The position numbers and the translations under genes were made by a program. Below are positions 1 to 64,000 of a stretch of DNA of 64,000 nt, piece by piece. How positions within the stretch are numbered: the first letter of the stretch is position 1; the number at the start of each line of letters is the position of its first letter. The stretch spans positions 1,765,001 through 1,829,000 of the forward strand of contig NZ_JQLL01000001.1 in NCBI RefSeq assembly GCF_000744185.1. Reading direction: 5' to 3'. Under the pieces are notes generated by a model, which had not been told where the DNA came from, searched no databases, and saw only the letters and a list, made by a program, of their open reading frames with translations. Source of the DNA: Carnobacterium funditum DSM 5970 (GTDB lineage Bacteria > Bacillota > Bacilli > Lactobacillales > Carnobacteriaceae).

Positions 1-543
1 ATAAACGAAATATCTCTGAAAGAATAATAGATTATCCAACATTTAAAGAAGAATTTGGTCCTATCGAAGGAGATACCATCGTAGGTGTCCGCCACAAAAG
101 TGCGGTCATTACTCTAGTAGAGATTTTATCGAAAGCTATCATTACCTTAAAGCCCAAAGGGCGTAAAGCCTGCGACATTGAGAGTGCTATGAATCAATGG
201 TTCCAATCCATACCAAAAAAATTATTCAAATCAATTACTTTTGATTGCGGTAAGGAGTTCTCCAACTGGAAATCTTTGTGCAACCAGCATGATGTCGCTA
301 TCTACTTCGCTGACCCTGGAACGCCTTCACAACGAGCTTTAAACGAGAATTCTAATGGGCTTCTTCGAAAAGATGGATTGCCAAAAGAAATGGATTTCAA
401 CGAAGTTGATCAGGCTTTCGTATCGTCTGTTGCACACAAACGGAATATAATTCCAAGAAAGTCATTAAATTACCAAACACCGCTGGAAGTTTTTATGAGT
501 TACATGGATGAAGATATTTTGTATAGCTTAATTTGACAAATCA
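1..543 (+). mobile_element. IS30-type element, right part (transposase C-terminus)
   Basis: This is the 3' part of an IS30-family transposase gene ending at TGA 534-536, followed by the right terminal repeat to about 543. Reading in phase with the full copy at 6878-7837, it encodes the C-terminal catalytic half. It matches that copy (offset 7301) with one difference that I noticed: C at 80 against T at 7381, a silent change. The left part lies outside the window. The short ORF starting at 189 is only an internal methionine of this gene. Both copies point the same way and flank the mannitol operon. Confidence 0.9.
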
Positions 544-587
544 GAATTTTAAAATATTTAATCTATTAGAAGTACTTTATTTGAAAG

Positions 588-1733
588 TTAAACTAACTTA
601 TTATATTCTATTACAATTTTCTTAATCAAATTATTATCTTTTAATTTTGTTACTTCTTCGATTACTTTCTCAATAGGTTTCTTTGCTAATAAATTAGCTA
701 AATTGCAACTTTCTTCATCTTTATCGTCATGGTAAATTAATATTTTAGCTACTGTGTTAACCAAATAATCAATAGAAAGGTTTCTTTCATGTGCTTCTCT
801 AATCGGACGAATAAATCGTTCATCATAGCCTAATTTTCTCATCGGTGTTCTTGCCACACGTGTAATATCATCTGAAATATATGGGTTCATAAAGCGAGAC
901 AATATTTTTTTAATATAAGCTTGGTGCTCAATTGCATCAAAACCCCATTTTTCAATCATCAATGCGCCTGTTTCACCTAATACTTGTTTGACTTGCTCTT
1001 TTACGGTCTCATCTTTTAAAGCACCATCTATCGTTGTGTGACCAGCGTACTTGCCAGTATAGGCTGTTGTTGCATGTCCTGTATTTACGGTAAATAATTT
1101 TCTTTCAATATAAGGTTCTAGTTCTTTTGCATAGTGAGCACCATCTAGTTTTAACTCTTTGTTTTTTAATACTTGCTCATCAATTACCCATTCTTTATAA
1201 GGTTCAACAGAAACAAAAAGTTTATCTTCATGTGTTTGAAGAGGAACTATACGATCGACAGCTGCATTAGGAAAACCAATATATGAATCAACATAATTGA
1301 TATCTTCATCGGATAGATGTTTGATTACTTCATTTTTAAGGAAGTCACTTCCGCCAATCATATTTTCACAGGCTATCACATCTATCTTTTGAGTGGAATT
1401 AATTTCTTTCCGTTTTTGAATTCCCTTAGCTATTAATGGCGCAATAAATGGCAAAATATTTGGACCAATAGCTGTTGTAATGATTGATGCTTCTTTAAAA
1501 GCTTCTACTACTAATTCTGGATGCGTTCCATTATTAATACCTGAGACGTTTTTAACAAGAATTTGCTTTTTATTCTCTTCAGCTAATTCTATTGTATATT
1601 CTTTATATTGGTTCAATGCATTAATAATTTCTGCATTAACATCTACAAACGTAATGTCAAATCCATTTTCATACAAAACTTCTCCAATAAATCCTCTACC
1701 GATATTTCCTCCACCAAAATGAATAGCTCGCAT
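588..1733 (-). CDS. mtlD: Mannitol-1-phosphate 5-dehydrogenase
   Basis: It oxidises mannitol-1-phosphate, delivered by the mannitol PTS, to fructose-6-phosphate with NAD+ in the cytoplasm. The N-terminus [18 protein letters not shown] is the family's Rossmann dinucleotide-binding loop. Further family landmarks are [13 protein letters not shown], the [12 protein letters not shown] segment and [10 protein letters not shown]. The length of 381 residues is normal for the family. I chose ATG 1733, which lies 9 bases after AAAGGAG, over the in-frame TTG at 1742. The start is one base beyond the mtlF stop, so the two are translationally coupled at the end of the mtl operon. The right end of an IS30-type copy lies 45 bp beyond the stop and I see no terminator between them. 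Confidence 0.96.
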
Positions 1734-1734
1734 A

Positions 1735-2175
1735 TTATTCAACTCCTTTTAATGCTGTTAAGATTTCATCTTCTGTTGATGCATCTGCTAGTTTGACTAC
1801 ATTTTCTATTTCTGAACAGTAAATAGCTATATTTGAAAGAATCTCTAAATGTTCATCTCCTATACCAGCAATCCCAAAAACAACAGTTACTATTTTTTCG
1901 TCTTCTATTGTTCCAAAGTTTACTCCACCTGGAATTTGAACAACTGATAGACCTGATTTATTAATCATATCTTTTGAATTTTCAGTTCCATGTGGAATAG
2001 CAATAAAGTTACCCATATAAGTTGTTAAGTTTTCTTCACGTTGTAGCATTTCTTGGATGTAGCCTTCTTTAACATATCCAGCATCAACTAAAACTTTACC
2101 TGCTTTGCGAATAGCCTCTTGTTTACTTGAAGCAGTTTGGTTTATTAAAATATTTTCTTTTTTTAAAATTTCCAC
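1735..2175 (-). CDS. mtlF: Mannitol PTS EIIA component
   Basis: This cytoplasmic phosphocarrier takes phosphate from HPr and passes it to the EIIB domain of MtlA. It has 146 residues, normal for a free-standing mannitol/fructose-type EIIA. The phosphorylated histidine is H62 in [11 protein letters not shown]. It starts at GTG 2175 behind GAGGAG. It sits 24 bp after mtlR and directly before mtlD, giving the order mtlA-mtlR-mtlF-mtlD seen in many Firmicutes. Because EIIA is separate, MtlA here carries only IIC and IIB domains. Confidence 0.95.
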
Positions 2176-2199
2176 TTTTTTCTCCTCTTTCTTATAGCA

Positions 2200-4263
2200 T
2201 TATTTTTTGTATTTCTCTAAGAATAAAATATTTAAATAATTGGTAATCATTTTTTTAGAGCCTGTATTAAATAGTTCTAAATTTAAATTACTTTCAACAA
2301 TAGTAGAACTAATTAAACCAAGTATTTCTTGTTCAATTTCACTTAATGGATCTGGGCCTATCATCATCAATACTCTTTTCATTTCAATCGTTTTTTTATC
2401 AATTGAATCCATTACAAAAGAATTTGGACTATCATAAATAGCAAAGTATGGAACCGATATTCCTTTATCGATACAATGAAATAAAGCTAGATTTGTCTCA
2501 GGTAAACCGATAGGCGCTATATTCATACGTTCTATTAATTTTGATTTAACTTTTTCTGGATTTAAAAGAATTCCTTTACTTTCTAAATCAAAACAAATAG
2601 AAGATAATAACTCATTAATAGAGTCATAATGTTGCCACTCCTTTAGGTCAAATCTTTCTAACAACTGATTTACTATTACTATTTTTTCATAGAATTTATT
2701 GAATTCATGATCATTTAATGATGTGACTACTAAGTTTTTAACAGGATTTTTTTCTAGTTGTTTAATAGATTGTCTTATACTCCTAATTTCATCATCCATA
2801 AGTAACGGTGTAATAACTTTATATTCTGTTTCAAATCCTTTTAAGAAAATCGTAGACAATATTAAATCGTAGTCTCCTAATTTCAATTCTTCTAATTGAG
2901 AGATTCGAGCAGTGGTAATATCCGAAATTTCTGAAATATTCTTTTTCAATCGATTTTGTAGTATTTTTGCCATACCAATTCCACTAGAACAAATCACAAG
3001 AACGGATACATCTCTTCTAGATATTAATTTCTCATACGTAGATGCAAAATGAATGACTACATAGATAATTTCTTCAGGCAAAAAATCAATTCCTAAAAAT
3101 ATTTTTTTGAGATTTTTCTCAACTACAAGAGATAGTTGGTTGTACTGTGCATGAACTTTTTGTAATAGAGAACTTACGTTACTAGGCATTGGAGAAACTG
3201 ATCGTCTTACTGCAGCAGAGATATGAGTCAATAAGTCCATATACAGGGTTTCATCTTGATTAAAATCCCATCCCATTTGTTTAGAAACACTACTAATTAG
3301 TTCATTGACCTTAAAACTTAAATTAGCATCATAGTCTTCAGAAAAAAATTCTTTTCGAATATGAACATTTAAACCTTCTAATTGTATAGCTAAGAAATAA
3401 ATTTCTTCCAATTTTAGTTTTAGGTGTTCTTGTTTCTGTATCAGACGAAAAATTTCTTTAGAACTATTTAAACTTATCGGATCTTCAACTGTCTCTAGTA
3501 AAGCATCTACTTTTTCTAATTCTTTACTTTGTTTAATGCGCATAATAGAGAATGTTAACAATATAATTAACTTTTGAAACTGAGTATCTGTTACTCGTTT
3601 GAAAAACTCTTGGTTGAATTCTTTCAATACGCTATAAACATTTCCTAACACCTGTTTATCTAATAAGTTTAAAAATGGGTTTTCTCTTTCCGTCCACAAA
3701 CTATCATCTTTTACTTTTGATAGACTTTCTAATACCTTAGTAAAATCGTATTCATTAATTTCGCTACTAATTAGCCCGCTAACGATTAGTCTAAGATTTC
3801 TTTCTTTTGCTATAGCCATAATCCCTTTTGCTTTTTTCCTTTGAATTTTAATCTTAAAATCTTTAAAAATATCTTCGATTGACAATAAATCTGATTGAAT
3901 AGTTCCGATACTTACCTGAAAATCGATAGCTAGAGCTTCCATTTTTACTTCTTCTTCACTTAATAGTAGTTGAATGACTAATAGACTTTGGCGTTGTTGA
4001 ACGGTTAATTCTTTTGATGATAAGTATAAGTCTTTTTGTAAATCTTGAAATGCAATAGCATGTCCAATCAATCGATAGCCTTTGTCCGGTTCCCGAACTA
4101 ATTTGATTTGATAAGTAGCTAATAGGCTTTCTAAACTTGATACTTCTCGATAAATTGTACGATTACTAACATGAAGTGTTTCTGTTAAAAAGTCTAAAGT
4201 TACGCCATTTTTTTGTTCCAAAAGGAGTTCAATAATTTTTTTTTCTCTCTTAGAAATATTAAT
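2200..4263 (-). CDS. mtlR: Mannitol operon activator, PRD/BglG-type
   Basis: This DNA-binding activator of the mannitol operon is controlled by PTS phosphorylation. The layout fits MtlR: N-terminal helix-turn-helix (VSNRTIYREV), two PRD regions in the middle, an EIIB-like domain with VLVICSSGIGMAKIL, and a C-terminal EIIA-like domain around PIGLPETNLALFHC. The first usual start codon, TTG 4221, would cut the winged helix. The frame is open upstream for 14 codons (family-like ISKREKKIIELLLEQ) to a TAA, with no ATG, GTG or TTG. The best-placed codon is ATT 4261-4263, nine bases after AAAGGAGG (4273-4280). I therefore propose an ATT start; a mutated ATG is the alternative. Function is secure, the start is not. 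Confidence 0.9.
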   Translation of the reverse strand: MNISKREKKIIELLLEQKNGVTLDFLTETLHVSNRTIYREVSSLESLLATYQIKLVREPDKGYRLIGHAIAFQDLQKDLYLSSKELTVQQRQSLLVIQLLLSEEEVKMEALAIDFQVSIGTIQSDLLSIEDIFKDFKIKIQRKKAKGIMAIAKERNLRLIVSGLISSEINEYDFTKVLESLSKVKDDSLWTERENPFLNLLDKQVLGNVYSVLKEFNQEFFKRVTDTQFQKLIILLTFSIMRIKQSKELEKVDALLETVEDPISLNSSKEIFRLIQKQEHLKLKLEEIYFLAIQLEGLNVHIRKEFFSEDYDANLSFKVNELISSVSKQMGWDFNQDETLYMDLLTHISAAVRRSVSPMPSNVSSLLQKVHAQYNQLSLVVEKNLKKIFLGIDFLPEEIIYVVIHFASTYEKLISRRDVSVLVICSSGIGMAKILQNRLKKNISEISDITTARISQLEELKLGDYDLILSTIFLKGFETEYKVITPLLMDDEIRSIRQSIKQLEKNPVKNLVVTSLNDHEFNKFYEKIVIVNQLLERFDLKEWQHYDSINELLSSICFDLESKGILLNPEKVKSKLIERMNIAPIGLPETNLALFHCIDKGISVPYFAIYDSPNSFVMDSIDKKTIEMKRVLMMIGPDPLSEIEQEILGLISSTIVESNLNLELFNTGSKKMITNYLNILFLEKYKK

Positions 4264-4270
4264 AGGTTAT

Positions 4271-4280
4271 TTCCTCCTTT
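4271..4280 (-). promoter_or_regulatory. mtlR ribosome binding site that points to an ATT start
   Basis: On the minus strand AAAGGAGGAA is a near-perfect Shine-Dalgarno sequence. Nine bases separate GGAGG from the ATT codon at 4261-4263, whereas the first conventional start (TTG 4221) lies about 50 bases away. The site decides the likely start of mtlR. Confidence 0.75.
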
Positions 4281-4296
4281 CAAATGAATAAAAATG

Positions 4297-4331
4297 AGTA
4301 AAAACAGTAGAAACACTCTACTGTTTTTACT
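4297..4331 (-). terminator. Hairpin between mtlA and mtlR
   Basis: It is a perfect 15-bp inverted repeat (4297-4311 with 4317-4331) and a 5-base loop, just after the mtlA stop. On the minus strand a T-rich stretch (CATTTTTATTC) follows. It probably works as a partial terminator or mRNA stabiliser that gives mtlA more expression than mtlR-mtlF-mtlD. Confidence 0.7.
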
Positions 4332-4334
4332 ATT

Positions 4335-4362
4335 ATTCTTTATTCTTTATTCTTTATTCTTT
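4335..4362 (-). repeat. Four tandem 7-bp repeats across the mtlA stop codon
   Basis: The heptamer ATTCTTT (plus strand; AAAGAAT on the coding strand) occurs four times in a row. The mtlA stop codon at 4347-4349 lies inside the array, so slippage would change only the last residues of MtlA. Confidence 0.8.
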
Positions 4363-5807
4363 TTTAAATTATTAATTATCTCATCATATTTAGGACTATT
4401 TAAAAAATTGCTTACTGATACTTGTACAGCTTGAGGTGTCTTTTGTTTTGCACGTGTGGTTAATTCTTCTTGTGTAATAACCAATAACCCCTCTTCATCT
4501 TTTAAATTATTGATAGCAGAATTCGTGACTGAAATATCTAAACCTGCGTCTTTCACTTTTTTCCTTAAGATCGATGCTCCCATTGCACTAGATCCCATAC
4601 CAGCGTCACAAGCAAAAATTATTCTTTTAACTTCGACTTCTTGTACTTGATTTACACCATCTAATTTAGGGCTTGGATTGTTTGTTGAAGATGAAACTAC
4701 GCTTGAGCCTTTTGACTCAGCTTTCATTTCTTTCATTTCTTTTTGTTTTACTTCAAGAGCTTCTTCATCTGTAGATTTATCTGATTTTAAAATAATCATT
4801 GCCACTAAGAATGAAACAGCTGCTGCAACTAAAACCCCTAAGATAACTCCTAAATAGCCACCTTTAGGTACTAATGCTAAAATTGCAATGATTGAACCAG
4901 GAGAAGCTGCGGCAACTAACCCTGAATTCATAATTACGTTCGTTAATGTTCCTGCTACCCCACCAGCAATAACTGATAAAAATAGAATTGGTTTCATTAA
5001 AACATATGGGAAATATATTTCATGTATCCCACCGATAAATTGAATTAATATAGCACCAGGTGCAGATGCTTTAGCAGCGCCTTTTCCAAATAATGAATAA
5101 GCTAATAGTAGTCCTAAACCAGGTCCTGGGTTAGCTTCTAACAAGAAGAGAATAGATTTTCCTGCTTCTGCAGCTTGTTCAATACCTAGTGGAGTTAAAA
5201 TCCCGTGGTTAATTGCATTATTCAGGAATAATATTTTAGCTGGTTCAATGAATACGTTCGCTAAAGGTAAGAATCCTGCATCAACAATCCATGCCACACC
5301 ATTTCCCATTGCTTGTGTAAGTATTGTTACGAATGGTCCTACTCCATAGAAAGCAGCAATTGCTAATAAAAACCCGATAATTCCACTTGAGAAGTTGTTA
5401 ACCAACATTTCAAGTCCAGCTTTTATTTTGTCTTTAAACATATCGTCAAATTTTTTGATACAATAAGCTCCTAATGGACCTAACGCCATTGCTCCGATAA
5501 ACATTGGTACTTCTGAACCAACAATAACACCTAGTGTTGCAACAGAACCTACAACTGCACCACGTTGTCCATAAACAGTGCTACCACCTGTATAGGCAAT
5601 CAATAATGGTAATAGATAGGTTAACATTGGTCCAACCATTGTCGCTAAATCTGCATTAGGTAACCACCCATCCTCAATAAATAGAGCTGTTATAATTCCC
5701 CAAGCAATAAATGCTCCAATATTTGGCATAACCATTCCACTTAAATAGCTACCCATTCTTTGGATAAATGCCTTAGTTCCTTTTTTTCCATTACTAGTCT
5801 GTTCCAA
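4347..5807 (-). CDS. mtlA: Mannitol PTS EIICB transporter
   Basis: It imports mannitol and phosphorylates it to mannitol-1-phosphate. Residues 1 to about 345 form the membrane EIIC domain, with many hydrophobic segments and the conserved patches GGSTVYGQRGA, NHGILTPLG and GGIHEIYFPYVLMKP. A charged Ser/Lys-rich linker of about 45 residues leads to the EIIB domain, with phospho-cysteine C400 in IIFACDAGMGSSAMG. The length of 486 fits an EIICB without a fused EIIA, which is encoded by mtlF. The start is TTG 5807 behind AGGAGG. A possible CcpA site lies about 70 bp upstream. The gene is first in the mannitol operon. Confidence 0.96.
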   Translation of the reverse strand: MEQTSNGKKGTKAFIQRMGSYLSGMVMPNIGAFIAWGIITALFIEDGWLPNADLATMVGPMLTYLLPLLIAYTGGSTVYGQRGAVVGSVATLGVIVGSEVPMFIGAMALGPLGAYCIKKFDDMFKDKIKAGLEMLVNNFSSGIIGFLLAIAAFYGVGPFVTILTQAMGNGVAWIVDAGFLPLANVFIEPAKILFLNNAINHGILTPLGIEQAAEAGKSILFLLEANPGPGLGLLLAYSLFGKGAAKASAPGAILIQFIGGIHEIYFPYVLMKPILFLSVIAGGVAGTLTNVIMNSGLVAAASPGSIIAILALVPKGGYLGVILGVLVAAAVSFLVAMIILKSDKSTDEEALEVKQKEMKEMKAESKGSSVVSSSTNNPSPKLDGVNQVQEVEVKRIIFACDAGMGSSAMGASILRKKVKDAGLDISVTNSAINNLKDEEGLLVITQEELTTRAKQKTPQAVQVSVSNFLNSPKYDEIINNLKKNKE

Positions 5808-5875
5808 TATATTTCCTCCTCAAAAAATTATTTTTATTAGTGCTGTATATCTCTATAAATAACCTTAACTTGTTA

Positions 5876-5889
5876 TGAATACGATTACA
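5876..5889 (-). promoter_or_regulatory. Possible cre (CcpA) site upstream of mtlA
   Basis: On the minus strand TGTAATCGTATTCA matches the cre consensus TGWNANCGNTNWCA except at one position. It lies 69 to 82 bases upstream of the mtlA start, a normal location for catabolite repression of a PTS operon. This is a motif match only. Confidence 0.4.
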
Positions 5890-5957
5890 ATATTTAGTAC
5901 AGGCATTTTTGGCAGACTTACTAGTGACAGAAGCTAATTTAATGAAATTTTACCCTA

Positions 5958-6671
5958 TCAAATTTGTTGAAAAGGAAGTACCATAAATATAGATAATTTA
6001 CTTGCTGCATCTTTATCAATGATAACTGTTACATCATTGTGCTTTTGTAGAACACTAGCTGGTACATCTTTTGTTACAGAACCCTCAATCATATTCTTTA
6101 TAGCATCTGATTTTTCTAAACCGTAAGCTATCAAAACAATTTTTTTACTTTTCATAATAGATCCAATTCCCATTGATAATGCTTGTGAAGGTACTTCTTC
6201 TATATTATCAAAATACTTTTTATTAGCATTTATAGTTGATTCTGTTAAATCAACAACTTGAGTTTCTACATCAAAGTTAGTACCTGGTTCATTGAATCCT
6301 ATATGGCCATTTTGTCCTATACCTAATATTTGAATATCTATAGGATTTTTAGCTATAATCTCATTGTATTTTTCACATTCTTTATCTAAATCGCTTGCTT
6401 TACCATCTGGTAAATAATTTTCTTTAAAAGGTTTTGTATCGAATAATCTATCGTTCATAAAGTATGAATAACTTTGCTTGTCTTCTTTGCCTAATCCAAC
6501 ATATTCATCCAAGTTTACTGAAATTGAATTTGTAAAATCTACATTACTTTTGTTTAATTCTTGATATAATGTTTCTGGCGTACTACCTGTAGCAAGACCA
6601 AAAACTTTCGCTCCATCTTTAAGCCCCTGTTCTAGTATCTCAAAAGCTTTTTTTCCACCTTCACTATCATT
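5958..6671 (-). pseudogene. nagB: Glucosamine-6-phosphate deaminase lacking its start
   Basis: The frame reads NagB from [12 protein letters not shown] through [27 protein letters not shown] and [14 protein letters not shown] to KDAASKL, so most of the catalytic domain is present. It would convert glucosamine-6-phosphate to fructose-6-phosphate and ammonia. The first codons are missing: just upstream the sequence becomes the left end of an IS150-like element, whose own ATG (6698-6700) is in a different frame and stops after about 22 codons. Within the NagB frame there is no ATG, GTG or TTG before TTG 6512, which would begin at the DEYVGLG active-site loop. The last ten residues ([11 protein letters not shown] region) also look unlike NagB. 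I regard it as inactivated. Confidence 0.8.
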
Positions 6672-6755
6672 AACTTAAATTCTTTATTATATTTAGCCAT
6701 AAAAAACACACCCCAAATAGTTAGATTTTTCCTCTAACTTTTGGGGTGCAGTACA
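6671..6755 (-). mobile_element. Left-end relic of an IS150-like element fused to nagB
   Basis: On the minus strand this begins TGTACTGCACCCC, has the hairpin CCCCAAAAGTTAGA / TCTAACTATTTGGGG, and then ATGGCTAAATAT. The intact element at 8985 starts the same way: TGTACCGACCCC, the same hairpin, and ATGGCAAAATAT. About 85 bp of the left end, including the first ten codons of the transposase ([10 protein letters not shown]), remain and run straight into nagB. Confidence 0.75.
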
Positions 6756-6785
6756 ATAGAGCTTAGATACAATTTTTTTATTTCG

Positions 6786-7844
6786 TGGATTGTAAGATTA
6801 AGCTATACAAATAAAAAAGCCATTCGTGATACACTCTAATTGTATTTCCAACCATAGAAAACAAGGAGTGATCACAAATGACCTATACCCATATTACCAT
6901 GGATGAACTAGTGATGATAGAAGCTTATTACCATCAAGGTATTCCAGTTGCTAAAATAGCTGCTTACTTGAATCGTACTCGAACACCGATTAATAATGTT
7001 ATCAGGTTCTTCAGAGCAGGACATACAGCTTTCGAGTATTACCTACGGTATAAGAAAAACAAGAAGCAGTGTGGACGCGAAAAAGTTGTTTTACCAGAAG
7101 AACAACATCTTTATATCAAGGAAAAAGTAGCTGAAGGCTGGACGCCTGATGTCATTATTGGCCGTAAAGAAATGACAATAGACTGTTCCGTACGAACACT
7201 TTATAGACAATTTAAAGAAAAAACATTCGATGAAGCTACCCTTCCAATGAAAGGGAAAAGAAAGCCTACCGGACATCAAGAACGTAGAGGTAGACAAGCT
7301 TATAAACGAAATATCTCTGAAAGAATAATAGATTATCCAACATTTAAAGAAGAATTTGGTCCTATCGAAGGAGATACCATTGTAGGTGTCCGCCACAAAA
7401 GTGCGGTCATTACTCTAGTAGAGATTTTATCGAAAGCTATCATTACCTTAAAGCCCAAAGGGCGTAAAGCCTGCGACATTGAGAGTGCTATGAATCAATG
7501 GTTCCAATCCATACCAAAAAAATTATTCAAATCAATTACTTTTGATTGCGGTAAGGAGTTCTCCAACTGGAAATCTTTGTGCAACCAGCATGATGTCGCT
7601 ATCTACTTCGCTGACCCTGGAACGCCTTCACAACGAGCTTTAAACGAGAATTCTAATGGGCTTCTTCGAAAAGATGGATTGCCAAAAGAAATGGATTTCA
7701 ACGAAGTTGATCAGGCTTTCGTATCGTCTGTTGCACACAAACGGAATATAATTCCAAGAAAGTCATTAAATTACCAAACACCGCTGGAAGTTTTTATGAG
7801 TTACATGGATGAAGATATTTTGTATAGCTTAATTTGACAAATCA
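6786..7844 (+). mobile_element. Complete IS30-family insertion sequence
   Basis: The element is about 1.06 kb long, the usual size for the family. Its ends form an imperfect inverted repeat sharing ATTAAGCTATACAAA: the left end begins TGGATTGTAAG and the right end, reversed, begins TGATTTGTCAA. It contains one transposase gene. I cannot see a clear target duplication next to it (TCG on the left, GAT on the right). Its insertion replaces the end of the small membrane protein gene to its right. Confidence 0.85.
6878..7837 (+). CDS. IS30 family transposase
   Basis: This 319-residue DDE transposase has an N-terminal helix-turn-helix (VAKIAAYLNRTRTPINNVIRF), a linker region and the catalytic core. 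IEGDTIVGVRHKSAVITLVE carries the first Asp, TFDCGKEFSNW the second, and the segment with ENSNGLLRK the final Glu. These match the IS30 pattern of D, D and E with an ENSNGLLR-type block. The start ATG follows AAGGAGTGATCAC. It looks intact and is presumably active or recently active, since a near-identical copy is at 1-543. Confidence 0.93.
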   Translation: MTYTHITMDELVMIEAYYHQGIPVAKIAAYLNRTRTPINNVIRFFRAGHTAFEYYLRYKKNKKQCGREKVVLPEEQHLYIKEKVAEGWTPDVIIGRKEMTIDCSVRTLYRQFKEKTFDEATLPMKGKRKPTGHQERRGRQAYKRNISERIIDYPTFKEEFGPIEGDTIVGVRHKSAVITLVEILSKAIITLKPKGRKACDIESAMNQWFQSIPKKLFKSITFDCGKEFSNWKSLCNQHDVAIYFADPGTPSQRALNENSNGLLRKDGLPKEMDFNEVDQAFVSSVAHKRNIIPRKSLNYQTPLEVFMSYMDEDILYSLI

Positions 7845-8134
7845 GATGGTATAAAAGCATACCAAACAAAAATACTGTAAAACATGAAAAGGATAGAAAG
7901 GATATAGGCTATCAGAAGCAAGAGGGAGGGGAATGCACTCTTTTTAAGGTTAATAAAAATAAAGTTCTTCACATGAACGGCTACAGATAATAAGCAGATG
8001 ACTAATAAAAATAACTGAGCGATTCCAATAGGGCAATACCCAAAATCTATCGGAACAGCAAGATAAACAAAATAGGTTCCTAGAAACAAAAAATTTAGGG
8101 TAGCTAATATAAAGTAATTTTTTTTAATACTCAA
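7829..8134 (-). CDS. Small membrane protein, 3' end rewritten by IS30
   Basis: The protein has 101 residues with three or four hydrophobic segments (FILATLNFLFLGTYFVYLAV, GIAQLFLLVICLLSVAV, LLLIAYILSILFMFYSIFVW). I do not recognise the family. It starts at TTG 8134 after AAGGAGGA. The last residues (SDLSN) and the stop codon come from the right end of the IS30 element, so the original C-terminus has been lost or changed. A membrane location is clear, the function is unknown, and the gene may be dead. Confidence 0.5.
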   Translation of the reverse strand: MSIKKNYFILATLNFLFLGTYFVYLAVPIDFGYCPIGIAQLFLLVICLLSVAVHVKNFIFINLKKSAFPSLLLLIAYILSILFMFYSIFVWYAFIPSDLSN

Positions 8135-8149
8135 ACGAATAGATTCCTC

Positions 8150-8961
8150 CTTTTTAATCGTTTGATTCAGACTTCGACTCGTTCTTAGTTCGTTAAGTAT
8201 ACCTTAATGAAAAAAATAGTTGCCCGTTTCTACTCTATTTAACTCAACTATCCGCTTTAGTTGAATCTTTGAAGACTAGACGTAAAAATAAGACGATATT
8301 TGTAGAGACATGTTTGATTGTCCTAAAAAGCAATCCATTTATTGTAGACTTAAAGGCTCTACAACATAAGCTTGTTTCTCTCTAGTATGCCGTAATGTCC
8401 TTAGCCACATATAACAATTTATGTGTATGTAGAACTCACTAATCAAGCTGTAGAGAGACAAGCTGTAAGGCTTTATACTATAGGATCTGCAAGAACCACC
8501 AGTAAGAGGAATATAAGGAGGTAGACAAGGGGACTTAAATCAGAGTCAATCAATAGCTGCTATGTTGATGATAAATGATAGAAAAAGCCTTAGCGACAGT
8601 AAAGATAGTATATACTATACACGATATTATAACTAATGTTTTTTATGTTAAAAGAAATCAAAGATAGCTTAGAGAAAAATAGTAGAAAGAATAATAGAGA
8701 TACATGGAAAAGGATTCTGCAAGCAAGACTATCAAGATGAAGGTTAGGTAACATCGAGGTCATGACTAATGCTAGTAGATCTGTCCTTCAGACATCGTGG
8801 AAAGGCTTCACACTTAATATTAATACAACAAAGCTATCAGTAGACAGATAGTTATTTATTTTAAAATTTCACAAAAAAATCTCATAGTGGAACTTTAAGG
8901 TTTGCCCATAGCAGATACTATCAAGTTTTAGGCTTGTAGAATATTTGGAATAATAATAGAA
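8150..8961. other. Gene-free stretch with an imperfect inverted repeat
   Basis: No credible gene is seen in about 800 bp. An imperfect 17-bp inverted repeat (8369-8385 against 8448-8464, 14 of 17 matching) encloses a small hairpin CACATA/TATGTG (8406-8425). The rest looks like eroded coding DNA that I cannot assign. Confidence 0.4.
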
Positions 8962-9039
8962 AGATAAAAAAAGAACCGTGTCTATGTACCGACCCCTAGA
9001 AGTTAGACCTAAAAAATCTAACTTTTGGGGGTTTTTCAT

Positions 9040-9612
9040 ATGGCAAAATATACATTTGAACTTAAACTAGAAATCATTCAAGCCTATTTACGTGGTGAAG
9101 GGGGATATGGAACACTAGCGACTAGGTTTGGGGTTTTACACGCATACCAGGTTCGTATGTGGGTTAATAGTTATAAACAGTTTGGCGAAGAAGGACTTAT
9201 GAGAAAAAGGAAAAATAATTCTTATTCTATTCAATTCAAAACAAATGCGGTAGAATTATATTTAACTACAGAGATGTCCTACTTTGAATTAGCGAATTTC
9301 CTTGAAATCACTAATCCTTCTATTCTTACACGTTGGGTAAAGGAATATCGTCATTATGGTATTCAAAGGCTCTCTAAACAACAAGGGAGGCCACCGAAGG
9401 TGTCTGATAAAAAAGATAAAGTCATTATCTCTGAAAAGCTGCCTAATAAAGTAGAAACAACCCGAATCCAAGAACTTGAAAGACAAAACCGCGCTTTACA
9501 AATTGAGATTGCTTGTTTAAAAGAATTGAGGAGGTTGCGTCGCGAGGAAACTCGACTAGAAATGAAGTTATCTCAAGAATCATCCACAACCTCCGAAGAG
9601 ACTTCCAATTAA
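9040..9612 (+). CDS. IS3-family transposase OrfA (helix-turn-helix)
   Basis: The protein has about 190 residues and starts at ATG 9040 (MAKYTFELKLEIIQAYL), just after the leader hairpin. It has two helix-turn-helix units (GYGTLATRFGVLHAYQVRMWV and SYFELANFLEITNPSILTRWV), followed by a leucine-zipper-like tail (IQELERQNRALQIEIACLKEL), as in IS150 OrfA. The 3' end overlaps orfB by about 100 bases. A fused OrfAB transposase would arise by -1 frameshifting there. Confidence 0.9.
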   Translation: MAKYTFELKLEIIQAYLRGEGGYGTLATRFGVLHAYQVRMWVNSYKQFGEEGLMRKRKNNSYSIQFKTNAVELYLTTEMSYFELANFLEITNPSILTRWVKEYRHYGIQRLSKQQGRPPKVSDKKDKVIISEKLPNKVETTRIQELERQNRALQIEIACLKELRRLRREETRLEMKLSQESSTTSEETSN

Positions 9613-10472
9613 AAGAAATTCTTGAGGTTCTTAAATTTCCAAAATCAACTTACATGTATTGGCAAAAGAGATTCAATCGGCCTAATAAGGATGAAGAAGA
9701 TGAAAAATTATTACTTCAAATTCGTAAAGATCATAAGGATTATGGGTATCGTCGTGCACAAAAAGAGATGGAAAAGCGAGGACGCAAAGTAAATAAAAAG
9801 AAAGTTCAACGATTAATTAAAAAGCTAAAAATCCAAGTACACTCTTATACTCGTAAATCACGTAAGTATAGTTCGTATAAGGGGACTGTTGGTCGCATAG
9901 CGAAAAATAATATCCACCGCCGGTTCTATACTAATGTAGTTCATCAAAAAATCACAACGGATACGACTGAATTCAAATACTTTGAGACGGATAAAAACGG
10001 TGTTATCCGTCAGGGAAAGCTCTATTTAGACCCTTTCTTAGATATGTATAATAGTGAGATCATCTCTTATCGTATTTCAAAAAGACCTACTGCATTAGCA
10101 ATAATGGGGGCTCTTGAAGAGGCTATCGAAGCTACAAGTAACTGCCATTATAGACGTACCTTTCATTCTGATCAAGGTTGGGCCTATCAAATGAAAAGCT
10201 ACTCCTATAAATTAAAAGAACACAAAATTTTTCAAAGTATGTCCCGTAAGGGAAACTGTCTAGATAATTCACCAATCGAGAATTTTTTTGGAATACTCAA
10301 ACAAGAAATTTATTATGGCGAAGTTTACCGCAGCTTTAATGAATTAAAACAAGCAATAGAAAGTTATATCGAGTATTACAATAACGAACGGATGAAGAGT
10401 AAATTAAACTGGATGAGCCCTATTCAATTTAGAGAACAACAAACTGTACTCCTTAATGATTACTCTGCTTGA
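9513..10472 (+). CDS. IS3-family transposase OrfB (DDE catalytic)
   Basis: This 319-residue rve-type integrase core has an HTH_21-like N-terminal region (HKDYGYRRAQKEMEKRG). The catalytic triad is Asp in ITTDTTEFKYF, Asp in FHSDQGWAYQ and Glu in DNSPIENFFGILK, ending with the YYNNERMKSKLNWMSP block typical of the family. The frame begins inside orfA, so it is probably made as an OrfAB fusion. It appears intact. Confidence 0.92.
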   Translation: MFKRIEEVASRGNSTRNEVISRIIHNLRRDFQLKEILEVLKFPKSTYMYWQKRFNRPNKDEEDEKLLLQIRKDHKDYGYRRAQKEMEKRGRKVNKKKVQRLIKKLKIQVHSYTRKSRKYSSYKGTVGRIAKNNIHRRFYTNVVHQKITTDTTEFKYFETDKNGVIRQGKLYLDPFLDMYNSEIISYRISKRPTALAIMGALEEAIEATSNCHYRRTFHSDQGWAYQMKSYSYKLKEHKIFQSMSRKGNCLDNSPIENFFGILKQEIYYGEVYRSFNELKQAIESYIEYYNNERMKSKLNWMSPIQFREQQTVLLNDYSA

Positions 10473-10753
10473 GTGTCTCTAAGGTCACAGCTAATCTCTA
10501 AACAATAAAAAAGCAGTCTTTGTTTAAACCATTTTTAGAAATAATTATAGTGTAAAGGTAAAAGAGCACAAAAAAAGGAGTAGAATTAACTACTCCGTTA
10601 AAAGTCTAACTATTTGGGGTCACTACACTAGTAAGGTTCTTTTTTTATCTGATTTCTTATGTTGTTATTAAGTTTATAAAATAGATGCTTAATAATCTTA
10701 GTAGCAAATGTCCGAAGCTCAAGAAATTAGCAATGACAGTTTATTTCACTGCC

Positions 10754-11274
<521 letters not shown>

Positions 11275-11291
11275 TATTAACAAAATTTTGA

Positions 11292-12794
<1,503 letters not shown>

Positions 12795-12797
12795 GTT

Positions 12798-12838
12798 AAG
12801 AGGTTGGGATAAAAAAATTCAATCTCTTTAATATTTTT
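12798..12838 (+). terminator. Terminator after the GH1 gene
   Basis: It has stem AAGAGGTTG / CAATCTCTT with one G-T pair, a 13-base loop, then TAATATTTTT. It lies a few bases after the GH1 stop codon. Confidence 0.6.
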
Positions 12839-13060
12839 AAAAAAATAATTGCAATCTCTTCTGATTAGAGTGTACCAATAAAAAATATTTAGAGAGAATG
12901 GCTTTCACTATGTTTATAGTGTAGATGATAAGTGTCGATTAAATAGCTCATGAAGGGCTGCGTACTTTATAAAATGAAGTCTGGAAAATGGAGTTTATTA
13001 CTATAAATCTACTACCTGTGATAAAGTGGAAATAATAAAATAATAATTGGAGAGAGAACG

Positions 13061-13999
13061 ATGACTAACTTAATAAGCAAGAAATTTACATATATATCCA
13101 GAGATAAAACTGAAATAATGGTATACAACTGGATGCCAGTTGGTCAAGAACCAAGAGGAGTTGTTCAAATTTCTCATGGTATGGCTGAAACGGCAGTTAG
13201 ATACGAGAGATTTGCTAAAGTATTAAATAAAAAAGGGTTTATCGTTTATGCTAACGATCACAGAGGCCATGGTAAAACAGCTGCAAATATAGATGAGCTA
13301 GGCTACCTTGGAGATAAGGATGGATTCGAGTTACTAATAGAAGATATAGCTAAATTATCAGACATCATAAAAAAAGAAAATCCAGATTTGCCAATTTACT
13401 TATTTAGCCACAGCATGGGTTCATTTGCTGTTCAACGCTATATTATGGAGTACAAGGATAAAATCGATGGCCTTATCTTATCTGGTTCTAACGGGGAACA
13501 AGGTTTAAGCTTAAAAGCAGGAAAATGGATAGTAAAGTTAGCAATGATGATCAAAGGTAGGAAGACTAAATCCAAATTTATAGACTCTTTAATTTTTGGT
13601 GGTTTCAATAAGAAGTTCTATCCAAAGACAACTGGATCTGAGTGGTTAACAAGAGATGCAGATGAATTAGATAAGTATGTGCAAGACCCGTATTGTGGCA
13701 ATCTATTTCCTATAAGTTTCTACGATGAGTTAATAGAGAACTTGGAATATATTGAGGATAAAGATAACGTTAAAAAGATACCAAAAAATTTGCCAATATT
13801 TATTATATCAGGAGCACAAGATCCAGTTGGTGATTTTGGTAAAGGAGTAAAAAAACTCTATAAGAGATATGAAAAATGTGGGGTTAAAGATTTAGAGATA
13901 AAAATGTATGAAGGAGCCAGGCATGAGCTTTTGAATGAAACAAATAGGGATGAAGTAATGGGGGATGTTGTCGAGTGGTTAGAAAAGAGAGTAGGATAA
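13061..13999 (+). CDS. Alpha/beta hydrolase, lysophospholipase/monoglyceride lipase-like
   Basis: This 312-residue serine hydrolase of the Hydrolase_4 / S33-like group is predicted to be cytoplasmic. The nucleophile is S118 in FSHSMGSF. The oxyanion segment is QISHGMAETAVRYERFA and the following GFIVYANDHRGHGKT block is typical of monoglyceride-lipase relatives. The histidine is probably in EGARHELLNE near the end. The start ATG follows GGAGAG. Arginine is written mostly as AGA and isoleucine often as ATA, unlike many neighbours, which hints at transfer from a Clostridia-like source. The substrate is unknown. Confidence 0.85.
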   Translation: MTNLISKKFTYISRDKTEIMVYNWMPVGQEPRGVVQISHGMAETAVRYERFAKVLNKKGFIVYANDHRGHGKTAANIDELGYLGDKDGFELLIEDIAKLSDIIKKENPDLPIYLFSHSMGSFAVQRYIMEYKDKIDGLILSGSNGEQGLSLKAGKWIVKLAMMIKGRKTKSKFIDSLIFGGFNKKFYPKTTGSEWLTRDADELDKYVQDPYCGNLFPISFYDELIENLEYIEDKDNVKKIPKNLPIFIISGAQDPVGDFGKGVKKLYKRYEKCGVKDLEIKMYEGARHELLNETNRDEVMGDVVEWLEKRVG

Positions 14000-14420
14000 A
14001 AAAGGAAAAGGTTTAATGCAACCAACTGTTCTCGATTTTTATCTAACCTGAAAAAATCATATTTGGATTACCTTATGCTTTTAAACTACAAAGACAGCAA
14101 GCTAATAAAGTTCAATTAAATAGCGTGTACTTACCTTTATTGAGATTCATAAACCTACGTAAAAGTTCTAGTACAATTGTTTACTAATTCGAAAAAATTC
14201 AAAAAACTCATTCTAAAATAGTTAAGACTCAATATTTTTACTGGTTTCATTTGCTCATTCATTTTGAAATTGTATTGTTGTACTTCTAATTTCATCCCAA
14301 GCTTCACTCTACGTGCTTTATCTGAAGCTAAATCTGTTTGAACTTCCTTTTGTATCGAATATATCCGACACAAAATTTAGATGTATGATAATGATGGAGA
14401 TGGAATGGTTGGAGAATAAG
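14000..14420. other. Gene-poor stretch with a possible Excalibur-like tail
   Basis: There is no confident gene. A short frame 14381-14419 reads MYDNDGDGMVGE then stop, which resembles the Asp-rich C-terminal end of Excalibur calcium-binding domains. It has no visible upstream gene, so it is at most a fragment. Confidence 0.25.
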
Positions 14421-14470
14421 AAACTAGATCAAAAAAACAAACTAGTTTTTTTGATCTAGTTTGTTTTTTT
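14421..14470. terminator. Strong bidirectional terminator
   Basis: It is a perfect 18-bp stem (14421-14438 with 14445-14462) with a 6-base loop, flanked by A and T runs on both sides. It serves the DUF2207 gene on the minus strand and anything arriving from the left. Confidence 0.88.
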
Positions 14471-14502
14471 TACGATACAGATAGACGATTAGGGGAACTC
14501 GA

Positions 14503-16281
14503 TTATCGAGCCCCTCCGCCACCACCACCACCGGCACCTGCTCCACCACCAACAGAGGTTGACCCACCTATTCCGGATGCTGCAGATGAAGCACTTGAGT
14601 GAAATCCTCCACTTTCTAACCCAGTGGACCAGTCTTTTCTAAATCCTGTCATCCCATTCCAATACAAGGGATAATAGATAAAGTTATTCTCTCCAGAAAC
14701 ATTATTCAAATTCGGAATGAATCCTTTGAATTCCTTCGTTATTTCTTCACTCCTAAAGTATAAGATATTCCAGAATAAAAGTTCTCTAAACGTTAATAGA
14801 TTGGTGTTACCAGTAAAGTCTTCTAATTTAGTCTGTTCTAAATAATGATCAAATTGAACAAAACGTTCAAATAATTTATCCCCTTCAGGACTAGCAATAG
14901 CTACCTCATGTTTCATCCCCCATACTTTAATTTCAGTAAATGAAATGAGTCCTTCTTTTTCTAGATACTCTTTTGAGTAATCAATCAAATAATCTGCTAA
15001 CTTTTCTACTTCCTTAGCGTGTTTTTTCGCCCATTGTGTCATTTTTTTGTCTTCAATGAAACCATGACGGTTTGAAGCATCCAATAGCATGAACCACAAC
15101 CCATTTTCATAAGTTTCCCCAGAGCTCATTTCTAAGTGACCAATATAATCAGCGAATGATTGAGGATATCGAGCACGCTCCTCCTCAAAATGACAGATTT
15201 CTATTTCCGCATCAAAAGTACTACCAAACAAAGATTTTTTTTCAGTTGTATGGATGATGATTCGTTCTTGTGCAGACCATTCCAGTAAATAAGCTGAGAA
15301 GTAATCCTCAAAATATCCTTTTTGAATATCTTGCAATAAATAAGCAAGTCCTGCAAAATCTTTTCCTTGATAAGGAATTTCTTTTAATAAAACCTCTTTG
15401 TTATCCTTTATCCTCTGTGCTCCTGAACGCATTTGCCCAGCATCCTTTTTAGCTTTTTTCATTTTATTATAATAGGTGAGGCCTAAAATAGCTCCTCCTC
15501 CACCAGTAACTGCTAGTAGAGATGCAATAATAATAATGGCCGTATTAGAAGAAGCCTCTTCATTATAAGCTGAACCATCCATTGCCATATCTAACTGTTC
15601 TTCTAAAGTCAGATCTAAATTAACTTGTGTATTAAACTGTTCTTGTGGAAACTGAAGCAATACCGTCACATCTTTACTGCTATCGATTTCTTCTTCCGTT
15701 CTCCAGACAACTGTTTCACCTTCTAATTGAAGCTCTCCTGCAAAACCAAAACCCCAAAAGCGGATATCTTTTTCTGTGAAGGGTTCAAACCCAGTAATTT
15801 TGACAGTTAAATTTTCTGCTGGAATAGCAGAAAAAGTATCAAAATTCCATAACAATGCTTGTCCATCCTCTAATTCGCGAACTAAATTTGATAAGGTATA
15901 AGAGACTACATATTCATTTTCTCCATATTCACCGATGCCCCAAATGAGTTCCAATCCGCTATCTGTTTTAACTATGCCATAACGGTTAGCTTTTTCCGCT
16001 AATGAAGCATCTCCGTTCCATAACGCTACCTCTTGAAAACCAGTTACTGAAAAATCAAGCAATTCTGAATCCTGCAGATCATCCAACACAATATATAATT
16101 CGGTCCCTTCATCCATATTCATTTTTCTATGTTCTGTGACAATGCCAGAGCCATCTTCTTGTAACTCAACGTCAATAGTTATATCGGATAGCTTATTTTC
16201 CGCAAAAACCGTTTCACCAAAAGCCATACTAAACAGAAAAAATACTCCAATAATTAACGTTCTTTTTAGTGTTTTATTCAT
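14503..16281 (-). CDS. DUF2207 membrane protein with glycine-rich tail
   Basis: This 592-residue surface or membrane protein has an N-terminal signal sequence (RTLIIGVFFLFSMAFGETVFA). An extracellular DUF2207-like beta domain covers about residues 30 to 225. A transmembrane helix (TAIIIIASLLAVTGGGGAILGLTYY, about 245-270) is followed by a large cytoplasmic region that contains further weakly hydrophobic stretches. It ends in a Ser/Gly tail, typical of the family. The start ATG has an upstream GAGGATAAAAGG-type site. It has its own terminator and appears monocistronic. The function of the family is unknown. Confidence 0.88.
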   Translation of the reverse strand: MNKTLKRTLIIGVFFLFSMAFGETVFAENKLSDITIDVELQEDGSGIVTEHRKMNMDEGTELYIVLDDLQDSELLDFSVTGFQEVALWNGDASLAEKANRYGIVKTDSGLELIWGIGEYGENEYVVSYTLSNLVRELEDGQALLWNFDTFSAIPAENLTVKITGFEPFTEKDIRFWGFGFAGELQLEGETVVWRTEEEIDSSKDVTVLLQFPQEQFNTQVNLDLTLEEQLDMAMDGSAYNEEASSNTAIIIIASLLAVTGGGGAILGLTYYNKMKKAKKDAGQMRSGAQRIKDNKEVLLKEIPYQGKDFAGLAYLLQDIQKGYFEDYFSAYLLEWSAQERIIIHTTEKKSLFGSTFDAEIEICHFEEERARYPQSFADYIGHLEMSSGETYENGLWFMLLDASNRHGFIEDKKMTQWAKKHAKEVEKLADYLIDYSKEYLEKEGLISFTEIKVWGMKHEVAIASPEGDKLFERFVQFDHYLEQTKLEDFTGNTNLLTFRELLFWNILYFRSEEITKEFKGFIPNLNNVSGENNFIYYPLYWNGMTGFRKDWSTGLESGGFHSSASSAASGIGGSTSVGGGAGAGGGGGGGAR

Positions 16282-16363
16282 CCTTTTATCCTCTTTTTCT
16301 TTTAATTATCTAACAAATTGTTACAATCCAGCCTGCTAATCTAACTAGTATAATGATAACCCG

Positions 16364-16790
16364 CTACTTTAGTTCAGCTTTTCTTTCTATTTTAGTTAAC
16401 AGTGACTCAGTCTCTCTCAGTGTTATCTTTCTAGATAAGGAGCTTTGAGATATACCAGCAATTCGGATAATATTTTCAACTGAATAATGTCCTGAGTCAT
16501 ATAAGTGTAAAGCATCTTTTACCTTTTGCTTGTCTATTATTGGTCAGGCAAGTTCTATACCACGTGGTTTAGCCGACGCTAAATCTTTATGGACTCGCTG
16601 AAGTGCTAAGTCTCGTTTTAACTGAGCAATCACAGCCATCATCTGAAACATAGCTTGCCCAGTAGGTGTAGAGATATCTAAATTCTTCTTTAACAACGAA
16701 ATAACTTCTACGCTTGGTTCTTTAAATTCTTCAACCGTAGAAAGACTAGCTAACATCTTTCTACCCAAATGACTAATGGATTCAATGATG
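16364..16790 (-). pseudogene. Serine recombinase (resolvase family) fragment
   Basis: The frame reads IIESISHLGRKMLASL, then NLDISTPTGQAMFQMMAVIAQLKRDL, the catalytic-domain end of resolvases/invertases. An in-frame TGA interrupts it, after which the C-terminal helix-turn-helix follows in the same frame (VKDALHLYDSGHYSVENIIRIAGISQSSL). The N-terminal part with the active serine is missing; a TGA precedes the fragment. It is the remnant of a Tn3-type or plasmid-type resolvase. Confidence 0.8.
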
Positions 16791-16799
16791 GCAGTTCAC

Positions 16800-17767
16800 C
16801 TAATCTAAGGCAATTAAATGAGGGGCCTAGTCAGGCATATTTATTCTGTATACCTGTGAATTTCTCTTGAATAAGTTTATTATATCAGACTAGTTCTTCT
16901 ATTGTATATGTAGATCAATCTGTTTACTTTTTAGTCTAACAGGAACAGTCTTATAGATAATGGTATTTAGGAATGATTAAGGAGAACGCTTTTTTTTAAC
17001 TATAGAAAGGTGATTCTATAAAATTTTTTTGCTGTTTTATTTTCTGCAAAAAAAGATTCACAAAAACATTTAATTTTGGGAACGGTTACAAATAGTTAAT
17101 TAAAAAAATATTTGAGAAGGCAATACAGGATACTAGTGATGTATGGATAGCTAGCACATAAGACATTATGCTGTAAAAGGTGTTTCCAAAAAATACAATG
17201 CCAAGAGTATATTTTACTGAGGTTACCAAAAATTAAATCCGATATAAGTTTGGCGAAATGTTGACTATGAACGATATAATTTCAGAGATAGAATATAAAA
17301 ATAGTAGTACTGCTGATTAACTGCTAATAAGAAAGTCATACTAGGGATATACAGATGAAAATAATACATATCAAAAAGAACATACGAGTGTATTCTAGAA
17401 TTTCAAAGTAAGTAATAAATTTTTAAAATTATCTAGCCAAGTATCAGGCAATATAAAATTGGAACAAGCATATCTGAATATTCCAAATATGCTTGTTGCA
17501 ATGTATCAAGTTAATTTCTTTCTCTAGCCAAAGCTAGCCAACCAATAAGTTCATTAACACGGTCTAAACTGGGTGATTTTGCCTAGCCCCTAAAAAAAGG
17601 AGGAATAAGCAAATTATCTTAAAAGTTGTCTACGAAATATCGGAGAAAATTCTTGCTGTTCTGTTTGTGGTAAATACCAATTAGCTAAGAGGCTTTTAAT
17701 TTTTCTTGGTATTCAAATGAAACTTTTTTAGTTTTTGCATATTTTGCAAGACCTTAGTTCCTTTTTT
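16800..17767. other. Long stretch without a recognisable gene
   Basis: Nearly 1 kb with stops in all frames. Short peptide-like runs appear (for example around 17176-17300 on the plus strand and 17515-17575 on the minus strand), suggesting decayed genes, but I cannot name them. There are no clear hairpins or repeats. Confidence 0.5.
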
Positions 17768-18346
17768 CTAATCAATTTTTTCTTTGCACATATTTACGAA
17801 GTACCTATGAACTTCTAAGTTATCAGTCATTTCCGGGTGGAAAGACGTGGCAAACATATTATTTTGCCTTGCTGCTACAATTTTATCATCAACAGTACAA
17901 ATTATGTTAACATCCTCAAAAACTTCTGTAATTAATGGCGCTCTAATAAAAATTAACGGTATAGGATCACTTGAGATCTCATTGATTATAATATTCTTTT
18001 TAAAACTATTAACTTGACTTCCGTAAGCATTTCTTTTTACTTTTATGTCCATAACTTTAAGATGACCCTGAGAAGATTCCTCATTATATTTAGCAAGTAG
18101 TATCATACCGGCACAAGTTCCCCAAACAGGAAATCCTGAAATAATTTTTTCTCTTAAAATCGCAAGCATTTTTCTTTCTCTTAAAATGTTCCCTATTGTT
18201 GTACTCTCACCACCGGGTAAAATTATCCCCTGTAAATCGTTCATATCTTCAAGTTTTTTAATCTCTACGCCTTCATGTCCAAGCTTATTAATGTGGTCTA
18301 TATGTTCTGCTACACCGCCTTGAAGTGATAAAACTCCAATTCTCAA
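17768..18346 (-). CDS. pdxT: Pyridoxal 5'-phosphate synthase glutaminase subunit
   Basis: It releases ammonia from glutamine and feeds it to PdxS in the PLP synthase complex. This class I glutaminase has 192 residues, with oxyanion/glycine loop LPGGESTT, nucleophile C78 in GTCAGM, and His and Glu in SFHPEMTDN. The start GVLSLQGGVAEH is typical. It follows pdxS with a 3-bp gap. The pair allows DXP-independent vitamin B6 synthesis. Codon use (AGA, ATA) is Clostridia-like in both genes. No PdxR regulator gene is adjacent. Confidence 0.96.
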   Translation of the reverse strand: MRIGVLSLQGGVAEHIDHINKLGHEGVEIKKLEDMNDLQGIILPGGESTTIGNILRERKMLAILREKIISGFPVWGTCAGMILLAKYNEESSQGHLKVMDIKVKRNAYGSQVNSFKKNIIINEISSDPIPLIFIRAPLITEVFEDVNIICTVDDKIVAARQNNMFATSFHPEMTDNLEVHRYFVNMCKEKID

Positions 18347-18349
18347 TTT

Positions 18350-19219
18350 TTACCAGCCTCTCTCTGCAAACTTTTCTTTAATTTCACCTATTTCTAGACC
18401 GCTCATTGATTTTCCAAGGTTTTCTGAAACTTCAGCTATAACTTTCGGGTCATTGTAGTATGCAGTTGCTAAAACTATAGCTTTTGCGACCGCCTCTGGG
18501 TTTTCAGCTTTAAATATTGCTGAACCCACAAAAACTCCTTCTGCTCCAAGTTGCATCATTAAGGCAGCATCTGCTGGCGTCGCAATTCCACCTGCAGCAA
18601 AATTCACTACTGGAAGTTTACCGTTTTCCCATACATATTGAATTAAATCAATTGGTGCTCCCATATCTTTAGCAATTGTCATTAACTCTTCTTTTGGAGC
18701 ATTTTTCACTTTTCTAACATCATCCATTATACATCTCATGTGCCTAACAGCTTCTACTACATTTCCTGTACCTGCTTCACCTTTTGTTCTTATCATAGAG
18801 GCGCCCTCTCCAATCCTTCTTAGTGCCTCTCCTAAATTTCTCGCTCCACAAACATAAGGAACCTTAAAATCCCACTTATTTATGTGGTATTGTTCATCTG
18901 CTGGAGTTAAAACTTCACTTTCATCTATAAAATCTACCCCTATTTCCTGCAGAATTTGTGCTTCAACAAAATGTCCAATCCTACCTTTAGCCATTACCGG
19001 AATAGTTACAGCCGCCATTATTTCTTTAATCATTTGAGGGTCAGACATTCTAGCTACACCGCCCTCTTTTCTAATATCTGATGGCACCCGTTCTAGTGCC
19101 ATAACTGCACAGGCCCCTGCCTTTTCTGCAATTATAGCTTGCTGCACATCCACTACGTCCATAATTACTCCGCCCTTTAACATTTGAGCCAAATTTTTAT
19201 TAATTTCATATCTTTCCAT
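18350..19219 (-). CDS. pdxS: Pyridoxal 5'-phosphate synthase lyase subunit
   Basis: It makes PLP from ribose-5-phosphate, glyceraldehyde-3-phosphate and ammonia. The 289-residue TIM-barrel protein is full length for the family. Landmarks are [27 protein letters not shown], the lysine in [16 protein letters not shown], and [19 protein letters not shown] with the second conserved lysine. The start ATG follows AGGAGG. A TATAAT-like box lies upstream at about 19260. It is the first gene of a two-gene operon with pdxT. Confidence 0.97.
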
Positions 19220-19644
19220 AAAAAAACCTCCTAAAAATGATTTGATAAGTAAAGTATATTATATATTCGTAAATTTTCATAGTGTATAGATACGGATTAG
19301 GCACAAACAATAATCTGAAAACTTCACAGAAAATAATTTCAAGGCCCTAATCAAGGCAAGCTCGTATAATGAACTGAGAAATAGACTATATCTCTAGCCC
19401 GCATAACCAGATTTTGGTAATTTCAAGGTAGGGAGTTTTTTACAACGCTGTTCTTGTTGTATGCTCTGAATTCTCTTAGTTCTTTTTCCATTCCTTATTA
19501 TTTTATCCAATAGCAGACAAGATTTTCGAACTTATCCTTTATTTATGGAATTAAAATACCTATAGGTTTAAGTTTAGATCCAGTGAAATACTTTTTATTG
19601 CTGAATCTCGATAATTATTAATCGAATAAAATTCATTATCAAAA
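19220..19644. other. Gene-free stretch upstream of pdxS
   Basis: No gene is seen. The part near pdxS contains its presumed promoter. The rest is AT-rich DNA without repeats or a regulator gene. Confidence 0.45.
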
Positions 19645-19690
19645 GAAGCGAAGACCCCTGTCTAGATGGGTCTTCGCTTCTTTTTTCTAT
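19645..19690. terminator. Bidirectional terminator
   Basis: GAAGCGAAGACCC and its exact complement form a 13-bp stem with a 10-base loop, followed by T6 on the plus strand and preceded by A runs. It lies after the minus-strand AhpD-like gene. Confidence 0.9.
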
Positions 19691-19708
19691 CTAGGATACC
19701 ACATCGCC

Positions 19709-20302
19709 TTAGAAACTGATAATTGGTTTTTTCGACAAATTTGCAATGCTTGCCTGAATAATACTTACCGGCAAATAGATAATGATACTTAAAATCATGC
19801 TAAGTTCATAGAAAAGACCACTTTTTTTGATGGGTTTTCCTTTCAAGCGGCTTAAGAAGGCACTCAGTGCTATGCCATAGACATTTCCAATCATGATGGT
19901 TCGGATTGACCCCAGAATACCATTAGCTTTTTTCTCCCCGTATAATGATACGATACGGTCCCAAGACTCTTCGGTCGGGTTCCCTCTGGTATCGGCATAA
20001 TATTGAGCAAATAGAAACGCTGACAATTCTTCAGAAGGAATGCTATCCGCCGTTCCAGTCAAAAAATTCTGGATTTCATCATTGCTCATGCCTTGCTCCA
20101 AGGCAATCTTCGTGTGGGCATAGGAACAAACCTCGCAGCCATTGACTTCCGTCACGCCTAACATGATTCTTTCGATGAATTCTGGACTCAAATCCATGTT
20201 CCGTTTGGCCTTGGACATGTATTTCGTTGTCCGTAACCCCTGATACAGAATTCGGTAAAATTCCCGAACTGAATAAATTTTCTTATATAATTCTTGGCTC
20301 AT
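19709..20302 (-). CDS. Carboxymuconolactone decarboxylase/AhpD-like protein
   Basis: This 197-residue protein has the CMD/AhpD core. The redox motif is CEVC followed by SYAH (NGCEVCSYAHTKIALEQGM), as in alkylhydroperoxidase AhpD relatives. The C-terminal 40 residues hold one or two hydrophobic segments (FYELSMILSIIIYLPVSIIQ), so it may be membrane associated, which is unusual for the family. The start ATG follows AAAAGGAG. It has its own terminator and is monocistronic. A role in peroxide or thiol defence is inferred. Confidence 0.85.
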   Translation of the reverse strand: MSQELYKKIYSVREFYRILYQGLRTTKYMSKAKRNMDLSPEFIERIMLGVTEVNGCEVCSYAHTKIALEQGMSNDEIQNFLTGTADSIPSEELSAFLFAQYYADTRGNPTEESWDRIVSLYGEKKANGILGSIRTIMIGNVYGIALSAFLSRLKGKPIKKSGLFYELSMILSIIIYLPVSIIQASIANLSKKPIISF

Positions 20303-20433
20303 TTTTATCTCCTTTTGAAATATCAGCTCATCACTGCAATCATTTTAAAACTTATTATACCCCATATAGTATAATAAGTATATTATTCTGTTCAGCGAAA
20401 GAAGGAAGGCTGTATTAAGCCGACCCCAAAAAG

Positions 20434-20476
20434 TTAGATCTAAAAAATCTAACTTTTTGGGTCACTACACACTACA
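20434..20476. mobile_element. Miniature IS150-like relic
   Basis: GACCCCAAAAAGTTAGAT, a short spacer, then ATCTAACTTTTTGGGTCACTACA. The left part matches the left-end leader of the IS at 8985 and the last bases match its right end (GGTCACTACA). The element appears reduced to its two ends by internal deletion and now forms a hairpin. Confidence 0.6.
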
Positions 20477-20655
20477 TAGTTCAAGATTCTTTTTTATTAA
20501 GCATGCTTCCTATTCTTGTTAATTCAAATTATTTTCACCCATATAAGCATAGCAAAATAGGCTTATTCATTTTAAAATAGTGCATTCAACTAAATAGGGG
20601 ATATAATTTGCTTAATATAAAATATATTTGTCATAAAGGGAGGGGTAATAGGGCA

Positions 20656-20854
20656 AAGAATTTAAGGTTAAAGGTAGCACGAGCAAAAAAATGATATGTC
20701 TCAACAGCAGTTGGCAGATGCTGTTAATGTTACCCGACAAACAATTAGCGTGATTGAAAGAGGAGATTACAATCCGACAATCAATTTGTGTATAGAGATA
20801 TGTAAAGAATTTGATCTAACAGTAAACGATTTATTTTGGGAGGAATCAAAATGA
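20656..20854 (+). pseudogene. XRE-family regulator with frameshift (module 1)
   Basis: It reads LRLKVARAK, then after one extra base in an A7 run, DMSQQQLADAVNVTRQTISVIERGDYNPTINLCIEICKEFDLTVNDLFWEE. This is a small YozG/Cro-type helix-turn-helix regulator. The start codon also seems lost. Its stop overlaps the ATG of the next gene (ATGA), as in the second module at 23990. Confidence 0.8.
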
Positions 20855-21203
20855 AACAATACGATGAATACCAAAAATTAATGAGATATAAATAGGGCTA
20901 TTATTCATTTATTTCTTTGATTAGTCTATTTATATTAAATTATTTACTGGGTCTATTCTTTAATTTGCAATGGGGTGCAACCAAAGAGATAGAAATATTG
21001 GTTATAATGTTTGTAGTCGGTATATACTTTGCCAATACAAGTGTCTATCGCAAAGCTTATTTTCGTAAAAATGATGACAAAAAAACTACTCTTGGCTATT
21101 TTTGATTGTGGGATTGTTCAGCTTAACTAAGACTTATCAAACTTTTTTAATTATGCCTGAAGAAATAATAATAGATGGAAAAATGAAGAAAAAAGAAGGT
21201 TAG
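20851..21203 (+). pseudogene. Membrane partner of XRE regulator, nonsense and frameshift (module 1)
   Basis: It starts MKQYDEYQKLMRYK, then TAG, then continues in frame with two hydrophobic stretches (FISLISLFILNYLLGLFF, ILVIMFVVGIYFAN). Near 21105 it shifts frame and continues as IVGLFSLTKTYQTFLIMPEE. This type of small membrane protein usually follows an XRE regulator. Two lesions make it dead. Confidence 0.72.
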
Positions 21204-21271
21204 TATACTTAGTGGATTGATATACATGACTTTATGTATCTAAGTAACCAGAATTATTGGATTTCATCTAC

Positions 21272-21487
21272 TTAGGAATTATATCCAAGTATGAATGTCC
21301 AAAAAAATAAGTATAGTGAAACTAATGTAATTATTGTTCCTATAATTATGCTAAATAAAGCTGAAGATTGGCTTTGCTTTCGTATTTTTATTCCAGTAGC
21401 TATAAGTGTAATTCCTCCAATTAAAAAAATAACTTCAAATAGCAATATAGGCCATTTTATTTCTAGTGATCTTTGTATGAAATTCAT
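21272..21487 (-). CDS. Small two-helix membrane protein
   Basis: It is a 71-residue protein with two transmembrane helices (PILLFEVIFLIGGITLIATGI and LFSIIIGTIITLVSLYLFFWTFIL) separated by a short basic loop. I chose ATG 21487 behind GGCGGTG; the frame remains open further upstream. I do not recognise the family. It stands alone among pseudogenes. Confidence 0.45.
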   Translation of the reverse strand: MNFIQRSLEIKWPILLFEVIFLIGGITLIATGIKIRKQSQSSALFSIIIGTIITLVSLYLFFWTFILGYNS

Positions 21488-21639
21488 AAGACACCGCCTT
21501 TTTATTAATATAACTATTGTAACTAAAATGAGTTGTATTTGATACACTGACACTGAAATAGCCTTTGTTTGAAAGGAATACGGATACACGATTGGATGTC
21601 ATTTCATGTAGGATAATCAATTGAAACTACAGAAGATTC

Positions 21640-21744
21640 GACTCGTTTAGTTAGTAAGCAACTAGTTAATGAAGATGCAATTAAAGATGTCAATGAAGTG
21701 ACCGAAGAAAAGAAAAATTTCTTTAGTAGGATTTTTAAAAAATG
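21640..21744 (+). pseudogene. Charged C-terminal tail fragment of an unknown gene
   Basis: A short frame reads RLVSKQLVNEDAIKDVNEVTEEKKNFFSRIFKK then stop. It looks like the cytoplasmic tail of a membrane protein whose body is missing. It is not identified. Confidence 0.3.
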
Positions 21745-21746
21745 AT

Positions 21747-22305
21747 TACCACAGTGCAGTTCCAACTGCGTTTTACGAAGATGAAGAATGATACATAACT
21801 GATACGATTAAATACATTATTTATTTACAAAATCTAGGAGTAGATTCGGTTTTAGTTTGTGGATGTACTGGTGAACAACATAGCTTAAATGTGAATGAAA
21901 AATTAACTGTTTTGAGCACTATAGAAGAAGAATTGAAAATAAAAAAATTTTTTTGAAATAATTTTTGGTTTAGCAAGTGTCTGACAAAAAGAAGCTAGAA
22001 CGTATATAAAATAAATTTCTGATCTCATAAACGAACCGATTATTATTTATAACAATCCAAAACGAATAGAATTTAATAGGTCTATAGATTCAACAGATTA
22101 TCGTCTATTTCTGGAAATTGGTATCCTTTAGAAATAGCGAGAGCGGTTTCACTCGGTGATTAAAGGCTCTGAACAAGAATTTTATCGACAATGTGACATA
22201 AATAAAATATTTAAAAGTAGTCCAATAACTTATTTTAAAAAAGAGATTTCAATTAACAAGAATTTAGCAATGGACATAACTAGAAGCCCACTAGGCAATA
22301 AATAA
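21747..22305 (+). pseudogene. Dihydrodipicolinate synthase-like gene, decayed
   Basis: Readable pieces in several frames match the DapA/N-acetylneuraminate lyase family: YHSAVPTAFYED, YLQNLGVDSVLVCGCTGEQHSLNVNEKL (the family has GTTGE here), ISDLINEPIIIYNNP and a C-terminal RSPLGNK. The catalytic lysine region is not recognisable. Multiple stops and indels show that it is inactive. Confidence 0.72.
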
Positions 22306-22439
22306 TTAATAATTTATTCTAAGTCAACTTAAAAACTAATCTTTATTTTACGCCAGAAAATGTCCTTGTCGCTTCTCCGTAAAAATTATAGTAAACTAGA
22401 TTAAGCATACCTTTCCATTTCACAGAAAGAAGGGATCAA

Positions 22440-23444
22440 ATGACAAAGGAAAAGACACTTCTATTAAATCAGAGCACGATTAAAGATTTGGTCGATGTAA
22501 AAGATATAAATGAAATTGTGCATGAAACGTTTAAAGGTTTGGGGGACGGTTCGATTGTGAATCCTTCTAAACTTACGCTCGACTTGGGAGAAACAGGTGG
22601 CTATCCTTCCTACGATGGCTTTATGAATGCAATGCCTGCTTATATTGGTTCTCAGGATATCGCTGGGATGAAATGGGTTGGGGGATTTCTTGGAGAACGC
22701 AAAGAGGCTGGACTGCCTTACATTACAGCTATGATTCTGCTGATTAATCCGCATTTAGGAACGTTTATCGCTGCACTCGATGGCGCTTATATCACGAATA
22801 AACGAACGGGTGCCCAAACAGCGAATGCATTATTTTATTTATTAGACAAACCGCAAGTCAAGATTGGCTTATATGGTGCTGGCGAACAAGCCCGGACTAA
22901 TATTATGGCTATCGCTGATTTATTTGAAATTACTGATTTAATCGTATGGAACCACCGCTTAAAAACGGCTGTAACTTTTGCAAAAGAGATGCAAGAGTAT
23001 GTAACAAATCCTATTGAACCTACGTTGGATGCTTACAAAACGAGCCAAATGGATGTATTGATTACAGTTACACCTGCTCAAGAACCGATTATCAAAACAG
23101 AATGGGTCCAACCGGGAACAATTGTCTTTCCTCTCGGCTCCTTTCAAGAGATTGAAGATGACCTTATTTTAAAAGCAGATAAAATCATTGTCGATCATGT
23201 GCACCAAGCACTTAATCGTGGCGCCTTGAAAAAATTGACTGGACAAGGAAAGCTATCAGAAGAAAATATTTACACTACTTTAGGTCAACTGGCTCTTAAG
23301 AAAGCGACTGTGGGTGATTTGTCCCATGAAATTACTCTTTGTATTCCAATCGGTACAGGCGCGATGGATGTGGCCGTTGCTTGGATTGTTTATCAAAGAG
23401 CTCTCGAAAAAGGACTTGGTGAAGACTTTAATTTTGAAGGATAA
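22440..23444 (+). CDS. Ornithine cyclodeaminase/mu-crystallin family protein
   Basis: This 334-residue NAD(P)-dependent enzyme has the family's substrate segment (GMKWVGGF), ALDGAYITNKRTGAQTA, and the Rossmann motif IGLYGAGEQARTNIMA. The relatives include ornithine cyclodeaminase, alanine dehydrogenase and staphylopine/siderophore-type enzymes, so the substrate cannot be read from sequence. The start ATG follows AGAAGGGA. It appears richer in G and C than the decayed DNA around it and is intact. It is flanked by pseudogenes and has no operon partner. Confidence 0.88.
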   Translation: MTKEKTLLLNQSTIKDLVDVKDINEIVHETFKGLGDGSIVNPSKLTLDLGETGGYPSYDGFMNAMPAYIGSQDIAGMKWVGGFLGERKEAGLPYITAMILLINPHLGTFIAALDGAYITNKRTGAQTANALFYLLDKPQVKIGLYGAGEQARTNIMAIADLFEITDLIVWNHRLKTAVTFAKEMQEYVTNPIEPTLDAYKTSQMDVLITVTPAQEPIIKTEWVQPGTIVFPLGSFQEIEDDLILKADKIIVDHVHQALNRGALKKLTGQGKLSEENIYTTLGQLALKKATVGDLSHEITLCIPIGTGAMDVAVAWIVYQRALEKGLGEDFNFEG

Positions 23445-23539
23445 TAGCTATGACTGGTAAAATTAAAAAAATGCATTGAAAGTCAGTTACTAAATTATGT
23501 AAAAGGATCATTGTAGAAAATACGAAAAAAATATAAAAA

Positions 23540-23739
23540 GTACGAATCGAGAATCTGTAAAAGTCATTATTTTTACAATACTATCTTACATAGTACCGTT
23601 TGTTGGGATAGTATTTTCAATTTATCTCTTAAATAACTCCATTATGAAAAATTATAGTAGTTGGATTAAACCGGTAGCATTAATTTTTTTAATTATCCAG
23701 ATTCTAACTATTTTAAGTGCAGTAGTGTACTGCACTTAA
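23540..23739 (+). pseudogene. Fragment of a small membrane protein
   Basis: An open frame without a start codon reads STNRESVKVIIFTILSYIV, PFVGIVFSIYLLN and WIKPVALIFLIIQILTILSAV, which are two hydrophobic helices, and then stops. The end coincides with the large palindrome at 23704-23748, which may have created the stop. The family is unknown. Confidence 0.4.
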
Positions 23740-23748
23740 AATAGTTAG
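23704..23748. repeat. Perfect 21-bp palindrome with 3-base loop
   Basis: Bases 23704-23724 are the exact reverse complement of 23728-23748 with GTG between. Only a weak T-rich stretch follows, so it is not a classical terminator. Confidence 0.85.
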
Positions 23749-23890
23749 AGAAAAAATCTATTTTATCTAATACATGAAAACCTATAGAATCATGTATCTA
23801 GAACCTTGTTAAATCAACGTTTATTATAAATGTATTACTTTTGTTTTCAAACATGTAAGATAATATGAAATTCTTAGTCTAGAATAAAGT

Positions 23891-23940
23891 AAAACACCAA
23901 ATAAGTGTAAAGATATCTTTACACACTTATTTGGTGTTTT
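23891..23940. terminator. Bidirectional terminator
   Basis: It is a 17-bp perfect stem (23891-23907 with 23924-23940) with AAAAC and GTTTT ends. The loop contains a further small palindrome (AAAGATATCTTT). Confidence 0.85.
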
Positions 23941-23989
23941 GTCATTATATAATTAAAGGTATCTTTACTTTAATTTGGAGGTTCGATTA

Positions 23990-24199
23990 ATGAAGGGGAC
24001 TAATTATATTCGAGAAATCTGACAAGAAAAGGGAATAACTCAAATGAAAATGGCTGAGGATAGGCAAATTACGTGCCAAACGATAAACGCAATTGAAAAG
24101 AATAAGTATAATCCCAGTCTAGAGTTAGCACTAAAATGGATAGCCTATTTTGATTTGCTAATCGACGATATATTTATTTTAGAGGAGGATAATAAATGA
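23990..24199 (+). pseudogene. XRE-family regulator with one nonsense codon (module 2)
   Basis: ATG 23990 follows GGAGG. It reads MKGTNYIREI, TGA, then QEKGITQMKMAEDRQITCQT and NAIEKNKYNPSLELALKWIAYFDLLIDDIF. Apart from the single TGA at codon 11 the helix-turn-helix gene is complete. Its stop overlaps the next ATG, so the pair was translationally coupled. It is paralogous in type to the module at 20656. Confidence 0.82.
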
Positions 24200-24637
24200 A
24201 TGTAAAAGATAAACAAACAGGCAATAAAAGATTAACAAAATGGAGTCCTTACTTTAGTATTAGCTGTACACTTATTGGTGCAGTTTTGGGTTCGTTTCTT
24301 GTTTACTATTTTAAAGGTGAGTTTCCATACGAAGTACTTGCTGGCGGACTAGTAGCAACTCTCTTTTTGACAATTATTGAAGTAATAAAACAAAAGCAAA
24401 AGAAAAATAATATCCTTGAGGCCGACGAACGAGTTATAAAGAATATTTTTTGGTTTTTTCGCACATACGTCGCCTATTTTTTTAGGCAATTTAGTTATAA
24501 CTCTAGGAGTTTTTACCCTTTTAGGTAATGAATCTAGTTCAATTTTTTATTTATGGATTCTTTTCTTCTCCTATATCTGGGTTGTAGGAATAGGAGCTCT
24601 TATCATTAAAAGAAAGCAGTCGAGTTTAAAAGAATAG
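24196..24637 (+). pseudogene. Membrane partner of XRE regulator, frameshifted (module 2)
   Basis: The first 90 codons hold two hydrophobic helices (SISCTLIGAVLGSFLVYYF, VLAGGLVATLFLTIIEV). Near 24450-24480 the frame shifts and continues as LGNLVITLGVFTLLGNESS and YLWILFFSYIWVVGIGALI to a stop at 24637. The family is a small membrane protein of unknown role that travels with XRE regulators. Confidence 0.72.
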
Positions 24638-24780
24638 TTAATTTTTATTAATAAATGAAATGAAATCATGTATCGAGAATTCTTCAACAGTGCGTTTTTT
24701 ATTTTGGTCCTCTAATACGAGATGGCATGATAGACTAAACGAAAGCTTGTATCACTTTTGTAAGAGGAGAGGGCTTTTCA

Positions 24781-25332
24781 ATGAGCTGCAATGTCAAACC
24801 ATTACGTTCGCAGCAAGAAATAAATGACTTTTTATTTGGGTTAAGACGCAATAAAAATGCGAAACGAGACATCTTTCTCTTTTTAATCGGCATTAACAAC
24901 GGTTTGCATATGTCCGATATCGTCAAATTGAAGAAAAAAGACATTCTTTTAGCTAAAAATTCCCGGATCATCGAACAGAAAACGGGGAAAACCCGTATTT
25001 TGCATTTAAGCAGTCTGTAGGATCCGATTCAGGAGGACACCAAAGACCCGGAAACAAACGATTATCTTTTTTTCAAGTACAAAAGGCAGTTATTTAGCAG
25101 ACAATACCGTTTACCAGATGTATCAGAAGGTCGCTAAGCTCTTAGGAAGAGATGATAGAGGCACATACACGCTTAGAAAGATTTTTGGTTACCCTTACTA
25201 CAAAAAACCAAAGATGTGACCACGCTAACAGAAATCTTTGTTCATAGCAGCGAAACGCTTACGAAACGCTATATTGGAATCAATAAAGATGAAATTAGTG
25301 AGGCCATGTTGAATTTTAGAATTGGTTTATAA
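24781..25332 (+). pseudogene. Tyrosine recombinase (phage-type integrase), decayed
   Basis: It reads VKPLRSQQEINDFLFGLRR, FLFLIGINNGLHMSDIVKL (first catalytic region, with the usual Arg changed to His) and TGKTRILHLSSL, then a stop and frameshifts. It continues YTLRKIFGYPYYKK (expected HTLRKTFGY, so the His is lost) and VHSSETLTKRYIGI with the tyrosine. Several catalytic residues and the frame are broken. It is the remnant of an integrative element. Confidence 0.82.
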
Positions 25333-25360
25333 TTTTTTATAAAAAATGAGGGTTATTAAT

Positions 25361-26326
25361 TTATTTGCCCCCATACTTAAATCCTTTATACAGAGCAGAT
25401 ACAGACTCGCTAATCGTGACAATAATGATGACTATTGTCGTAAATAATATCATCCTCTCAAAGGATATCGGAATGGACTGTTCGAATCTCTGAACGAATT
25501 CACTATTCCAAATGTTCAGGTTGTAGATGACAGTGATAAAAAGAATAGCCGATAGGATGTTTAACAATGTGGTAAAGAAAGCTATTTTTAATGTCCATTT
25601 ACCTTTAATAATCTTGCTTAATTCTACTAAGATATTAATTGTGAATATCAGAAAGAGAAATAGTCTGATGGGAGTAATTTTCTCTATATTCAAAAGTGGA
25701 ATAAAACTAAATTCACCGTCTGATCTATAATATATCCCAATTCTCTCATACAGAAAGAAGAATAACAGAAGAAACAGTGTACTAATAACAATAGAAAAGA
25801 CAGATTCTCCCCTTGATATAAGGGCCTTTTTTTCCGGTAATTCGGGCAATTGAGAAGGGTCCCACTCCTGTTGTTCTATTCCGGACTCAATGGATATCTC
25901 GTAGTACTCTAATAAGGCAAAAATACTGGTGACCCAAACCGCTCCTTGCAAAACAGCAGAAAATAAAGAAATTAAATAATTTCCGAACACTTTCGTTAGG
26001 CTATCTAGTGAGAATATAGCGCCGATTCCCGATACTATTGACATACCGATAATAATAGATAGGGTGACAATTTTTATAACAAAAAGATAGTTGTAGAAGT
26101 ATTTTGGGCCAATGAGATGTCTTTCTTTCCCTCTGTAGAGATTTGCTAATTCTATTGGATTTCCAAGCTCTCGCAATACTGTGTTTACTTTTTGTTGTTC
26201 AGAAAGTGTGTCATCCGTTTCATTTATCTTTTCGTCAATCAATAAGTTTAATTCATTGGCAACTTTTTTTCTAGATTTCTCCGGCAACTCTCTTGTAACC
26301 GAATAAATATATCTATTAATCAACAC
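25361..26326 (-). CDS. HAAS-domain membrane protein
   Basis: It has 321 residues. The N-terminal 75 residues match the HAAS (DUF1700-like) helical signalling domain: YIYSVTRELPEKSRKKVANELNLLI and VLRELGNPIELANLYRG. Six hydrophobic segments follow (from about 80 to 310). Such proteins usually pair with a PadR regulator, which I do not find next to it. The start is TTG or GTG near 26326 behind an AGAGGG-type site. The function is unknown, probably an envelope-linked sensor. Confidence 0.75.
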   Translation of the reverse strand: MLINRYIYSVTRELPEKSRKKVANELNLLIDEKINETDDTLSEQQKVNTVLRELGNPIELANLYRGKERHLIGPKYFYNYLFVIKIVTLSIIIGMSIVSGIGAIFSLDSLTKVFGNYLISLFSAVLQGAVWVTSIFALLEYYEISIESGIEQQEWDPSQLPELPEKKALISRGESVFSIVISTLFLLLFFFLYERIGIYYRSDGEFSFIPLLNIEKITPIRLFLFLIFTINILVELSKIIKGKWTLKIAFFTTLLNILSAILFITVIYNLNIWNSEFVQRFEQSIPISFERMILFTTIVIIIVTISESVSALYKGFKYGGK

Positions 26327-26848
26327 AATTACACCCTCTTTAAGTGAGTGATCCTTTACTTGATTATACCCTCTAGGTAAAAAGAGTAGAAAAAGTTAGC
26401 ATTTAAGTTCCAAAAGTTAGACAGAAAGTGAAGAGGTTTCTCTAACTGGATAAAAGAATAACACCTCTAACATTAGGAGTGACAGAAACTCATGAGGTGC
26501 CTTTTATAATAACTAAAAGGCAAAGAAAAGCAGAGTCAACTAATTATAAAAAGGAAAAATCTGAATTTATAATACCGGTAATTCGATAAAAAAATTCAGG
26601 GAAATAAAATGTAACACTTTGAGGATTTGATAAGTGGAGAATTTAAGAAATAAGTGTCTACAATAATTAATTACCTATTTTTATTTTGTGTGCTACTATT
26701 TTCCGAAGTAACCACCAAAAAATAGAAGCCTTAAGAACCTGTAGTTTCCCAAATTATGTAATACACCCAAAAAGTTAGATTAGCTGTATTCAACAGTGGT
26801 ATGTGTATTTAAGACTCATTAATTGGGGTCATTTCATATTTTATATGT
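26327..26848. other. Gene-free stretch with IS-end-like motifs
   Basis: No gene. Three places carry pieces of the AGTTAGA-type IS150 ends (around 26410, 26768 and 26825), suggesting old element scars. A possible hairpin CACCTC/GAGGTG spans about 26462-26504. Confidence 0.4.
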
Positions 26849-27370
26849 TCAACTTTTTTTCTTCTTTTTTTCTTCTAAGTTATCCATTCTTTTCTGCATA
26901 TCAGTTTGCTGTGACAGAAGTTTGTCTAGTTTATCATGAATGTCTTCTGATAATATTTCAGATTTCAAATTAACTTTAAAATCATTTCCTGCTGTTTTGC
27001 GGTCTCGTTCAGCTTGTCTATTCTGGCTCATCAATATGACTGGAGCTTGAATAGCCGCTACACACGACAAAACCAGGTTTAATAAAATAAAGGGATAAGG
27101 ATCAAAAGATTGAGTTCCATTTAGTTTATTAAATATGATCCAACTTAAGAGAATAACAAAAAAGATAATAATAAATTTCCAACTTCCAGCAAAAAGAGTG
27201 ATGCGATCGGCTAAGCGTTGACCAAATGTCATGGAAGTAAGCTTTGTATCTAATTCTTTAGATACTTTAGTATCCTTTAAAATTTCAATAATTTCTGTTG
27301 CATCATTAGTTAATAGTTCTTCATCTAAAATGATTTGAGCCAATTCTGATCGTGTTAATTTATCGCTCAT
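26849..27370 (-). CDS. DUF1003 membrane protein
   Basis: This 173-residue protein starts at ATG 27370. It has a soluble N-terminus, the family block FGQRLADRITLFAGSWKFII, two transmembrane helices (FIIIFFVILLSWIIFN, FILLNLVLSCVAAIQAPVILM) and the conserved MSQNRQAERDR motif. The C-terminal tail is a lysine-rich coiled coil. The role of the family is unknown; it may be linked to magnesium or envelope. It is monocistronic. Confidence 0.88.
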   Translation of the reverse strand: MSDKLTRSELAQIILDEELLTNDATEIIEILKDTKVSKELDTKLTSMTFGQRLADRITLFAGSWKFIIIFFVILLSWIIFNKLNGTQSFDPYPFILLNLVLSCVAAIQAPVILMSQNRQAERDRKTAGNDFKVNLKSEILSEDIHDKLDKLLSQQTDMQKRMDNLEEKKKKKS

Positions 27371-27595
27371 TAACTGCTGCCTCCATTGGTATTTATTTTG
27401 CTTTTAGTATAGCACCAAAGTCAAAAAAAAGAGGATAAAACACCTCTATTTGACTGGATATTCAATAGTTCACTACCTTTATGAGCATATTTTTAAATGC
27501 CACTATTCGTTTGCTTTCTTTCTCTAAAATATCACTAGCGAAAGTAAAAGAAGAATCAACGTTTTAAGTTGCTAATAATTCAACATACTGTGTTT

Positions 27596-28180
27596 TTATA
27601 TTTTTTTAATATTTAATGATGGAAATCCTTCTTGCAATAAAGAATGGTTTATTATGATTCGTTCGTTTCTATCTGAAAATGGATGACTCCTCTTAAATTG
27701 TATGCGAGTATCTAAAATAGCTAGTAACTTATCTTCATTCGTTTTAGCATGTAACAGTCGATAGCTTAAATTATCTCCTAATTGAGAGCTTAACATAGTC
27801 ATTTCTAAAGGAGAAGATGGCTGAACTTCGGCACCTATAAACAGGTTCCCGTTCTTTTTAAAGTGGCCTTTCTCGTGTTTTGGGGGTGGGGGCAGTTGAA
27901 TCACCATGAATCTCTTTAATGATTTTAACAGAAAATTGATCTTAGTTTATTAAATGATTGATCAGGTGTTCAAAAGCTGTCTTAAGATGTTCAATCTCGT
28001 GAAATTCTCTTACTGTTGTGCCTGAAATTGTCAGTAAATCTCTGTTTATAATAATAGAAACGGTAGCAGGTAAAGAAATGGGTATTGCCTTCAATTTGTG
28101 TTGAATTATAGGGTAAGCGTACTAAAGCATCTTCAAATAAGCACTAATAAAAGCATTCAAATTTCGCTTCTCCTCCTTAA
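27596..28180 (-). pseudogene. Fic-domain protein, decayed
   Basis: Pieces in different frames form a Fic AMP-transferase: YNSTQIEGN (the usual STKIEGN block), REFHEIEHLKTAFEHLI, KHEKGHFKKNGNLFIGAEVQPSSP, LLAILDTRIQFKRSHPF, then the Fic motif as HPFSDRNERI. The family consensus is HPFxDGNGRxxR, so both glycines are replaced (R and E). Frameshifts separate the parts. The open frame of 103 codons at the 3' end is only the last piece. Confidence 0.82.
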
Positions 28181-28201
28181 AGGTCTATCTAACAAAAAAG
28201 A

Positions 28202-28235
28202 ATACTCTCTTGTAGATAGAAGAGAGTATATTTTT
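28202..28235 (+). terminator. Terminator hairpin
   Basis: It has a 10-bp stem ATACTCTCTT / AAGAGAGTAT (28202-28211 with 28220-28229) followed by ATTTTTT. No intact plus-strand gene precedes it. Confidence 0.6.
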
Positions 28236-28356
28236 TAATGATCCAATAAATGCTGGTACCTTTAAGGTTAGCAATTTTCTAATCAATACTGTATATTTTA
28301 TATAGTATTAATTTATTTCTGGAAAAAATGTTAATGTTAAGAAATGGGGAATAGTT

Positions 28357-28608
28357 ATGATAGAGTTTAAGTACGATACACAATTGCTGATAGAAGGGCA
28401 AGATTTATCTGAAGAGAGTATTAAAAATCATATAAATTATAATTTTGAAGGTGATTGCTTACTTGTTGTTGGAGACTCTGATTTAATAAAGTTACACTTT
28501 CACACAAATAAACCTTGGGAGATTATAGAATATTGTTCATCTTTGGGTGAAATATTTGATATCGTTATTGAAGATATGAGCAGGCAAGAAAAAGGTCTAC
28601 GTGGTTAA
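28357..28608 (+). CDS. Small DAK/FakA C-terminal-like protein
   Basis: This 83-residue protein resembles the C-terminal part of DhaK/FakA-type (YloV) proteins, seen as FKYDTQLLIEGQDLSEESI, FEGDCLLVVGDSDLIKLHFHTNKPWEIIEYC and LGEIFDIVIEDM. In Lactobacillales a stand-alone protein of this kind is often labelled dihydroxyacetone kinase-related. It has no kinase or nucleotide-binding domain of its own. The start ATG follows a GGGGAATAG sequence. The function is unknown; it may act with a full FakA/FakB system elsewhere. Confidence 0.72.
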   Translation: MIEFKYDTQLLIEGQDLSEESIKNHINYNFEGDCLLVVGDSDLIKLHFHTNKPWEIIEYCSSLGEIFDIVIEDMSRQEKGLRG

Positions 28609-28619
28609 TAAAACACCGA

Positions 28620-29545
28620 TAAAAAAAGTTAGATATTTTTATCTATCCCCCAAAAAGATGCAATAGGTAAACTTGGTTTTAGAATTATTAGTAATCTTAG
28701 AAAATTCAGTTCGTACAAAGTGTCATTTACAAGTAGGGCTTAAGGGCATAAAAAAATTAATAGATAAACACAAGAGATAAACACGGTTAAAACAACGTTT
28801 ATTCCTTGTGTTTTTTATATGTTCAAATATAAGGTTTAATTTGTACAACCGTTTAATTGAAGCAATCCATTTTTTTCAGAGTTCGGTGTGGTGCTATCGT
28901 ATTCAGCTTTTTATCAGCGTACCATTCGTTGGATATAGATTCCTTCAGTTTAGAGTTGAAGCTGAATTCTTTATGACCCCCAACGATTGTACTTCTTAAA
29001 ATGATTGAGTTATCTTCCGTAAGACAACTTGCGTGCACTAAGGAAGTAAAATCATACTGACCTCTTATTTTGTCTACAATAGGTTCGAAGTACTCGTTAG
29101 GAATTTTTTTCAGGAGGTTCAAATAAAGTTAGCCGAAATTCTTTATTTGACTCAATCTTTCCGCAACGTATAGAAATTTACCTGACGGGTTAATTATTAT
29201 AATGACTTCTAAAGATTTGCAAACAAATTTTATTAATTTTTGTGTTTGAAGAGGTTGGGCAACCTTTCATTTGCTAACTAATGTAATTATATCGTAAGTC
29301 TATTTTTAAAATTGATATAGGCGATGAGAGGGAGGTAAGTAGGTATATAAAAAATTAAAACGTCCTTAAAAAACCTTATTCATTAAGTTTTTTTAAAAAA
29401 TCTATATTTTAAAAAGCAAACACATTTTTCTGCTTCTGTTAGGCTACCCTTACTTTTATTTCCACTAAAAGTTTGCGTTAAAAAAAAGCTTAACTTTTAT
29501 TTAACTATGAAGCTTTACGGTGTTAATTTATTTTTCCCACAATAA
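28620..29545. other. Mostly gene-free, with IS scar and an unassigned broken frame
   Basis: Around 28626-28665 AAAGTTAGAT and ATCTA with CCCCCAAAAAG resemble scrambled IS150-like ends. On the minus strand 28853-29210 reads two in-frame pieces split by a stop (EVIIIINPSGKFLYVAERLS and FEPIVDKIRGQYDFTSLVHA), probably a dead gene that I cannot name. The remainder is AT-rich. Confidence 0.4.
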
Positions 29546-29546
29546 G

Positions 29547-29575
29547 TTGACAATTGTCAACATTGATGTTAGATT
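29547..29575 (+). promoter_or_regulatory. Sigma-A promoter of rpsN2
   Basis: It has TTGACA (29547-29552), 17 bases, then TAGATT (29570-29575). Transcription would start near 29582. The -35 lies inside a perfect 16-bp palindrome GTTGACAATTGTCAAC (29546-29561). Confidence 0.7.
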
Positions 29576-29591
29576 AAATAGGCTTTATGGC

Positions 29592-29612
29592 AAAACGTAA
29601 TCGTTACGTTTT
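29592..29612. promoter_or_regulatory. Zur-like operator
   Basis: It has perfect 9-bp arms AAAACGTAA and TTACGTTTT with a TCG centre, close to the Bacillus Zur box (AAATCGTAAT N ATTACGATTT). It lies between the predicted transcription start and the rpsN2 gene, so a bound repressor would block transcription when zinc is plentiful. Confidence 0.8.
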
Positions 29613-29639
29613 AGGAAATATGAAATGAGGAATTTAATT

Positions 29640-29909
29640 ATGGCAAAAAAAAGTAAAATTGAAAAACACAAACGCCAACAAGCAACTGTTGCAAAATATG
29701 CTGCTATTCGAAAAGAATTAAAAGCAGCTGGTGATTATGCCGCTTTACGAAAACTGCCTCGTGATGCTTCTCCAACCCGTTTGCATCACCGTGATGCTGT
29801 AGATGGACGGCCAAGAGGTTATATGAGTAAGTTTGGTGTGTCAAGAATTACGTTCAGAAATTTAGCTCATGCTGGACTTATTCCTGGTGTGAAAAAAGCC
29901 AGTTGGTAA
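29640..29909 (+). CDS. rpsN2: Zinc-independent ribosomal protein S14
   Basis: It is an 89-residue uS14 paralogue ([21 protein letters not shown] ending PGVKKASW). It has no CxxC pairs, so it is the C-minus form that replaces the zinc-binding S14 in small ribosomal subunits when zinc is scarce. I chose ATG 29640 after TGAGGAATTTAATT over the upstream ATG 29625. A Zur-like box lies directly upstream. It is followed by other zinc-starvation genes, including a dead CobW GTPase. Confidence 0.95.
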
Positions 29910-29939
29910 GATAGTCGTTTTTTTAGGAAGTCATTAAAT

Positions 29940-30793
29940 GAATACGAAAGTTCTTGTAGCCATTATCGAGGGTTTTTAGATGTGGGCATAGATCATAACT
30001 TTGTTTTAGATATAAAAGAGGAAATATTCCAGATGAATAATGGTTGCTTATGTTGTAGTATGAGGATTGATTTTGTTGATAGGTTGCATGCAATTGTAAT
30101 TGTAAAGCAGGAACAAAATCTTACCGTTGATAGAATTGTTATTAAAACAACTAGTTTAATAAATCCTGCTTCTATTGCTCAAACTTTTATACGTACCTCT
30201 TTTTACAAGAGTCTTTTTATCTAAATAGTTTACTCTCAGTTGTTGGTGCCAAAAATACTTTATAGTAGCTTTCACAATATGAAGAAGCAGTAGATCAAGT
30301 AGGTTTTTTAGATAAATGACTAGTTTCCAAAACTGAATTAGTTGATGAGACACTTTTAAATAGTTTGAAAATAACTCAATATATTGATCTAGAGCATGTT
30401 CAATTTAATGATGGTTTTAATTGAAACTTGTTTAATGTTAACAATGAAAATGTCGGAGATTTTTCAGAAAATAGAGAAAAGTACCACCAACATTTAGAAT
30501 AGATAACTACATTCATTTTATATGAAAACGAGTCTCTTGGTAAGGTGTAACTAGATATATGGATGAAAAAATTAATTATGACGTATGTAATAATTCTGTT
30601 GTGCTATAAAGGTATTCTTTCAATAGCCGGAGTTGAAAAGCAAGTGATCTTTCAAGGTGTAAATAGGGCTTTTAAAACGGAGCCTGGTTTGTTCTGGGGT
30701 GATAAACAAAAAAGTTCTTCCCTAGTCTTTATTGGCAAACGATTACCTGTTAAATTTTTAACCGATTCATTCAAAAAAAGTATTACTTCATAA
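29940..30793 (+). pseudogene. CobW/P47K-type zinc-chaperone GTPase, decayed
   Basis: The start MNTKVLVAIIEGF is read, then a TAG and loss of the P-loop region. Next come VGIDHNFVLDIKEEIFQMNN with the metal motif GCLCC, and then frames reading SQYEEAVDQVGFLDK, LEHVQFNDGFN and the C-terminal LLCYKGILSIAGVEKQVIFQ and SLVFIGKRLPVKFLTDSF. At least four lesions are visible. The intact family (ZagA/YciC-like) delivers or saves zinc under starvation, which fits the neighbours. The separate open frames here are pieces of this one gene. Confidence 0.85.
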
Positions 30794-30870
30794 AACTATC
30801 AGAGAAATAATGGTTAAATTAATCAAAATAGTAGCTAATAAAATTAAGCATAATATGAGGAGGCTATGAG

Positions 30871-30993
30871 ATGCCTGAAAAGCAAGAGTTATCAAGTGCT
30901 AGACGAAGAATGAAAAGTCCAAATATAAAAACAAAGAAACGTGCTTTAAAATTTATCCTAGATGTAAAAAGAAGAAAAAAAGGGATCAGATAA
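30871..30993 (+). CDS. Small basic protein, possible metal-homeostasis peptide
   Basis: It is a 40-residue basic protein (MPEKQELSSARRRMKSPNIK at its start, ending KRRKKGIR) behind GAGGAGG. It resembles short Lactobacillales proteins labelled putative metal homeostasis protein, which share the SSARRRMKSPNIKTKKRALK-type core; this is from memory and not certain. It sits between zinc-limitation genes, which supports a metal link. It has no cysteine or histidine and no membrane segment. Confidence 0.6.
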   Translation: MPEKQELSSARRRMKSPNIKTKKRALKFILDVKRRKKGIR

Positions 30994-31345
30994 AGGGTTT
31001 AGACTAAATTAAAAGATACCCTCAGCCCAGATCAGAGATAAGATACTCACTGAAAGTTAAATTTTTATATTCTAATAGACATTAGTTATTCGGCTGTAAA
31101 AAAATTGAATAATATTAGTTTTATTACTACTAACTACCATAAAGCAACTAGTAAATAATATTTAAAAGGTAGTAAAAAAACTTTTGAAAAAAAAGAAATT
31201 GAAGAATAAAGATTTTTTCTATGTTTTATTATTTAATAATCGATGTATCATTAAAAGACGTGTATGTTATATAAATAAGGAAATTCACAAAATGTAACAG
31301 GTAAAATCTAGAGAATAGTTTATTATAATCTCTACATAAAAAAAT
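30994..31345. other. Leader region of the znuA gene and unassigned DNA
   Basis: No gene found. TATAAT at 31324-31329 is the likely -10 of znuA. The motif GTAACAGGTAAA at about 31294-31305 overlaps the -35 position and partly matches the AdcR (TTAACYRGTTAA) consensus, 9 of 12 positions. Confidence 0.4.
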
Positions 31346-31362
31346 AGGAGTTGAAGAATACG

Positions 31363-32355
31363 ATGAAAAAAAATAACCGATTATTCATACCGGTATTAGG
31401 AATAGCAATGTTCCTTTTACTAAGTGCTTGTGGAAATACAGATTCTGAAGTAGAAGAAAATAATAATGAAGAAAAAACAAAATTAAAAGTTGTGACAACT
31501 TTTTATCCAATGTATGATTTTACAAAAAATATTGTACAAGATAATGCAGAAGTTTCAATGTTGATTCCAGCGGGGACAGAGCCACATGGTTTTGAACCGA
31601 GCGCAAAAGTTGTTGCTGCTATTCAAGAGGCGGATGTTTTTATTTATAATAGTGAAGAAATGGAAACTTGGGTACCTAGTACACTTGAAGCGATTGATAC
31701 AAAAAAAGTAACCGTTATAAATGCAAGTGAAGGAATTGAATTTATAAAAAACACAGAAATTGAGGAGCATGCTGAAGAAGGAAACGAGCATGCTGAAGAA
31801 GGAAACGAACATGCTGAAGAAGAACACGAGCATGCTATAGATCCTCATGTATGGCTGGATCCAGTCTTAGCACAAGCTGAAGTAAACAATATCCAAACAG
31901 GATTGGCAAAAGCAGATAAAGAGAATGCTGTCATCTATAAAGAAAATGCTTCAGAGTATAATCAAAAATTAATGAATTTAGATCAAGAGTTTAAAGCAAC
32001 TTTTGAAAATGCTGAGAATAGGACGTTTATTACACAGCATGCTGCTTTTGCTTATTTGGCTGAACGGTATAATTTAACTCAAATTTCAATATCTGGTCTA
32101 TCACCTGAGTTAGAACCAAGCCCAGCTAAATTAGCTGAATTATCAAAATATGCTGAAAAAAATAATGTTCGCTACATTTATTTTGAAAATAATGCTTCTT
32201 CAAAAATAGCAGAAACGTTAGCAAGCGAAGCCAACCTAGAGTTAGCCGTTTTAGATCCAGCTGCAGGTGTCTCACAAAAAGAACAAGATGCTGGAACAGA
32301 CTATGTTCAAGTTATGAAAAACAATCTTGAATCATTGAAAAAAAGTATCCAATAA
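31363..32355 (+). CDS. znuA: Zinc ABC transporter substrate-binding lipoprotein
   Basis: It captures Zn2+ outside the membrane for an ABC importer. The signal peptide ends in the lipobox LLSAC with lipidated C23. The cluster A-I fold is indicated by VVTTFYPMYDFTKNI, AGTEPHGFEPS (His ligand), the acidic/His loop of three near-identical HAEEGNE-type repeats, IDPHVWLDP (His ligand), ITQHAAFAYLAERY (His ligand) and the C-terminal ELAVLDPAAGV. I chose ATG 31363. The permease and ATPase genes are not in the window, so it is an orphan binding protein (AdcA-like). Confidence 0.93.
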   Translation: MKKNNRLFIPVLGIAMFLLLSACGNTDSEVEENNNEEKTKLKVVTTFYPMYDFTKNIVQDNAEVSMLIPAGTEPHGFEPSAKVVAAIQEADVFIYNSEEMETWVPSTLEAIDTKKVTVINASEGIEFIKNTEIEEHAEEGNEHAEEGNEHAEEEHEHAIDPHVWLDPVLAQAEVNNIQTGLAKADKENAVIYKENASEYNQKLMNLDQEFKATFENAENRTFITQHAAFAYLAERYNLTQISISGLSPELEPSPAKLAELSKYAEKNNVRYIYFENNASSKIAETLASEANLELAVLDPAAGVSQKEQDAGTDYVQVMKNNLESLKKSIQ

Positions 32356-32479
32356 TAGAATTAAAACTTAGCTTTTTGCGTTAACTGCACCTATTTTTTT
32401 TATTTAGAGTGTAGTTAAAGTGAAGAGTTTTTTTGTTAACCTGAGATATCTTATAAGTAATAACAACGTAAATTAGATA

Positions 32480-32861
32480 ATTTAATACGCGAAGGTAAGA
32501 ACAAAGAAAATGAAGTGAATAGCTTGAAATCAGAATTAAATACTTTGAGTACAGATGTAAAAGAAACAAAAGATTTAGAGTTAAAGAATAGTAGCGAAAA
32601 TATAGCGACTTAAATTACAGCATTAGAAAAATTAAAATAGACGGTTATAGCTCTTAAAAAAAACCAAGAGATTCCTGCAGGATAATTTATTGTAGGAACG
32701 GATATTGAAGCAGGAAGATAGAGAATTAAACCAGTTAATGGATAAAGAAATTATTTTATCAATGGTGGTGGAAATGTAAATATATTCTTAGGTAATAGTA
32801 AATAGGAGTTATCTGGGTATGTTCTTAATTTAAAAAATGACCCCTTATATTATCATTTTTA
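32480..32861 (+). pseudogene. Coiled-coil surface-type protein with six in-frame stops
   Basis: One frame reads through about 125 codons: LIREGKNKENEVNSLKSELN, later IPAG-stop-FIVGTDIEAGR-stop, NYFINGGGNVNIFLGNSK-stop and SGYVLN. The PAGxFxVGTDIxAGRY pattern is a common small beta-domain of Firmicutes surface proteins. Six stops (three TAA, three TAG, no TGA) interrupt it with no frameshift. The upstream part is also closed by stops, so the start is missing. Confidence 0.7.
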
Positions 32862-32907
32862 GACCCCTGCAAGTTATACAAAAATAACAGTATAACTTGC
32901 AGAGGTC
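32862..32907. terminator. Terminator hairpin
   Basis: It has an 18-bp stem (32862-32879 with 32890-32907, one mismatch) and a 10-base loop, just past the stop of the minus-strand YczE-like gene. Confidence 0.7.
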
Positions 32908-32931
32908 TAAATAATGCTCTCGATTAGATAG

Positions 32932-33570
32932 TTAAGATTTTTTTTCTAGCTTTCCTATAATCGGTTGAGACACCTTTTGGGAAAAGAAAGAAATAAGTGG
33001 TCCGGCGAAGAAACCAGTGATAATAGTGGAGATTCCGACTGGTCCAGCAAGTAAGTAGGCTCCTAGGACTACGAGAAGGTCCTGCCCTACTCTAACAGGC
33101 GTGTACTTCCAATCTGTTCGATCAATTATGAGTGGTGTTATCGCATCATAAGGGGAAACGCCCAACTCTGTATCCATGTATAACGCTACACCGAGAGTGA
33201 AAATCATGATGGCGATAACCGTAATGATGAGACGGACTACTAAATTTATTTCCTCTATGTTAAAGAAGGTTCCAAACAGATTACCGAAAAAACTTACTTG
33301 GTATCCCACCAAAACCATGTTATAAATGGTTCCCCATCCAATCAGTGATCGTTTCATGAAAAATACGATCACTAAGATGATAAGATTTAGACCGAGCTGA
33401 TAGTTTCCTAAACTAAATCCTAATAAAGATGAGGCACCTCTGTTTATTGCAGTAAATGGATCTAACCCCATATCCATGGCTTCGCTAAGAGCAGCACCAA
33501 AGCTGATAAAGGTAATTCCGATAATTGATGCTAGTGATCGTAAAATAAAATCTTTCCAATTAATTGACAT
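32932..33570 (-). CDS. YczE/YyaS-type integral membrane protein
   Basis: It has 212 residues from ATG 33570, which sits 5 bases after GGAGG. Five hydrophobic segments are seen, with the repeated family motif GLDPFTAINRGAS (first half) and LGVSPYDAITPLI (second half), typical of the YczE/YitT-like membrane family. The substrate is unknown. It is 36 bp downstream of the G6PD-like gene on the same strand, so they may be cotranscribed. Confidence 0.82.
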   Translation of the reverse strand: MSINWKDFILRSLASIIGITFISFGAALSEAMDMGLDPFTAINRGASSLLGFSLGNYQLGLNLIILVIVFFMKRSLIGWGTIYNMVLVGYQVSFFGNLFGTFFNIEEINLVVRLIITVIAIMIFTLGVALYMDTELGVSPYDAITPLIIDRTDWKYTPVRVGQDLLVVLGAYLLAGPVGISTIITGFFAGPLISFFSQKVSQPIIGKLEKKS

Positions 33571-33617
33571 AACTTCCTCCATTTTTCAGAATTTGAACGA
33601 CTGATGGAATAATTTCT

Positions 33618-35072
33618 TTAAATACGCTTTATCCATACATGGTTATTCTTAGTCAGTAATTCTTCGGCTTCAAACGGACCAAATGTATTTGCTCGATAAT
33701 TTGGGAAAGTTGGCTCTGGCATTTCCTCCCAAACGGAGAGAATGCTATCCGTGATGCGCCACTGCTCTTTGATTTCTTCAAAAGTTGGGAAATTGGTTCG
33801 AACTCCAGCTAAAGCATCATGAATCATATTTTCATATGGGTAAGCAATGTATTTATCTTCGAATGTCTCTTTATCAGGACCGATAAAGGTAGTCAGTGGT
33901 TCATATTTATTATTTGGCATTTTCTGATTTAAGACTAGGGACAATCCTTGTGCAGGTTCGGCCATAAAGGTTAGACGTGTGGGCACATCGGAATCAATTG
34001 CATCGGTTGGCTTCAATAAAATATCGATTGCGGTGTAGTCTTCTATTAAAGCTTTTCCTGTCCGCAAGTAGAATGGGACGCCTTCCCACCGGGGTACATT
34101 AATAGTAAGCTCTATTGCTACATACGTATCCGTGTTGCTGTCGCTTGGCACATCTTCTTCATTGCGATAACTTTCGAACTTTCCTTCGCTGTCCGCTTTG
34201 TATTGTCCGCGAACGACTTTTTTTTCGACCTGTTCTTTGCTAAATGTTGGTATGTTCTGCAAAACCTTTAATTTATTGGCATGAATCGACTCGGTTGTTA
34301 ATTCATCCGGCAACTCCATAGCTACTAAGGACAAGATTTGCAATAAATGGTTCTGGAACATATCTAGCAATACCCCAGCTTTATCATAGTAACTGCCTCG
34401 TGTCCCAATAGATAAGTTTTCTGGAAGAGAAATCTGGATATTTTCGATGAACTGATTGTTCCAAATCCCTTCAATAAGAGGATTGAAAAACCGTACAGCC
34501 AAGATGTTTTGGATGAAATCCATTCCAGGGAAATGATCCATGAAATAAATGTTTTCTTCATTGAACACTTCCAAAAATAGTTGATGGTATTCTTTTGCAG
34601 TCTCTAAACTGTCTCCCACTGGTTTTTCTATGATCACTCGATGATTTCCTTTTAATTCAGTGATTTGTGCTTCTTTAATATTTGTTGTCGTTTCATCATA
34701 TAGTTCAGGTGCGATGGAGTAATAATAGGTATACTCCTCAGGTGTTTCAAACTCTTTCGATAGTAATTCTATTTTTTTTCGTAGCTCTTTTAAGTCTTCA
34801 AGATTGGTATTGTCTGTAGTCAAGTAACGACAACGTTCTAGGAATGTTTCGTCGAGCTTTTCAAAGTTCGGTCCGTTCTCAACAGATTCTCTTACATATT
34901 CTTGGAACTCTTCATCCGCCATTTTTGTACGTGCGACGCCTATTAGGGCGAAGTTTTCTGAAAGTAATCCCCGTTGATACAATTGGTGTAAAGCAGGGAA
35001 TAACATGCGGCTAGTTAAGTCACCTGTGGCACCGAATAAGACCATTAAACCGCCACTTTGTTTTTTTGACAT
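33618..35072 (-). CDS. zwf: Glucose-6-phosphate 1-dehydrogenase family enzyme
   Basis: This 484-residue NAD(P)-dependent dehydrogenase matches G6PD in length and fold. The nucleotide loop is LFGATGDLTSRMLFPAL, the substrate loop RVIIEKPVGDS, and the C-terminal GVPFYLRTGKAL. The signature around the catalytic His is MDHFPGMD, whereas usual G6PD has IDHYLGKE. His and Asp are kept but the phosphate-contacting lysine is replaced by Met. The start ATG lies after a GGAAAGGAT sequence. It may be a divergent paralogue with an altered sugar-phosphate substrate. I keep the name for the family, not as proof of substrate. Confidence 0.85.
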   Translation of the reverse strand: MSKKQSGGLMVLFGATGDLTSRMLFPALHQLYQRGLLSENFALIGVARTKMADEEFQEYVRESVENGPNFEKLDETFLERCRYLTTDNTNLEDLKELRKKIELLSKEFETPEEYTYYYSIAPELYDETTTNIKEAQITELKGNHRVIIEKPVGDSLETAKEYHQLFLEVFNEENIYFMDHFPGMDFIQNILAVRFFNPLIEGIWNNQFIENIQISLPENLSIGTRGSYYDKAGVLLDMFQNHLLQILSLVAMELPDELTTESIHANKLKVLQNIPTFSKEQVEKKVVRGQYKADSEGKFESYRNEEDVPSDSNTDTYVAIELTINVPRWEGVPFYLRTGKALIEDYTAIDILLKPTDAIDSDVPTRLTFMAEPAQGLSLVLNQKMPNNKYEPLTTFIGPDKETFEDKYIAYPYENMIHDALAGVRTNFPTFEEIKEQWRITDSILSVWEEMPEPTFPNYRANTFGPFEAEELLTKNNHVWIKRI

Positions 35073-35945
35073 TTTGGTATCATCCTTTCCTGTAGTTTTT
35101 TATTTAATAAAGTAATCTATCCATCATTCTTGTCATTCGGATGAATAAGGCTGATACGTAAACAATAACATATATTGTTTGACTAGTCAGGAACGACGCT
35201 CAGTTCAGGTTTTGTTAGGGACACAATTGCTTTTAAGTGAGGAGCTTTTCGCTGCTGTAAATCTGATTATTTTTTTAATAGGTCATTAAATAGCGGCCAA
35301 CGAGTATGACTTATCACAGTTAAGACAAATTCATAAAGTCATTCAAACAATTATTTGAATAGGGTAAAGTTTTTTTACTTTATCCTTTTTTTGATTTCTT
35401 CCTTTAGGTTTGTCATAATAAATAAAGAAAATGATTTTATAGCTGGATGCTAAGAGGTATCAAAAATTTGAATGTCACTTTTTTTATCAGTGAAATTTTT
35501 TATAGGCTCTTTACTGGTTGCTTAAGTAAATTAAACTAATTGAATTCAAATAAATTCAGGTAATGCCAATAAAAGTAAGTCAAAGGTCATTTGATTTTAA
35601 AACGTAACTTGAAGAGGTAAAGTTAAATAGATAGCAATCCATTGTGTATACTTAGAATGTAATAATTTTTGAAAAAAAGTAAGCTAGTAGTTAGCTTACC
35701 AGTCAAGTAATGGCGTAGGAGCCAGACGATAGACTTACGTGAAAATATCTTGAAAGTTTTCGAAGCCCCAAAAAAGGATGAATTGAGTATAGATATTGTT
35801 AAGATAAATGATAGGATAGTATTTAAAAGCCTCGAAACTTGATGGTAAAGAAACGTGTTAAGTGGAGTGGGGTGAAAAGACAGAAAGGTCAATTTGATTT
35901 TTAAGGACAGGATTCAAATTTTTACTATTTCAGAAAATAAAAGGA
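35073..35945. other. Intergenic stretch with an orphan terminator
   Basis: No intact gene in about 870 bp. A short plus-strand tail (YDLSQLRQIHKVIQTII then stop, about 35307-35360) followed by a terminator suggests the end of a vanished gene. The rest, up to the AEC transporter, shows no clear coding or repeat. Confidence 0.4.
35361..35389 (+). terminator. Terminator hairpin of a lost gene
   Basis: GGGTAAAGT / ACTTTATCC stem followed by T7. No intact gene precedes it on the plus strand. Confidence 0.55.
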
Positions 35946-35957
35946 GTGAAATCATTC

Positions 35958-36869
35958 GTGGGTGCTGTACTTACACAAGCTATTAGTTTTGTATTGGTTA
36001 TTCTAGCAGCTTACCTTTTTAAAGTTGGTAGAATATTAGAAGTAAAAGACGGAGGTACCATTTCCAAAATCATTTTAAATGTAACTTTGCCGGCAACGAT
36101 TATTATCGGTTTTAATTCGGTTGAATTAAATAGTATTTTACTCATTATGATATCGTTGGGATTATTAACCAATATTGTTTTGATTGCTATCGGAGGATTT
36201 ATTTGGCGCAAAAGAAAAACGGCTGATCAAGCATTGATGATCTTCAGTCAAGCTGGGTATAATATTGGGAATTTCACGATTCCATTTGTACAAGGGTTCT
36301 TTCCAGAAGCTATTCCTTTTATTGGAAGTTTTGATACCGGAAACGCGTTGATGGTTTTTGGGGGGACTCCTATGTTAGCAGACAAAATAACCGGCCAAAA
36401 TCGCGGTACAAGAGGGACAAAGGAAGTTGTTTTCCAACTTTTTCGTTCACCAACTTTTACAACGTATATTATTATGATTCTACTAGCAGTAATTAACGTT
36501 ACTATTCCAGAAAATGTTCTTTCTATCGTTGAACTATTTGCTAGTGGTAACGCCTTTTTGTCCATGTTTATGATCGGCCTTTATTTAGAAGTTACTATTT
36601 CGCGGAGCGATTTAAAAAAAGTAGCACAGCTTCTTTTTACGCGTTACACTTTAGGTATTTTATTTGCGCTAGCCTCTTACTTTTTGTTGCCTTTACCAGA
36701 AATTGTTCGACTATCTTTGGTTCTTTTGGCACTCGCACCAATTGCTACGGTTTCTACTATTAATATGGTGGTTTACGGTAACAAAGAATCTCTTTCTGGA
36801 TTTTTATCTTCCAGCAGTATTATTCTTTCATTACTATTTATGACAGCTGCACTTGCTTTAATTATGTGA
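35958..36869 (+). CDS. AEC-family (auxin efflux carrier-like) transporter
   Basis: The integral membrane protein of about 303 residues has roughly ten hydrophobic segments in two halves, as in malate/auxin-efflux-type carriers. Landmarks are ISKIILNVTLPATIIIGF near the N-terminus, SQAGYNIGNFTIPFVQGFFP in the middle and LAPIATVSTINMVVYGN near the end. The likely start is GTG 35958, eleven bases after AGGAG; GTG 35946 is possible. In Lactobacillales such carriers move malate or other organic acids. It is monocistronic. Confidence 0.85.
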   Translation: MGAVLTQAISFVLVILAAYLFKVGRILEVKDGGTISKIILNVTLPATIIIGFNSVELNSILLIMISLGLLTNIVLIAIGGFIWRKRKTADQALMIFSQAGYNIGNFTIPFVQGFFPEAIPFIGSFDTGNALMVFGGTPMLADKITGQNRGTRGTKEVVFQLFRSPTFTTYIIMILLAVINVTIPENVLSIVELFASGNAFLSMFMIGLYLEVTISRSDLKKVAQLLFTRYTLGILFALASYFLLPLPEIVRLSLVLLALAPIATVSTINMVVYGNKESLSGFLSSSSIILSLLFMTAALALIM

Positions 36870-37226
36870 GGAATCGATAGAATGACTAATGGGATAAAAC
36901 CTTTGTATCAAAATCAGTTATCTTTCATTTGATGATAGGTGTAATCCACTGTTAACCTTAATCAAAAAAACGTTTCGTTTCGTATTTTTATTGCGTCTTA
37001 ACCTAAATAAAAAGTCGCTATGATAAGTGTAATGATTAAATAATTCTAATAAATTCCGCTAATTTGTTTTTATACTTTATGTTGATCCCACTGGTTAAAA
37101 AGACTAAGCTTAAAAAATAAAAGGACACAGTAGTTTACATGCTCGCAATTATTCGTTGTGAATGTCGAACAGACGGTTAAATAGTGCCTGTCTGTCTTAT
37201 CTATATTTTTTTACTGAATTTTTTTC
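36870..37226. other. Intergenic stretch
   Basis: No gene is seen. A weak hairpin ACAGACGG / CCTGTCTGT lies at about 37167-37197 near the 3' end of the minus-strand hydrolase gene and could be its terminator. Confidence 0.35.
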
Positions 37227-38192
37227 TTAATTGATAAAGTTTAATAATTGTTTATTAAATTCTTCCGGGTGAGTTTCCATTGAACAATGAGCTGCACCGT
37301 TAATTACGTCTACTTTTACTCTTGGAATCATTTCTTTGAGTTCTGCGTATTGTTCTTTAGGAACCCACGTATCATTCTCTCCAGCAATAAAAAGAATAGG
37401 GACGTTATTATTTTTAAGTTTCTCAATCGGTTTACTTTTAGCTGTTTTAAGAAAGTCAGGTATAAAACTAGGAGTTTCACTCAGTTGTAATGCGTTAAGG
37501 TATCCTTCGACTTCTTCTTTAGAAGGTTCTCTACCATATGCTGAGGAAAGAAAATTTTCTATTCTTCCACTGGTGAGTACAAAGTTACTGTACACAACAT
37601 CTATGGCCCTTTTGATTGGAGCATAATAAATTAAATCTGGAACTGTCGAAGGGTTGTTATCAAATAGAGCTCCTGATACTAAAATAAGCTTATCCGTCTC
37701 TTCTGATCGACTCATTGCCATAGCTGAAACGGTTCCACCACCCATAGAATGTCCTACTAAAGTCCAATCTAATTTTTTCGTCTCTTCTTCTAAAGACAAA
37801 TCGATAGTATCCAATAAATTCCATAGAATTTTACTTCTAGCATCTTGACTATGATCTATACCTGAGCCTTTATCACTATATCCGAATCCAGGTAAATCAA
37901 CAGTTATTACGAGATAACCTTCATCTTGTAAGTCTTGAACGTTGTTTCTCCATGAGAAAGTAGACCCTCCAAGACCATGAACCAGTAATATTTTTCCTTT
38001 TGGTTCACTTGTTATAGGCTGATAAAAACGATAATGAATGTTGATATTTTTTACAGTTTCGAAGCTACTTTCCACAAATGGCTTTTCATTAATTGAATCA
38101 GATGTTTTAACAGTAATTAAATAAGGTAAAACGCTTACTAGTATAAAAGCAATTAAGACAAATAAAACAAGTCTCTTACTCCACTTTTTCAT
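37227..38192 (-). CDS. Membrane-anchored alpha/beta hydrolase
   Basis: It has 321 residues from ATG 38192 behind GAGGAGG. An N-terminal membrane anchor (RLVLFVLIAFILVSVLPYLI) places the enzyme outside. Catalytic features are the oxyanion block VHGLGGSTFSWRN, nucleophile S149 in VGHSMGGG, a possible Asp in AGENDTWVP, and His in NGAAHCSMETHPEEF. It is an epoxide-hydrolase/haloperoxidase-like member of the family with unknown substrate. Confidence 0.85.
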   Translation of the reverse strand: MKKWSKRLVLFVLIAFILVSVLPYLITVKTSDSINEKPFVESSFETVKNINIHYRFYQPITSEPKGKILLVHGLGGSTFSWRNNVQDLQDEGYLVITVDLPGFGYSDKGSGIDHSQDARSKILWNLLDTIDLSLEEETKKLDWTLVGHSMGGGTVSAMAMSRSEETDKLILVSGALFDNNPSTVPDLIYYAPIKRAIDVVYSNFVLTSGRIENFLSSAYGREPSKEEVEGYLNALQLSETPSFIPDFLKTAKSKPIEKLKNNNVPILFIAGENDTWVPKEQYAELKEMIPRVKVDVINGAAHCSMETHPEEFNKQLLNFIN

Positions 38193-38910
38193 GATGATCC
38201 TCCTCATATGTTCTCAAAATAGTAGTTAGTTTTATCCTATTGGACTTAATAGAAACTAGAGGTTTTATCTGTTAATTCTTAATAAATATAGCACACTTCT
38301 CAAAAAAGATAGTGGAAAACGTATGTAAAACAGTATCGCTAAAAATTTGAGGAATTGTAAAAGTAATTCTCCATAAGCTTTATCTGCTCTATATCTTTTC
38401 TGATACTTTTTAAGGCTGAGCGATAGAGGGAAATGTCCACGTATGGGTGTCTTTAGTAGCCAGTCATATACTAATGTCAGTAGCAAGGTATCTAACTAAA
38501 ATAATTGATTTCAAATCAATAGTGCATCCGAAATTAGTCTATTACACACCTAGACTATGAGGGGAGACTGGATCATCATTTTTGGAAATTTTTCTTGTTT
38601 GATACATCTTATTTGATAAAGTCCATATAATGGTGTAAAAGAAAAGGGCGCTTCTTGAAAGCCTCTTTACGGTACAATGTTTTTAACGACAAAAAATGTA
38701 CCAAGGAGGCAATTATATGATACAAGTACATTTTACATTGGAGATGAAAGAAATACAAAGCTTGCTCGAAAAAATTGACGCTATTTGAGTTAGGTCTACC
38801 TGTTTAATTGTATCCGCTCATGTTACAATTAGGAGTTGATAATGATGATTTTATGTAGAACCGATGCCAAGAGGTTTTCGTCTAGTGATAAAAAGTGGAG
38901 GTGTAAGAGA
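38193..38910. other. Intergenic stretch with an IS256-type relic
   Basis: Apart from the IS256-like start at 38717 I see no gene. The minus-strand frame near 38265-38486 lacks a ribosome site and looks like decayed DNA. Confidence 0.4.
38671..38788 (+). mobile_element. IS256-family relic (left end and transposase start)
   Basis: A GGTACA...TGTACC inverted pair (38671-38702) is followed by AAGGAGG and ATG 38717 reading MIQVHFTLEMKEIQSLLEKI, which is the characteristic N-terminus of IS256-family transposases, then a stop. The remaining transposase is absent. Confidence 0.6.
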
Positions 38911-39120
38911 ATGAATAAACAATGGACTATTGGTACGATTAAAGAATTTGTTGAAAAGAATTCAGATAGTAAGTTGCTAACGACAGAGTACCATGGTTTT
39001 TCTCAAAAATTACTATTTAAATGTGCATGTGGTAATAACTTTGAAAAAACATTTACAAAGTTTAAAAATAAAAAGCAACGCAAGTGTGAAGCTTGCCAAC
39101 CTCTAAAAGAGTCACGCTAA
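38911..39120 (+). CDS. Small zinc-ribbon-like protein
   Basis: This 69-residue protein starts at ATG 38911 after GGAGG. CACG and CEAC, 24 residues apart, form a four-cysteine zinc-binding pattern (FKCACGNNFEKTFTKF and QRKCEACQP). It is rich in lysine, so it may bind nucleic acid. It has a strong terminator directly after it. The function is not known. Confidence 0.7.
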   Translation: MNKQWTIGTIKEFVEKNSDSKLLTTEYHGFSQKLLFKCACGNNFEKTFTKFKNKKQRKCEACQPLKESR

Positions 39121-39133
39121 ACGTATAGTGAAT

Positions 39134-39180
39134 AAAGAAATACCGACTTTTCTTAAAGAAAAGTCGGTATTTCTTTTTAT
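39134..39180 (+). terminator. Strong terminator
   Basis: It is a 20-bp perfect stem (39134-39153 with 39157-39176) with loop TAA, ending in a T run. Confidence 0.92.
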
Positions 39181-39333
39181 ATATAGAGGATTTAGTTAAT
39201 AGAAGCCTACAAGATTAAAACAATAAAACAATAAAAAGGAGCAATTTTAATCCTAAACAACTAGTTTTATTAGAATGAGTTATAACGCATACATTTTTGT
39301 TAAAAATGAATAGCAATAACAACGGATCAAAAA

Positions 39334-40533
39334 CTACTTTAAAAAGCGACGAATCCATTTTAATTTACTGTCAGTGTAAGGTGGGAAAATAAAAGGAGCT
39401 TCTAATCTTTTAGAGGATAGGATGCTTCGCTCGTGTGAAAAAGTGTTGAAGCTGTATTTCCCGTGATAAGAGCCCGTTCCAGAATTTAAGACTCCACCAA
39501 AAGGCAAATTAGGAGATACCAGGTGAAAAATCGTATTATTGATAGTGACACCACCGGAACTGGTTTTAGGGATAATTTTATTTTGTAAGTTCTTATCTTT
39601 AGAAAAAATATAGAGAGCCAAGGGTTTAGACCGCTTATTTATTTGCACTATCGTTTTGTCCAAGTCATGAAAGCTAATGATGGGCAATAGCGGACCAAAT
39701 AGTTCATCTTTCATAAAAGGAGAAGTCCAATCCGAATCAAGTAAGGTCGGCTCAATATATCGATCGTCTAGATCAACGTATCCGCCAAACACAATTTCAT
39801 CTTTAGAGTCTTCTAGAATAGTGTTTAAGCGAGTAGCGTGTTTTTTATTAACAATCCTTGTGAAATCAGGGCTATTTTGCACATTGGTCCCATAGAACTG
39901 TTGAATAACTTTTTGGCATTCCTCAATAAAAGGCTGTTTGAGTTCTTCATGAATAAGGACATAATCCGGTGCCACACAAGTCTGTGCAGCATTAAGTAGT
40001 TTCCCATAAAGAATTCTTTTAGCAGCTTGTTGAATATCAGCATCCTGTAAGACAAGTGTAGGACTTTTTCCACCTAGTTCCAGTGTCACTGGGGTTAAAT
40101 GTTCAGCAGCGGCTTTCATGACTTCTTTTCCGACGGTTTTAAAATAATGGTATTTCCTGCAGAAATTGCTCCAATTAAAGGCTCAATCAACAATTGAAAG
40201 GGATAATTAAACGGACCAATGATTAATACGGTTCCATAAGGTTCATAATGCCGTTTGCTTTTTGAGGGAAAGAGAAAAAAAGGAGTGGACACTTTCTTAT
40301 CTTTAGCCCATTCAGGAATTTTTTTCTTGGTTTCTCTAATGCTGTTTAAAACAAAGCCTATTTCTGTTACGTAAGTTTCTACAGGATTTTTCCCCAAATC
40401 TTTTTGCAAAGCAGCAGTAATGTGTTGTTCATATTTAAGAATACCTTTTTTTAAGTTTTCTAGTTGTTTTATACGAAAAGAATAATTTTTGGTGTTGGGC
40501 CAATGTTTTTGTCACGTTTAGTTGATCTTCCAT
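39334..40533 (-). pseudogene. Class 3-type aldehyde dehydrogenase, deleted and frameshifted
   Basis: The gene starts at ATG 40533 (MEDQLNVTKTLAQHQKLFFS) behind GGAGG. An extra A in an A7 run near 40447 shifts the frame. It continues as LQKDLGKNPVETYVTEIGFV to TIILKPSEK, then joins VMKAAAEHLTPVTLELGGKSP. About 65 residues normally between these blocks are absent. The catalytic Glu (LELGGK) and Cys (AAQTCVAPDY) are still encoded. The family oxidises aliphatic or aromatic aldehydes with NAD(P)+. With one frameshift and one internal deletion it is inactive. Confidence 0.88.
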
Positions 40534-40603
40534 TAAATATCCTCCACAATTTTATTAGAATCGATTAGTTACATCCTTATGAGTTTAAATGATTTCCTTA
40601 CTG

Positions 40604-41443
40604 TTAAGACTTCTTTGTAAAACGTTTAAGTTCATTTCTAATGTTATTTTCTAAACGTTGATAGGCCATTAATTGTTGGCGTGCTCGTTCAATCTTTTTA
40701 TAGTTACCTGGATTTTTTTTATAAAATTGTTGGTGATAGTTTTCAGCCGGCCAAAATTCTGTTGTTGGTTGAATTAGCGTAACGATTGGTTTTTTGTATT
40801 TATCTGATTTAACTAACCGCTGTTTTGACTTTTCAGCAATTGTTTGTTGTTTCTCATTTCGAACAAAAATAATCGGACGATACTGACTGCCACGATCTTG
40901 AAATTGACCAAACTCATCGGTTGGATCGGTCAATTGCCAATAAAGTTCTAGTAAATCTTCATATTTAATGATTCTCGTATCAAAAATAATCTCAACTGCT
41001 TCGACATGTCCAGTATGGCGGCCGCTCACTTGGTCATAAGTGGGATTATCCACATCTCCTCCAGTGTAACCAGATAAGACTGAAACAATTCCCTTAAGAG
41101 TTTCAAAAGGCTCTACCATACACCAGAAACAGCCTCCTGCAAAAACGGCAGAATCTTGATAAGTGAGATCATTCGTGTAGTGTTTCGTCAGATCAAATTG
41201 AACGGTGTCAATATTAGTACCAGTAATCTTTCTATAAAAATCCGTCACATCAGGGGTTAAAGTACCTCTTAAAGCTAGTGGGCGTAAGTCAGCTTCAAGT
41301 TTTGCCAAATGGGTATCAAAATTAGCACCATCTTCTAAGCTGTTTTTGGCTGATGATAATAGGGATCTTTCCCATTTACGGGTCCCAGGATTGAGTATGA
41401 GGTTATATAAGTCATTGAGTGTCTCTTCGTGATTCATTTTCAT
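40604..41443 (-). CDS. msrA: Peptide-methionine (S)-S-oxide reductase with N-terminal extension
   Basis: It reduces methionine-S-sulfoxide in proteins. The catalytic Cys is C105 in FAGGCFWCMVEPFE. Family blocks are SGYTGGDVDNPTYDQVSGRHTGHVEAVE and FWPAENYHQQFYKKNPG. In front lies a helical region of about 90 residues (LYNLILNPGTRKWERSLL, LRPLALRGTLTPDVTDFY), resembling the small helical extension found on some Lactobacillales MsrA proteins and perhaps bacteriocin-immunity-like bundles. The start ATG 41443 follows AAGGAGG; the frame reaches further but lacks a good site. It is monocistronic. Confidence 0.9.
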   Translation of the reverse strand: MKMNHEETLNDLYNLILNPGTRKWERSLLSSAKNSLEDGANFDTHLAKLEADLRPLALRGTLTPDVTDFYRKITGTNIDTVQFDLTKHYTNDLTYQDSAVFAGGCFWCMVEPFETLKGIVSVLSGYTGGDVDNPTYDQVSGRHTGHVEAVEIIFDTRIIKYEDLLELYWQLTDPTDEFGQFQDRGSQYRPIIFVRNEKQQTIAEKSKQRLVKSDKYKKPIVTLIQPTTEFWPAENYHQQFYKKNPGNYKKIERARQQLMAYQRLENNIRNELKRFTKKS

Positions 41444-41665
41444 GTTGATGACCCTCCTTATGTTTGATTTTACAGTGAAAAATTCTGAGTTCATTTTATT
41501 TTAGATTCATTAGTGATAGTTATCTAAGTATCGTTATCAAGGATTAAAACTAATGAGTCTAGCGATAGTTGTTTTTTTTATTATACATCAGTAAGTATGG
41601 ACTAAGAACTATTTGAATCCATAAATACGAATATTGAAAGAAGACAGTACAAAAGATATACTAGA

Positions 41666-41716
41666 AAAACCATCCCTTAGGTGAGTTTTTCAATACTCAT
41701 TTAAGGGAAGGTTTCT
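41666..41716 (-). terminator. Hairpin after the YejK-like gene
   Basis: It is an imperfect inverted repeat (AAACCATCCCTTAGGTGAGT with ACTCATTTAAGGGAAGGTTT), just downstream of the minus-strand gene. Confidence 0.6.
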
Positions 41717-41759
41717 TATCGTTCACTTGAGCCAATGAAGACTAAATCTGCTTAGTTTA

Positions 41760-42761
41760 TTAAAACAAGTTTTTAATTTTTTCAATATTTTTAATCATCA
41801 CAGAAGTAGTTCCATCAGGGTTATTAATAAATTCGACAACTTCTGGATTTCGATAAAGTTCGATAGGGATGCTAATTTCTATGCCGTTATCTAAACGGAA
41901 TTTTTGTTTTGAATATTTTGGCCCAGCTACAGCGACTTGGGCAGGAGCTTTGTCTACGTAGCCTAATTCTTTTGTTTCCTCAAAAAACTTTTCTTTCTTT
42001 GCATGATCATCCCCGTAAAGAGTCTCAGCAATCACTTGGTTATCAATGACATTTTCTTCAGTCATACTGTGAACAAGCGCCTCTTTCGTATCAGCTAATA
42101 CTTGGAATTCTTCATCATTAAACGCCTTGCTTGTTTTTTGAACGGCTTTTTTTATGATAGAGATATTCTCTTTGAGACTAGGTTGAGGTTTATCTTCTAA
42201 AAATAATTCTGTAAAATAGAAAATTTTCTCTGCTAATTCAGTAATCATGTGTTTCTTTTCGATCACGTGGTATTCCATATTGCTTAAGTCCAACACCATT
42301 CCTTCTTGAATGGCTTGGCGGGCACTCGGTAAAATTGAACGATTCACAATCAACTGATTGATTAACGTATCTTCTTCGTAAGAAACATAATGAGTGATGC
42401 TGTCAGAATAATTTAGTTTAAACAATCCTAAACAGGGCACTTCGTCTAAAGTAAAGGAGACGAATAATAAATCTGCTGGTGGTATTTCTGGATTGAGTTT
42501 TGTAATAGAAAAGAATTTTTCAGTTAAGGTTTTAGTTGTTTCAATAAAATCATCTTGAAGAGTATGAAGAGTTTGGATCAAGGGGTTATCTGCTGTTAGT
42601 ATCCCAGTTTTCATGTTGTCTGAATCTTCTACTTTCTCAATCATGGCGTGAAGATAATCAAAAGTGAATTTCTCCGTAAGATCTAATCCGGCAAAAGAAA
42701 AAATAGGTTCATTACTGTTCAAATCAAAAATGTGTAAAATAGCTTCTTTAATATAAATCAT
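41760..42761 (-). CDS. Nucleoid-associated protein, NdpA/YejK family
   Basis: This 333-residue cytoplasmic protein belongs to the 37-kDa nucleoid-associated family. It opens IYIKEAILHIFDLNSNEPIF and shows LFVSFTLDEVPCLGLFKLNY, the tract with SARQAIQEGMVLDL, and the C-terminal PIELYRNPEVVEFINNPDGT. Family members bind the nucleoid, but the exact role is unclear. The start ATG follows GGAGGGA. It is transcribed away from nothing else obvious; the cstR gene lies 170 bp upstream behind a terminator. Confidence 0.85.
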   Translation of the reverse strand: MIYIKEAILHIFDLNSNEPIFSFAGLDLTEKFTFDYLHAMIEKVEDSDNMKTGILTADNPLIQTLHTLQDDFIETTKTLTEKFFSITKLNPEIPPADLLFVSFTLDEVPCLGLFKLNYSDSITHYVSYEEDTLINQLIVNRSILPSARQAIQEGMVLDLSNMEYHVIEKKHMITELAEKIFYFTELFLEDKPQPSLKENISIIKKAVQKTSKAFNDEEFQVLADTKEALVHSMTEENVIDNQVIAETLYGDDHAKKEKFFEETKELGYVDKAPAQVAVAGPKYSKQKFRLDNGIEISIPIELYRNPEVVEFINNPDGTTSVMIKNIEKIKNLF

Positions 42762-42885
42762 CTTGTTCCCTCCATTTTTTCAGTCACGCTTAGCAGTATC
42801 TCATAAATTGGACAGTCAAAAAAGAGCTTTTTTGAAAAGCAGGATTGGAAATTTCTAAACAATTATTTTTTAAGTGCTAAAAACA

Positions 42886-42923
42886 AAATAAGCTGACTCC
42901 ATAAAAATGGAGTCAGCTTATTT
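42886..42923 (-). terminator. Terminator after cstR
   Basis: It is a perfect 17-bp stem (42886-42902 with 42907-42923) with loop AAAA and T-rich flanks, just after the cstR stop. Confidence 0.9.
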
Positions 42924-42929
42924 AACTTG

Positions 42930-43205
42930 CTATTTTTTTATAATCATGTTGATAGCCTGATCAATTTTTTGTGCTTGGTCTTGAACGTCTTTAGTAGGGT
43001 TCTCAAAACAATTTTTTAAATTTTCAGCAACGATTATGCCCATCACACGATCAATACTAGCGCGAGTGGCGCTCAATTGTGTGATGACATCTATGCATTC
43101 TTTGTCTTCATCAATCATCTTTTGAACACCGCGAACCTGGCCTTCTGTCCGTTTTAAACGATTAATAATTTTCTTTTTTTGTTCTAGTTTATTTTCCGTA
43201 TCCAT
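42930..43205 (-). CDS. cstR: CstR-type persulfide-sensing repressor
   Basis: It is a 91-residue CsoR-family helical repressor (KKKIINRLKRTEGQVRGVQKM). Cys37 and Cys66 are 29 apart, as in CstR (C31/C60). The histidine of copper-sensing CsoR, four residues before the second Cys, is absent (ENLKNC). This points to reactive sulfur sensing. It is transcribed from the same strand just after a CoA-disulfide-reductase fusion gene that carries a CstR-like operator, which supports the role. The start ATG follows AAAGAGGG. Confidence 0.9.
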   Translation of the reverse strand: MDTENKLEQKKKIINRLKRTEGQVRGVQKMIDEDKECIDVITQLSATRASIDRVMGIIVAENLKNCFENPTKDVQDQAQKIDQAINMIIKK

Positions 43206-43268
43206 TGTATCCCTCTTTCTAAAAGTCAGTTATAGTATATCCTTTTAAATAGAATAAGTACATAGATA

Positions 43269-45716
43269 TTAGATAAACAAGTTTAAGTTAGAATCTTCGC
43301 TATCGCCAAGGTAAGCTGCGACACCACCATATTCAACAAAATCAAATAGTTCTTCTTTTTCAATCCCCATGATATCCATACTCATGGTACAAGCAATAAA
43401 TTTAACACCTAAGTTGCTTGCTTTTTCAATCATGACTGGTAATGGGTCCACATTCTTTTGTTTCATCACTGTTTTCATCATTTTAGCACCAGCACCACCC
43501 ATGTTCATAGAAGAAATAGGTAAGCTATCCGCATTGTTAGGAAGCATGATGTCAAATAATTTTGCCATACCGCTTTTTTGTATTTTTTGTTTTTTCAAGA
43601 CGCTTAATCCCCAGAAAGTAAAGAAAATCGTCACATTTTTACCCATTGCGGCTGCACCTGTAGCGATAATCATAGAAGCTAAAGCTTTATCCATATCGCC
43701 ACTAAAGACTACCATCGTTGCGCCTTCTTTTGTTTCTTTCATCACGCCTTCTTGAGGAAGGTTAGCAGTGTTTTGTAAGAGGTTGCCCTTTGATAAGGTT
43801 GCAACGACTTTATCGCCTTCAATTTCATTTTTTAAGACAGTATTTCCTGTACTTTTAGCCCACGCTTCAATATCAGCACTAAAGCCAAAATCACTCGCTT
43901 TAACGACCATTTTTTGTCCATCAGACATTTGGTCCATTTGTTCTTTAACTTTTAATATCGGACCAGGACATTGCAATCCACAAGCATCCACTTCGATAGT
44001 TGTTAAAGGACAAGTTTGAGAAGGATCTACCGGTTGTTCTTTCACGACTTTTTTGAAGGGCTTATTTTTTAATACATAGTTTGCAAATTTATATGTTTTA
44101 TAACCGCCATCAAGATTTTTTACATCAAAACCATTGTGCATCAAGATTCTTGCAGCATTGTATCCTCTTAAACCCACTTGACAGTAAACATAGATAGTTT
44201 TATCTTTTGGCAATTCATCTAGTCTGTTTCTTAATTGATTTAAAGGAATAAATGCGCCTTTTGGCAATGAGCCAGTTGCTAGTTCAAAGTCTTCTCTGAT
44301 ATCCAAAAAGAATGCATCTTGTTCTAATAACGCATCGACTTCATGCCATTGAATCGTTTTGATTTTTTCATTCATCATATTATCAGCTGTGTATCCTAAC
44401 ATATTAACTGGATCTTTTGCACTAGAATAGGGGGGAGCATAAGCTAGCTCGATAGCGGCCAGTTGATCTGCCGTTCCACCAAATTTCATTGCTGTTGCGA
44501 TAACATCAATGCGTTTATCAACCCCTTTAGTTCCAACACCTTGTGCACCTAAAATTTTACCATCGTTTCCGAAAAGTAATTTCAAATGAATCGGACTAGC
44601 ACCAGGGTAATAACCAGCATGTGAGTTGGGGTGCACATGAATCACTTGGAAGTCAATTCCTTTGTTTTTCAACATGCGTTCACTATTCCCAGTAGAAGCA
44701 GCAGTCAATTCGAAAATTTTAGCGACAGAAGTTCCTTGCGTTCCTGGGTACATTGCAGGAATGCCGTTGATGATATCCGCCACTAAACGTCCTTGACGAT
44801 TCGCTGGCCATGCAAGAGGGATATTTGTAGGTGATCCATCCACAACATCTTTCACTTCAATAACATCCCCAATTGCGAAAATATTTGGGTAATTTGTTAG
44901 AAGCTGCTCGTTAACTTTGATAGCATTTTTAAAGCCAAGTTCGATGCCGCATTCTTTAGCTAATGTATTTTCTGGAGTAACGCCAATAGATAAAATGGTC
45001 ATATCCGTTTCCAATACTCTGCCACTCGTTAATAACAGTTTTTTTCCATGATCTTTAAATTCTTTCAATCCATCATTTAGTAATAAGTTAACACCATGCA
45101 TATTGATTTGAGTGTGCAATTGTTGTGCCATCTCAAAATCGATATTGGGCATGACTTGAGGTGCCATTTCAACTAATTGAACATCAAGGTCCAATATTTT
45201 AAGGTTTTCCATCATTTCTAAACCGATAAACCCACCACCAATGATGGTTGCAGTTTGGATGTCATTTTCGGCTATATATTCTTTAATAAGGTCCATATCA
45301 GGAATATTGCGTAATGAAAAGACATTTTTAGCAGTTTCCATACCTGGAATTGCGGGTGTGATGGCTTTTGCGCCAGTTGAAATAATTAGTTTATCGAACG
45401 TTTCTGTATAATTTTCACCTGTTTGATGATTCAAAACAGAAATTTCATTATTTTTTGGATCAATCGCAGTTACTTCAGAAAAATTGCGGATGTCTAATGC
45501 ATATTGCTGCTCCATACCTTCAACAGTTTGTAGCAATAAGCTATCGCGCTCTTTAATTTCCCCACCAATGTGGTATGGAAGACCGCAGTTGGCAAATGAA
45601 ATGTATTCACCTTTTTCAAAAAGAATAATAGTGTCATCTTCGTTTAAACGGCGAAGTCTAGTAGCAGCTGTTGCTCCACCAGCTACACCGCCGATAATAA
45701 GTATTTTTTGTGCCAT
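43269..45716 (-). CDS. CoA-disulfide reductase/rhodanese/TusA/DsrE fusion
   Basis: This 815-residue sulfur-handling protein has four domains. Residues 1-450 are a flavin/NAD(P)H disulfide reductase of the CoADR type (GGVAGGATAATRLRR, redox C44 in SFANCGLPYH). Residues about 460-550 are a rhodanese with C512 in YCQVGLRGYNAARI. Residues about 570-645 are TusA-like, with C578 and C583 in DACGLQCPGPILK. The last about 160 residues are DsrE/DrsF-like (FIACTMSMDIMG). It would reduce CoA persulfides and relay sulfane sulfur during sulfide stress. It lies upstream of cstR and is presumably repressed by it. Confidence 0.92.
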   Translation of the reverse strand: MAQKILIIGGVAGGATAATRLRRLNEDDTIILFEKGEYISFANCGLPYHIGGEIKERDSLLLQTVEGMEQQYALDIRNFSEVTAIDPKNNEISVLNHQTGENYTETFDKLIISTGAKAITPAIPGMETAKNVFSLRNIPDMDLIKEYIAENDIQTATIIGGGFIGLEMMENLKILDLDVQLVEMAPQVMPNIDFEMAQQLHTQINMHGVNLLLNDGLKEFKDHGKKLLLTSGRVLETDMTILSIGVTPENTLAKECGIELGFKNAIKVNEQLLTNYPNIFAIGDVIEVKDVVDGSPTNIPLAWPANRQGRLVADIINGIPAMYPGTQGTSVAKIFELTAASTGNSERMLKNKGIDFQVIHVHPNSHAGYYPGASPIHLKLLFGNDGKILGAQGVGTKGVDKRIDVIATAMKFGGTADQLAAIELAYAPPYSSAKDPVNMLGYTADNMMNEKIKTIQWHEVDALLEQDAFFLDIREDFELATGSLPKGAFIPLNQLRNRLDELPKDKTIYVYCQVGLRGYNAARILMHNGFDVKNLDGGYKTYKFANYVLKNKPFKKVVKEQPVDPSQTCPLTTIEVDACGLQCPGPILKVKEQMDQMSDGQKMVVKASDFGFSADIEAWAKSTGNTVLKNEIEGDKVVATLSKGNLLQNTANLPQEGVMKETKEGATMVVFSGDMDKALASMIIATGAAAMGKNVTIFFTFWGLSVLKKQKIQKSGMAKLFDIMLPNNADSLPISSMNMGGAGAKMMKTVMKQKNVDPLPVMIEKASNLGVKFIACTMSMDIMGIEKEELFDFVEYGGVAAYLGDSEDSNLNLFI

Positions 45717-45761
45717 GAGTAATTCTCCTTTGGATTTGATTGTTTTTTCACAATATAAAAT

Positions 45762-45778
45762 ATACCCTACTAGGGTAT
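45762..45778. promoter_or_regulatory. CstR operator
   Basis: ATACCCTACTAGGGTAT is a perfect palindrome with the TACCC/GGGTA arms of CsoR-family CstR operators. It lies 46-62 bp upstream of the sulfur-fusion gene start. A second, imperfect copy, TACCTTTAGGGGTAT, lies at about 45859-45873. Confidence 0.85.
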
Positions 45779-45789
45779 GATAGTCAAGT

Positions 45790-46225
45790 GTTTTAAGTCT
45801 ATAATTAAAAGACTGTCAAATATGGTAACGCAACAAATAAACGGAAAGCCTCATAAGTGTACCTTTAGGGGTATGGTAGGTAAAAAGATTTTTTAAGGAG
45901 AAAGATATAAAAAGTTGAAAAATGCAAAGAACTATATAAAGCACTAAAGAAGAAAATGAATAGGGGGTAAAAGTTTGCTAATCTTTTCTCCATACTATTT
46001 CTGTAACAAATCAGTCTGGAGAAAAGATTTATTTGTAGTAAAAAGATTTATTTGTAGTAAGTAGTAGTAAATGGAAAGACTTAGTCTCTTTTGCTTTTCC
46101 ACGAGAATTTGAGATAAAGCAATTCACTTTTTTTCATCCAGTAGGTTTAAATGCTTCGCTTAATCGGGAAAACTATTTTATAATGAAGTATGATTAAAAT
46201 TTGATGAACATAAAGAGGGGTTAAA
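45790..46225. other. Intergenic stretch with hairpin and tandem repeat
   Basis: No gene. AATCTTTTCTCCA (45980-45992) pairs with TGGAGAAAAGATT (46017-46029). A perfect 19-bp tandem duplication follows at 46022-46040 and 46041-46059. TATAAT near 46180 may be the dapF -10. Confidence 0.5.
46022..46059 (+). repeat. Perfect 19-bp tandem duplication
   Basis: AAAAGATTTATTTGTAGTA occurs twice head to tail, overlapping the right arm of a hairpin. It is a recent duplication with no visible effect on a gene. Confidence 0.85.
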
Positions 46226-47074
46226 ATGGATTTTACAAAGATGCATGGGATAGGCAATGATTATGTTTATGTAAATGATTTAGATGAAAAAATCACTAAT
46301 CCAGCGGCCGTTTCTTTAGTTGTGAGTGATCGCCATTTTGGTATCGGATCAGACGGGTTAATTTTGATCCGGCCATCTAATAAAGCTGATTTTATGATGC
46401 GGATGTACAATGCGGATGGATCAGAAGGAGCCATGTGCGGCAACGGAATCCGTTGTTTCTCAAAATTCGTCTATGATAAAGAATTAACGGATAAACTAAT
46501 GTTGACGGTCGAGACAAAAAGTGGCATCAAAACCATCGAATTAGAAAAAGAAGGCGACGAAATTACAAGAGCACGTGTTGATATGGAGATGCCTATTTTA
46601 AAAACAAAAGACATTCCTATGCGTTGGTCTGAGGAAGAATGCATCAACCAGCCTTTACAAGTGAATGGACAAACTTACCAAGTTACGGCGGTTTCAATGG
46701 GGAACCCTCATGTCGTTACGTTTGTGGAGGACACTAAAGGGATCGAAATTGAAAAAATTGGACCGTACTTCGAGCATCATGAAGTATTTCCAGAACAGGT
46801 GAATACGGAATTTATCCGTATCATCGACAATAAGACAATCGAGATGCGTGTATGGGAAAGGGGCTCCGGCGAAACATTGGCTTGTGGAACAGGTGCTTGC
46901 GCGGCAGTAGTAGCTGCCCATTTGAATGGCTATACTAGTAGAAAAGTAACGGTGAAACTGCTAGGCGGAGATTTATTGGTGGAATGGGATGAAGGAACGA
47001 ATTTGGTTTATTTATCCGGTTCCGCCACAACAGTATACGAAGGAACGATAGATATTAGAGGAGTGAAAGCATAA
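46226..47074 (+). CDS. dapF: Diaminopimelate epimerase
   Basis: It converts LL- to meso-diaminopimelate for lysine and peptidoglycan. The protein has 282 residues. The two catalytic cysteines are C71 in MCGNGIRCF and C220 in ACGTGACA. Further landmarks are KMHGIGNDYVYV at the N-terminus and the AVSMGNPHVV block. The ATG follows AGAGGGG. The stop codon directly abuts the dapL ATG, so the two are coupled. G and C content and codon choice look higher than in neighbouring genes. Confidence 0.97.
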   Translation: MDFTKMHGIGNDYVYVNDLDEKITNPAAVSLVVSDRHFGIGSDGLILIRPSNKADFMMRMYNADGSEGAMCGNGIRCFSKFVYDKELTDKLMLTVETKSGIKTIELEKEGDEITRARVDMEMPILKTKDIPMRWSEEECINQPLQVNGQTYQVTAVSMGNPHVVTFVEDTKGIEIEKIGPYFEHHEVFPEQVNTEFIRIIDNKTIEMRVWERGSGETLACGTGACAAVVAAHLNGYTSRKVTVKLLGGDLLVEWDEGTNLVYLSGSATTVYEGTIDIRGVKA

Positions 47075-48286
47075 ATGGTTACAGTAAATCACGATTATCT
47101 AGACTTAAAAGGAAGTTATCTGTTCTCTACAATCGCAAAGAAGATTACAGCTTATCAAACGAAACATCCGGAAGCGAAGATTATCCGCATGGGTATTGGC
47201 GATGTAACGCAACCACTGGTGCCAGCTGTCGTAGAAGCGCTCCATAAAGCAGTCGATGAACAAACAAGCATGGATACGTTCCATGGTTATGCACCCGATT
47301 TGGGTTATGCTTTTTTACGTGAAAAAATCGTTGAACAGGACTACGAAGCAAGAGGCGCACATGTCGAATCCGATGAAGTATTCATTTCAGACGGAGCAAA
47401 GGGCGATGTAGCAAATATTCAGGAAATATTCGGACGGAACAACAAGGTCGCTGTTGGCGATCCGGTTTACCCTGTTTATGTGGATAGCAATGTCATGAGC
47501 GGACGTACAGGTACATACAATGCTGAAACGGAAATTTGGAGTGATCTTACGTATCTTTCTGCGACGAGTGAAAATGAGTTTACGCCTTCTTTACCGACAA
47601 ATCATGTCGATTTGATTTACTTGTGCTACCCGAATAACCCGACAGGAACTACCTTGACGAAGGAAGCCTTGCAAGAGTGGGTTGACTATGCAAACAAGGA
47701 AGAGGCTATCATCATCTATGATTCTGCCTATGAAGCCTTCATCACGGAAGCGAACATCCCACGTTCCATTTATGAAATTGAAGGATCCAGAACGTGCGCC
47801 ATTGAAGTCAGAAGTTTTTCGAAGACGGCAGGCTTCACCGGTTTGCGTTTAGGTTATACGGTCGTTCCGAAAGAATTGGTACGTGAAGGAGTTGCTCTAC
47901 GTGATTTATGGGCAAGAAGACACTCTACGAAATTCAACGGCGCTCCGTACATTGTTTCGCGTGCAGGAGAAGCCGTGTATTCAAAAGAAGGTAAAAAACA
48001 AATTAAAGAACAAATCGCTTACTACTTGCGCAATGCAAAAACTATCCGTGAGTATTTGATGGAAGCTGGTTACGAAGTATTTGGTGGCGTAAATGCTCCT
48101 TATGTATGGACTAAAACACCAGAAGGAATGACGTCATGGGCATTCTTTGATTTCCTACTGGAAGAGAAGAACATCGTTGTGACGCCAGGTTCAGGTTTTG
48201 GCCCAAGTGGCGAAGGCTACGTTCGTTTCTCGGCATTCGGAGATTACGAATCGGTTCAGGAAGCAATGAAACGTATTACACAATAG
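47075..48286 (+). CDS. dapL: LL-diaminopimelate aminotransferase
   Basis: This PLP enzyme makes LL-diaminopimelate directly from tetrahydrodipicolinate, bypassing the succinyl/acetyl routes. The protein has 403 residues. PLP lysine K250 lies in VRSFSKTAGFTGLRLGY. DapL features are RMGIGDVTQPL, DTFHGYAPDLGYAFLR and YLCYPNNPTGT. It overlaps nothing and directly follows dapF. DapL is not the usual route in Lactobacillales, so a transferred dapFL unit is plausible given the GC-richer codons. Confidence 0.95.
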   Translation: MVTVNHDYLDLKGSYLFSTIAKKITAYQTKHPEAKIIRMGIGDVTQPLVPAVVEALHKAVDEQTSMDTFHGYAPDLGYAFLREKIVEQDYEARGAHVESDEVFISDGAKGDVANIQEIFGRNNKVAVGDPVYPVYVDSNVMSGRTGTYNAETEIWSDLTYLSATSENEFTPSLPTNHVDLIYLCYPNNPTGTTLTKEALQEWVDYANKEEAIIIYDSAYEAFITEANIPRSIYEIEGSRTCAIEVRSFSKTAGFTGLRLGYTVVPKELVREGVALRDLWARRHSTKFNGAPYIVSRAGEAVYSKEGKKQIKEQIAYYLRNAKTIREYLMEAGYEVFGGVNAPYVWTKTPEGMTSWAFFDFLLEEKNIVVTPGSGFGPSGEGYVRFSAFGDYESVQEAMKRITQ

Positions 48287-48293
48287 ACTATCT

Positions 48294-48345
48294 AGGCTTG
48301 AAGGCAGCTAGGCAATAGGCCAAGCTACTTCAAGTCTTTTTTTGT
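48294..48345 (+). terminator. Terminator after dapL
   Basis: It is a long imperfect stem (GGCTTGAAG with CTTCAAGTC, and AGCT/AGCT inside) followed by T7. Confidence 0.7.
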
Positions 48346-48359
48346 TTATTATCCAGATA

Positions 48360-48653
48360 AGCAATATAATTTTTAGCTAGCCCTATTTGTTCCTAATTCT
48401 TTTCGACGCATAATCTTCATGAAAAGCATCAAATTGGAATGGAAATGGAACTCGGTGGTCTGATGCTATAAGCACACGCAAAAAAGTTCAAGGTATTTTG
48501 CCCTTGAACTTTTTTGTCTGATGAAGTTCAGAACTTTGTCGTAACGTGTTTGATGCATAATCCAGACATAGTTGTTGACGATACCTAGTAGGGTTGCAAT
48601 TAGATAGTTATTTATTTCATGTTTCTTCTCGCCGAATTCTATTCTGTATTTGA
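48360..48653. other. Gene-free stretch with a second terminator
   Basis: It is decayed DNA without a gene. On the minus strand about 48513-48650 reads NYLIATLLGIVNNYVWIMHQ, possibly a membrane-protein remnant. Confidence 0.35.
48480..48517. terminator. Bidirectional terminator
   Basis: It has a 15-bp stem (48480-48494 with 48503-48517) and A6/T6 flanks. Confidence 0.85.
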
Positions 48654-49094
48654 CTACGACATGAGGCTATCTCTTACCATATCGATGTGTGGAATATTGT
48701 CTTCCAGGTAGATTTCTGAAATAGGTCGGAAACCGAATGATGTGTAAAATGTTTGCAGATAGGCTTGTGCTTGGGCATTCATGGGAAGTCCAGGATAGTG
48801 TTGATCCGCATAAGATAAAATGACTGTCAATAACTCTTCACCGAATCCGTTTTTCCTTTGTTCTTTCGGGACCATTACCCGCCCAATCCGGGTGCTGCCG
48901 GGTTCTAAAATAAGGCGTGCATAGGCCATAAATACATCATCTGCTTGTTTGAAGAAATGGATGCTTGTAAGATCAATATCATCGATTTCTTGATAGGCAC
49001 AGTCCTGTTCAACAACAAATACAGTTGTGCGTTCTTTATAAATACGGTGGAGCTCATTGTTCGTGAGTTCTCCAAAATGTTTGATTATCCACAT
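48654..49094 (-). CDS. GNAT acetyltransferase, ElaA type
   Basis: This 146-residue protein is of the ElaA-like GNAT group. It has the opening block YKERTTVFVVEQDCAYQEID, acetyl-CoA-binding RVMVPKEQRKNGFGEELLTV (R/Q-x-x-G-x-G/A type loop), and a C-terminal YTSFGFRPISEIYLEDNIPH block. The substrate is unknown. The start ATG follows AGGAGGA. It is monocistronic. Confidence 0.86.
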   Translation of the reverse strand: MWIIKHFGELTNNELHRIYKERTTVFVVEQDCAYQEIDDIDLTSIHFFKQADDVFMAYARLILEPGSTRIGRVMVPKEQRKNGFGEELLTVILSYADQHYPGLPMNAQAQAYLQTFYTSFGFRPISEIYLEDNIPHIDMVRDSLMS

Positions 49095-49577
49095 ACTTAA
49101 TCCTCCTGACAGAATAGCGATTTCCGTTCATAATAGCCTTATTATAGCAAAGTCGGCACAAATAAAAAATAGGCGAATTTTTTAGGGCATCCTCTAACAG
49201 AAAGGACTACGATAATCAGTCAAAAAAGAACACCTGAAACAAGATGAAATCTTTAAGGTTGAATAAATAAAAGACGCATCAAAAACGCTTAATAAATGTG
49301 TAAACAATGAATCTTCTGAGAGTCGTTTTGATAGTGCCTAGTATAGTCCGTTCAAGTGCAATATTAAATGAGGATAATAACTGCTGGCGCTATACAAGAG
49401 AACGATCCAATTGGTCAGGAATTGTTCCAGTAAGATCAGAATTAGATGTTAAGTTGGACTAGATTAACTTGTGAAATGGATGGTTTGTAGCTTATACAGT
49501 CAGTGTATTTTTTAATTTAAAAATAACATCTTTAATTAAAGCTGTTTGTATCCCTACGGAAAGAGTGGATAAATCTA
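49095..49577. other. Intergenic stretch
   Basis: No intact gene. Short plus-strand pieces (for example VPSIVRSSAILNEDNN then stops, about 49335-49400) look like an old pseudogene that I cannot name. Confidence 0.35.
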
Positions 49578-49630
49578 TTGTATCCACTCATATTAAGGTG
49601 TACAATCAAATAGGATTAGGTGTACCTTAA
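49578..49630 (+). promoter_or_regulatory. feo promoter with overlapping inverted repeat
   Basis: TTGTAT (49578-49583), 17 bases, TACAAT (49601-49606). A TTAAGGT...ACCTTAA inverted pair (49593-49599 and 49624-49630) brackets the -10 and presumed start. This may be the operator of an iron repressor (Fur or DtxR type). Confidence 0.55.
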
Positions 49631-49650
49631 AGATGAAAAGGAGTATTATA

Positions 49651-49896
49651 ATGAAGTTGTCAAAATTAAACAGAAATGAGTCAGTAGTGGTGACAAAAGT
49701 TGGTCATCCAGATCCACAAATGCAGCAACGGTTAATGGATTTGGGCTTTTATCCTGGAGGATTAGTCAAATTAGTGCTAGTTAGTCCAAAGAAAGATCCT
49801 AAAGCATATGAAGTAAGAGGGACGGTTATTGCAATCCGTAATGAGGATGCTAATTATATACAGGTAAAAATAAAGGAGAAAAACGATGTCGGATGA
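49651..49896 (+). CDS. feoA: Ferrous iron transport protein A
   Basis: This small SH3-like cytoplasmic protein supports FeoB. It has 81 residues from ATG 49651, which follows AAAGGAG by seven bases; the ATG at 49633 precedes that site and is less likely. It contains QQRLMDLGFYPGGLVKLVLV, the FeoA signature. It overlaps feoB by 11 bp, so the two are coupled. No feoC is present. Confidence 0.93.
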   Translation: MKLSKLNRNESVVVTKVGHPDPQMQQRLMDLGFYPGGLVKLVLVSPKKDPKAYEVRGTVIAIRNEDANYIQVKIKEKNDVG

Positions 49897-51784
49897 GTTT
49901 ATATTGGAAAATGAAAAAAATGGGCATGTCATTTCTTTAGCAGGAAATCCTAATGTTGGAAAAAGCACTGTTTTTAATCAATTGACTGGTTTAAAACAAC
50001 ACACTGGTAATTGGCCTGGAAAAACGGTTGGTATCGCAGAAGGAACAAAGCAGCATAAAAATAACTATTATTGTTTAGTTGATTTACCAGGTACCTATTC
50101 CCTTTCGTCTAATTCAGAAGAAGAAGAGGTAGCACAAGATTTTATCCAATCTGATTTATCTGAAGCGACCATTTGTGTTTGTGATGCAACTTCATTAGAA
50201 CGCAATTTAAATTTGGTGTTACAAATCATGCAAATGTCAGACAAAGTGGTGGTTTGTGTTAACTTAATTGATGAGGCACGTAAAAAAGGAATAGAGATTA
50301 ATATCGATAAATTGCAATCGTTATTAGGAGTTCCTGTCATTGCTACAGCAGCACGTCAAAATGAAGGATTAGATAACTTAATGACTGCTATAGATAAAGT
50401 GGTTTCTGAGGAACTTAAAATGAACCCCTATATGAAAAAAGCTTTAGTTAGTTTAAAGGAAAACCAAGAAGAGAATACAAAAGCCTTATTAGATCGAGCG
50501 ACAGTCATAGCTAACGATGTGATAAGCTTCACAAAAGAGGATCATAATCGCCGCGATCGCAAGCTGGATAAAATTTTGACGCAAAAACTGACCGGTATTC
50601 CAATTATGATTTTGTTATTAATTGTCGTTTTTTGGTTAACAATACAAGGAGCAAATGCACCCTCAAATGCTTTAGCAAGTATGTTTGGTACAATAGGGGC
50701 TTACTTGAATCAATTCGCGGCAGCTATTAATATGCCTGAGTGGTTGCGTGGCGCATTAATGGATGGAATTTATAATGTATTATCAACGGTTATTTCAGTA
50801 ATGCTGCCACCAATGGCTATCTTCTTTCCTTTGTTTACCTTACTAGAAGATTTCGGTTACTTGCCGCGTGTCGCCTTCAACTTAGATAAGTTTTTTGCAA
50901 ACGCAGGAGCATGTGGCAAACAAGCGCTGACGATGTGTATGGGATTTGGTTGTAATGCAGCTGGTGTAACAGGAACACGAATCATCAATTCACCTAGAGA
51001 AAAATTAATTGCTATTGTAACGAATAATTTTGTGCCATGTAATGGCCGGTTTCCAATATTAATTTCAATCATTACTATGTTCTTTGTAGGAAGTTCCGTA
51101 AGTTTGGGAAGTAGTTTACTTTCAGCGGTTCTTCTAGCTGGGACAGTTATTTTAGGGATATTAACAACATTTTGGATTTCTCAATTGCTTTCTAAAACGA
51201 TTTTAAAAGGCGTTCCCTCTTCATTCACGTTGGAATTACCGCCTTATCGTAAACCGCAAGTTGGATCAGTTATTGTTCGATCTATTTTTGATAGAGCGCT
51301 ATTTGTTTTATGGCGTGCAATTATTGTTGCTGCGCCAGCTGGATTAGTCATTTGGATAATGGCTAATGTTAGGATTGGTGACGCTAGCATATTGACCTGG
51401 ATTACAACTGCAATTGATCCGTTTGCTCGTTTAATGGGCTTAGATGGAACCATTTTAATGGCTTTCATTCTTGGATTACCTGCAAATGAAATTGTTATTC
51501 CAATTATGGTTATGGGCTACTTGAGTAAATCAACGCTCTTCGAATTCGATTCATTAGATCAATTTAAAACACTTTTGCTAGATAATGGATGGACGTGGTT
51601 AACAGCAGTGAATACCATTTTATTTACGATTTACCACTGGCCATGTTCTACAACGTTAATGACGATATACAAAGAAACGAAAAGTGCCAAATGGACATGG
51701 ATATCCTTCCTAGTACCAACAGTAATGGGAATAGTAACAACGATGATCGTTACCTTTTTAGCACATCTCTTTCATTTAGTATAA
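49886..51784 (+). CDS. feoB: Ferrous iron transporter B, GTPase-coupled
   Basis: This Fe2+ importer has an N-terminal G domain: G1 GNPNVGKST, G3 DLPGTYS, G4 NLID (residues about 20-160). A linker leads to a membrane domain of about eight helices, with the CGKQALTMCMGFGCNAAGVTG and NFVPCNGRFPIL gating blocks containing the conserved Cys residues. It has 632 residues, on the short side for FeoB but with all main parts. Start ATG 49886 lies inside the end of feoA. It is followed 55 bp later by glycerate kinase on the same strand. Confidence 0.96.
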   Translation: MSDEFILENEKNGHVISLAGNPNVGKSTVFNQLTGLKQHTGNWPGKTVGIAEGTKQHKNNYYCLVDLPGTYSLSSNSEEEEVAQDFIQSDLSEATICVCDATSLERNLNLVLQIMQMSDKVVVCVNLIDEARKKGIEINIDKLQSLLGVPVIATAARQNEGLDNLMTAIDKVVSEELKMNPYMKKALVSLKENQEENTKALLDRATVIANDVISFTKEDHNRRDRKLDKILTQKLTGIPIMILLLIVVFWLTIQGANAPSNALASMFGTIGAYLNQFAAAINMPEWLRGALMDGIYNVLSTVISVMLPPMAIFFPLFTLLEDFGYLPRVAFNLDKFFANAGACGKQALTMCMGFGCNAAGVTGTRIINSPREKLIAIVTNNFVPCNGRFPILISIITMFFVGSSVSLGSSLLSAVLLAGTVILGILTTFWISQLLSKTILKGVPSSFTLELPPYRKPQVGSVIVRSIFDRALFVLWRAIIVAAPAGLVIWIMANVRIGDASILTWITTAIDPFARLMGLDGTILMAFILGLPANEIVIPIMVMGYLSKSTLFEFDSLDQFKTLLLDNGWTWLTAVNTILFTIYHWPCSTTLMTIYKETKSAKWTWISFLVPTVMGIVTTMIVTFLAHLFHLV

Positions 51785-51848
51785 AAGGAAAAAGCTGTTA
51801 CAATGACTAGTATCGTATACCAACTGACCTTAACAGGAGGTGAATCCA

Positions 51849-52976
51849 GTGAAAATAATTTCTGCTATGGACTCAATGAAGGGTTCTTTAACAAGTATTG
51901 AAGCCAATCGTATCATAAAAGAAGTTTTCCAAGATGAACAAATAGAGGTTGTAGAAATAGCCATTGCAGACGGAGGAGAAGGGACTGTTGAAGTTTTTGT
52001 AGAGAATGGACAGGGTGTCTATGAAACGGTGGCTGTTCATAATCTAAAAGGAGAGGCTATAGAGACAGTTTTTGGCTGGCTAGCAGAATCAAAAACAGCG
52101 ATTATCGAAGCAGCTGCAGCTGCCGGTATCCAATTTTTAGATTTTAAAGAAGCCACACATCCTAAAAATACCAGTTCAATCGGTGTTGGCGAAACAATCC
52201 TAAAAGCATTAGATAAACAGGCTGAAACGATTATTATTGGACTAGGTGGCTCAGGAACGGTTGATGGTGGCATAGGAGCACTAGCAGCTTTAGGAGTAAG
52301 ATTTTATGATAATCAAGGAGCAGAGTTGACTCCTGTTGGAAAGAATCTAGCGAATATTTCAAGCATAAACGAGGACAAATTAGATTCGCGTGTAAAAGAA
52401 ACAACATTCATCGTTGCAGCTGATGTAGCGAGTACGTTAACAGGACCAGATGGGGCAGTCTATATGTTTGGTTTGCAAAAAGGGATTTTAGAAGAAGAGC
52501 TGTCAGCATATGAAAGGGCAATGGAACAGTTTAAGAGTATCCTTTTAGAAAATGAAGTAGATCACTTTGGCGACGGTGCAGCGGGTGGACTAGGTGCAGC
52601 ATTTAGAAAAGTGTTAAGTGCTGAAGTTGTTTCTGGGCTAGAATTAATTGCAAAACAAGTCCAGCTAGAGACACTACTGAAGGATACCGACTTAGTAGTG
52701 ACTGGTGAAGGGAAGCTGGATAATCAAACGCTGCAAGGAAAAGTACCTGTTGGAATCAGTCGCTTAAGCAAACAACGCGGGATTCCAACGATTGCTTTTG
52801 TTGGTGCGTTTACGGGTGACAGTGAAGCGTTTAAAAAAGTGGGTATCCATGCTGTAATACCCATCGTAGATCGAATTACTACATTAGAAGAAGCGATGGG
52901 AAATGCTGGAGAGAATTTAAAAAGAGCGGCTCAACGAACCAAGGAACTGCTATTTCTTTTAAACTCAATCGATTAA
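51849..52976 (+). CDS. glxK: Glycerate kinase
   Basis: It phosphorylates D-glycerate. The N-terminus KIISAMDSMKGSLTS matches the GlxK/GarK class (usual motif DSFKGSL). Further landmarks are IADGGEGTVEVF, IIGLGGSGTVDGGIGALAALG and LVVTGEGKLDNQT. It has 375 residues from GTG 51849, eight bases after GGAGG; GTG 51840 is the alternative. It may be cotranscribed with feoAB, but there is no functional link that I can name. A terminator follows. Confidence 0.93.
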   Translation: MKIISAMDSMKGSLTSIEANRIIKEVFQDEQIEVVEIAIADGGEGTVEVFVENGQGVYETVAVHNLKGEAIETVFGWLAESKTAIIEAAAAAGIQFLDFKEATHPKNTSSIGVGETILKALDKQAETIIIGLGGSGTVDGGIGALAALGVRFYDNQGAELTPVGKNLANISSINEDKLDSRVKETTFIVAADVASTLTGPDGAVYMFGLQKGILEEELSAYERAMEQFKSILLENEVDHFGDGAAGGLGAAFRKVLSAEVVSGLELIAKQVQLETLLKDTDLVVTGEGKLDNQTLQGKVPVGISRLSKQRGIPTIAFVGAFTGDSEAFKKVGIHAVIPIVDRITTLEEAMGNAGENLKRAAQRTKELLFLLNSID

Positions 52977-52984
52977 AAATAGCA

Positions 52985-53016
52985 AAAACCTCTCAGAAAA
53001 AATTCTGAGAGGTTTT
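52985..53016 (+). terminator. Terminator after glxK
   Basis: It is a perfect 13-bp stem (52985-52997 with 53004-53016) ending in GTTTT. Confidence 0.88.
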
Positions 53017-53044
53017 ATGTTTGAAAGAATCGTTCTATTCTACT

Positions 53045-53445
53045 TTTATTTCATAGTGATGGTAGCACGTAGTTGTATTTTATTGCATTGACAGAAGTAC
53101 TCAAAACAGTGGCGGGTTTACTAGTGTTAACGATTACTCTTGTATACACGTTTCTAACGTTTCCTTGATAGATTGGATAACATGCTATTCTTTTACTGCT
53201 AAAAACAGATATTGTTTCTGCTGGATTAATGTATAAATCTTCAGTTTGAAGTTAAGACATAACAGCCACAAGCATACCAGGTTTCAAGACGTTTTCAGCT
53301 GTTTTTCTGTTTAGTTCTTCATACATAGATTTCACTTGCTCATAGTTAACGACAGGAACTTGTGTTGTTTCTGTTTGTTCTAATGCATCGACCAACGTTT
53401 GATAAAAATCTTGAGATTTTATGTTTAGTGATGCAACAGCATATA
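53045..53445 (-). pseudogene. Unidentified broken gene
   Basis: On the minus strand one reads IKSQDFYQTLVDALEQTETT, VNYEQVKSMYEELNRKTAEN and VLKPGMLVAVMS, a stop, then LYINPAETISVFSSKRIACY and RVIVNTSKPATVLSTSVNAI. It is a coherent protein frame with one stop and no clear start. I do not recognise it. The rest of 53017-53747 has no gene. Confidence 0.45.
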
Positions 53446-53759
53446 TTAGTTTTTGATAGTATCAAAAGCAACCTTGTGTTACGTTAAAAAAATTGTCAGC
53501 GAATGAGTTAGCTAAATGAATATTTATTGATAAAGGATAATGATGAGAACGAAAAAGAATAGCCAAAGAGTGTGGAACATAAAAGTTGTTCAAAAAATTA
53601 AATAGAATAGAACTAAATGAAATAAAATACTTGAAAGGCATTAATAAAGAAAAAGCGAACACGAGTAAAGTAGGATGATACTACAATGTACTTACTTATC
53701 TATTTTTCTTATAGCCCTTATGTTAAAATATAGGTAAAAAGCTTTATGTGAGGAAGATT

Positions 53760-54371
53760 ATGGAAAAAAAGAATCAATATCGTACAACTATAAAAATTTG
53801 CCCCCTATTTTATCAAGAGACTAAACGAATCAACCAACTTTTATTAAATAATATAACGAAAGAAGAAATTATTAAAAAGTTGAACGACCAAAATCATTTA
53901 CAGTTAACGTCTGCTGCTCAAATAAAATCAGTTGGCAGCGAATTGTTGTATAGGCTGTCTTTACTCGATAAGAAAATGCAAGAGATGATTCAACAAGAAG
54001 ATAACCAAACGTCTAAAACTTTAGTAGTCTACAGCATTCTTTGTGCTGATCGGTTATTCATAGAATTTGCTAGAGAACTTTATTTAGATAAATTATTAAC
54101 GCTGTATACAGAAATTTCTAAACAAGAAGTCATTCGATTTATTGAGCGTAAAGCAGAAACAAATGAAACAGTTGCTAAATGGGAAGACTATACTTACAAT
54201 CGATTAGCGCGTTCTTTTTTGCAAGTACTAAAAGAAGCAGGTTGGATTCATGAAATAAGAAAAAGTCATTACAAAATAGAGAAGCCATTCATTTCAATTG
54301 GAGCTAGAAATTACTTGAAAGAAGAAGGTTATACTCCAGCTGTAGAAGTAGTGTTAGGAGAGTTAATATGA
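53760..54371 (+). CDS. brxA: BREX protein BrxA (DUF1819)
   Basis: It is the first gene of a BREX phage-defence operon. The 203-residue small helical protein of the DUF1819 family (RTTIKICPLFYQETKRINQLL, VVYSILCADRLFIEFARELY, YNRLARSFLQVLKEAGWI) is thought to bind DNA. I chose ATG 53760, six bases after GAGG. Its end overlaps brxB by 4 bp (ATGA). Confidence 0.93.
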   Translation: MEKKNQYRTTIKICPLFYQETKRINQLLLNNITKEEIIKKLNDQNHLQLTSAAQIKSVGSELLYRLSLLDKKMQEMIQQEDNQTSKTLVVYSILCADRLFIEFARELYLDKLLTLYTEISKQEVIRFIERKAETNETVAKWEDYTYNRLARSFLQVLKEAGWIHEIRKSHYKIEKPFISIGARNYLKEEGYTPAVEVVLGELI

Positions 54372-54949
54372 GAACGACTCAAGAGAGATTGAATATTCTA
54401 CAAGAAAAGTTAATAAGTCCTGACTTTTTAGAGAAACAAGGATTGGGAAATGAAATGAGTTATTATATTTTTGATTATGATCCCAAAGATGAACTTTTGA
54501 TACGCAAAGCCATTCCAGAGATGACGACATATATCACTAAGCATACTGGAGATAGACATTTTCAAGAATTTAATCTTTACGATATCATCATTGATTTTTT
54601 TGAAGAACGAAATTATATGCAAAAGAATTTTCGAGCTGAAGAGAAACTAGGTAGTGAACGAGTGATTGAAAAAATGCAACAAGGATTAAAAATTGCTACT
54701 GAACGGGATGTGATTGTTAATTCTATTAAAGAAAAATTAAATGAAGATGCTATTGTTTTGATTACTGGAGTTGGAAAAGCGTACCCAATTATCCGTTCGC
54801 ATGTCATTTTAAATAACTTACAATCAATTATCACTCACAAACCATTAATTATGTTTTACCCAGGCAGATTTGAAAATAATACGTTAAAATTATTTGATGT
54901 TTTTCACGATGATAATTATTATCGTGCATTTCAAATAGTACCTAGATAG
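54368..54949 (+). CDS. brxB: BREX protein BrxB (DUF1788)
   Basis: This 193-residue protein of the DUF1788 family starts RTTQERLNILQEKLISPDFL and ends DVFHDDNYYRAFQIVPR, with VLITGVGKAYPIIRSHVILN and MFYPGRFENNTLKLFD blocks. It is an essential BREX component of unknown biochemistry. It is coupled to brxA by a 4-bp overlap and followed 11 bp later by brxC. Confidence 0.93.
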   Translation: MRTTQERLNILQEKLISPDFLEKQGLGNEMSYYIFDYDPKDELLIRKAIPEMTTYITKHTGDRHFQEFNLYDIIIDFFEERNYMQKNFRAEEKLGSERVIEKMQQGLKIATERDVIVNSIKEKLNEDAIVLITGVGKAYPIIRSHVILNNLQSIITHKPLIMFYPGRFENNTLKLFDVFHDDNYYRAFQIVPR

Positions 54950-54960
54950 GAGGAGTTAAC

Positions 54961-57900
54961 TTGAAAATAAAAGAGTTGTTTTATAAAGATATTGAACGAG
55001 AAATCCAAGGTGTAGTTGTCGTTGATGAAAAAGAAGAAGCAAAAGCGGAGCAAGAGTTAGAAGAATTTGTTGTAACAGAAGAAATGGAAAAACATTTAGA
55101 TACTTTTTTTGAGGCATATAATAAAGCTTATAAACAACCCACGGACAGGATTGGAGTCTGGATATCAGGATTCTTTGGTTCAGGGAAGTCGCATTTCTTG
55201 AAGATAGTATCGTATTTATTAGATAGCAACAAAATCGTTTCAGGAAAAAGACCTGTTGATTATTTTGAAGTAAAAATTCACTATCCGATGATACTACAAA
55301 AGATGAAAGATGCGATTAGCTACCAAACGGATGTTGTCCTGTTTAATATTGATTCTAAAGCTGGAGCAAATACGAAGCAAAGAAAATTAGCCGTTGTCAA
55401 AGTCTTTAATAAAGTGTTTGATGAGCACCGTGGATACAGCCCCTCTATACCCTGGATTGCTCATTTAGAAGAAACCTTAGAGGACAAAGGGCAATATGAA
55501 GTGTTTAAAAAGTCATTTGAAGAAAAAGCTGGTCTTATTTGGGAAGAAGGAAGGGATGAAGTTTTCTACAATGAAGATGAGATGATAGAAGCTCTTATGG
55601 AAGCAACAGATATGAGCGAAGAAAGTGCACGCCATTGGATTACAACTGGTGAGGAAAATTATGATGTTAGTGTTGATTCGTTTGCCAGACGAGTGAAAAA
55701 ATATGTAGATCAAAAAGATTCTAATTACCGCCTAGTGTTTATGGCTGATGAAATGGGCCAATATATTTCTGATAATAAGGATTTAATGGTTGAATTGCAG
55801 ACTGTAGCAGAAGATATCGGTCGTTATACAAAAGGGCAAGTTTGGGTAGTGGTCACAAGTCAACAGGATATTGACAATTTAGAAAATGATCTTTCTTCTT
55901 CGAATGATTTTTCAAAAATTCAAGGTCGCTTTCCGACTCGCCTAAGCTTAAGCTCTGCAAATGCTGATGAAGTTATCAAAAAGCGCTTATTGGCTAAAAA
56001 TGACACGGCAAAACAAACGTTACAAATTACATACGATGAACGAATGCAAGCGGCTTTACGGAATAAAATTTCTTTTTCAACTGATACGGCTACATTAAAA
56101 GTATACGACACAATGAAAGATTTTGTTGATTTTTATCCTTTTGTTCCTTATCAAATTACATTATTACAAAAAGTACTAGAAGAAATTCGTAGACATGGAC
56201 TTGCTGGTTCAAGTGTCTCCACAGGAGAACGAAATTTATTAGGAACGATTCAATTAGCTGTTTTACAGTATAAAGATAATCCTGTAGGTTCTTTAATTCC
56301 ATTTCAATCGTTTTTTGCGAACCTAGACTCTAGTTTAGATTATAGTATACGATCAACTATTATAAAGGCACAACAAAATGCTAGTTTAAATAAATTTGAC
56401 GTCGAAGTATTAAAATTATTATTTCTAATTCGGTATATTCAAGAAATTCCAGCTAATAGTGAAAATGTCGCGACTTTAATGATTAATCAATTAGATGAGG
56501 ATAAATTAGAAGCAAGTAAACAAGTTGAAGAATCTTTAAGAAGATTAGTGAAAGAGTACTTAGTTCAGCGTAATGGATCTGAGTTTATCTTTTTGACTAA
56601 TGAAGAACAAGATATCAACCGCGAAATTCAAAATATGGAAGTACCTACAGCCAACTTACTTAACCAAATTGGGGAAGTAATCTATAGTGATATACTCGAC
56701 TTGAAAAAATACACACATTATTCGGTTTTGAATAAGAAAAGCGTCAGTTACAACTTTGACGTAGCTCGTTGGATAGACGATCGTGTTATTGGTAATGCTA
56801 ACGCTGAAATAGGTGTACGAATGATTACTCCTTATTCGGATAGTTATCAGAATCCAGAAAGTATCTTGCAACTATCTTCAAGAGAAAACCAAGTAATTGT
56901 GGAATTAGATTCTACAGGAACGTTTTATGAAGATATGTTAAATATTATGAAAATTGATCAGTATTTACGTGTGAATTCTTCTCGTAAACGGACAGACTTA
57001 GAACAGGATATTTTAAACCGTAAAGCTCGTGAACGAAATGAGTTAACAGCCACTATTCAAGTTCAATTGCGGAATGCTTTAGAGCATGCACATATCTATA
57101 TTTACGGTTCAGAAGTAGAAGTTAGTGGAACAAATGCTCCTTCAATTATTAGTGCTGGCTTACATCAATTGGTAACAAATATTTATCGCCATCTTAATTA
57201 TGTCCAAAAATTTTATGAACGGAGTGATTTTGATTCAGTTATTAATGAAGATGATATCGAATTACTAGAGATAGGGATAGACGGTAATGATGAAAATCAC
57301 TTAGCTACTGAGACTATCCAACAGTATATTCAGCGACAGTCCGAAAGAAAAATTACGTTCACATTGTTTAACTTGATTCAAGAATTTCAAATAAAACCAT
57401 ATGGCTGGCGTGTAGAGGATATTCTAGTCTCTATCATACGTTTAGTTAAGGCAGAAAAAATCATTCTAAAAACAAATCATCAAACCATTGAGTTGCAAGA
57501 TCCAATGCTAGAACGACAACTGATGAACCGAAACTCCCAAGAAAAAATGCTTATTCAAAAAAGAAAAGTGATTGACGAACGAATCCTCCGTGAGGTTAAG
57601 CAACTCCATAAAGATTTATTTGGAGTTCGTTTAACAGAAGATAAAGAAGATAGGATAGCCGAAGAATTTCGTGCGAGATTAGAACGGAAACAAAAAGAAT
57701 TACACACACTACTAGAAAAATATCGAGAACATTTTTATCCGGGGCAAGAAGAGATCAATCAGTATCTGAAAGATATTACCCAAGTAGTTCATGTACAAGA
57801 TACGTTAGATTTTATTCAAACTTTACATCGGACAGCAATGGACCTGTATGATGATGCGGATGAAATGATAGAAATACAGACATTCTTTAAGTATAGTCAA

Positions 57901-58578
57901 GTAGTTTATGATGAAGCTTACAAAATACGCAATCGGTTTAAAGATGATCAATCCATGATTCAACTTGAAGAAACTTTAAGCGTGGGAAATGAAATACAAA
58001 ATATTATAAAAATGGCACGTCCATATAAACGGTTGAGCGACTTACCAAAATTAGTCGAACAATATAAACAGTCATTAACGGAAGAAATGAATAGAGAAAT
58101 TGGACCGCTAATGGATAACGTAACAAACAAAGAAAAAATATTACTCGATTCTATTCAAACGGACAAAGAAGTAAATCAGCACTTTGTTCATAGTATTCGC
58201 AGTCGCTTTGAGGTATTAAAACAAAAGGTTGATAACTCTGGCACGTTGAAAGATTTAAGTGCTGCTAAATCTGAAGTCGAGTTTATTACAGATCAACTAT
58301 CTAGTCAAATTAATAGATACCAGCATGAACTAGCGGAAGAACGGCGAATAGCATTAAAAGCAAAACAAAATATACAAAAAGAAAAATCTTATCCTGAAAA
58401 AGAAGAAGTTGAACCCATCATACATGAACCACAAGCAGTATTGGTACATGTCAGTCAATTGATACCCTCTAGTAGCTACACTATTCGAAATGAAGCAGAG
58501 TTAGCTAAGTTGATGGAAGAAATGAAACTAAGACTTCAAAAAGAGTTAACAGAAAATAAATACATTCAATTTATCTAA
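54961..58578 (+). CDS. brxC: BREX ATPase BrxC
   Basis: It is a large AAA+-like ATPase of the BREX complex with 1205 residues, normal for the family. The Walker A motif is GFFGSGKSHFLK (about residues 70-81) and Walker B is LVFMADEMGQYI (about D263, E264). The N-terminus IKELFYKDIEREIQGVV is typical. The long C-terminal half contains coiled coils (RIAEEFRARLERKQKELH and others). It starts at TTG 54961 after AGGAGG. A hairpin resembling a terminator follows its stop before pglX. Confidence 0.96.
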   Translation: MKIKELFYKDIEREIQGVVVVDEKEEAKAEQELEEFVVTEEMEKHLDTFFEAYNKAYKQPTDRIGVWISGFFGSGKSHFLKIVSYLLDSNKIVSGKRPVDYFEVKIHYPMILQKMKDAISYQTDVVLFNIDSKAGANTKQRKLAVVKVFNKVFDEHRGYSPSIPWIAHLEETLEDKGQYEVFKKSFEEKAGLIWEEGRDEVFYNEDEMIEALMEATDMSEESARHWITTGEENYDVSVDSFARRVKKYVDQKDSNYRLVFMADEMGQYISDNKDLMVELQTVAEDIGRYTKGQVWVVVTSQQDIDNLENDLSSSNDFSKIQGRFPTRLSLSSANADEVIKKRLLAKNDTAKQTLQITYDERMQAALRNKISFSTDTATLKVYDTMKDFVDFYPFVPYQITLLQKVLEEIRRHGLAGSSVSTGERNLLGTIQLAVLQYKDNPVGSLIPFQSFFANLDSSLDYSIRSTIIKAQQNASLNKFDVEVLKLLFLIRYIQEIPANSENVATLMINQLDEDKLEASKQVEESLRRLVKEYLVQRNGSEFIFLTNEEQDINREIQNMEVPTANLLNQIGEVIYSDILDLKKYTHYSVLNKKSVSYNFDVARWIDDRVIGNANAEIGVRMITPYSDSYQNPESILQLSSRENQVIVELDSTGTFYEDMLNIMKIDQYLRVNSSRKRTDLEQDILNRKARERNELTATIQVQLRNALEHAHIYIYGSEVEVSGTNAPSIISAGLHQLVTNIYRHLNYVQKFYERSDFDSVINEDDIELLEIGIDGNDENHLATETIQQYIQRQSERKITFTLFNLIQEFQIKPYGWRVEDILVSIIRLVKAEKIILKTNHQTIELQDPMLERQLMNRNSQEKMLIQKRKVIDERILREVKQLHKDLFGVRLTEDKEDRIAEEFRARLERKQKELHTLLEKYREHFYPGQEEINQYLKDITQVVHVQDTLDFIQTLHRTAMDLYDDADEMIEIQTFFKYSQVVYDEAYKIRNRFKDDQSMIQLEETLSVGNEIQNIIKMARPYKRLSDLPKLVEQYKQSLTEEMNREIGPLMDNVTNKEKILLDSIQTDKEVNQHFVHSIRSRFEVLKQKVDNSGTLKDLSAAKSEVEFITDQLSSQINRYQHELAEERRIALKAKQNIQKEKSYPEKEEVEPIIHEPQAVLVHVSQLIPSSSYTIRNEAELAKLMEEMKLRLQKELTENKYIQFI

Positions 58579-58583
58579 TAAAA

Positions 58584-58615
58584 GAAAGAGCTAAATCATT
58601 TTAGCTCTTTTTTAA
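58584..58615 (+). terminator. Intra-operon hairpin between brxC and pglX
   Basis: AAAGAGCTAAA pairs with TTTTAGCTCTTT with a short ATCA-type loop, and TTTTTT lies at the foot of the stem. It sits within 50 bp between brxC and pglX. It probably lowers pglX expression relative to brxABC. Confidence 0.75.
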
Positions 58616-58633
58616 AATGAAAGAAGTGTGAGT

Positions 58634-61600
58634 ATGGATAAAACAAGTTTGAAGATATTTGTATTGAATGCAAGACGAGAATTAACTAATTTAGTGATTG
58701 CACAAGCAGCAAGCTGGGGAATTACTTCTGGAAGAATGGCAGAGAAAACGTATTTAGAAGATGGCATGATTATCAATGGTCAAGTCGTCGATGCTGATAC
58801 AGCAAATAATTATGACCATTTAGTCAAACGAATTGAATTGAATGGTTACGAAGAAGTTATAAAAGAAGCGACATATACTTGGTTCAATCGCTTTGTAGCT
58901 TTAAGGTACATGGAAATTCATGATTATTTACCTATTCGAACTCGAATTTTATCATCAACAAAAAAAGGGAAAAATGAGCCAGATGCTCTTACGGAAATAA
59001 ACTATCTTATTGAAGAGCTTAAAATGGACAAGGAGGTCGTCTATAAATTACAAGATGAGCATAGAGTAGATGACTTATTTAACTATCTTATTGAAAAGCA
59101 GAGCAAACAATTAGAAACAATGATTCCAAATGTTTTTGATAAAATAGAACGCGATTTATTTCTATTGTTGCCAAATGGTCTGCTGAAAGAAAATGGTTTC
59201 ATAGAACATCTTATAGAGGATATACCTGAAGAAGATTGGTCAGAAATAGAAATTATTGGATGGTTGTATCAATACTATATTTCTGAAGAAAAAAATACTA
59301 TTTTCGCAAATATCCGTAAAAAAAAAATTGGGAAAAATGAAATCGGTCCAGCAACTCAAATATTCACTCCTAAATGGATTGTACAGTATTTGGTAGACAA
59401 CTCATTAGGAAGGCTATGGATAGAGAACAATCCAAGTACTCAATTGCGTGATTTCTTACCCTATTATATTGAAGATGCAAAACAGTCAGAAAGTGTGATG
59501 CAACAATTAGAAAGGGTAAAGGGTAAGACTATTAAGCCTGAAGAAATAAGAGTAATGGATCCAAGTATGGGTTCAGGACATATGTTATTGGAAGCATTTG
59601 AAGTCTTAAAAGAAATATATTTAGAACAAGGGTATCGTATTCGTGAAATCCCAACATTGATATTAGAAAATAACTTATACGGATTAGATATTGATAAAAG
59701 GGCTTCTCAATTGGCAAGTTTTGTTCTGGTTATGAAAGCACGTTCGTACGATCGTAGCTTTTTCGAACGAGATAGTACATTACATTTATTGGGTTTTGAA
59801 GAAAGTAATGATCTTTCTTTAATCGAAAATATAGTGATTGGAAATTTAGACGAAGCGAATAAAGAGCTTGGAAAACTGTACGAAAACTTTGAAGATGCAA
59901 AATTATATGGCTCAATCATTAAACTCTCGCCAGTAAATATTGAAGCAATTGAACAAGCACTTAACGATATTAAGGACTTATCCAATAACGACATTTTTGC
60001 ACAAGAATTTTTAGAATATATTAGCCCTCACATTGAACAACTTATTCATCAATATCAACTCTTGTCGCGTACATACCACGTTACAGTTACAAATCCACCT
60101 TATATGGGAAGCAGTGGTATGAACGATTCATTAAAGAAGTATGTAAAGAAACATTATCCAGTAAGTAAATCGGATCTATTTGCAGTAATGATGGAAGTTG
60201 AATTTAATTTAACTAAAAATAATTATTATGTAGCTATGATTAATCAACATGCATGGATGTTCCTAAGTTCATATGAAAAGTTACGAAAATCGGTTATTAA
60301 AACTAAAACAATTAGTAGTATAGTTCATACCGGAACAAGAACATTTCCAGAAATAAATGGGGAAATAGTACAAAGTGTATCTTTTATCATTAAAAATCAA
60401 AAGACTAAAGATTTTATCGGTAATTACGTACGTTTAGTTGATTATACTAGTGAAGAAAAACAATATCAGATTTTAAACAAAAAAAATAATTATAATATCA
60501 CACAAAATAATTTTGAAAAGATACCAGGAAGTCCAGTAGCTTATTGGCTATCCGATGCTATAATCAATAAATTTTCTGAAAACCTATCTTTAAGCACATC
60601 TTCTGAGCCTAGACAAGGTCTAGCAACAGGTGAAAATGATAGGTTTCTACGTTATTGGTTCGAATTAATGACAACCGAGATTAATTTTAATGCTTCAAGT
60701 ATTCAAAATGCTTTAGAAAGCAGATATAAATGGTTTCCTACGTCAAAAGGCGGATCATTTAGGAAATGGTATGGTAATAATAATTACGTAGTTGAGTGGG
60801 AAAATGATGGACGTAATATGAAAAATTTTATTAATTCAGAAGGAAAACAACGTTCCGTTATTCGTAATCCATCTTATTATTTCAAAAAAGGAATAACATG
60901 GTCAACGATTAGCAGCTCATTACCGTCATTTAGATACCATGATAATGCGATTTTTGAAACTAAAGGCTCCGTTCTTTTTCCACTTAAAGATGAAGATTTT
61001 TATTATATTTTTGGGTATATGAATACTAAATTAGTTGTTTTATTTTTACAATGTCTATCTCCTACATTAGATTTTCATGAAGGTCCAATGGGTAAAATTC
61101 CTTTTATTAATGGACATAGCGAAAAGGTTAATGAAATAGTAAAGAGTAATATAAGAGTATCCAAGCAAGATTGGGATTCATTTGAAACGTCTTGGGACTT
61201 TGAAAAGCACCCCTTCATTACCTATCAAGAAAACTTTGGAACTATAGAAAATATATTTCAAAGGTGGTCTAATGTAGCTGAAAATAGATTTAATGAATTA
61301 AAAGAAAATGAAGAAGAATTAAACCGACTATTTATTGATATTTATGGTCTACAAGATGAACTAACTCCTGAAATAGAAGACGAAGACGTCACCATAAGAA
61401 AAGCAGATTTAAGTCGTGATGTTAAAAGCTTTTTATCTTATCTAGTAGGAGTCATTTTCGGTCGTTATTCCTTGGACAAGCCAGGCTTAATATATGCTGG
61501 TGGTGACTTTGAATTAGAGCAGTATCAGACATATAAACCAGATAAAGATAATGTTATTCCAATAACAGATGAACATTATTTCGAAGACGATATTGTGTCT

Positions 61601-62170
61601 CGGGTAATAGAATTAGTAAAGATTATTTTTGGAGAACAAACGGTTGAAGAAAATCTACAGTTTATCGCAGAAGCTCTAGGAATGAAAACGAATGAAAATT
61701 CAAGAGAGGCTCTTCGCCGGTATTTTATGAAAGATTTCTTTAAGGATCATAAAAAGATATATCAAAAAAGACCTATTTATTGGCAAATGACAAGTGGAAA
61801 AGAAGACGCATTTAAAGGGTTAATTTACTTGCATCGTTATGAAACAACTACTTTAGCTCGTGTTCGTACAGATTATGTATTGCCATTAACGAATACTATT
61901 TCTGAATTGATGCGCCAAGCACAGCTTGTTAGTGATGGCAGTGATTCTTCAAAAGAAGTTGCTAAAGCTCAAAAGACTAAAGAAAAATTTCAAAAGCAAT
62001 TACAAGAATTAAGGGATTATGACTTAATATTGAAGAATTTAGCGGATCAAGAAATTGAGTTAGATTTAGACGACGGTGTAAAAATTAATTACGAGAAGTT
62101 TCAAAATATCCCTGTAACAGGAACAGAGAATCATAGGGTGACTCAAATGAATTTGTTAGAAAAAATATAA
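58634..62170 (+). CDS. pglX: BREX adenine-specific DNA methyltransferase
   Basis: It is the N6-adenine methyltransferase that marks host DNA and is needed for BREX restriction. It has about 1178 residues. SAM motif I is MDPSMGSGHMLLEAF (D309 region) and the catalytic motif is VTNPPYMGSSGM (N487-P-P-Y490). The N-terminal region (LTNLVIAQAASWGITSGRMAE) and the long C-terminal target-recognition part match type-1 BREX PglX. I chose ATG 58634 seven bases after AAGAAG over GTG 58628. The gene is intact, with no phase-variable tract noticed. It is followed by mazE rather than directly by pglZ. Confidence 0.96.
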   Translation: MDKTSLKIFVLNARRELTNLVIAQAASWGITSGRMAEKTYLEDGMIINGQVVDADTANNYDHLVKRIELNGYEEVIKEATYTWFNRFVALRYMEIHDYLPIRTRILSSTKKGKNEPDALTEINYLIEELKMDKEVVYKLQDEHRVDDLFNYLIEKQSKQLETMIPNVFDKIERDLFLLLPNGLLKENGFIEHLIEDIPEEDWSEIEIIGWLYQYYISEEKNTIFANIRKKKIGKNEIGPATQIFTPKWIVQYLVDNSLGRLWIENNPSTQLRDFLPYYIEDAKQSESVMQQLERVKGKTIKPEEIRVMDPSMGSGHMLLEAFEVLKEIYLEQGYRIREIPTLILENNLYGLDIDKRASQLASFVLVMKARSYDRSFFERDSTLHLLGFEESNDLSLIENIVIGNLDEANKELGKLYENFEDAKLYGSIIKLSPVNIEAIEQALNDIKDLSNNDIFAQEFLEYISPHIEQLIHQYQLLSRTYHVTVTNPPYMGSSGMNDSLKKYVKKHYPVSKSDLFAVMMEVEFNLTKNNYYVAMINQHAWMFLSSYEKLRKSVIKTKTISSIVHTGTRTFPEINGEIVQSVSFIIKNQKTKDFIGNYVRLVDYTSEEKQYQILNKKNNYNITQNNFEKIPGSPVAYWLSDAIINKFSENLSLSTSSEPRQGLATGENDRFLRYWFELMTTEINFNASSIQNALESRYKWFPTSKGGSFRKWYGNNNYVVEWENDGRNMKNFINSEGKQRSVIRNPSYYFKKGITWSTISSSLPSFRYHDNAIFETKGSVLFPLKDEDFYYIFGYMNTKLVVLFLQCLSPTLDFHEGPMGKIPFINGHSEKVNEIVKSNIRVSKQDWDSFETSWDFEKHPFITYQENFGTIENIFQRWSNVAENRFNELKENEEELNRLFIDIYGLQDELTPEIEDEDVTIRKADLSRDVKSFLSYLVGVIFGRYSLDKPGLIYAGGDFELEQYQTYKPDKDNVIPITDEHYFEDDIVSRVIELVKIIFGEQTVEENLQFIAEALGMKTNENSREALRRYFMKDFFKDHKKIYQKRPIYWQMTSGKEDAFKGLIYLHRYETTTLARVRTDYVLPLTNTISELMRQAQLVSDGSDSSKEVAKAQKTKEKFQKQLQELRDYDLILKNLADQEIELDLDDGVKINYEKFQNIPVTGTENHRVTQMNLLEKI

Positions 62171-62298
62171 GGAAAGATCCTTCCTAGATAGTAAGTTTAT
62201 CTGGGAAGTTTTTTTATGGAAATTTAGAATAGAAAAAGCACTCTGTTTGTAAAGGGTTGTAATGACATGTTACAATAATAAGAAAAGGAGGAGTTTCT

Positions 62299-62529
62299 AT
62301 GAGTACAATTAAGGCTAGAAAACAAGGGAATTCGATTATGGTTACCATACCTAGTTCTTTTGGTGTTAAAGAAGGAGAAGAATTTTTTTTCATCAAAAAA
62401 GATAATGGAGCTATCGTAATGATTCCTAAAATTAACAATCCTTTTGAGATTGCTGAAGATGGCGAATTCTATACTCCAGATTTAAACGTCGGTTTTGTCC
62501 CTGTTAAAGGAGAATTAGATGAGCTATAA
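62299..62529 (+). CDS. mazE: MazE-like antitoxin (AbrB fold)
   Basis: This 76-residue antitoxin has a SpoVT/AbrB-type N-terminus (TIKARKQGNSIMVTIPSSFG) for DNA binding. The acidic C-terminal tail (YTPDLNVGFVPVKGELDEL) presumably wraps the toxin. It starts at ATG 62299 behind AAAGGAGGAG, a much stronger ribosome site than that of pglX. It overlaps mazF by 11 bp. It lies 128 bp after pglX, inside the BREX locus. Confidence 0.88.
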   Translation: MSTIKARKQGNSIMVTIPSSFGVKEGEEFFFIKKDNGAIVMIPKINNPFEIAEDGEFYTPDLNVGFVPVKGELDEL

Positions 62530-62884
62530 ACCTAAACAAAGAGATATAGTCATTATTGATTTTGCGCCGTCAAAAGGCTATGAAATCAATAAAAGACGTC
62601 CTGCATTAGTGGTAAGCAGTGATGATTATAACCGTGCAACGAATCTTGTGATTGTTTGTCCGATTACAACGACAGAAAAAGAAAAAGTCTTTCTTATTCC
62701 AATTGAATCAGACAAATTACGAGCTAACGGAATAGCTACCAGCAAGGTAAATACAAACCAAGTTTTTTCATTAGATTATACAGAAAAAGCTACTAGGAAT
62801 ATTCAATTTTTAGATAGAATAGAAGAAGAAACGTTTTACCAAATTGTTCAAATGTTTATGCATAATTTTTCGTTTAAAATTTAA
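62519..62884 (+). CDS. mazF: MazF-family toxin endoribonuclease
   Basis: This 121-residue PemK/MazF mRNA interferase reads KQRDIVIIDFAPSKGYEINK, RRPALVVSSDDYN (the usual GSEQxGxRPAVVIS region), LVIVCPITTTEK (catalytic Thr region) and NQVFSLDYTEKAT. The frame is intact and coupled to mazE. It would cut mRNA when the antitoxin is lost. It may guard or couple to the BREX genes. A terminator follows. Confidence 0.9.
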   Translation: MSYKPKQRDIVIIDFAPSKGYEINKRRPALVVSSDDYNRATNLVIVCPITTTEKEKVFLIPIESDKLRANGIATSKVNTNQVFSLDYTEKATRNIQFLDRIEEETFYQIVQMFMHNFSFKI

Positions 62885-62911
62885 AAGACTAAAGAGAGTT
62901 AATAAATAAAA

Positions 62912-62962
62912 AAAGAAGCACACTTCACTTTAATGTTATAAGTGGAATGTGCTTCTTTTAAA
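62912..62962 (+). terminator. Terminator after mazF, before pglZ
   Basis: AAAGAAGCACA pairs with TGTGCTTCTTT, with an inner TTCACTT/AAGTGGAA stem and T run after. It separates pglX-mazEF from pglZ. Confidence 0.85.
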
Positions 62963-63160
62963 TTAAAATGAATGCTAAACATAGTAGTAAATAGTGTATC
63001 TTCTTGTTAAAATAGGTATAGTTTACTTTGGATTATTTATTAAACGAGTAATAAAAAGAAATAGACTAGCTTATCTAATAGCCAATATGATTTTTAGCGA
63101 ACGAAAGTTATAAGATAGAATAATAATAAACAACTAGTGATAAGAAAGTATGGTGAAGTA
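62963..63160 (+). promoter_or_regulatory. Presumed promoter region of pglZ
   Basis: About 200 bp of AT-rich DNA lies between the mazF terminator and pglZ. With a terminator upstream, pglZ must be transcribed from here or by read-through. I cannot fix a single -35/-10 pair. Confidence 0.45.
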
Positions 63161-64000
63161 GTGTTTGAAGCTGAAGTAAAATTAAAAGAACGTTTTAAAC
63201 AACCCTTACGAGATGAGCAAATAAGAAGAATTATCTTTTGGTACGATGAAACGCAAAGTTATGTATCTGAAGTAGATGAGTACAAGTTAGAAGACGTTCA
63301 TACGATTAAAGTTAATGAGAATAACTTGATTTATACAAAGTACCTTATTGAAAAAGAATTTCCAAATGATTCTTTTTTATTGTATTTTGGGGAAGCAAAG
63401 CCCCTTGAAAAACAGAATAATCCCTTGTTAGATATTTATTTTTATTCAGAAGAATTTAAACTGGATGCGATGGCAGCAATCATGGACGAATTAGGACTAG
63501 ACGATAATGAAAGTGATTATTTCTTCCAGTCCCATGCAGCTTTTTTTCAAAATAAGAAACGGCAAAAAGAATTTCGCGATTTATTGATAGGAGATAGCGA
63601 CAAGTCTATCGAAAAATTAACGTTAGGAATTATGTGTGTATTGGTTAAAGCAAAAGAGTTCAGTTTTTCAGTTGTTTGTGAGAAATTATTTGCAGAATTA
63701 GCCCAAGATTCTAGCTTATCTTGGGAACAAATTGAGAAATTTGGTAAACCAAGTGAGTTTTGGGAATTTGCAGAGAACAAATTTTATTACCACAAAGAGA
63801 AGCCAAGTTTAAGAGATTTTCTTATCAGCATTTTTGTATCTAAGTTATCAATAGATTATAATGAAAAGATTCCTGCTAATTGGGACAATTATCTAATAAC
63901 ACCTGAAAATAACAGCGTTGTTTTTTTAAACCGTTGGATGAATCAAGTTAACGGGAAGATAGAATACAAGAAAGTAGCTATACTGGTTGCAAACGAATTA
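63161..64000 (+). CDS. pglZ: BREX alkaline-phosphatase-like protein PglZ (5' part)
   Basis: An open frame runs off the window. It reads FEAEVKLKERFKQPLRDEQI and RRIIFWYDETQSYVSEVDEY, the PglZ N-terminus (usual RxIVFWYDxxxEF). It continues with DIYFYSEEFKLDAMAAIMDE and SDYFFQSHAAFFQNKKRQKE to the end without a stop. The phosphatase-superfamily domain lies beyond the window. GTG 63161 is the likely start, GTG 63137 an option, both with weak ribosome sites. It completes the type-1 BREX set with brxL expected further right. Confidence 0.9.
   Translation, partial: MFEAEVKLKERFKQPLRDEQIRRIIFWYDETQSYVSEVDEYKLEDVHTIKVNENNLIYTKYLIEKEFPNDSFLLYFGEAKPLEKQNNPLLDIYFYSEEFKLDAMAAIMDELGLDDNESDYFFQSHAAFFQNKKRQKEFRDLLIGDSDKSIEKLTLGIMCVLVKAKEFSFSVVCEKLFAELAQDSSLSWEQIEKFGKPSEFWEFAENKFYYHKEKPSLRDFLISIFVSKLSIDYNEKIPANWDNYLITPENNSVVFLNRWMNQVNGKIEYKKVAILVANEL

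What the first reader, a model, noticed from the sequence alone, without database searches (positions are those of the whole stretch)
8962..10650. IS150-like element inserted exactly in the loop of a terminator
The flanks of the element (8962-8977 and 10635-10650) are a perfect 16-bp inverted repeat, with the 3-bp target duplication CTA at the loop. Several IS families prefer terminator-like hairpins. The event leaves a hairpin split by 1.6 kb.
Basis: seen in the sequence. Interest (0 to 1): 0.55.

Follow-up and report, generated by a model that had tools for sequence, protein, structure and literature searches.

The report
Transposon that targets terminator hairpin loops
A common bacterial jumping gene lands in the middle of a hairpin that stops transcription at a gene end, and many of its relatives in Firmicutes do the same while carrying stop-like hairpins of their own at both ends, which might let them insert with little harm.

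Summary
Confirmed, and larger than reported. The element (8985-10627, 1643 bp) is an IS3-family, IS150-type insertion sequence with a 3-bp CTA duplication. Its empty site is a 16-bp perfect hairpin with an 11-nt loop; CTA is the exact loop centre. Three of four identical copies in this genome sit in such hairpins. For one of them two relatives carry an intact hairpin at the orthologous place.

In 107 relatives with clean duplications (41-100% aa identity, Bacillota) the two flanks pair far better than random host positions or swapped flanks. With 23 further copies (130), the best hairpin centre lies within 10 nt of the duplication in 93. 77 of 107 lie within 150 bp of a gene 3' end (random 5%). 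IS30 copies of the same genome, though 7 of 12 are also near gene 3' ends, show no hairpin centring. E. coli IS150 is inconclusive. No stem sequence common to the lineage was seen, so the palindrome appears to be read.

The elements carry inward terminator-like hairpins at both ends; the left one is built on the terminal repeat and covers the orfA ribosome site. I infer that they split a host terminator and supply their own. Closest known: IS1397/ISKpn1/ISPsy8 (REP palindromes) and IS1272 (terminator hairpins).

The parts
8962..8977 (.). left arm of the split terminator hairpin (A-run + stem)
8982..8984 (.). target-site duplication CTA, left copy, centre of the 11-nt loop
8985..10627 (+). IS150-type insertion sequence, 1643 bp, TG...CA ends; four identical copies in the genome
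8985..9007 (+). left terminal inverted repeat (IRL), also the 5' arm of the left inward hairpin
8991..9036 (+). inward-facing terminator-like hairpin with U-run at the left end; its 3' arm holds the G-run in front of orfA
   Evidence: coordinates read off the fold of the first 75 nt; the simple consensus scan did not list it, its loop limit being 8
9040..9612 (+). orfA (helix-turn-helix, HTH_28 / HTH_Tnp_1)
9516..9522 (+). T_TTA_AAA slippery heptamer for -1 frameshift joining orfA and orfB
   Evidence: the meaning of the heptamer is recalled knowledge
9513..10472 (+). orfB (HTH_21, rve integrase core), IS3 family transposase
10567..10596 (-). inward-facing terminator-like hairpin at the right end (minus strand): 7-bp stem then T7
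   Evidence: 1 found, shuffles 0.9 on average in that region; kept in relatives
10604..10627 (+). right terminal inverted repeat (IRR)
10628..10630 (.). target-site duplication CTA, right copy
10635..10650 (.). right arm of the split terminator hairpin (stem + T-run)

Best explanation
The element belongs to a widespread IS150-type lineage of the IS3 family in Bacillota whose integration step prefers the centre of hairpin-forming palindromes. In practice these are mostly intrinsic transcription terminators just after gene stop codons, and a 3-bp duplication is made in the loop. The transposase (or a host factor that it follows) reads the geometry or symmetry of the palindrome rather than one fixed sequence. 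The insertion splits the host terminator. The element offers a replacement for each direction: an inward terminator-like hairpin built on IRL at the left end and another on the minus strand at the right end. The left hairpin also pairs away the orfA ribosome-binding site, so read-through transcripts should neither pass nor be translated. Shown here from sequence: target preference, its precision, and the presence and pairing of the end hairpins. Inferred: what is recognised (DNA cruciform, duplex palindrome or transcribing polymerase), that the targets terminate transcription, and that the end hairpins do so in the cell.
For: Own genome: 3 of 4 copies in hairpins. 107 clean copies: flank pairing median -20.5 (69 copies of relatives at about 59% identity or more) and -17.0 kcal/mol (38 copies, 41-58%) against -8.9 and -8.2 at random host positions; rank tests 1.6e-23 and 4.1e-13; against swapped flanks, which keep the A- and T-runs, 5.7e-30 and 7.1e-11. 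Hairpin centre within 3 nt of the duplication centre in 60 of 130, within 10 nt in 93 of 130 (uniform 7.5 and 22.6). 77 of 107 within 150 bp of a gene 3' end against 5% of 780 random positions; median stop-to-insertion distance 27.5 nt, n=84. 23 further copies: 17 pass -12 kcal/mol (random 22%). Natural empty hairpins at the orthologous site in two relatives. IS30 in the same genome: 0 of 12 pass -12 and 1 of 12 is centred within 10 nt. End hairpins: by a scored rule 50 of 53 distinct right ends against 0 of 212 shuffles; left with varied pairs such as A-T/G-C, C-G/T-A, A-T/C-G; ribosome-site G-run paired to IRL in 48 of 52 distinct left ends.
Against: Not every copy obeys: 26 of 107 clean copies do not reach -12 kcal/mol (54 of 69 and 27 of 38 do), 37 of 130 have the best hairpin centre more than 10 nt away, and own copy L003 lies in an A-rich stretch without a hairpin. 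19 of 107 fall inside ORFs, 10 of these with strong pairing. Being near a gene 3' end is not special to this lineage: 7 of 12 IS30 copies are too. E. coli IS150, the name-giving element, gives no signal with the same test (2 of 10 pass -12 against 43% at random). Copies are not all independent: some genomes give many, three G059 copies share a right flank, and several Acidaminococcus sites share a stem. L311 and L312 have weak left hairpins. All evidence is sequence-based.
Confidence: 0.82

Rival explanations
1. Survivorship: the element inserts anywhere, and only copies in harmless intergenic regions behind genes remain, where terminators happen to be.
For: 88 of 107 copies are outside ORFs, which selection alone could give; IS30, without hairpin preference, is also near gene 3' ends in 7 of 12 copies.
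Against: Selection for intergenic sites would not centre the insertion in the loop: mean pairing falls from -17.0 at the site to about -7 at 16 nt on either side. IS30 copies show no such centring (0 of 12 within 6 nt). 10 of 19 copies inside ORFs also have well-paired flanks.
Confidence: 0.06
2. The element reads A-runs and T-runs at a set spacing (bent DNA), not the palindrome.
For: A-run of 4 or more on the left in 94 of 107 and T-run on the right in 87 of 107. Some sites without a hairpin, e.g. L003, keep the A-run.
Against: Swapping right flanks between copies keeps the runs but lowers the pairing (swap ranks 5.7e-30 and 7.1e-11), so the stem complementarity itself is special.
Confidence: 0.1
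3. Transcription-coupled targeting: paused RNA polymerase, an R-loop or local supercoiling at terminators attracts the integration complex, and the DNA hairpin is incidental.
For: Sites look like terminators just behind stop codons, where polymerase pauses (general knowledge).
Against: Symmetric centring on the loop (median offset 0) fits a symmetric DNA structure more simply than a directional process. Not excluded.
Confidence: 0.25
4. The hairpin around the window copy is a chance inverted repeat.
For: None beyond the high A+T content.
Against: z -6.26, repeated in other copies and in relatives.
Confidence: 0.01

Closest known systems
IS1397, ISKpn1 and ISPsy8 (IS3 family) in REP / palindromic units
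   Same: IS3-family elements; ISPsy8 makes a 3-bp duplication at the symmetry axis of a predicted REP hairpin; transposases said to set the specificity of IS1397 and ISKpn1 (PMC1525189, passages; that IS1397 is in the IS150 group is recalled).
   Different: Their targets are REP sequences of the host. Here the targets are terminator-like hairpins that differ widely between and mostly within genomes, in many Bacillota; a repeated target within one genome was noticed in G059 and Acidaminococcus.
IS1272 / TnSha1 (IS1182 family) in staphylococci
   Same: Targets secondary structures, 3 of 7 TnSha1 sites being predicted terminator hairpins, with no primary-sequence specificity (PMC4923244, passages).
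   Different: Deletes the stem-loop and makes no target duplication; one insertion is drawn at the base of a terminator hairpin. Another transposase family.
IS150 (E. coli)
   Same: Nearest named element, with ISKpn8, among the IS3-family elements compared: 39% orfB identity against 28.7-29.7% for IS3, ISKpn38 and ISEc15 (grouping support 89/88 in the tree). It also has a right-end hairpin by the same rule.
   Different: No left-end hairpin of this kind. Same flank test negative. 9 of the 12 distinct sites that I read lie beside hok/mok or ibs loci.
ISSau2 (IS150 group) and IS1447 (IS3 family), Bacillota
   Same: IS3-family elements of Bacillota; ISSau2 is classed in the IS150 group, 1660 bp, TG...CA (PMC4433286, listing and passages); IS1447 duplications are mostly 3 bp (PMC6211511, outline, passages and section 6).
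   Different: For ISSau2 the paper cites that no nucleotide-sequence specificity was found, and some of its sites are genes. IS1447 has 5'-TA ends and +1 transcriptional slippage. What I read of either paper reports no terminator targeting. I did not place either element in my tree.
5' terminators of insertion sequences ('mobile attenuators', Naville and Gautheret 2010)
   Same: Terminators upstream of transposase genes, proposed to stop read-through expression; IS3 is among the families named (PMC2965389, section 13).
   Different: There linked to protection against external promoters, not to an element that splits a terminator and replaces it.

Membership tests
IS3 family | orfA with HTH and orfB with rve integrase core, IS3 family model above cut-off | tested here: met
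   Pfam HTH_Tnp_1, HTH_21, rve; NCBIfam NF033516 260.2 bits with orfB, cut-off 160
IS3 family | TG...CA ends and 3-bp target duplication | tested here: met
IS3 family | two overlapping frames joined by -1 frameshift | tested here: inconclusive
   Overlap and T_TTA_AAA heptamer present; frameshifting itself not testable here
IS150 group | OrfB closer to IS150 than to other IS3 subgroups | tested here: met
   39% to IS150 and ISKpn8, 28.7-29.7% to IS3, ISKpn38 and ISEc15, the only other named elements compared; tree grouping 89/88, drawn open
REP-targeting IS (IS1397/ISKpn1/ISPsy8 type) | insertion at the symmetry axis of a palindrome with 3-bp duplication | tested here: met
   window copy exactly central; 60 of 130 within 3 nt
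REP-targeting IS (IS1397/ISKpn1/ISPsy8 type) | target is a repeated REP sequence family | tested here: inconclusive
   Own-genome sites differ in sequence; three G059 copies share a right flank and several Acidaminococcus massiliensis sites share a CTGTTGC stem. No REP search was made
IS1272-type hairpin replacement | no duplication, stem-loop deleted | tested here: not met
   both arms kept, 3-bp duplication

The most novel reading that the evidence does not exclude
A large, old lineage of plain two-gene insertion sequences practises terminator exchange: the transposase recognises the hairpin (cruciform) form of any intrinsic terminator, opens it at the loop, and the element supplies substitute terminators for both strands. 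This would make terminators a general safe harbour, and the IS150 group as a whole (including REP-targeting IS1397) a family of structure-reading integrases whose specificity a search for sequence motifs would miss.
Probability: 0.4. Interest if true: 0.78.

Novelty: new variant of a known kind. Interest (0 to 1): 0.62.

Why it matters
An element of the same IS group has been described as having no target sequence specificity (ISSau2, passages); a specificity for structure would be missed by looking for a sequence motif. If right, this predicts where these elements land, may explain how high copy numbers are tolerated, makes old insertion sites a map of terminators in poorly studied genomes, and offers a simple system for asking whether an integrase reads DNA hairpins.

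Tried and rejected
Left-arm bias: a first gap measure suggested that insertions lie towards the left arm (Wilcoxon p 1.7e-4 and 0.015). That measure counted the duplication in the left flank only; with the duplication centred the median offset, among copies within 15 nt, is 0, so I withdraw it. Base profiles (49 copies) still show the A-run nearer than the T-run; unexplained.

E. coli IS150 was meant as an outgroup control. I read 22 loci, chosen by me from one plasmid hit and from 60 listed rows out of 3429 records; 20 had both ends, 12 were distinct and 10 had a duplication. By the flank test it is negative, but 9 of the 10 have GCCC within 45 nt before and GGC within 25 nt after the element (8 GAGGC, 1 AGGGC), against 3.7% of 4785 nearby positions. 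Most are paralogous hok loci and two differ by one base, so I call it inconclusive. Five copies of 24%-identical IS3-family elements on an E. faecium plasmid were read by eye only; no A-run/hairpin pattern was obvious.

Left ends: RNAalifold on a MAFFT alignment gave no structure, and an ungapped terminator finder missed 35 of 130 left ends. Folding each end singly replaced it; the script's own pass count was 108 of 130 elements and 39 of 52 distinct ends. Of the 13 distinct failures 12 have 16 or more pairs between the first 26 and the later bases and L312 has 11; I put most of the failures down to where the T-run was looked for. Right ends: the first rule passed 130 of 130 but is lax (46 of 212 shuffles pass); with a score of 10 it is 50 of 53 distinct ends against 0 of 212.

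Rows dropped before the counts: 26 of the 80 named loci (an end or a flank missing, or ends not found by my patterns; one, L084, mis-phased), 2 of 64 loci of the multi-copy groups, and 18 copies without a 3-bp duplication, of which 12 pass -12 kcal/mol. In the further set 83 loci gave 23 new copies; 15 were copies already used and 45 had no accepted pair of ends. Of the 23, L138 is the copy that I had already seen as L058. Natural empty site for the window copy: not found.

Literature: ten searches listed no paper that I could see to report IS3-family targeting of terminator loops. Subscription papers are not held. I opened ten papers, for passages, except section 13 of PMC2965389 and section 6 and the outline of PMC6211511; the others are PMC9208149, PMC7335449, PMC1525189, PMC4923244, PMC6382973, PMC5678879 (no match for my terms), PMC4433286 and PMC11708052.

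Full report
What is there. The element runs from 8985 to 10627 (1643 bp), begins TG and ends CA, and is flanked by CTA on both sides. orfA (9040-9612) carries helix-turn-helix domains, orfB (9513-10472) an rve integrase core, and the IS3-family model scores 260.2 bits against a cut-off of 160. The frames overlap in the -1 sense at T_TTA_AAA (9516-9522). The flanks 8962-8977 and 10635-10650 are a perfect 16-bp inverted repeat. The empty site is stem, GTGT-CTA-GTAA, stem, so the duplicated CTA is the exact middle of the loop; it folds at -20.2 kcal/mol, z -6.26. The nearest right-hand ORF, on the minus strand, ends 123 nt from the site.

Other copies in the genome. Four identical copies exist. 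Three lie in hairpins flanked by A- and T-runs: L001 (this one), L004, and L002, where the insertion is about 5 nt off the loop centre. The fourth, L003, lies in an A-rich stretch without a hairpin. At L004 the same place in two congeneric genomes (L287 in G002, L288 in G004) holds an uninterrupted hairpin with A- and T-runs: in G002 the alignment runs across the junction, in G004 the hairpin directly adjoins the aligned flank. I did not read the place in the two other congeneric genomes with a match. So a hairpin stood there before the insertion.

Relatives. A scan of named genomes gave 279 relatives, of which the best 80 were kept; 54 of these 80 had both ends and both flanks by my patterns, and 40 had a clean 3-bp duplication. 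With 4 own copies and 5 from G002 this makes 107: 69 at about 59% identity or more and 38 at 41-58%. Duplex energy between the two 34-nt flanks has medians of -20.5 and -17.0 kcal/mol against -8.9 and -8.2 at random host positions nearby; -12 or better in 54 of 69 and 27 of 38 against 29.5% and 21.1%. Against flanks swapped between copies, which keep the A- and T-runs, the rank tests give 5.7e-30 and 7.1e-11. These p-values treat copies as independent, which they are not fully: some genomes give many copies, several Acidaminococcus sites share a stem, and three G059 copies share a right flank.

Further copies. 83 more loci were processed with an end-finder blind to hairpins: 15 were copies already used, 45 had no accepted pair of ends, 23 were new, one of which (L138) I had seen before as L058. 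Of the 23, 17 pass -12 and 15 pass -15 kcal/mol, against 22% and 9% of random positions.

Precision. Sliding the fold centre along each rejoined site, mean pairing is -17.0 at the duplication and about -7 at 16 nt on either side. The best centre within 60 nt is within 3 nt of the duplication centre in 60 of 130 copies, within 6 in 82 and within 10 in 93; uniform placing would give 7.5, 14.0 and 22.6. For IS30 in the same genome it is 0, 0 and 1 of 12. Selection for harmless intergenic sites would not be expected to produce this precision.

They look like terminators by place as well as shape. 77 of 107 copies lie within 150 bp of the 3' end of an ORF, 31 of them between convergent 3' ends, against 5% of 780 random positions; the median distance from stop codon to insertion is 27.5 nt, n=84. 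This place alone is not special: 7 of 12 IS30 copies are also near 3' ends. A-runs of four or more stand left in 94 of 107 and T-runs right in 87 of 107.

What the element brings. Near the right end there is a stem followed by a T-run on the minus strand, in the window 10596-10577 with T7. By a scored rule 50 of 53 distinct right ends have one, against 0 of 212 shuffles. At the left end IRL forms the 5' arm of a hairpin that ends just before orfA. In 52 distinct left ends the pairs vary on both sides (position 4: A-T or G-C; 6: C-G or T-A; 8: A-T or C-G), with a median z of -7.3 against shuffled 3' halves. A strict automatic rule, which also asked for a T-run beside the stem, passed 39 of 52. 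In 48 of 52 the G-run that would be the orfA ribosome site (GGAGG in 19, GGGG in 29) lies in the 3' arm, with all or all but one of its bases paired to IRL, 6-11 nt before the start codon; 44 of 52 have T4 or longer between base 41 and the start. E. coli IS150 lacks the left hairpin but has a right one. Terminators upstream of transposases are known as protection from external promoters (PMC2965389, section 13).

How it most likely works. IS3-family elements move as circles that integrate with a short stagger (recalled). Here the integration complex appears to choose the loop of hairpin-forming DNA. No sequence is evidently shared by the stems that I read across genomes, so symmetry or an extruded cruciform is the likely cue; polymerase pausing at terminators is the serious rival. 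Two copies (L061, L082) have 11- and 14-bp repeats spanning the loop instead of 3 bp, as if cut further apart, which might fit a structured target. Once in, the split host terminator is flanked on each side by the element's own hairpin. Termination by these hairpins, and relief of the left one in transcripts that start inside IRL, are inference.

Distribution. In the tree of 78 OrfB rows the terminator-associated elements fall in several deep branches beside E. coli IS150; IS3, ISEc15, ISKpn38 and the 24% elements lie outside (grouping support 89/88, drawn open). IS150 itself is unclear: negative by the flank test, but 9 of 12 distinct sites lie beside hok/mok or ibs loci, 9 of 10 sites with a duplication have GCCC before and GGC after the element, and the Rfam sok model aligns across the junction in L264.

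What is known. IS1397 and ISKpn1 target REP palindromes, and ISPsy8 hits the axis of a predicted REP hairpin with a 3-bp duplication (PMC1525189, passages). IS1272/TnSha1 targets terminator hairpins among other structures by another route (PMC4923244, passages). ISSau2, of the IS150 group, is said to show no sequence specificity (PMC4433286, passages). Ten searches, listed under Tried and rejected, showed me no report of loop targeting of terminators by this group. Hence: new variant of a known kind, with a clean and testable pattern.

Noticed in passing
window 20416-20469: A 54-bp palindromic relic made of the left and right ends of an IS150-type element (TAAGCCGACCCC...GGGTCACTACA), itself a hairpin close to a T-run; possibly a minimal element or a leftover.
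   Followed up: partly
window 6688-6755, minus strand: Left-end relic of a second IS150-type element (TGTACTGCACCCC type) just upstream of an IS30-type copy (the name IS30 is my reading of the transposase sequence).
   Followed up: no
G000:C1:188140-188183 (L014): Palindromic mini-element bounded by two left-type ends (TGAGCC...GGCTCA), in a stretch folding at -32.8 kcal/mol.
   Followed up: no
L061 and L082: Copies flanked by 11-bp and 14-bp direct repeats spanning the loop, instead of 3 bp.
   Followed up: no
L207, L208, L211 (G059): Three copies share the first 20 bases of the right flank, so the target there seems to be a repeated hairpin sequence.
   Followed up: no
L245, L260, L264-L275 (E. 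coli IS150) and L341 (ISKpn8): IS150 and one ISKpn8 copy sit beside hok/mok or ibs loci (9 of 12 distinct IS150 sites read); 9 of 10 sites with a duplication have GCCC before and GGC after the element.
   Followed up: partly
L264 124-277: Rfam sok model RF01794 aligns over its whole length across the host/IS150 junction above its gathering score, taking in about 77 bases of IS150; the seed may deserve a look.
   Followed up: partly
window 6878-7837: IS30-type transposase with 17 matches in this genome; 12 copies served as negative control.
   Followed up: yes
L144: A relative inserted in the T-run just behind an intact stem rather than in the loop.
   Followed up: no

Follow-up and report, generated by a model that had tools for sequence, protein, structure and literature searches.

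A mazEF toxin–antitoxin cassette separating pglX from pglZ in a brxL-less BREX locus of Carnobacterium funditum is probably mobile addiction cargo

The window, a stretch of 64,000 nucleotides from Carnobacterium funditum DSM 5970, ends in a BREX locus in which a mazEF toxin–antitoxin pair separates pglX from pglZ. The pair is probably mobile addiction cargo that sits in a known accessory slot of BREX. An autonomous type II cassette of plasmid type would have entered the pglX–pglZ slot of a BREX system that has no brxL, and its entry would date to the ancestor of two species of a single genus.

All genes of the locus are encoded on the plus strand in the order brxA-brxB-brxC-pglX-mazE-mazF-pglZ, and each of them has a family match. 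The first gene, brxA (53748..54371; 207 aa, starting at GTG 53748 or ATG 53760), matches Pfam BrxA (E=1.4e-39) and PADLOC BrxA, and is followed by brxB (54368..54949; 193 aa; Pfam BrxB 8.8e-41). The product of brxC/pglY (54961..58578; 1205 aa) contains the Walker A motif GFFGSGKSH and three Pfam BrxC domains and scores 1221 bits against PADLOC BrxC, while the methyltransferase encoded by pglX/brxX (58628..62170; 1180 aa) carries an NPPY motif and scores 1481 bits against PADLOC PglX. The start of pglZ lies 252 bases 3' of mazF, with no clear ribosome site upstream. The window holds the first 288 of its 847 aa (63137..64000; PADLOC PglZ 4.6e-62 for this part), and the gene, which occupies L003:2137-4680 as a whole, continues intact beyond the window.

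The type 1 BREX gene set of brxA, brxB, brxC, pglX and pglZ is present in this one locus, in the same order and with the same domains as in the type 1 systems of Bacillus cereus, E. coli HS and Acinetobacter; in contrast to these, the genome of the window has no brxL. Type 1 BREX is also defined by site-specific N6-adenine methylation and phage exclusion, and accessory genes around its core are known. Judged by its genes alone, the locus would be classified as a brxL-less, type 1-like BREX.

The mazE gene (62299..62529, + strand) encodes a 76-aa antitoxin of the AbrB/MazE fold, whose match to Pfam MazE_antitoxin (7.7e-6) is barely above the Pfam cut-off. This small AbrB-like gene lies directly 5' of the PemK/MazF toxin gene, mazF/pemK (62519..62884, + strand; 121 aa; Pfam PemK_toxin 6e-24), and overlaps it by 11 bases. 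MazF aligns with its PDB homologues 7bye, 7d28 and 1ub4, and residues R27 and P28 of the RP motif and T50 of the PIT motif are conserved among 36 aligned sequences. By its domains and gene arrangement, the pair is a MazEF-type type II toxin–antitoxin.

The pair is bordered by transcription signals of its own. An intrinsic terminator directly 3' of pglX (62180..62208, + strand) has a 12-bp stem and a T7 tail (-18.1 kcal/mol, z=-5.1, 0/200 shuffles) and is kept in the sister species G042; a terminator-like hairpin without strand assignment follows mazF (62911..62959; -23.2 kcal/mol, z=-7.2). The strong terminator after pglX argues against treating mazEF as an ordinary member of the BREX operon. 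A pattern scan places a promoter-like TTGTAA-18-TACAAT site upstream of mazE (62247..62276, + strand), and the palindrome TTGTAAtgacatgTTACAA (62257-62275), likely the MazE operator, overlaps this site over its -10 element. The scan is not evidence by itself, because shuffled sequence yields as many sites. In three other genomes, homologous pairs located away from BREX have a near-identical promoter/palindrome core 5' of mazE, suggesting that the control region travels with the cassette; the chromosomal copy of the same subfamily in G363 (69%) has this core in common with the window's mazEF. On these signals, of which promoter and operator are consensus readings, mazEF looks like a transcription unit of its own. 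The initial annotation was correct in the gene order and coordinates of the locus, with strong family matches throughout, and in recognising, between pglX and pglZ, a genuine pair of MazEF type that runs in operon direction and has its own ribosome site (AAGGAGG, 62286..62292, + strand). Its placement of mazEF within the operon is not supported, in view of the terminator, the likely promoter and operator, and the hairpin after mazF.

Relatives of this MazF (E<=1e-10) are present in 107 of 398 genomes of the order Lactobacillales. This MazF lies between pglX and pglZ in only two of the 398, the genome of the window (G000) and G042, which represent the genus's two species with this BREX. None of 106 other BREX loci contains mazEF between pglX and pglZ, and conservation of mazEF with BREX was seen neither across the order nor in 80 named GTDB loci. 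The nearest chromosomal MazF relatives outside the genus are 83% (G001) and 69% (G363) identical, followed by 67% and 64%, and none of them is located beside BREX; nor does any other relative examined outside the genus adjoin a BREX locus. The MazEF/PemIK pairs of Enterococcus plasmids encode a MazF that is 65-69% identical to the window's, and several of these records have MazE annotated alongside. In contrast to these plasmid pairs, the window's pair is chromosomal, lies inside BREX and has terminators on both sides. The closest other BREX, that of Jeotgalibaca caeni (PglZ 53%), has a pglX–pglZ gap of 15 bases with nothing in between. The pair thus turns up at unrelated sites and is missing from related BREX loci, the very pattern that the initial annotation had named as a refutation, and its distribution does not bear out the proposed tie of mazEF to BREX. 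A phage or viral origin was considered and rejected: viral contigs contain no relative, and the best of 22 phage records is 67% identical (an Enterococcus phage), which makes plasmid-like transfer the better reading.

The slot itself is used widely. Among the 106 other BREX loci, surveyed for having pglX and pglZ on the same contig, 44 contain at least one extra open reading frame of at least 70 aa between the two genes, with Pfam domains of the Schlafen, OLD/AAA-like, Fic, restriction-like and other families. Toxin–antitoxin pairs in this position comprise RelB-YoeB in Pelotomaculum (L134), nucleotidyltransferase (MNT)-HEPN pairs in L128 and L133, and a PIN protein with a small partner in Methanobrevibacter (L154). 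Pairs of different families occupying the same slot show that such nesting is a recurring event, and since the slot takes extra genes in other BREX clusters, mazEF looks like cargo. Two points can be set against pure cargo. The presence of different toxin–antitoxin families in one slot could reflect selection for a suicide arm, and the mazEF of the window's species predates the split of the two species and has stayed intact, an outcome that pure hitch-hiking need not give. BREX accessory and backup effectors (BrxU, PARIS, Schlafen, HEPN-MNT and PIN; PMC8565348, PMC12839542) are likewise extra genes within the locus, and some of them are RNase toxin–antitoxin pairs; the window's mazEF differs from them in having its own transcription signals. 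One study reports HEPN-MNT and PIN proteins of BREX loci to be backup effectors and does not name MazF (PMC12839542). A BREX auxiliary or backup effector is characterised by a conserved position inside or beside the core in several lineages, a distribution that this mazEF, confined to one genus, does not have.

Further genes were seen around BREX loci elsewhere. In four loci of genus g20 (L083, L084, L085 and L089; family f6), a different mazEF lies 3' of pglZ, in the brxL position. In three of the four species, the arginine codon of the conserved RP motif of this mazF is replaced by a stop codon; the gene is intact in L084. In the Trichococcus loci (L076-L079), a Fic/Doc-type gene separates cas9 from pglZ, and one of them (L077) has AbiEi/AbiEii genes upstream of brxA. 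In L098, L100, L102, L103, L106 and L111, mostly from family f9, a second pglX in inverse orientation stands beside an open reading frame of 317-364 aa, which is probably a recombinase; these copies and the adjoining frame resemble the known pglX inversion arrangement.

For the mazEF of the window, we infer MazE–MazF activity, autoregulation and a stabilising effect that together would produce addiction. Transcription would presumably start from the pair's own MazE-repressed promoter, insulated from pglX by the terminator, and MazE would neutralise the MazF endoribonuclease. Upon loss of the DNA, the labile MazE would decay and MazF would stop growth. By this means the pair would secure its own retention in the chromosome and, incidentally, that of the defence island, and it would not be an active step of BREX.

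The state of the pair in G042 bears directly on its importance. The mazEF region has the same layout in both species and 98% DNA identity. A run of eight T in the window's mazE is a run of seven in G042, which causes a frameshift, and P28 of MazF, a proline in 31 of the 36 aligned sequences, is replaced by leucine. The frameshift falls within a homopolymer run and is possibly a sequencing error; the P28L exchange is independent of such an error. BREX is intact in G042, and its PglZ, BrxB and BrxA are 94% and its BrxC 97% identical to the window's. With BREX intact while mazE is frameshifted and MazF altered, a required role of mazEF is not supported, and this decay, together with the stops in the f6 mazF genes, is evidence against an indispensable toxin arm.

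The same observations weigh on the proposal of the initial annotation that MazF could form a second-line abortive-infection arm. A phage that inhibits BREX or shuts off host transcription would cause MazE to be lost faster than MazF, and growth would stop before phage release. Such an arm would be in line with the operon direction of mazEF, with the sharing of its slot by several toxin–antitoxin families, and with the proposal that BREX loci use HEPN-MNT, PIN and Schlafen endoribonucleases as a suicidal backup (PMC12839542). However, the terminator and the likely promoter leave no sequence coupling to BREX expression, the pair is restricted to one genus and decayed in G042, and the BREX-adjacent MazF of family f6 is also inactivated in three of four species. 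The phage-triggered arm is possible but unsupported, and we consider it rather unlikely in comparison with addiction cargo.

Most of pglX has been exchanged just upstream of mazEF. Between G000 and G042 (window:58628-62170 versus L074:6500-10033), windowed identity of PglX is 18-58% over the first ~880 aa and 86-100% over the last ~280 aa, and the genes around pglX are 94-97% identical. The exchanged portion includes the methyltransferase and presumably the specificity part. This mosaic between two species, with mazEF at its conserved edge, raises the question of a locus guard tied to pglX turnover, in which mazEF would penalise loss of the pglX–pglZ segment and yet permit allele replacement of the specificity part. 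This reading draws on only two genomes, however, one of which has a guard that is apparently no longer functional, and other lineages replace pglX without any toxin–antitoxin, which makes a guard of this kind fairly doubtful.

G042 contains two more BREX loci. In the second, the 5-base unit GCTGT is repeated almost perfectly 44.6 times between brxB and brxC (L086:15979-16202), and this tract is a candidate switch for phase variation or spacing in a BREX operon. The third (L112, G042:C2:2506550-2518606) is heavily decayed, with pglX and pglZ in pieces, and a type II cas9 is located ~13 kb away.

BrxL is an AAA+ ATPase with a Lon-like or HKD end. A search with PF13337 found no brxL anywhere in the genome of the window, and among the other searched genomes of the same PglZ clade only G343 gave a match, on contig C85 beside the second BREX of that genome. 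In E. coli, deletion of brxL abolishes protection but hardly affects methylation (PMC6326788), and only 76% of type 1 loci are reported to have BrxL (PMC12839542). In the window's genome, the usual place of brxL is taken by a complete type II CRISPR-Cas system that lies beyond the window, 3' of pglZ (L003:4740-13770, about 1830740-1839770 of genome contig C1). It consists of a tracrRNA with anti-repeat, two hairpins and terminator (L003:4740-4832), cas9 (about 4910-8215; a 1117-aa frame with HNH and RuvC domains), cas1 (8218-9120), cas2 (9107-9433) and a CRISPR array with about 64 36-bp repeats and 30-bp spacers (about 9486-13770). An Rfam search for tracrRNA or other RNAs gave no match, and the tracrRNA was located by its anti-repeat. 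From gene content only, the system would belong to type II-C, with which it shares tracrRNA, cas9, cas1, cas2, repeat and spacer lengths, and the absence of csn2 and cas4. It differs from known II-C systems in that, in nine genomes of five genera, it is fixed directly behind the pglZ of BREX, where brxL would stand.

With a full Cas9 system ~3 kb downstream of mazF, a CreTA-like control is conceivable, in which Cas9 and a degenerate crRNA would repress mazEF, and loss of Cas9 would free the toxin and thereby protect the island. CreTA modules have a degenerate repeat or guide by the toxin, aimed at its promoter. However, window positions 45000-64000 contain no repeat-like sequence, copies being confined to the downstream array and the tracrRNA anti-repeat, and no spacer matches mazEF or the window. 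Such control is therefore highly improbable. The spacers also have none in common with the part of the G042 array that was read.

The proximity of BREX and Cas9 extends beyond this genome. In a draw of 378 Lactobacillales genomes, this Cas9 subfamily occurs in ten, and in nine of these it lies downstream of a BREX pglZ. In the nine linked genomes, from five genera, cas9 is on the same strand as pglZ and 0.2-1.6 kb away from it; the one unlinked genome of the ten is G284. When more distant Cas9s are included, 18 of 35 have a PglZ gene within 13 kb, against fewer than one by simple arithmetic for random placement. The two systems are interdigitated in G096 (L081, G096:C5:2512324-2531840), in the order brxA-cas1-cas2-array-brxB-brxC-pglX-pglZ-cas9. 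Outside the order, Sporolactobacillus (L119, L122) and Clostridium nigeriense have pglZ, brxL, cas9, cas1 and cas2 in series, with a full brxL in the two Sporolactobacillus loci, and in a Bacillales MAG (L116) pglZ and cas9 flank an 88-aa BrxL-like piece. These arrangements suggest that brxL was there first and was then lost, and the comparison of L116 with L119 and L122 may have caught this loss in progress. A tie of this Cas9 subfamily to BREX throughout the Bacilli was rejected, as eight other holders in a class-wide draw either show no BREX gene in the surrounding DNA that was read or are located at the end of a contig. It is limited to Lactobacillales and scattered loci of Sporolactobacillus, Bacillales and Clostridium.

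Pairwise distances of PglZ and Cas9 are correlated with r=0.993 over eight Lactobacillales loci, a correlation as close as that of PglZ and BrxC (0.995). For the nine Lactobacillales rows, the PglZ and Cas9 trees branch alike except at one open fork in Trichococcus. In both, the window's genus groups with full support with Jeotgalibaca, which belongs to another family, and away from G112 and G096, which by family codes belong to the window's own. The trees are quick ones with SH-aLRT support only, and the host control, DAP epimerase, was uninformative, its gene being missing or paralogous in the comparison genomes. The agreement of the trees and the grouping with Jeotgalibaca across families indicate that BREX and Cas9 appear to travel together, and joint horizontal transfer is the simplest reading. 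We infer that the two systems are functionally independent. It is also imaginable, with a slim chance, that the brxL-less BREX and the linked Cas9 form a composite immune unit, inherited and transferred together, in which Cas9 would take, or be licensed for, the killing role of BrxL. Equally slim, as joint parts of that composite, are the ideas that the BREX genes would mark self DNA and perhaps sense phage and that the toxin–antitoxin cargo would act as a guard.

No description of BREX with mazEF or with an adjoining Cas9 was found in the literature searched, which took in few subscription papers. As an observation the mazEF finding holds true, and its meaning is ordinary to moderate: pglX–pglZ is a slot in which unrelated toxin–antitoxin pairs keep landing, and the decay of at least some BREX-adjacent pairs calls for caution before every toxin–antitoxin in a BREX locus is called a suicide arm. 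The linkage of BREX and Cas9 is less expected than mazEF cargo, and this neighbourhood is the part worth bench work. A functional BREX–Cas9 composite, if true, would be far more interesting than the toxin–antitoxin pair. A BREX that lacks a gene on which protection depends in E. coli and travels with Cas9 constitutes a natural test of joint action versus joint inheritance, and the BREX–Cas9 unit without brxL would equally serve as a test of the purpose of BrxL.
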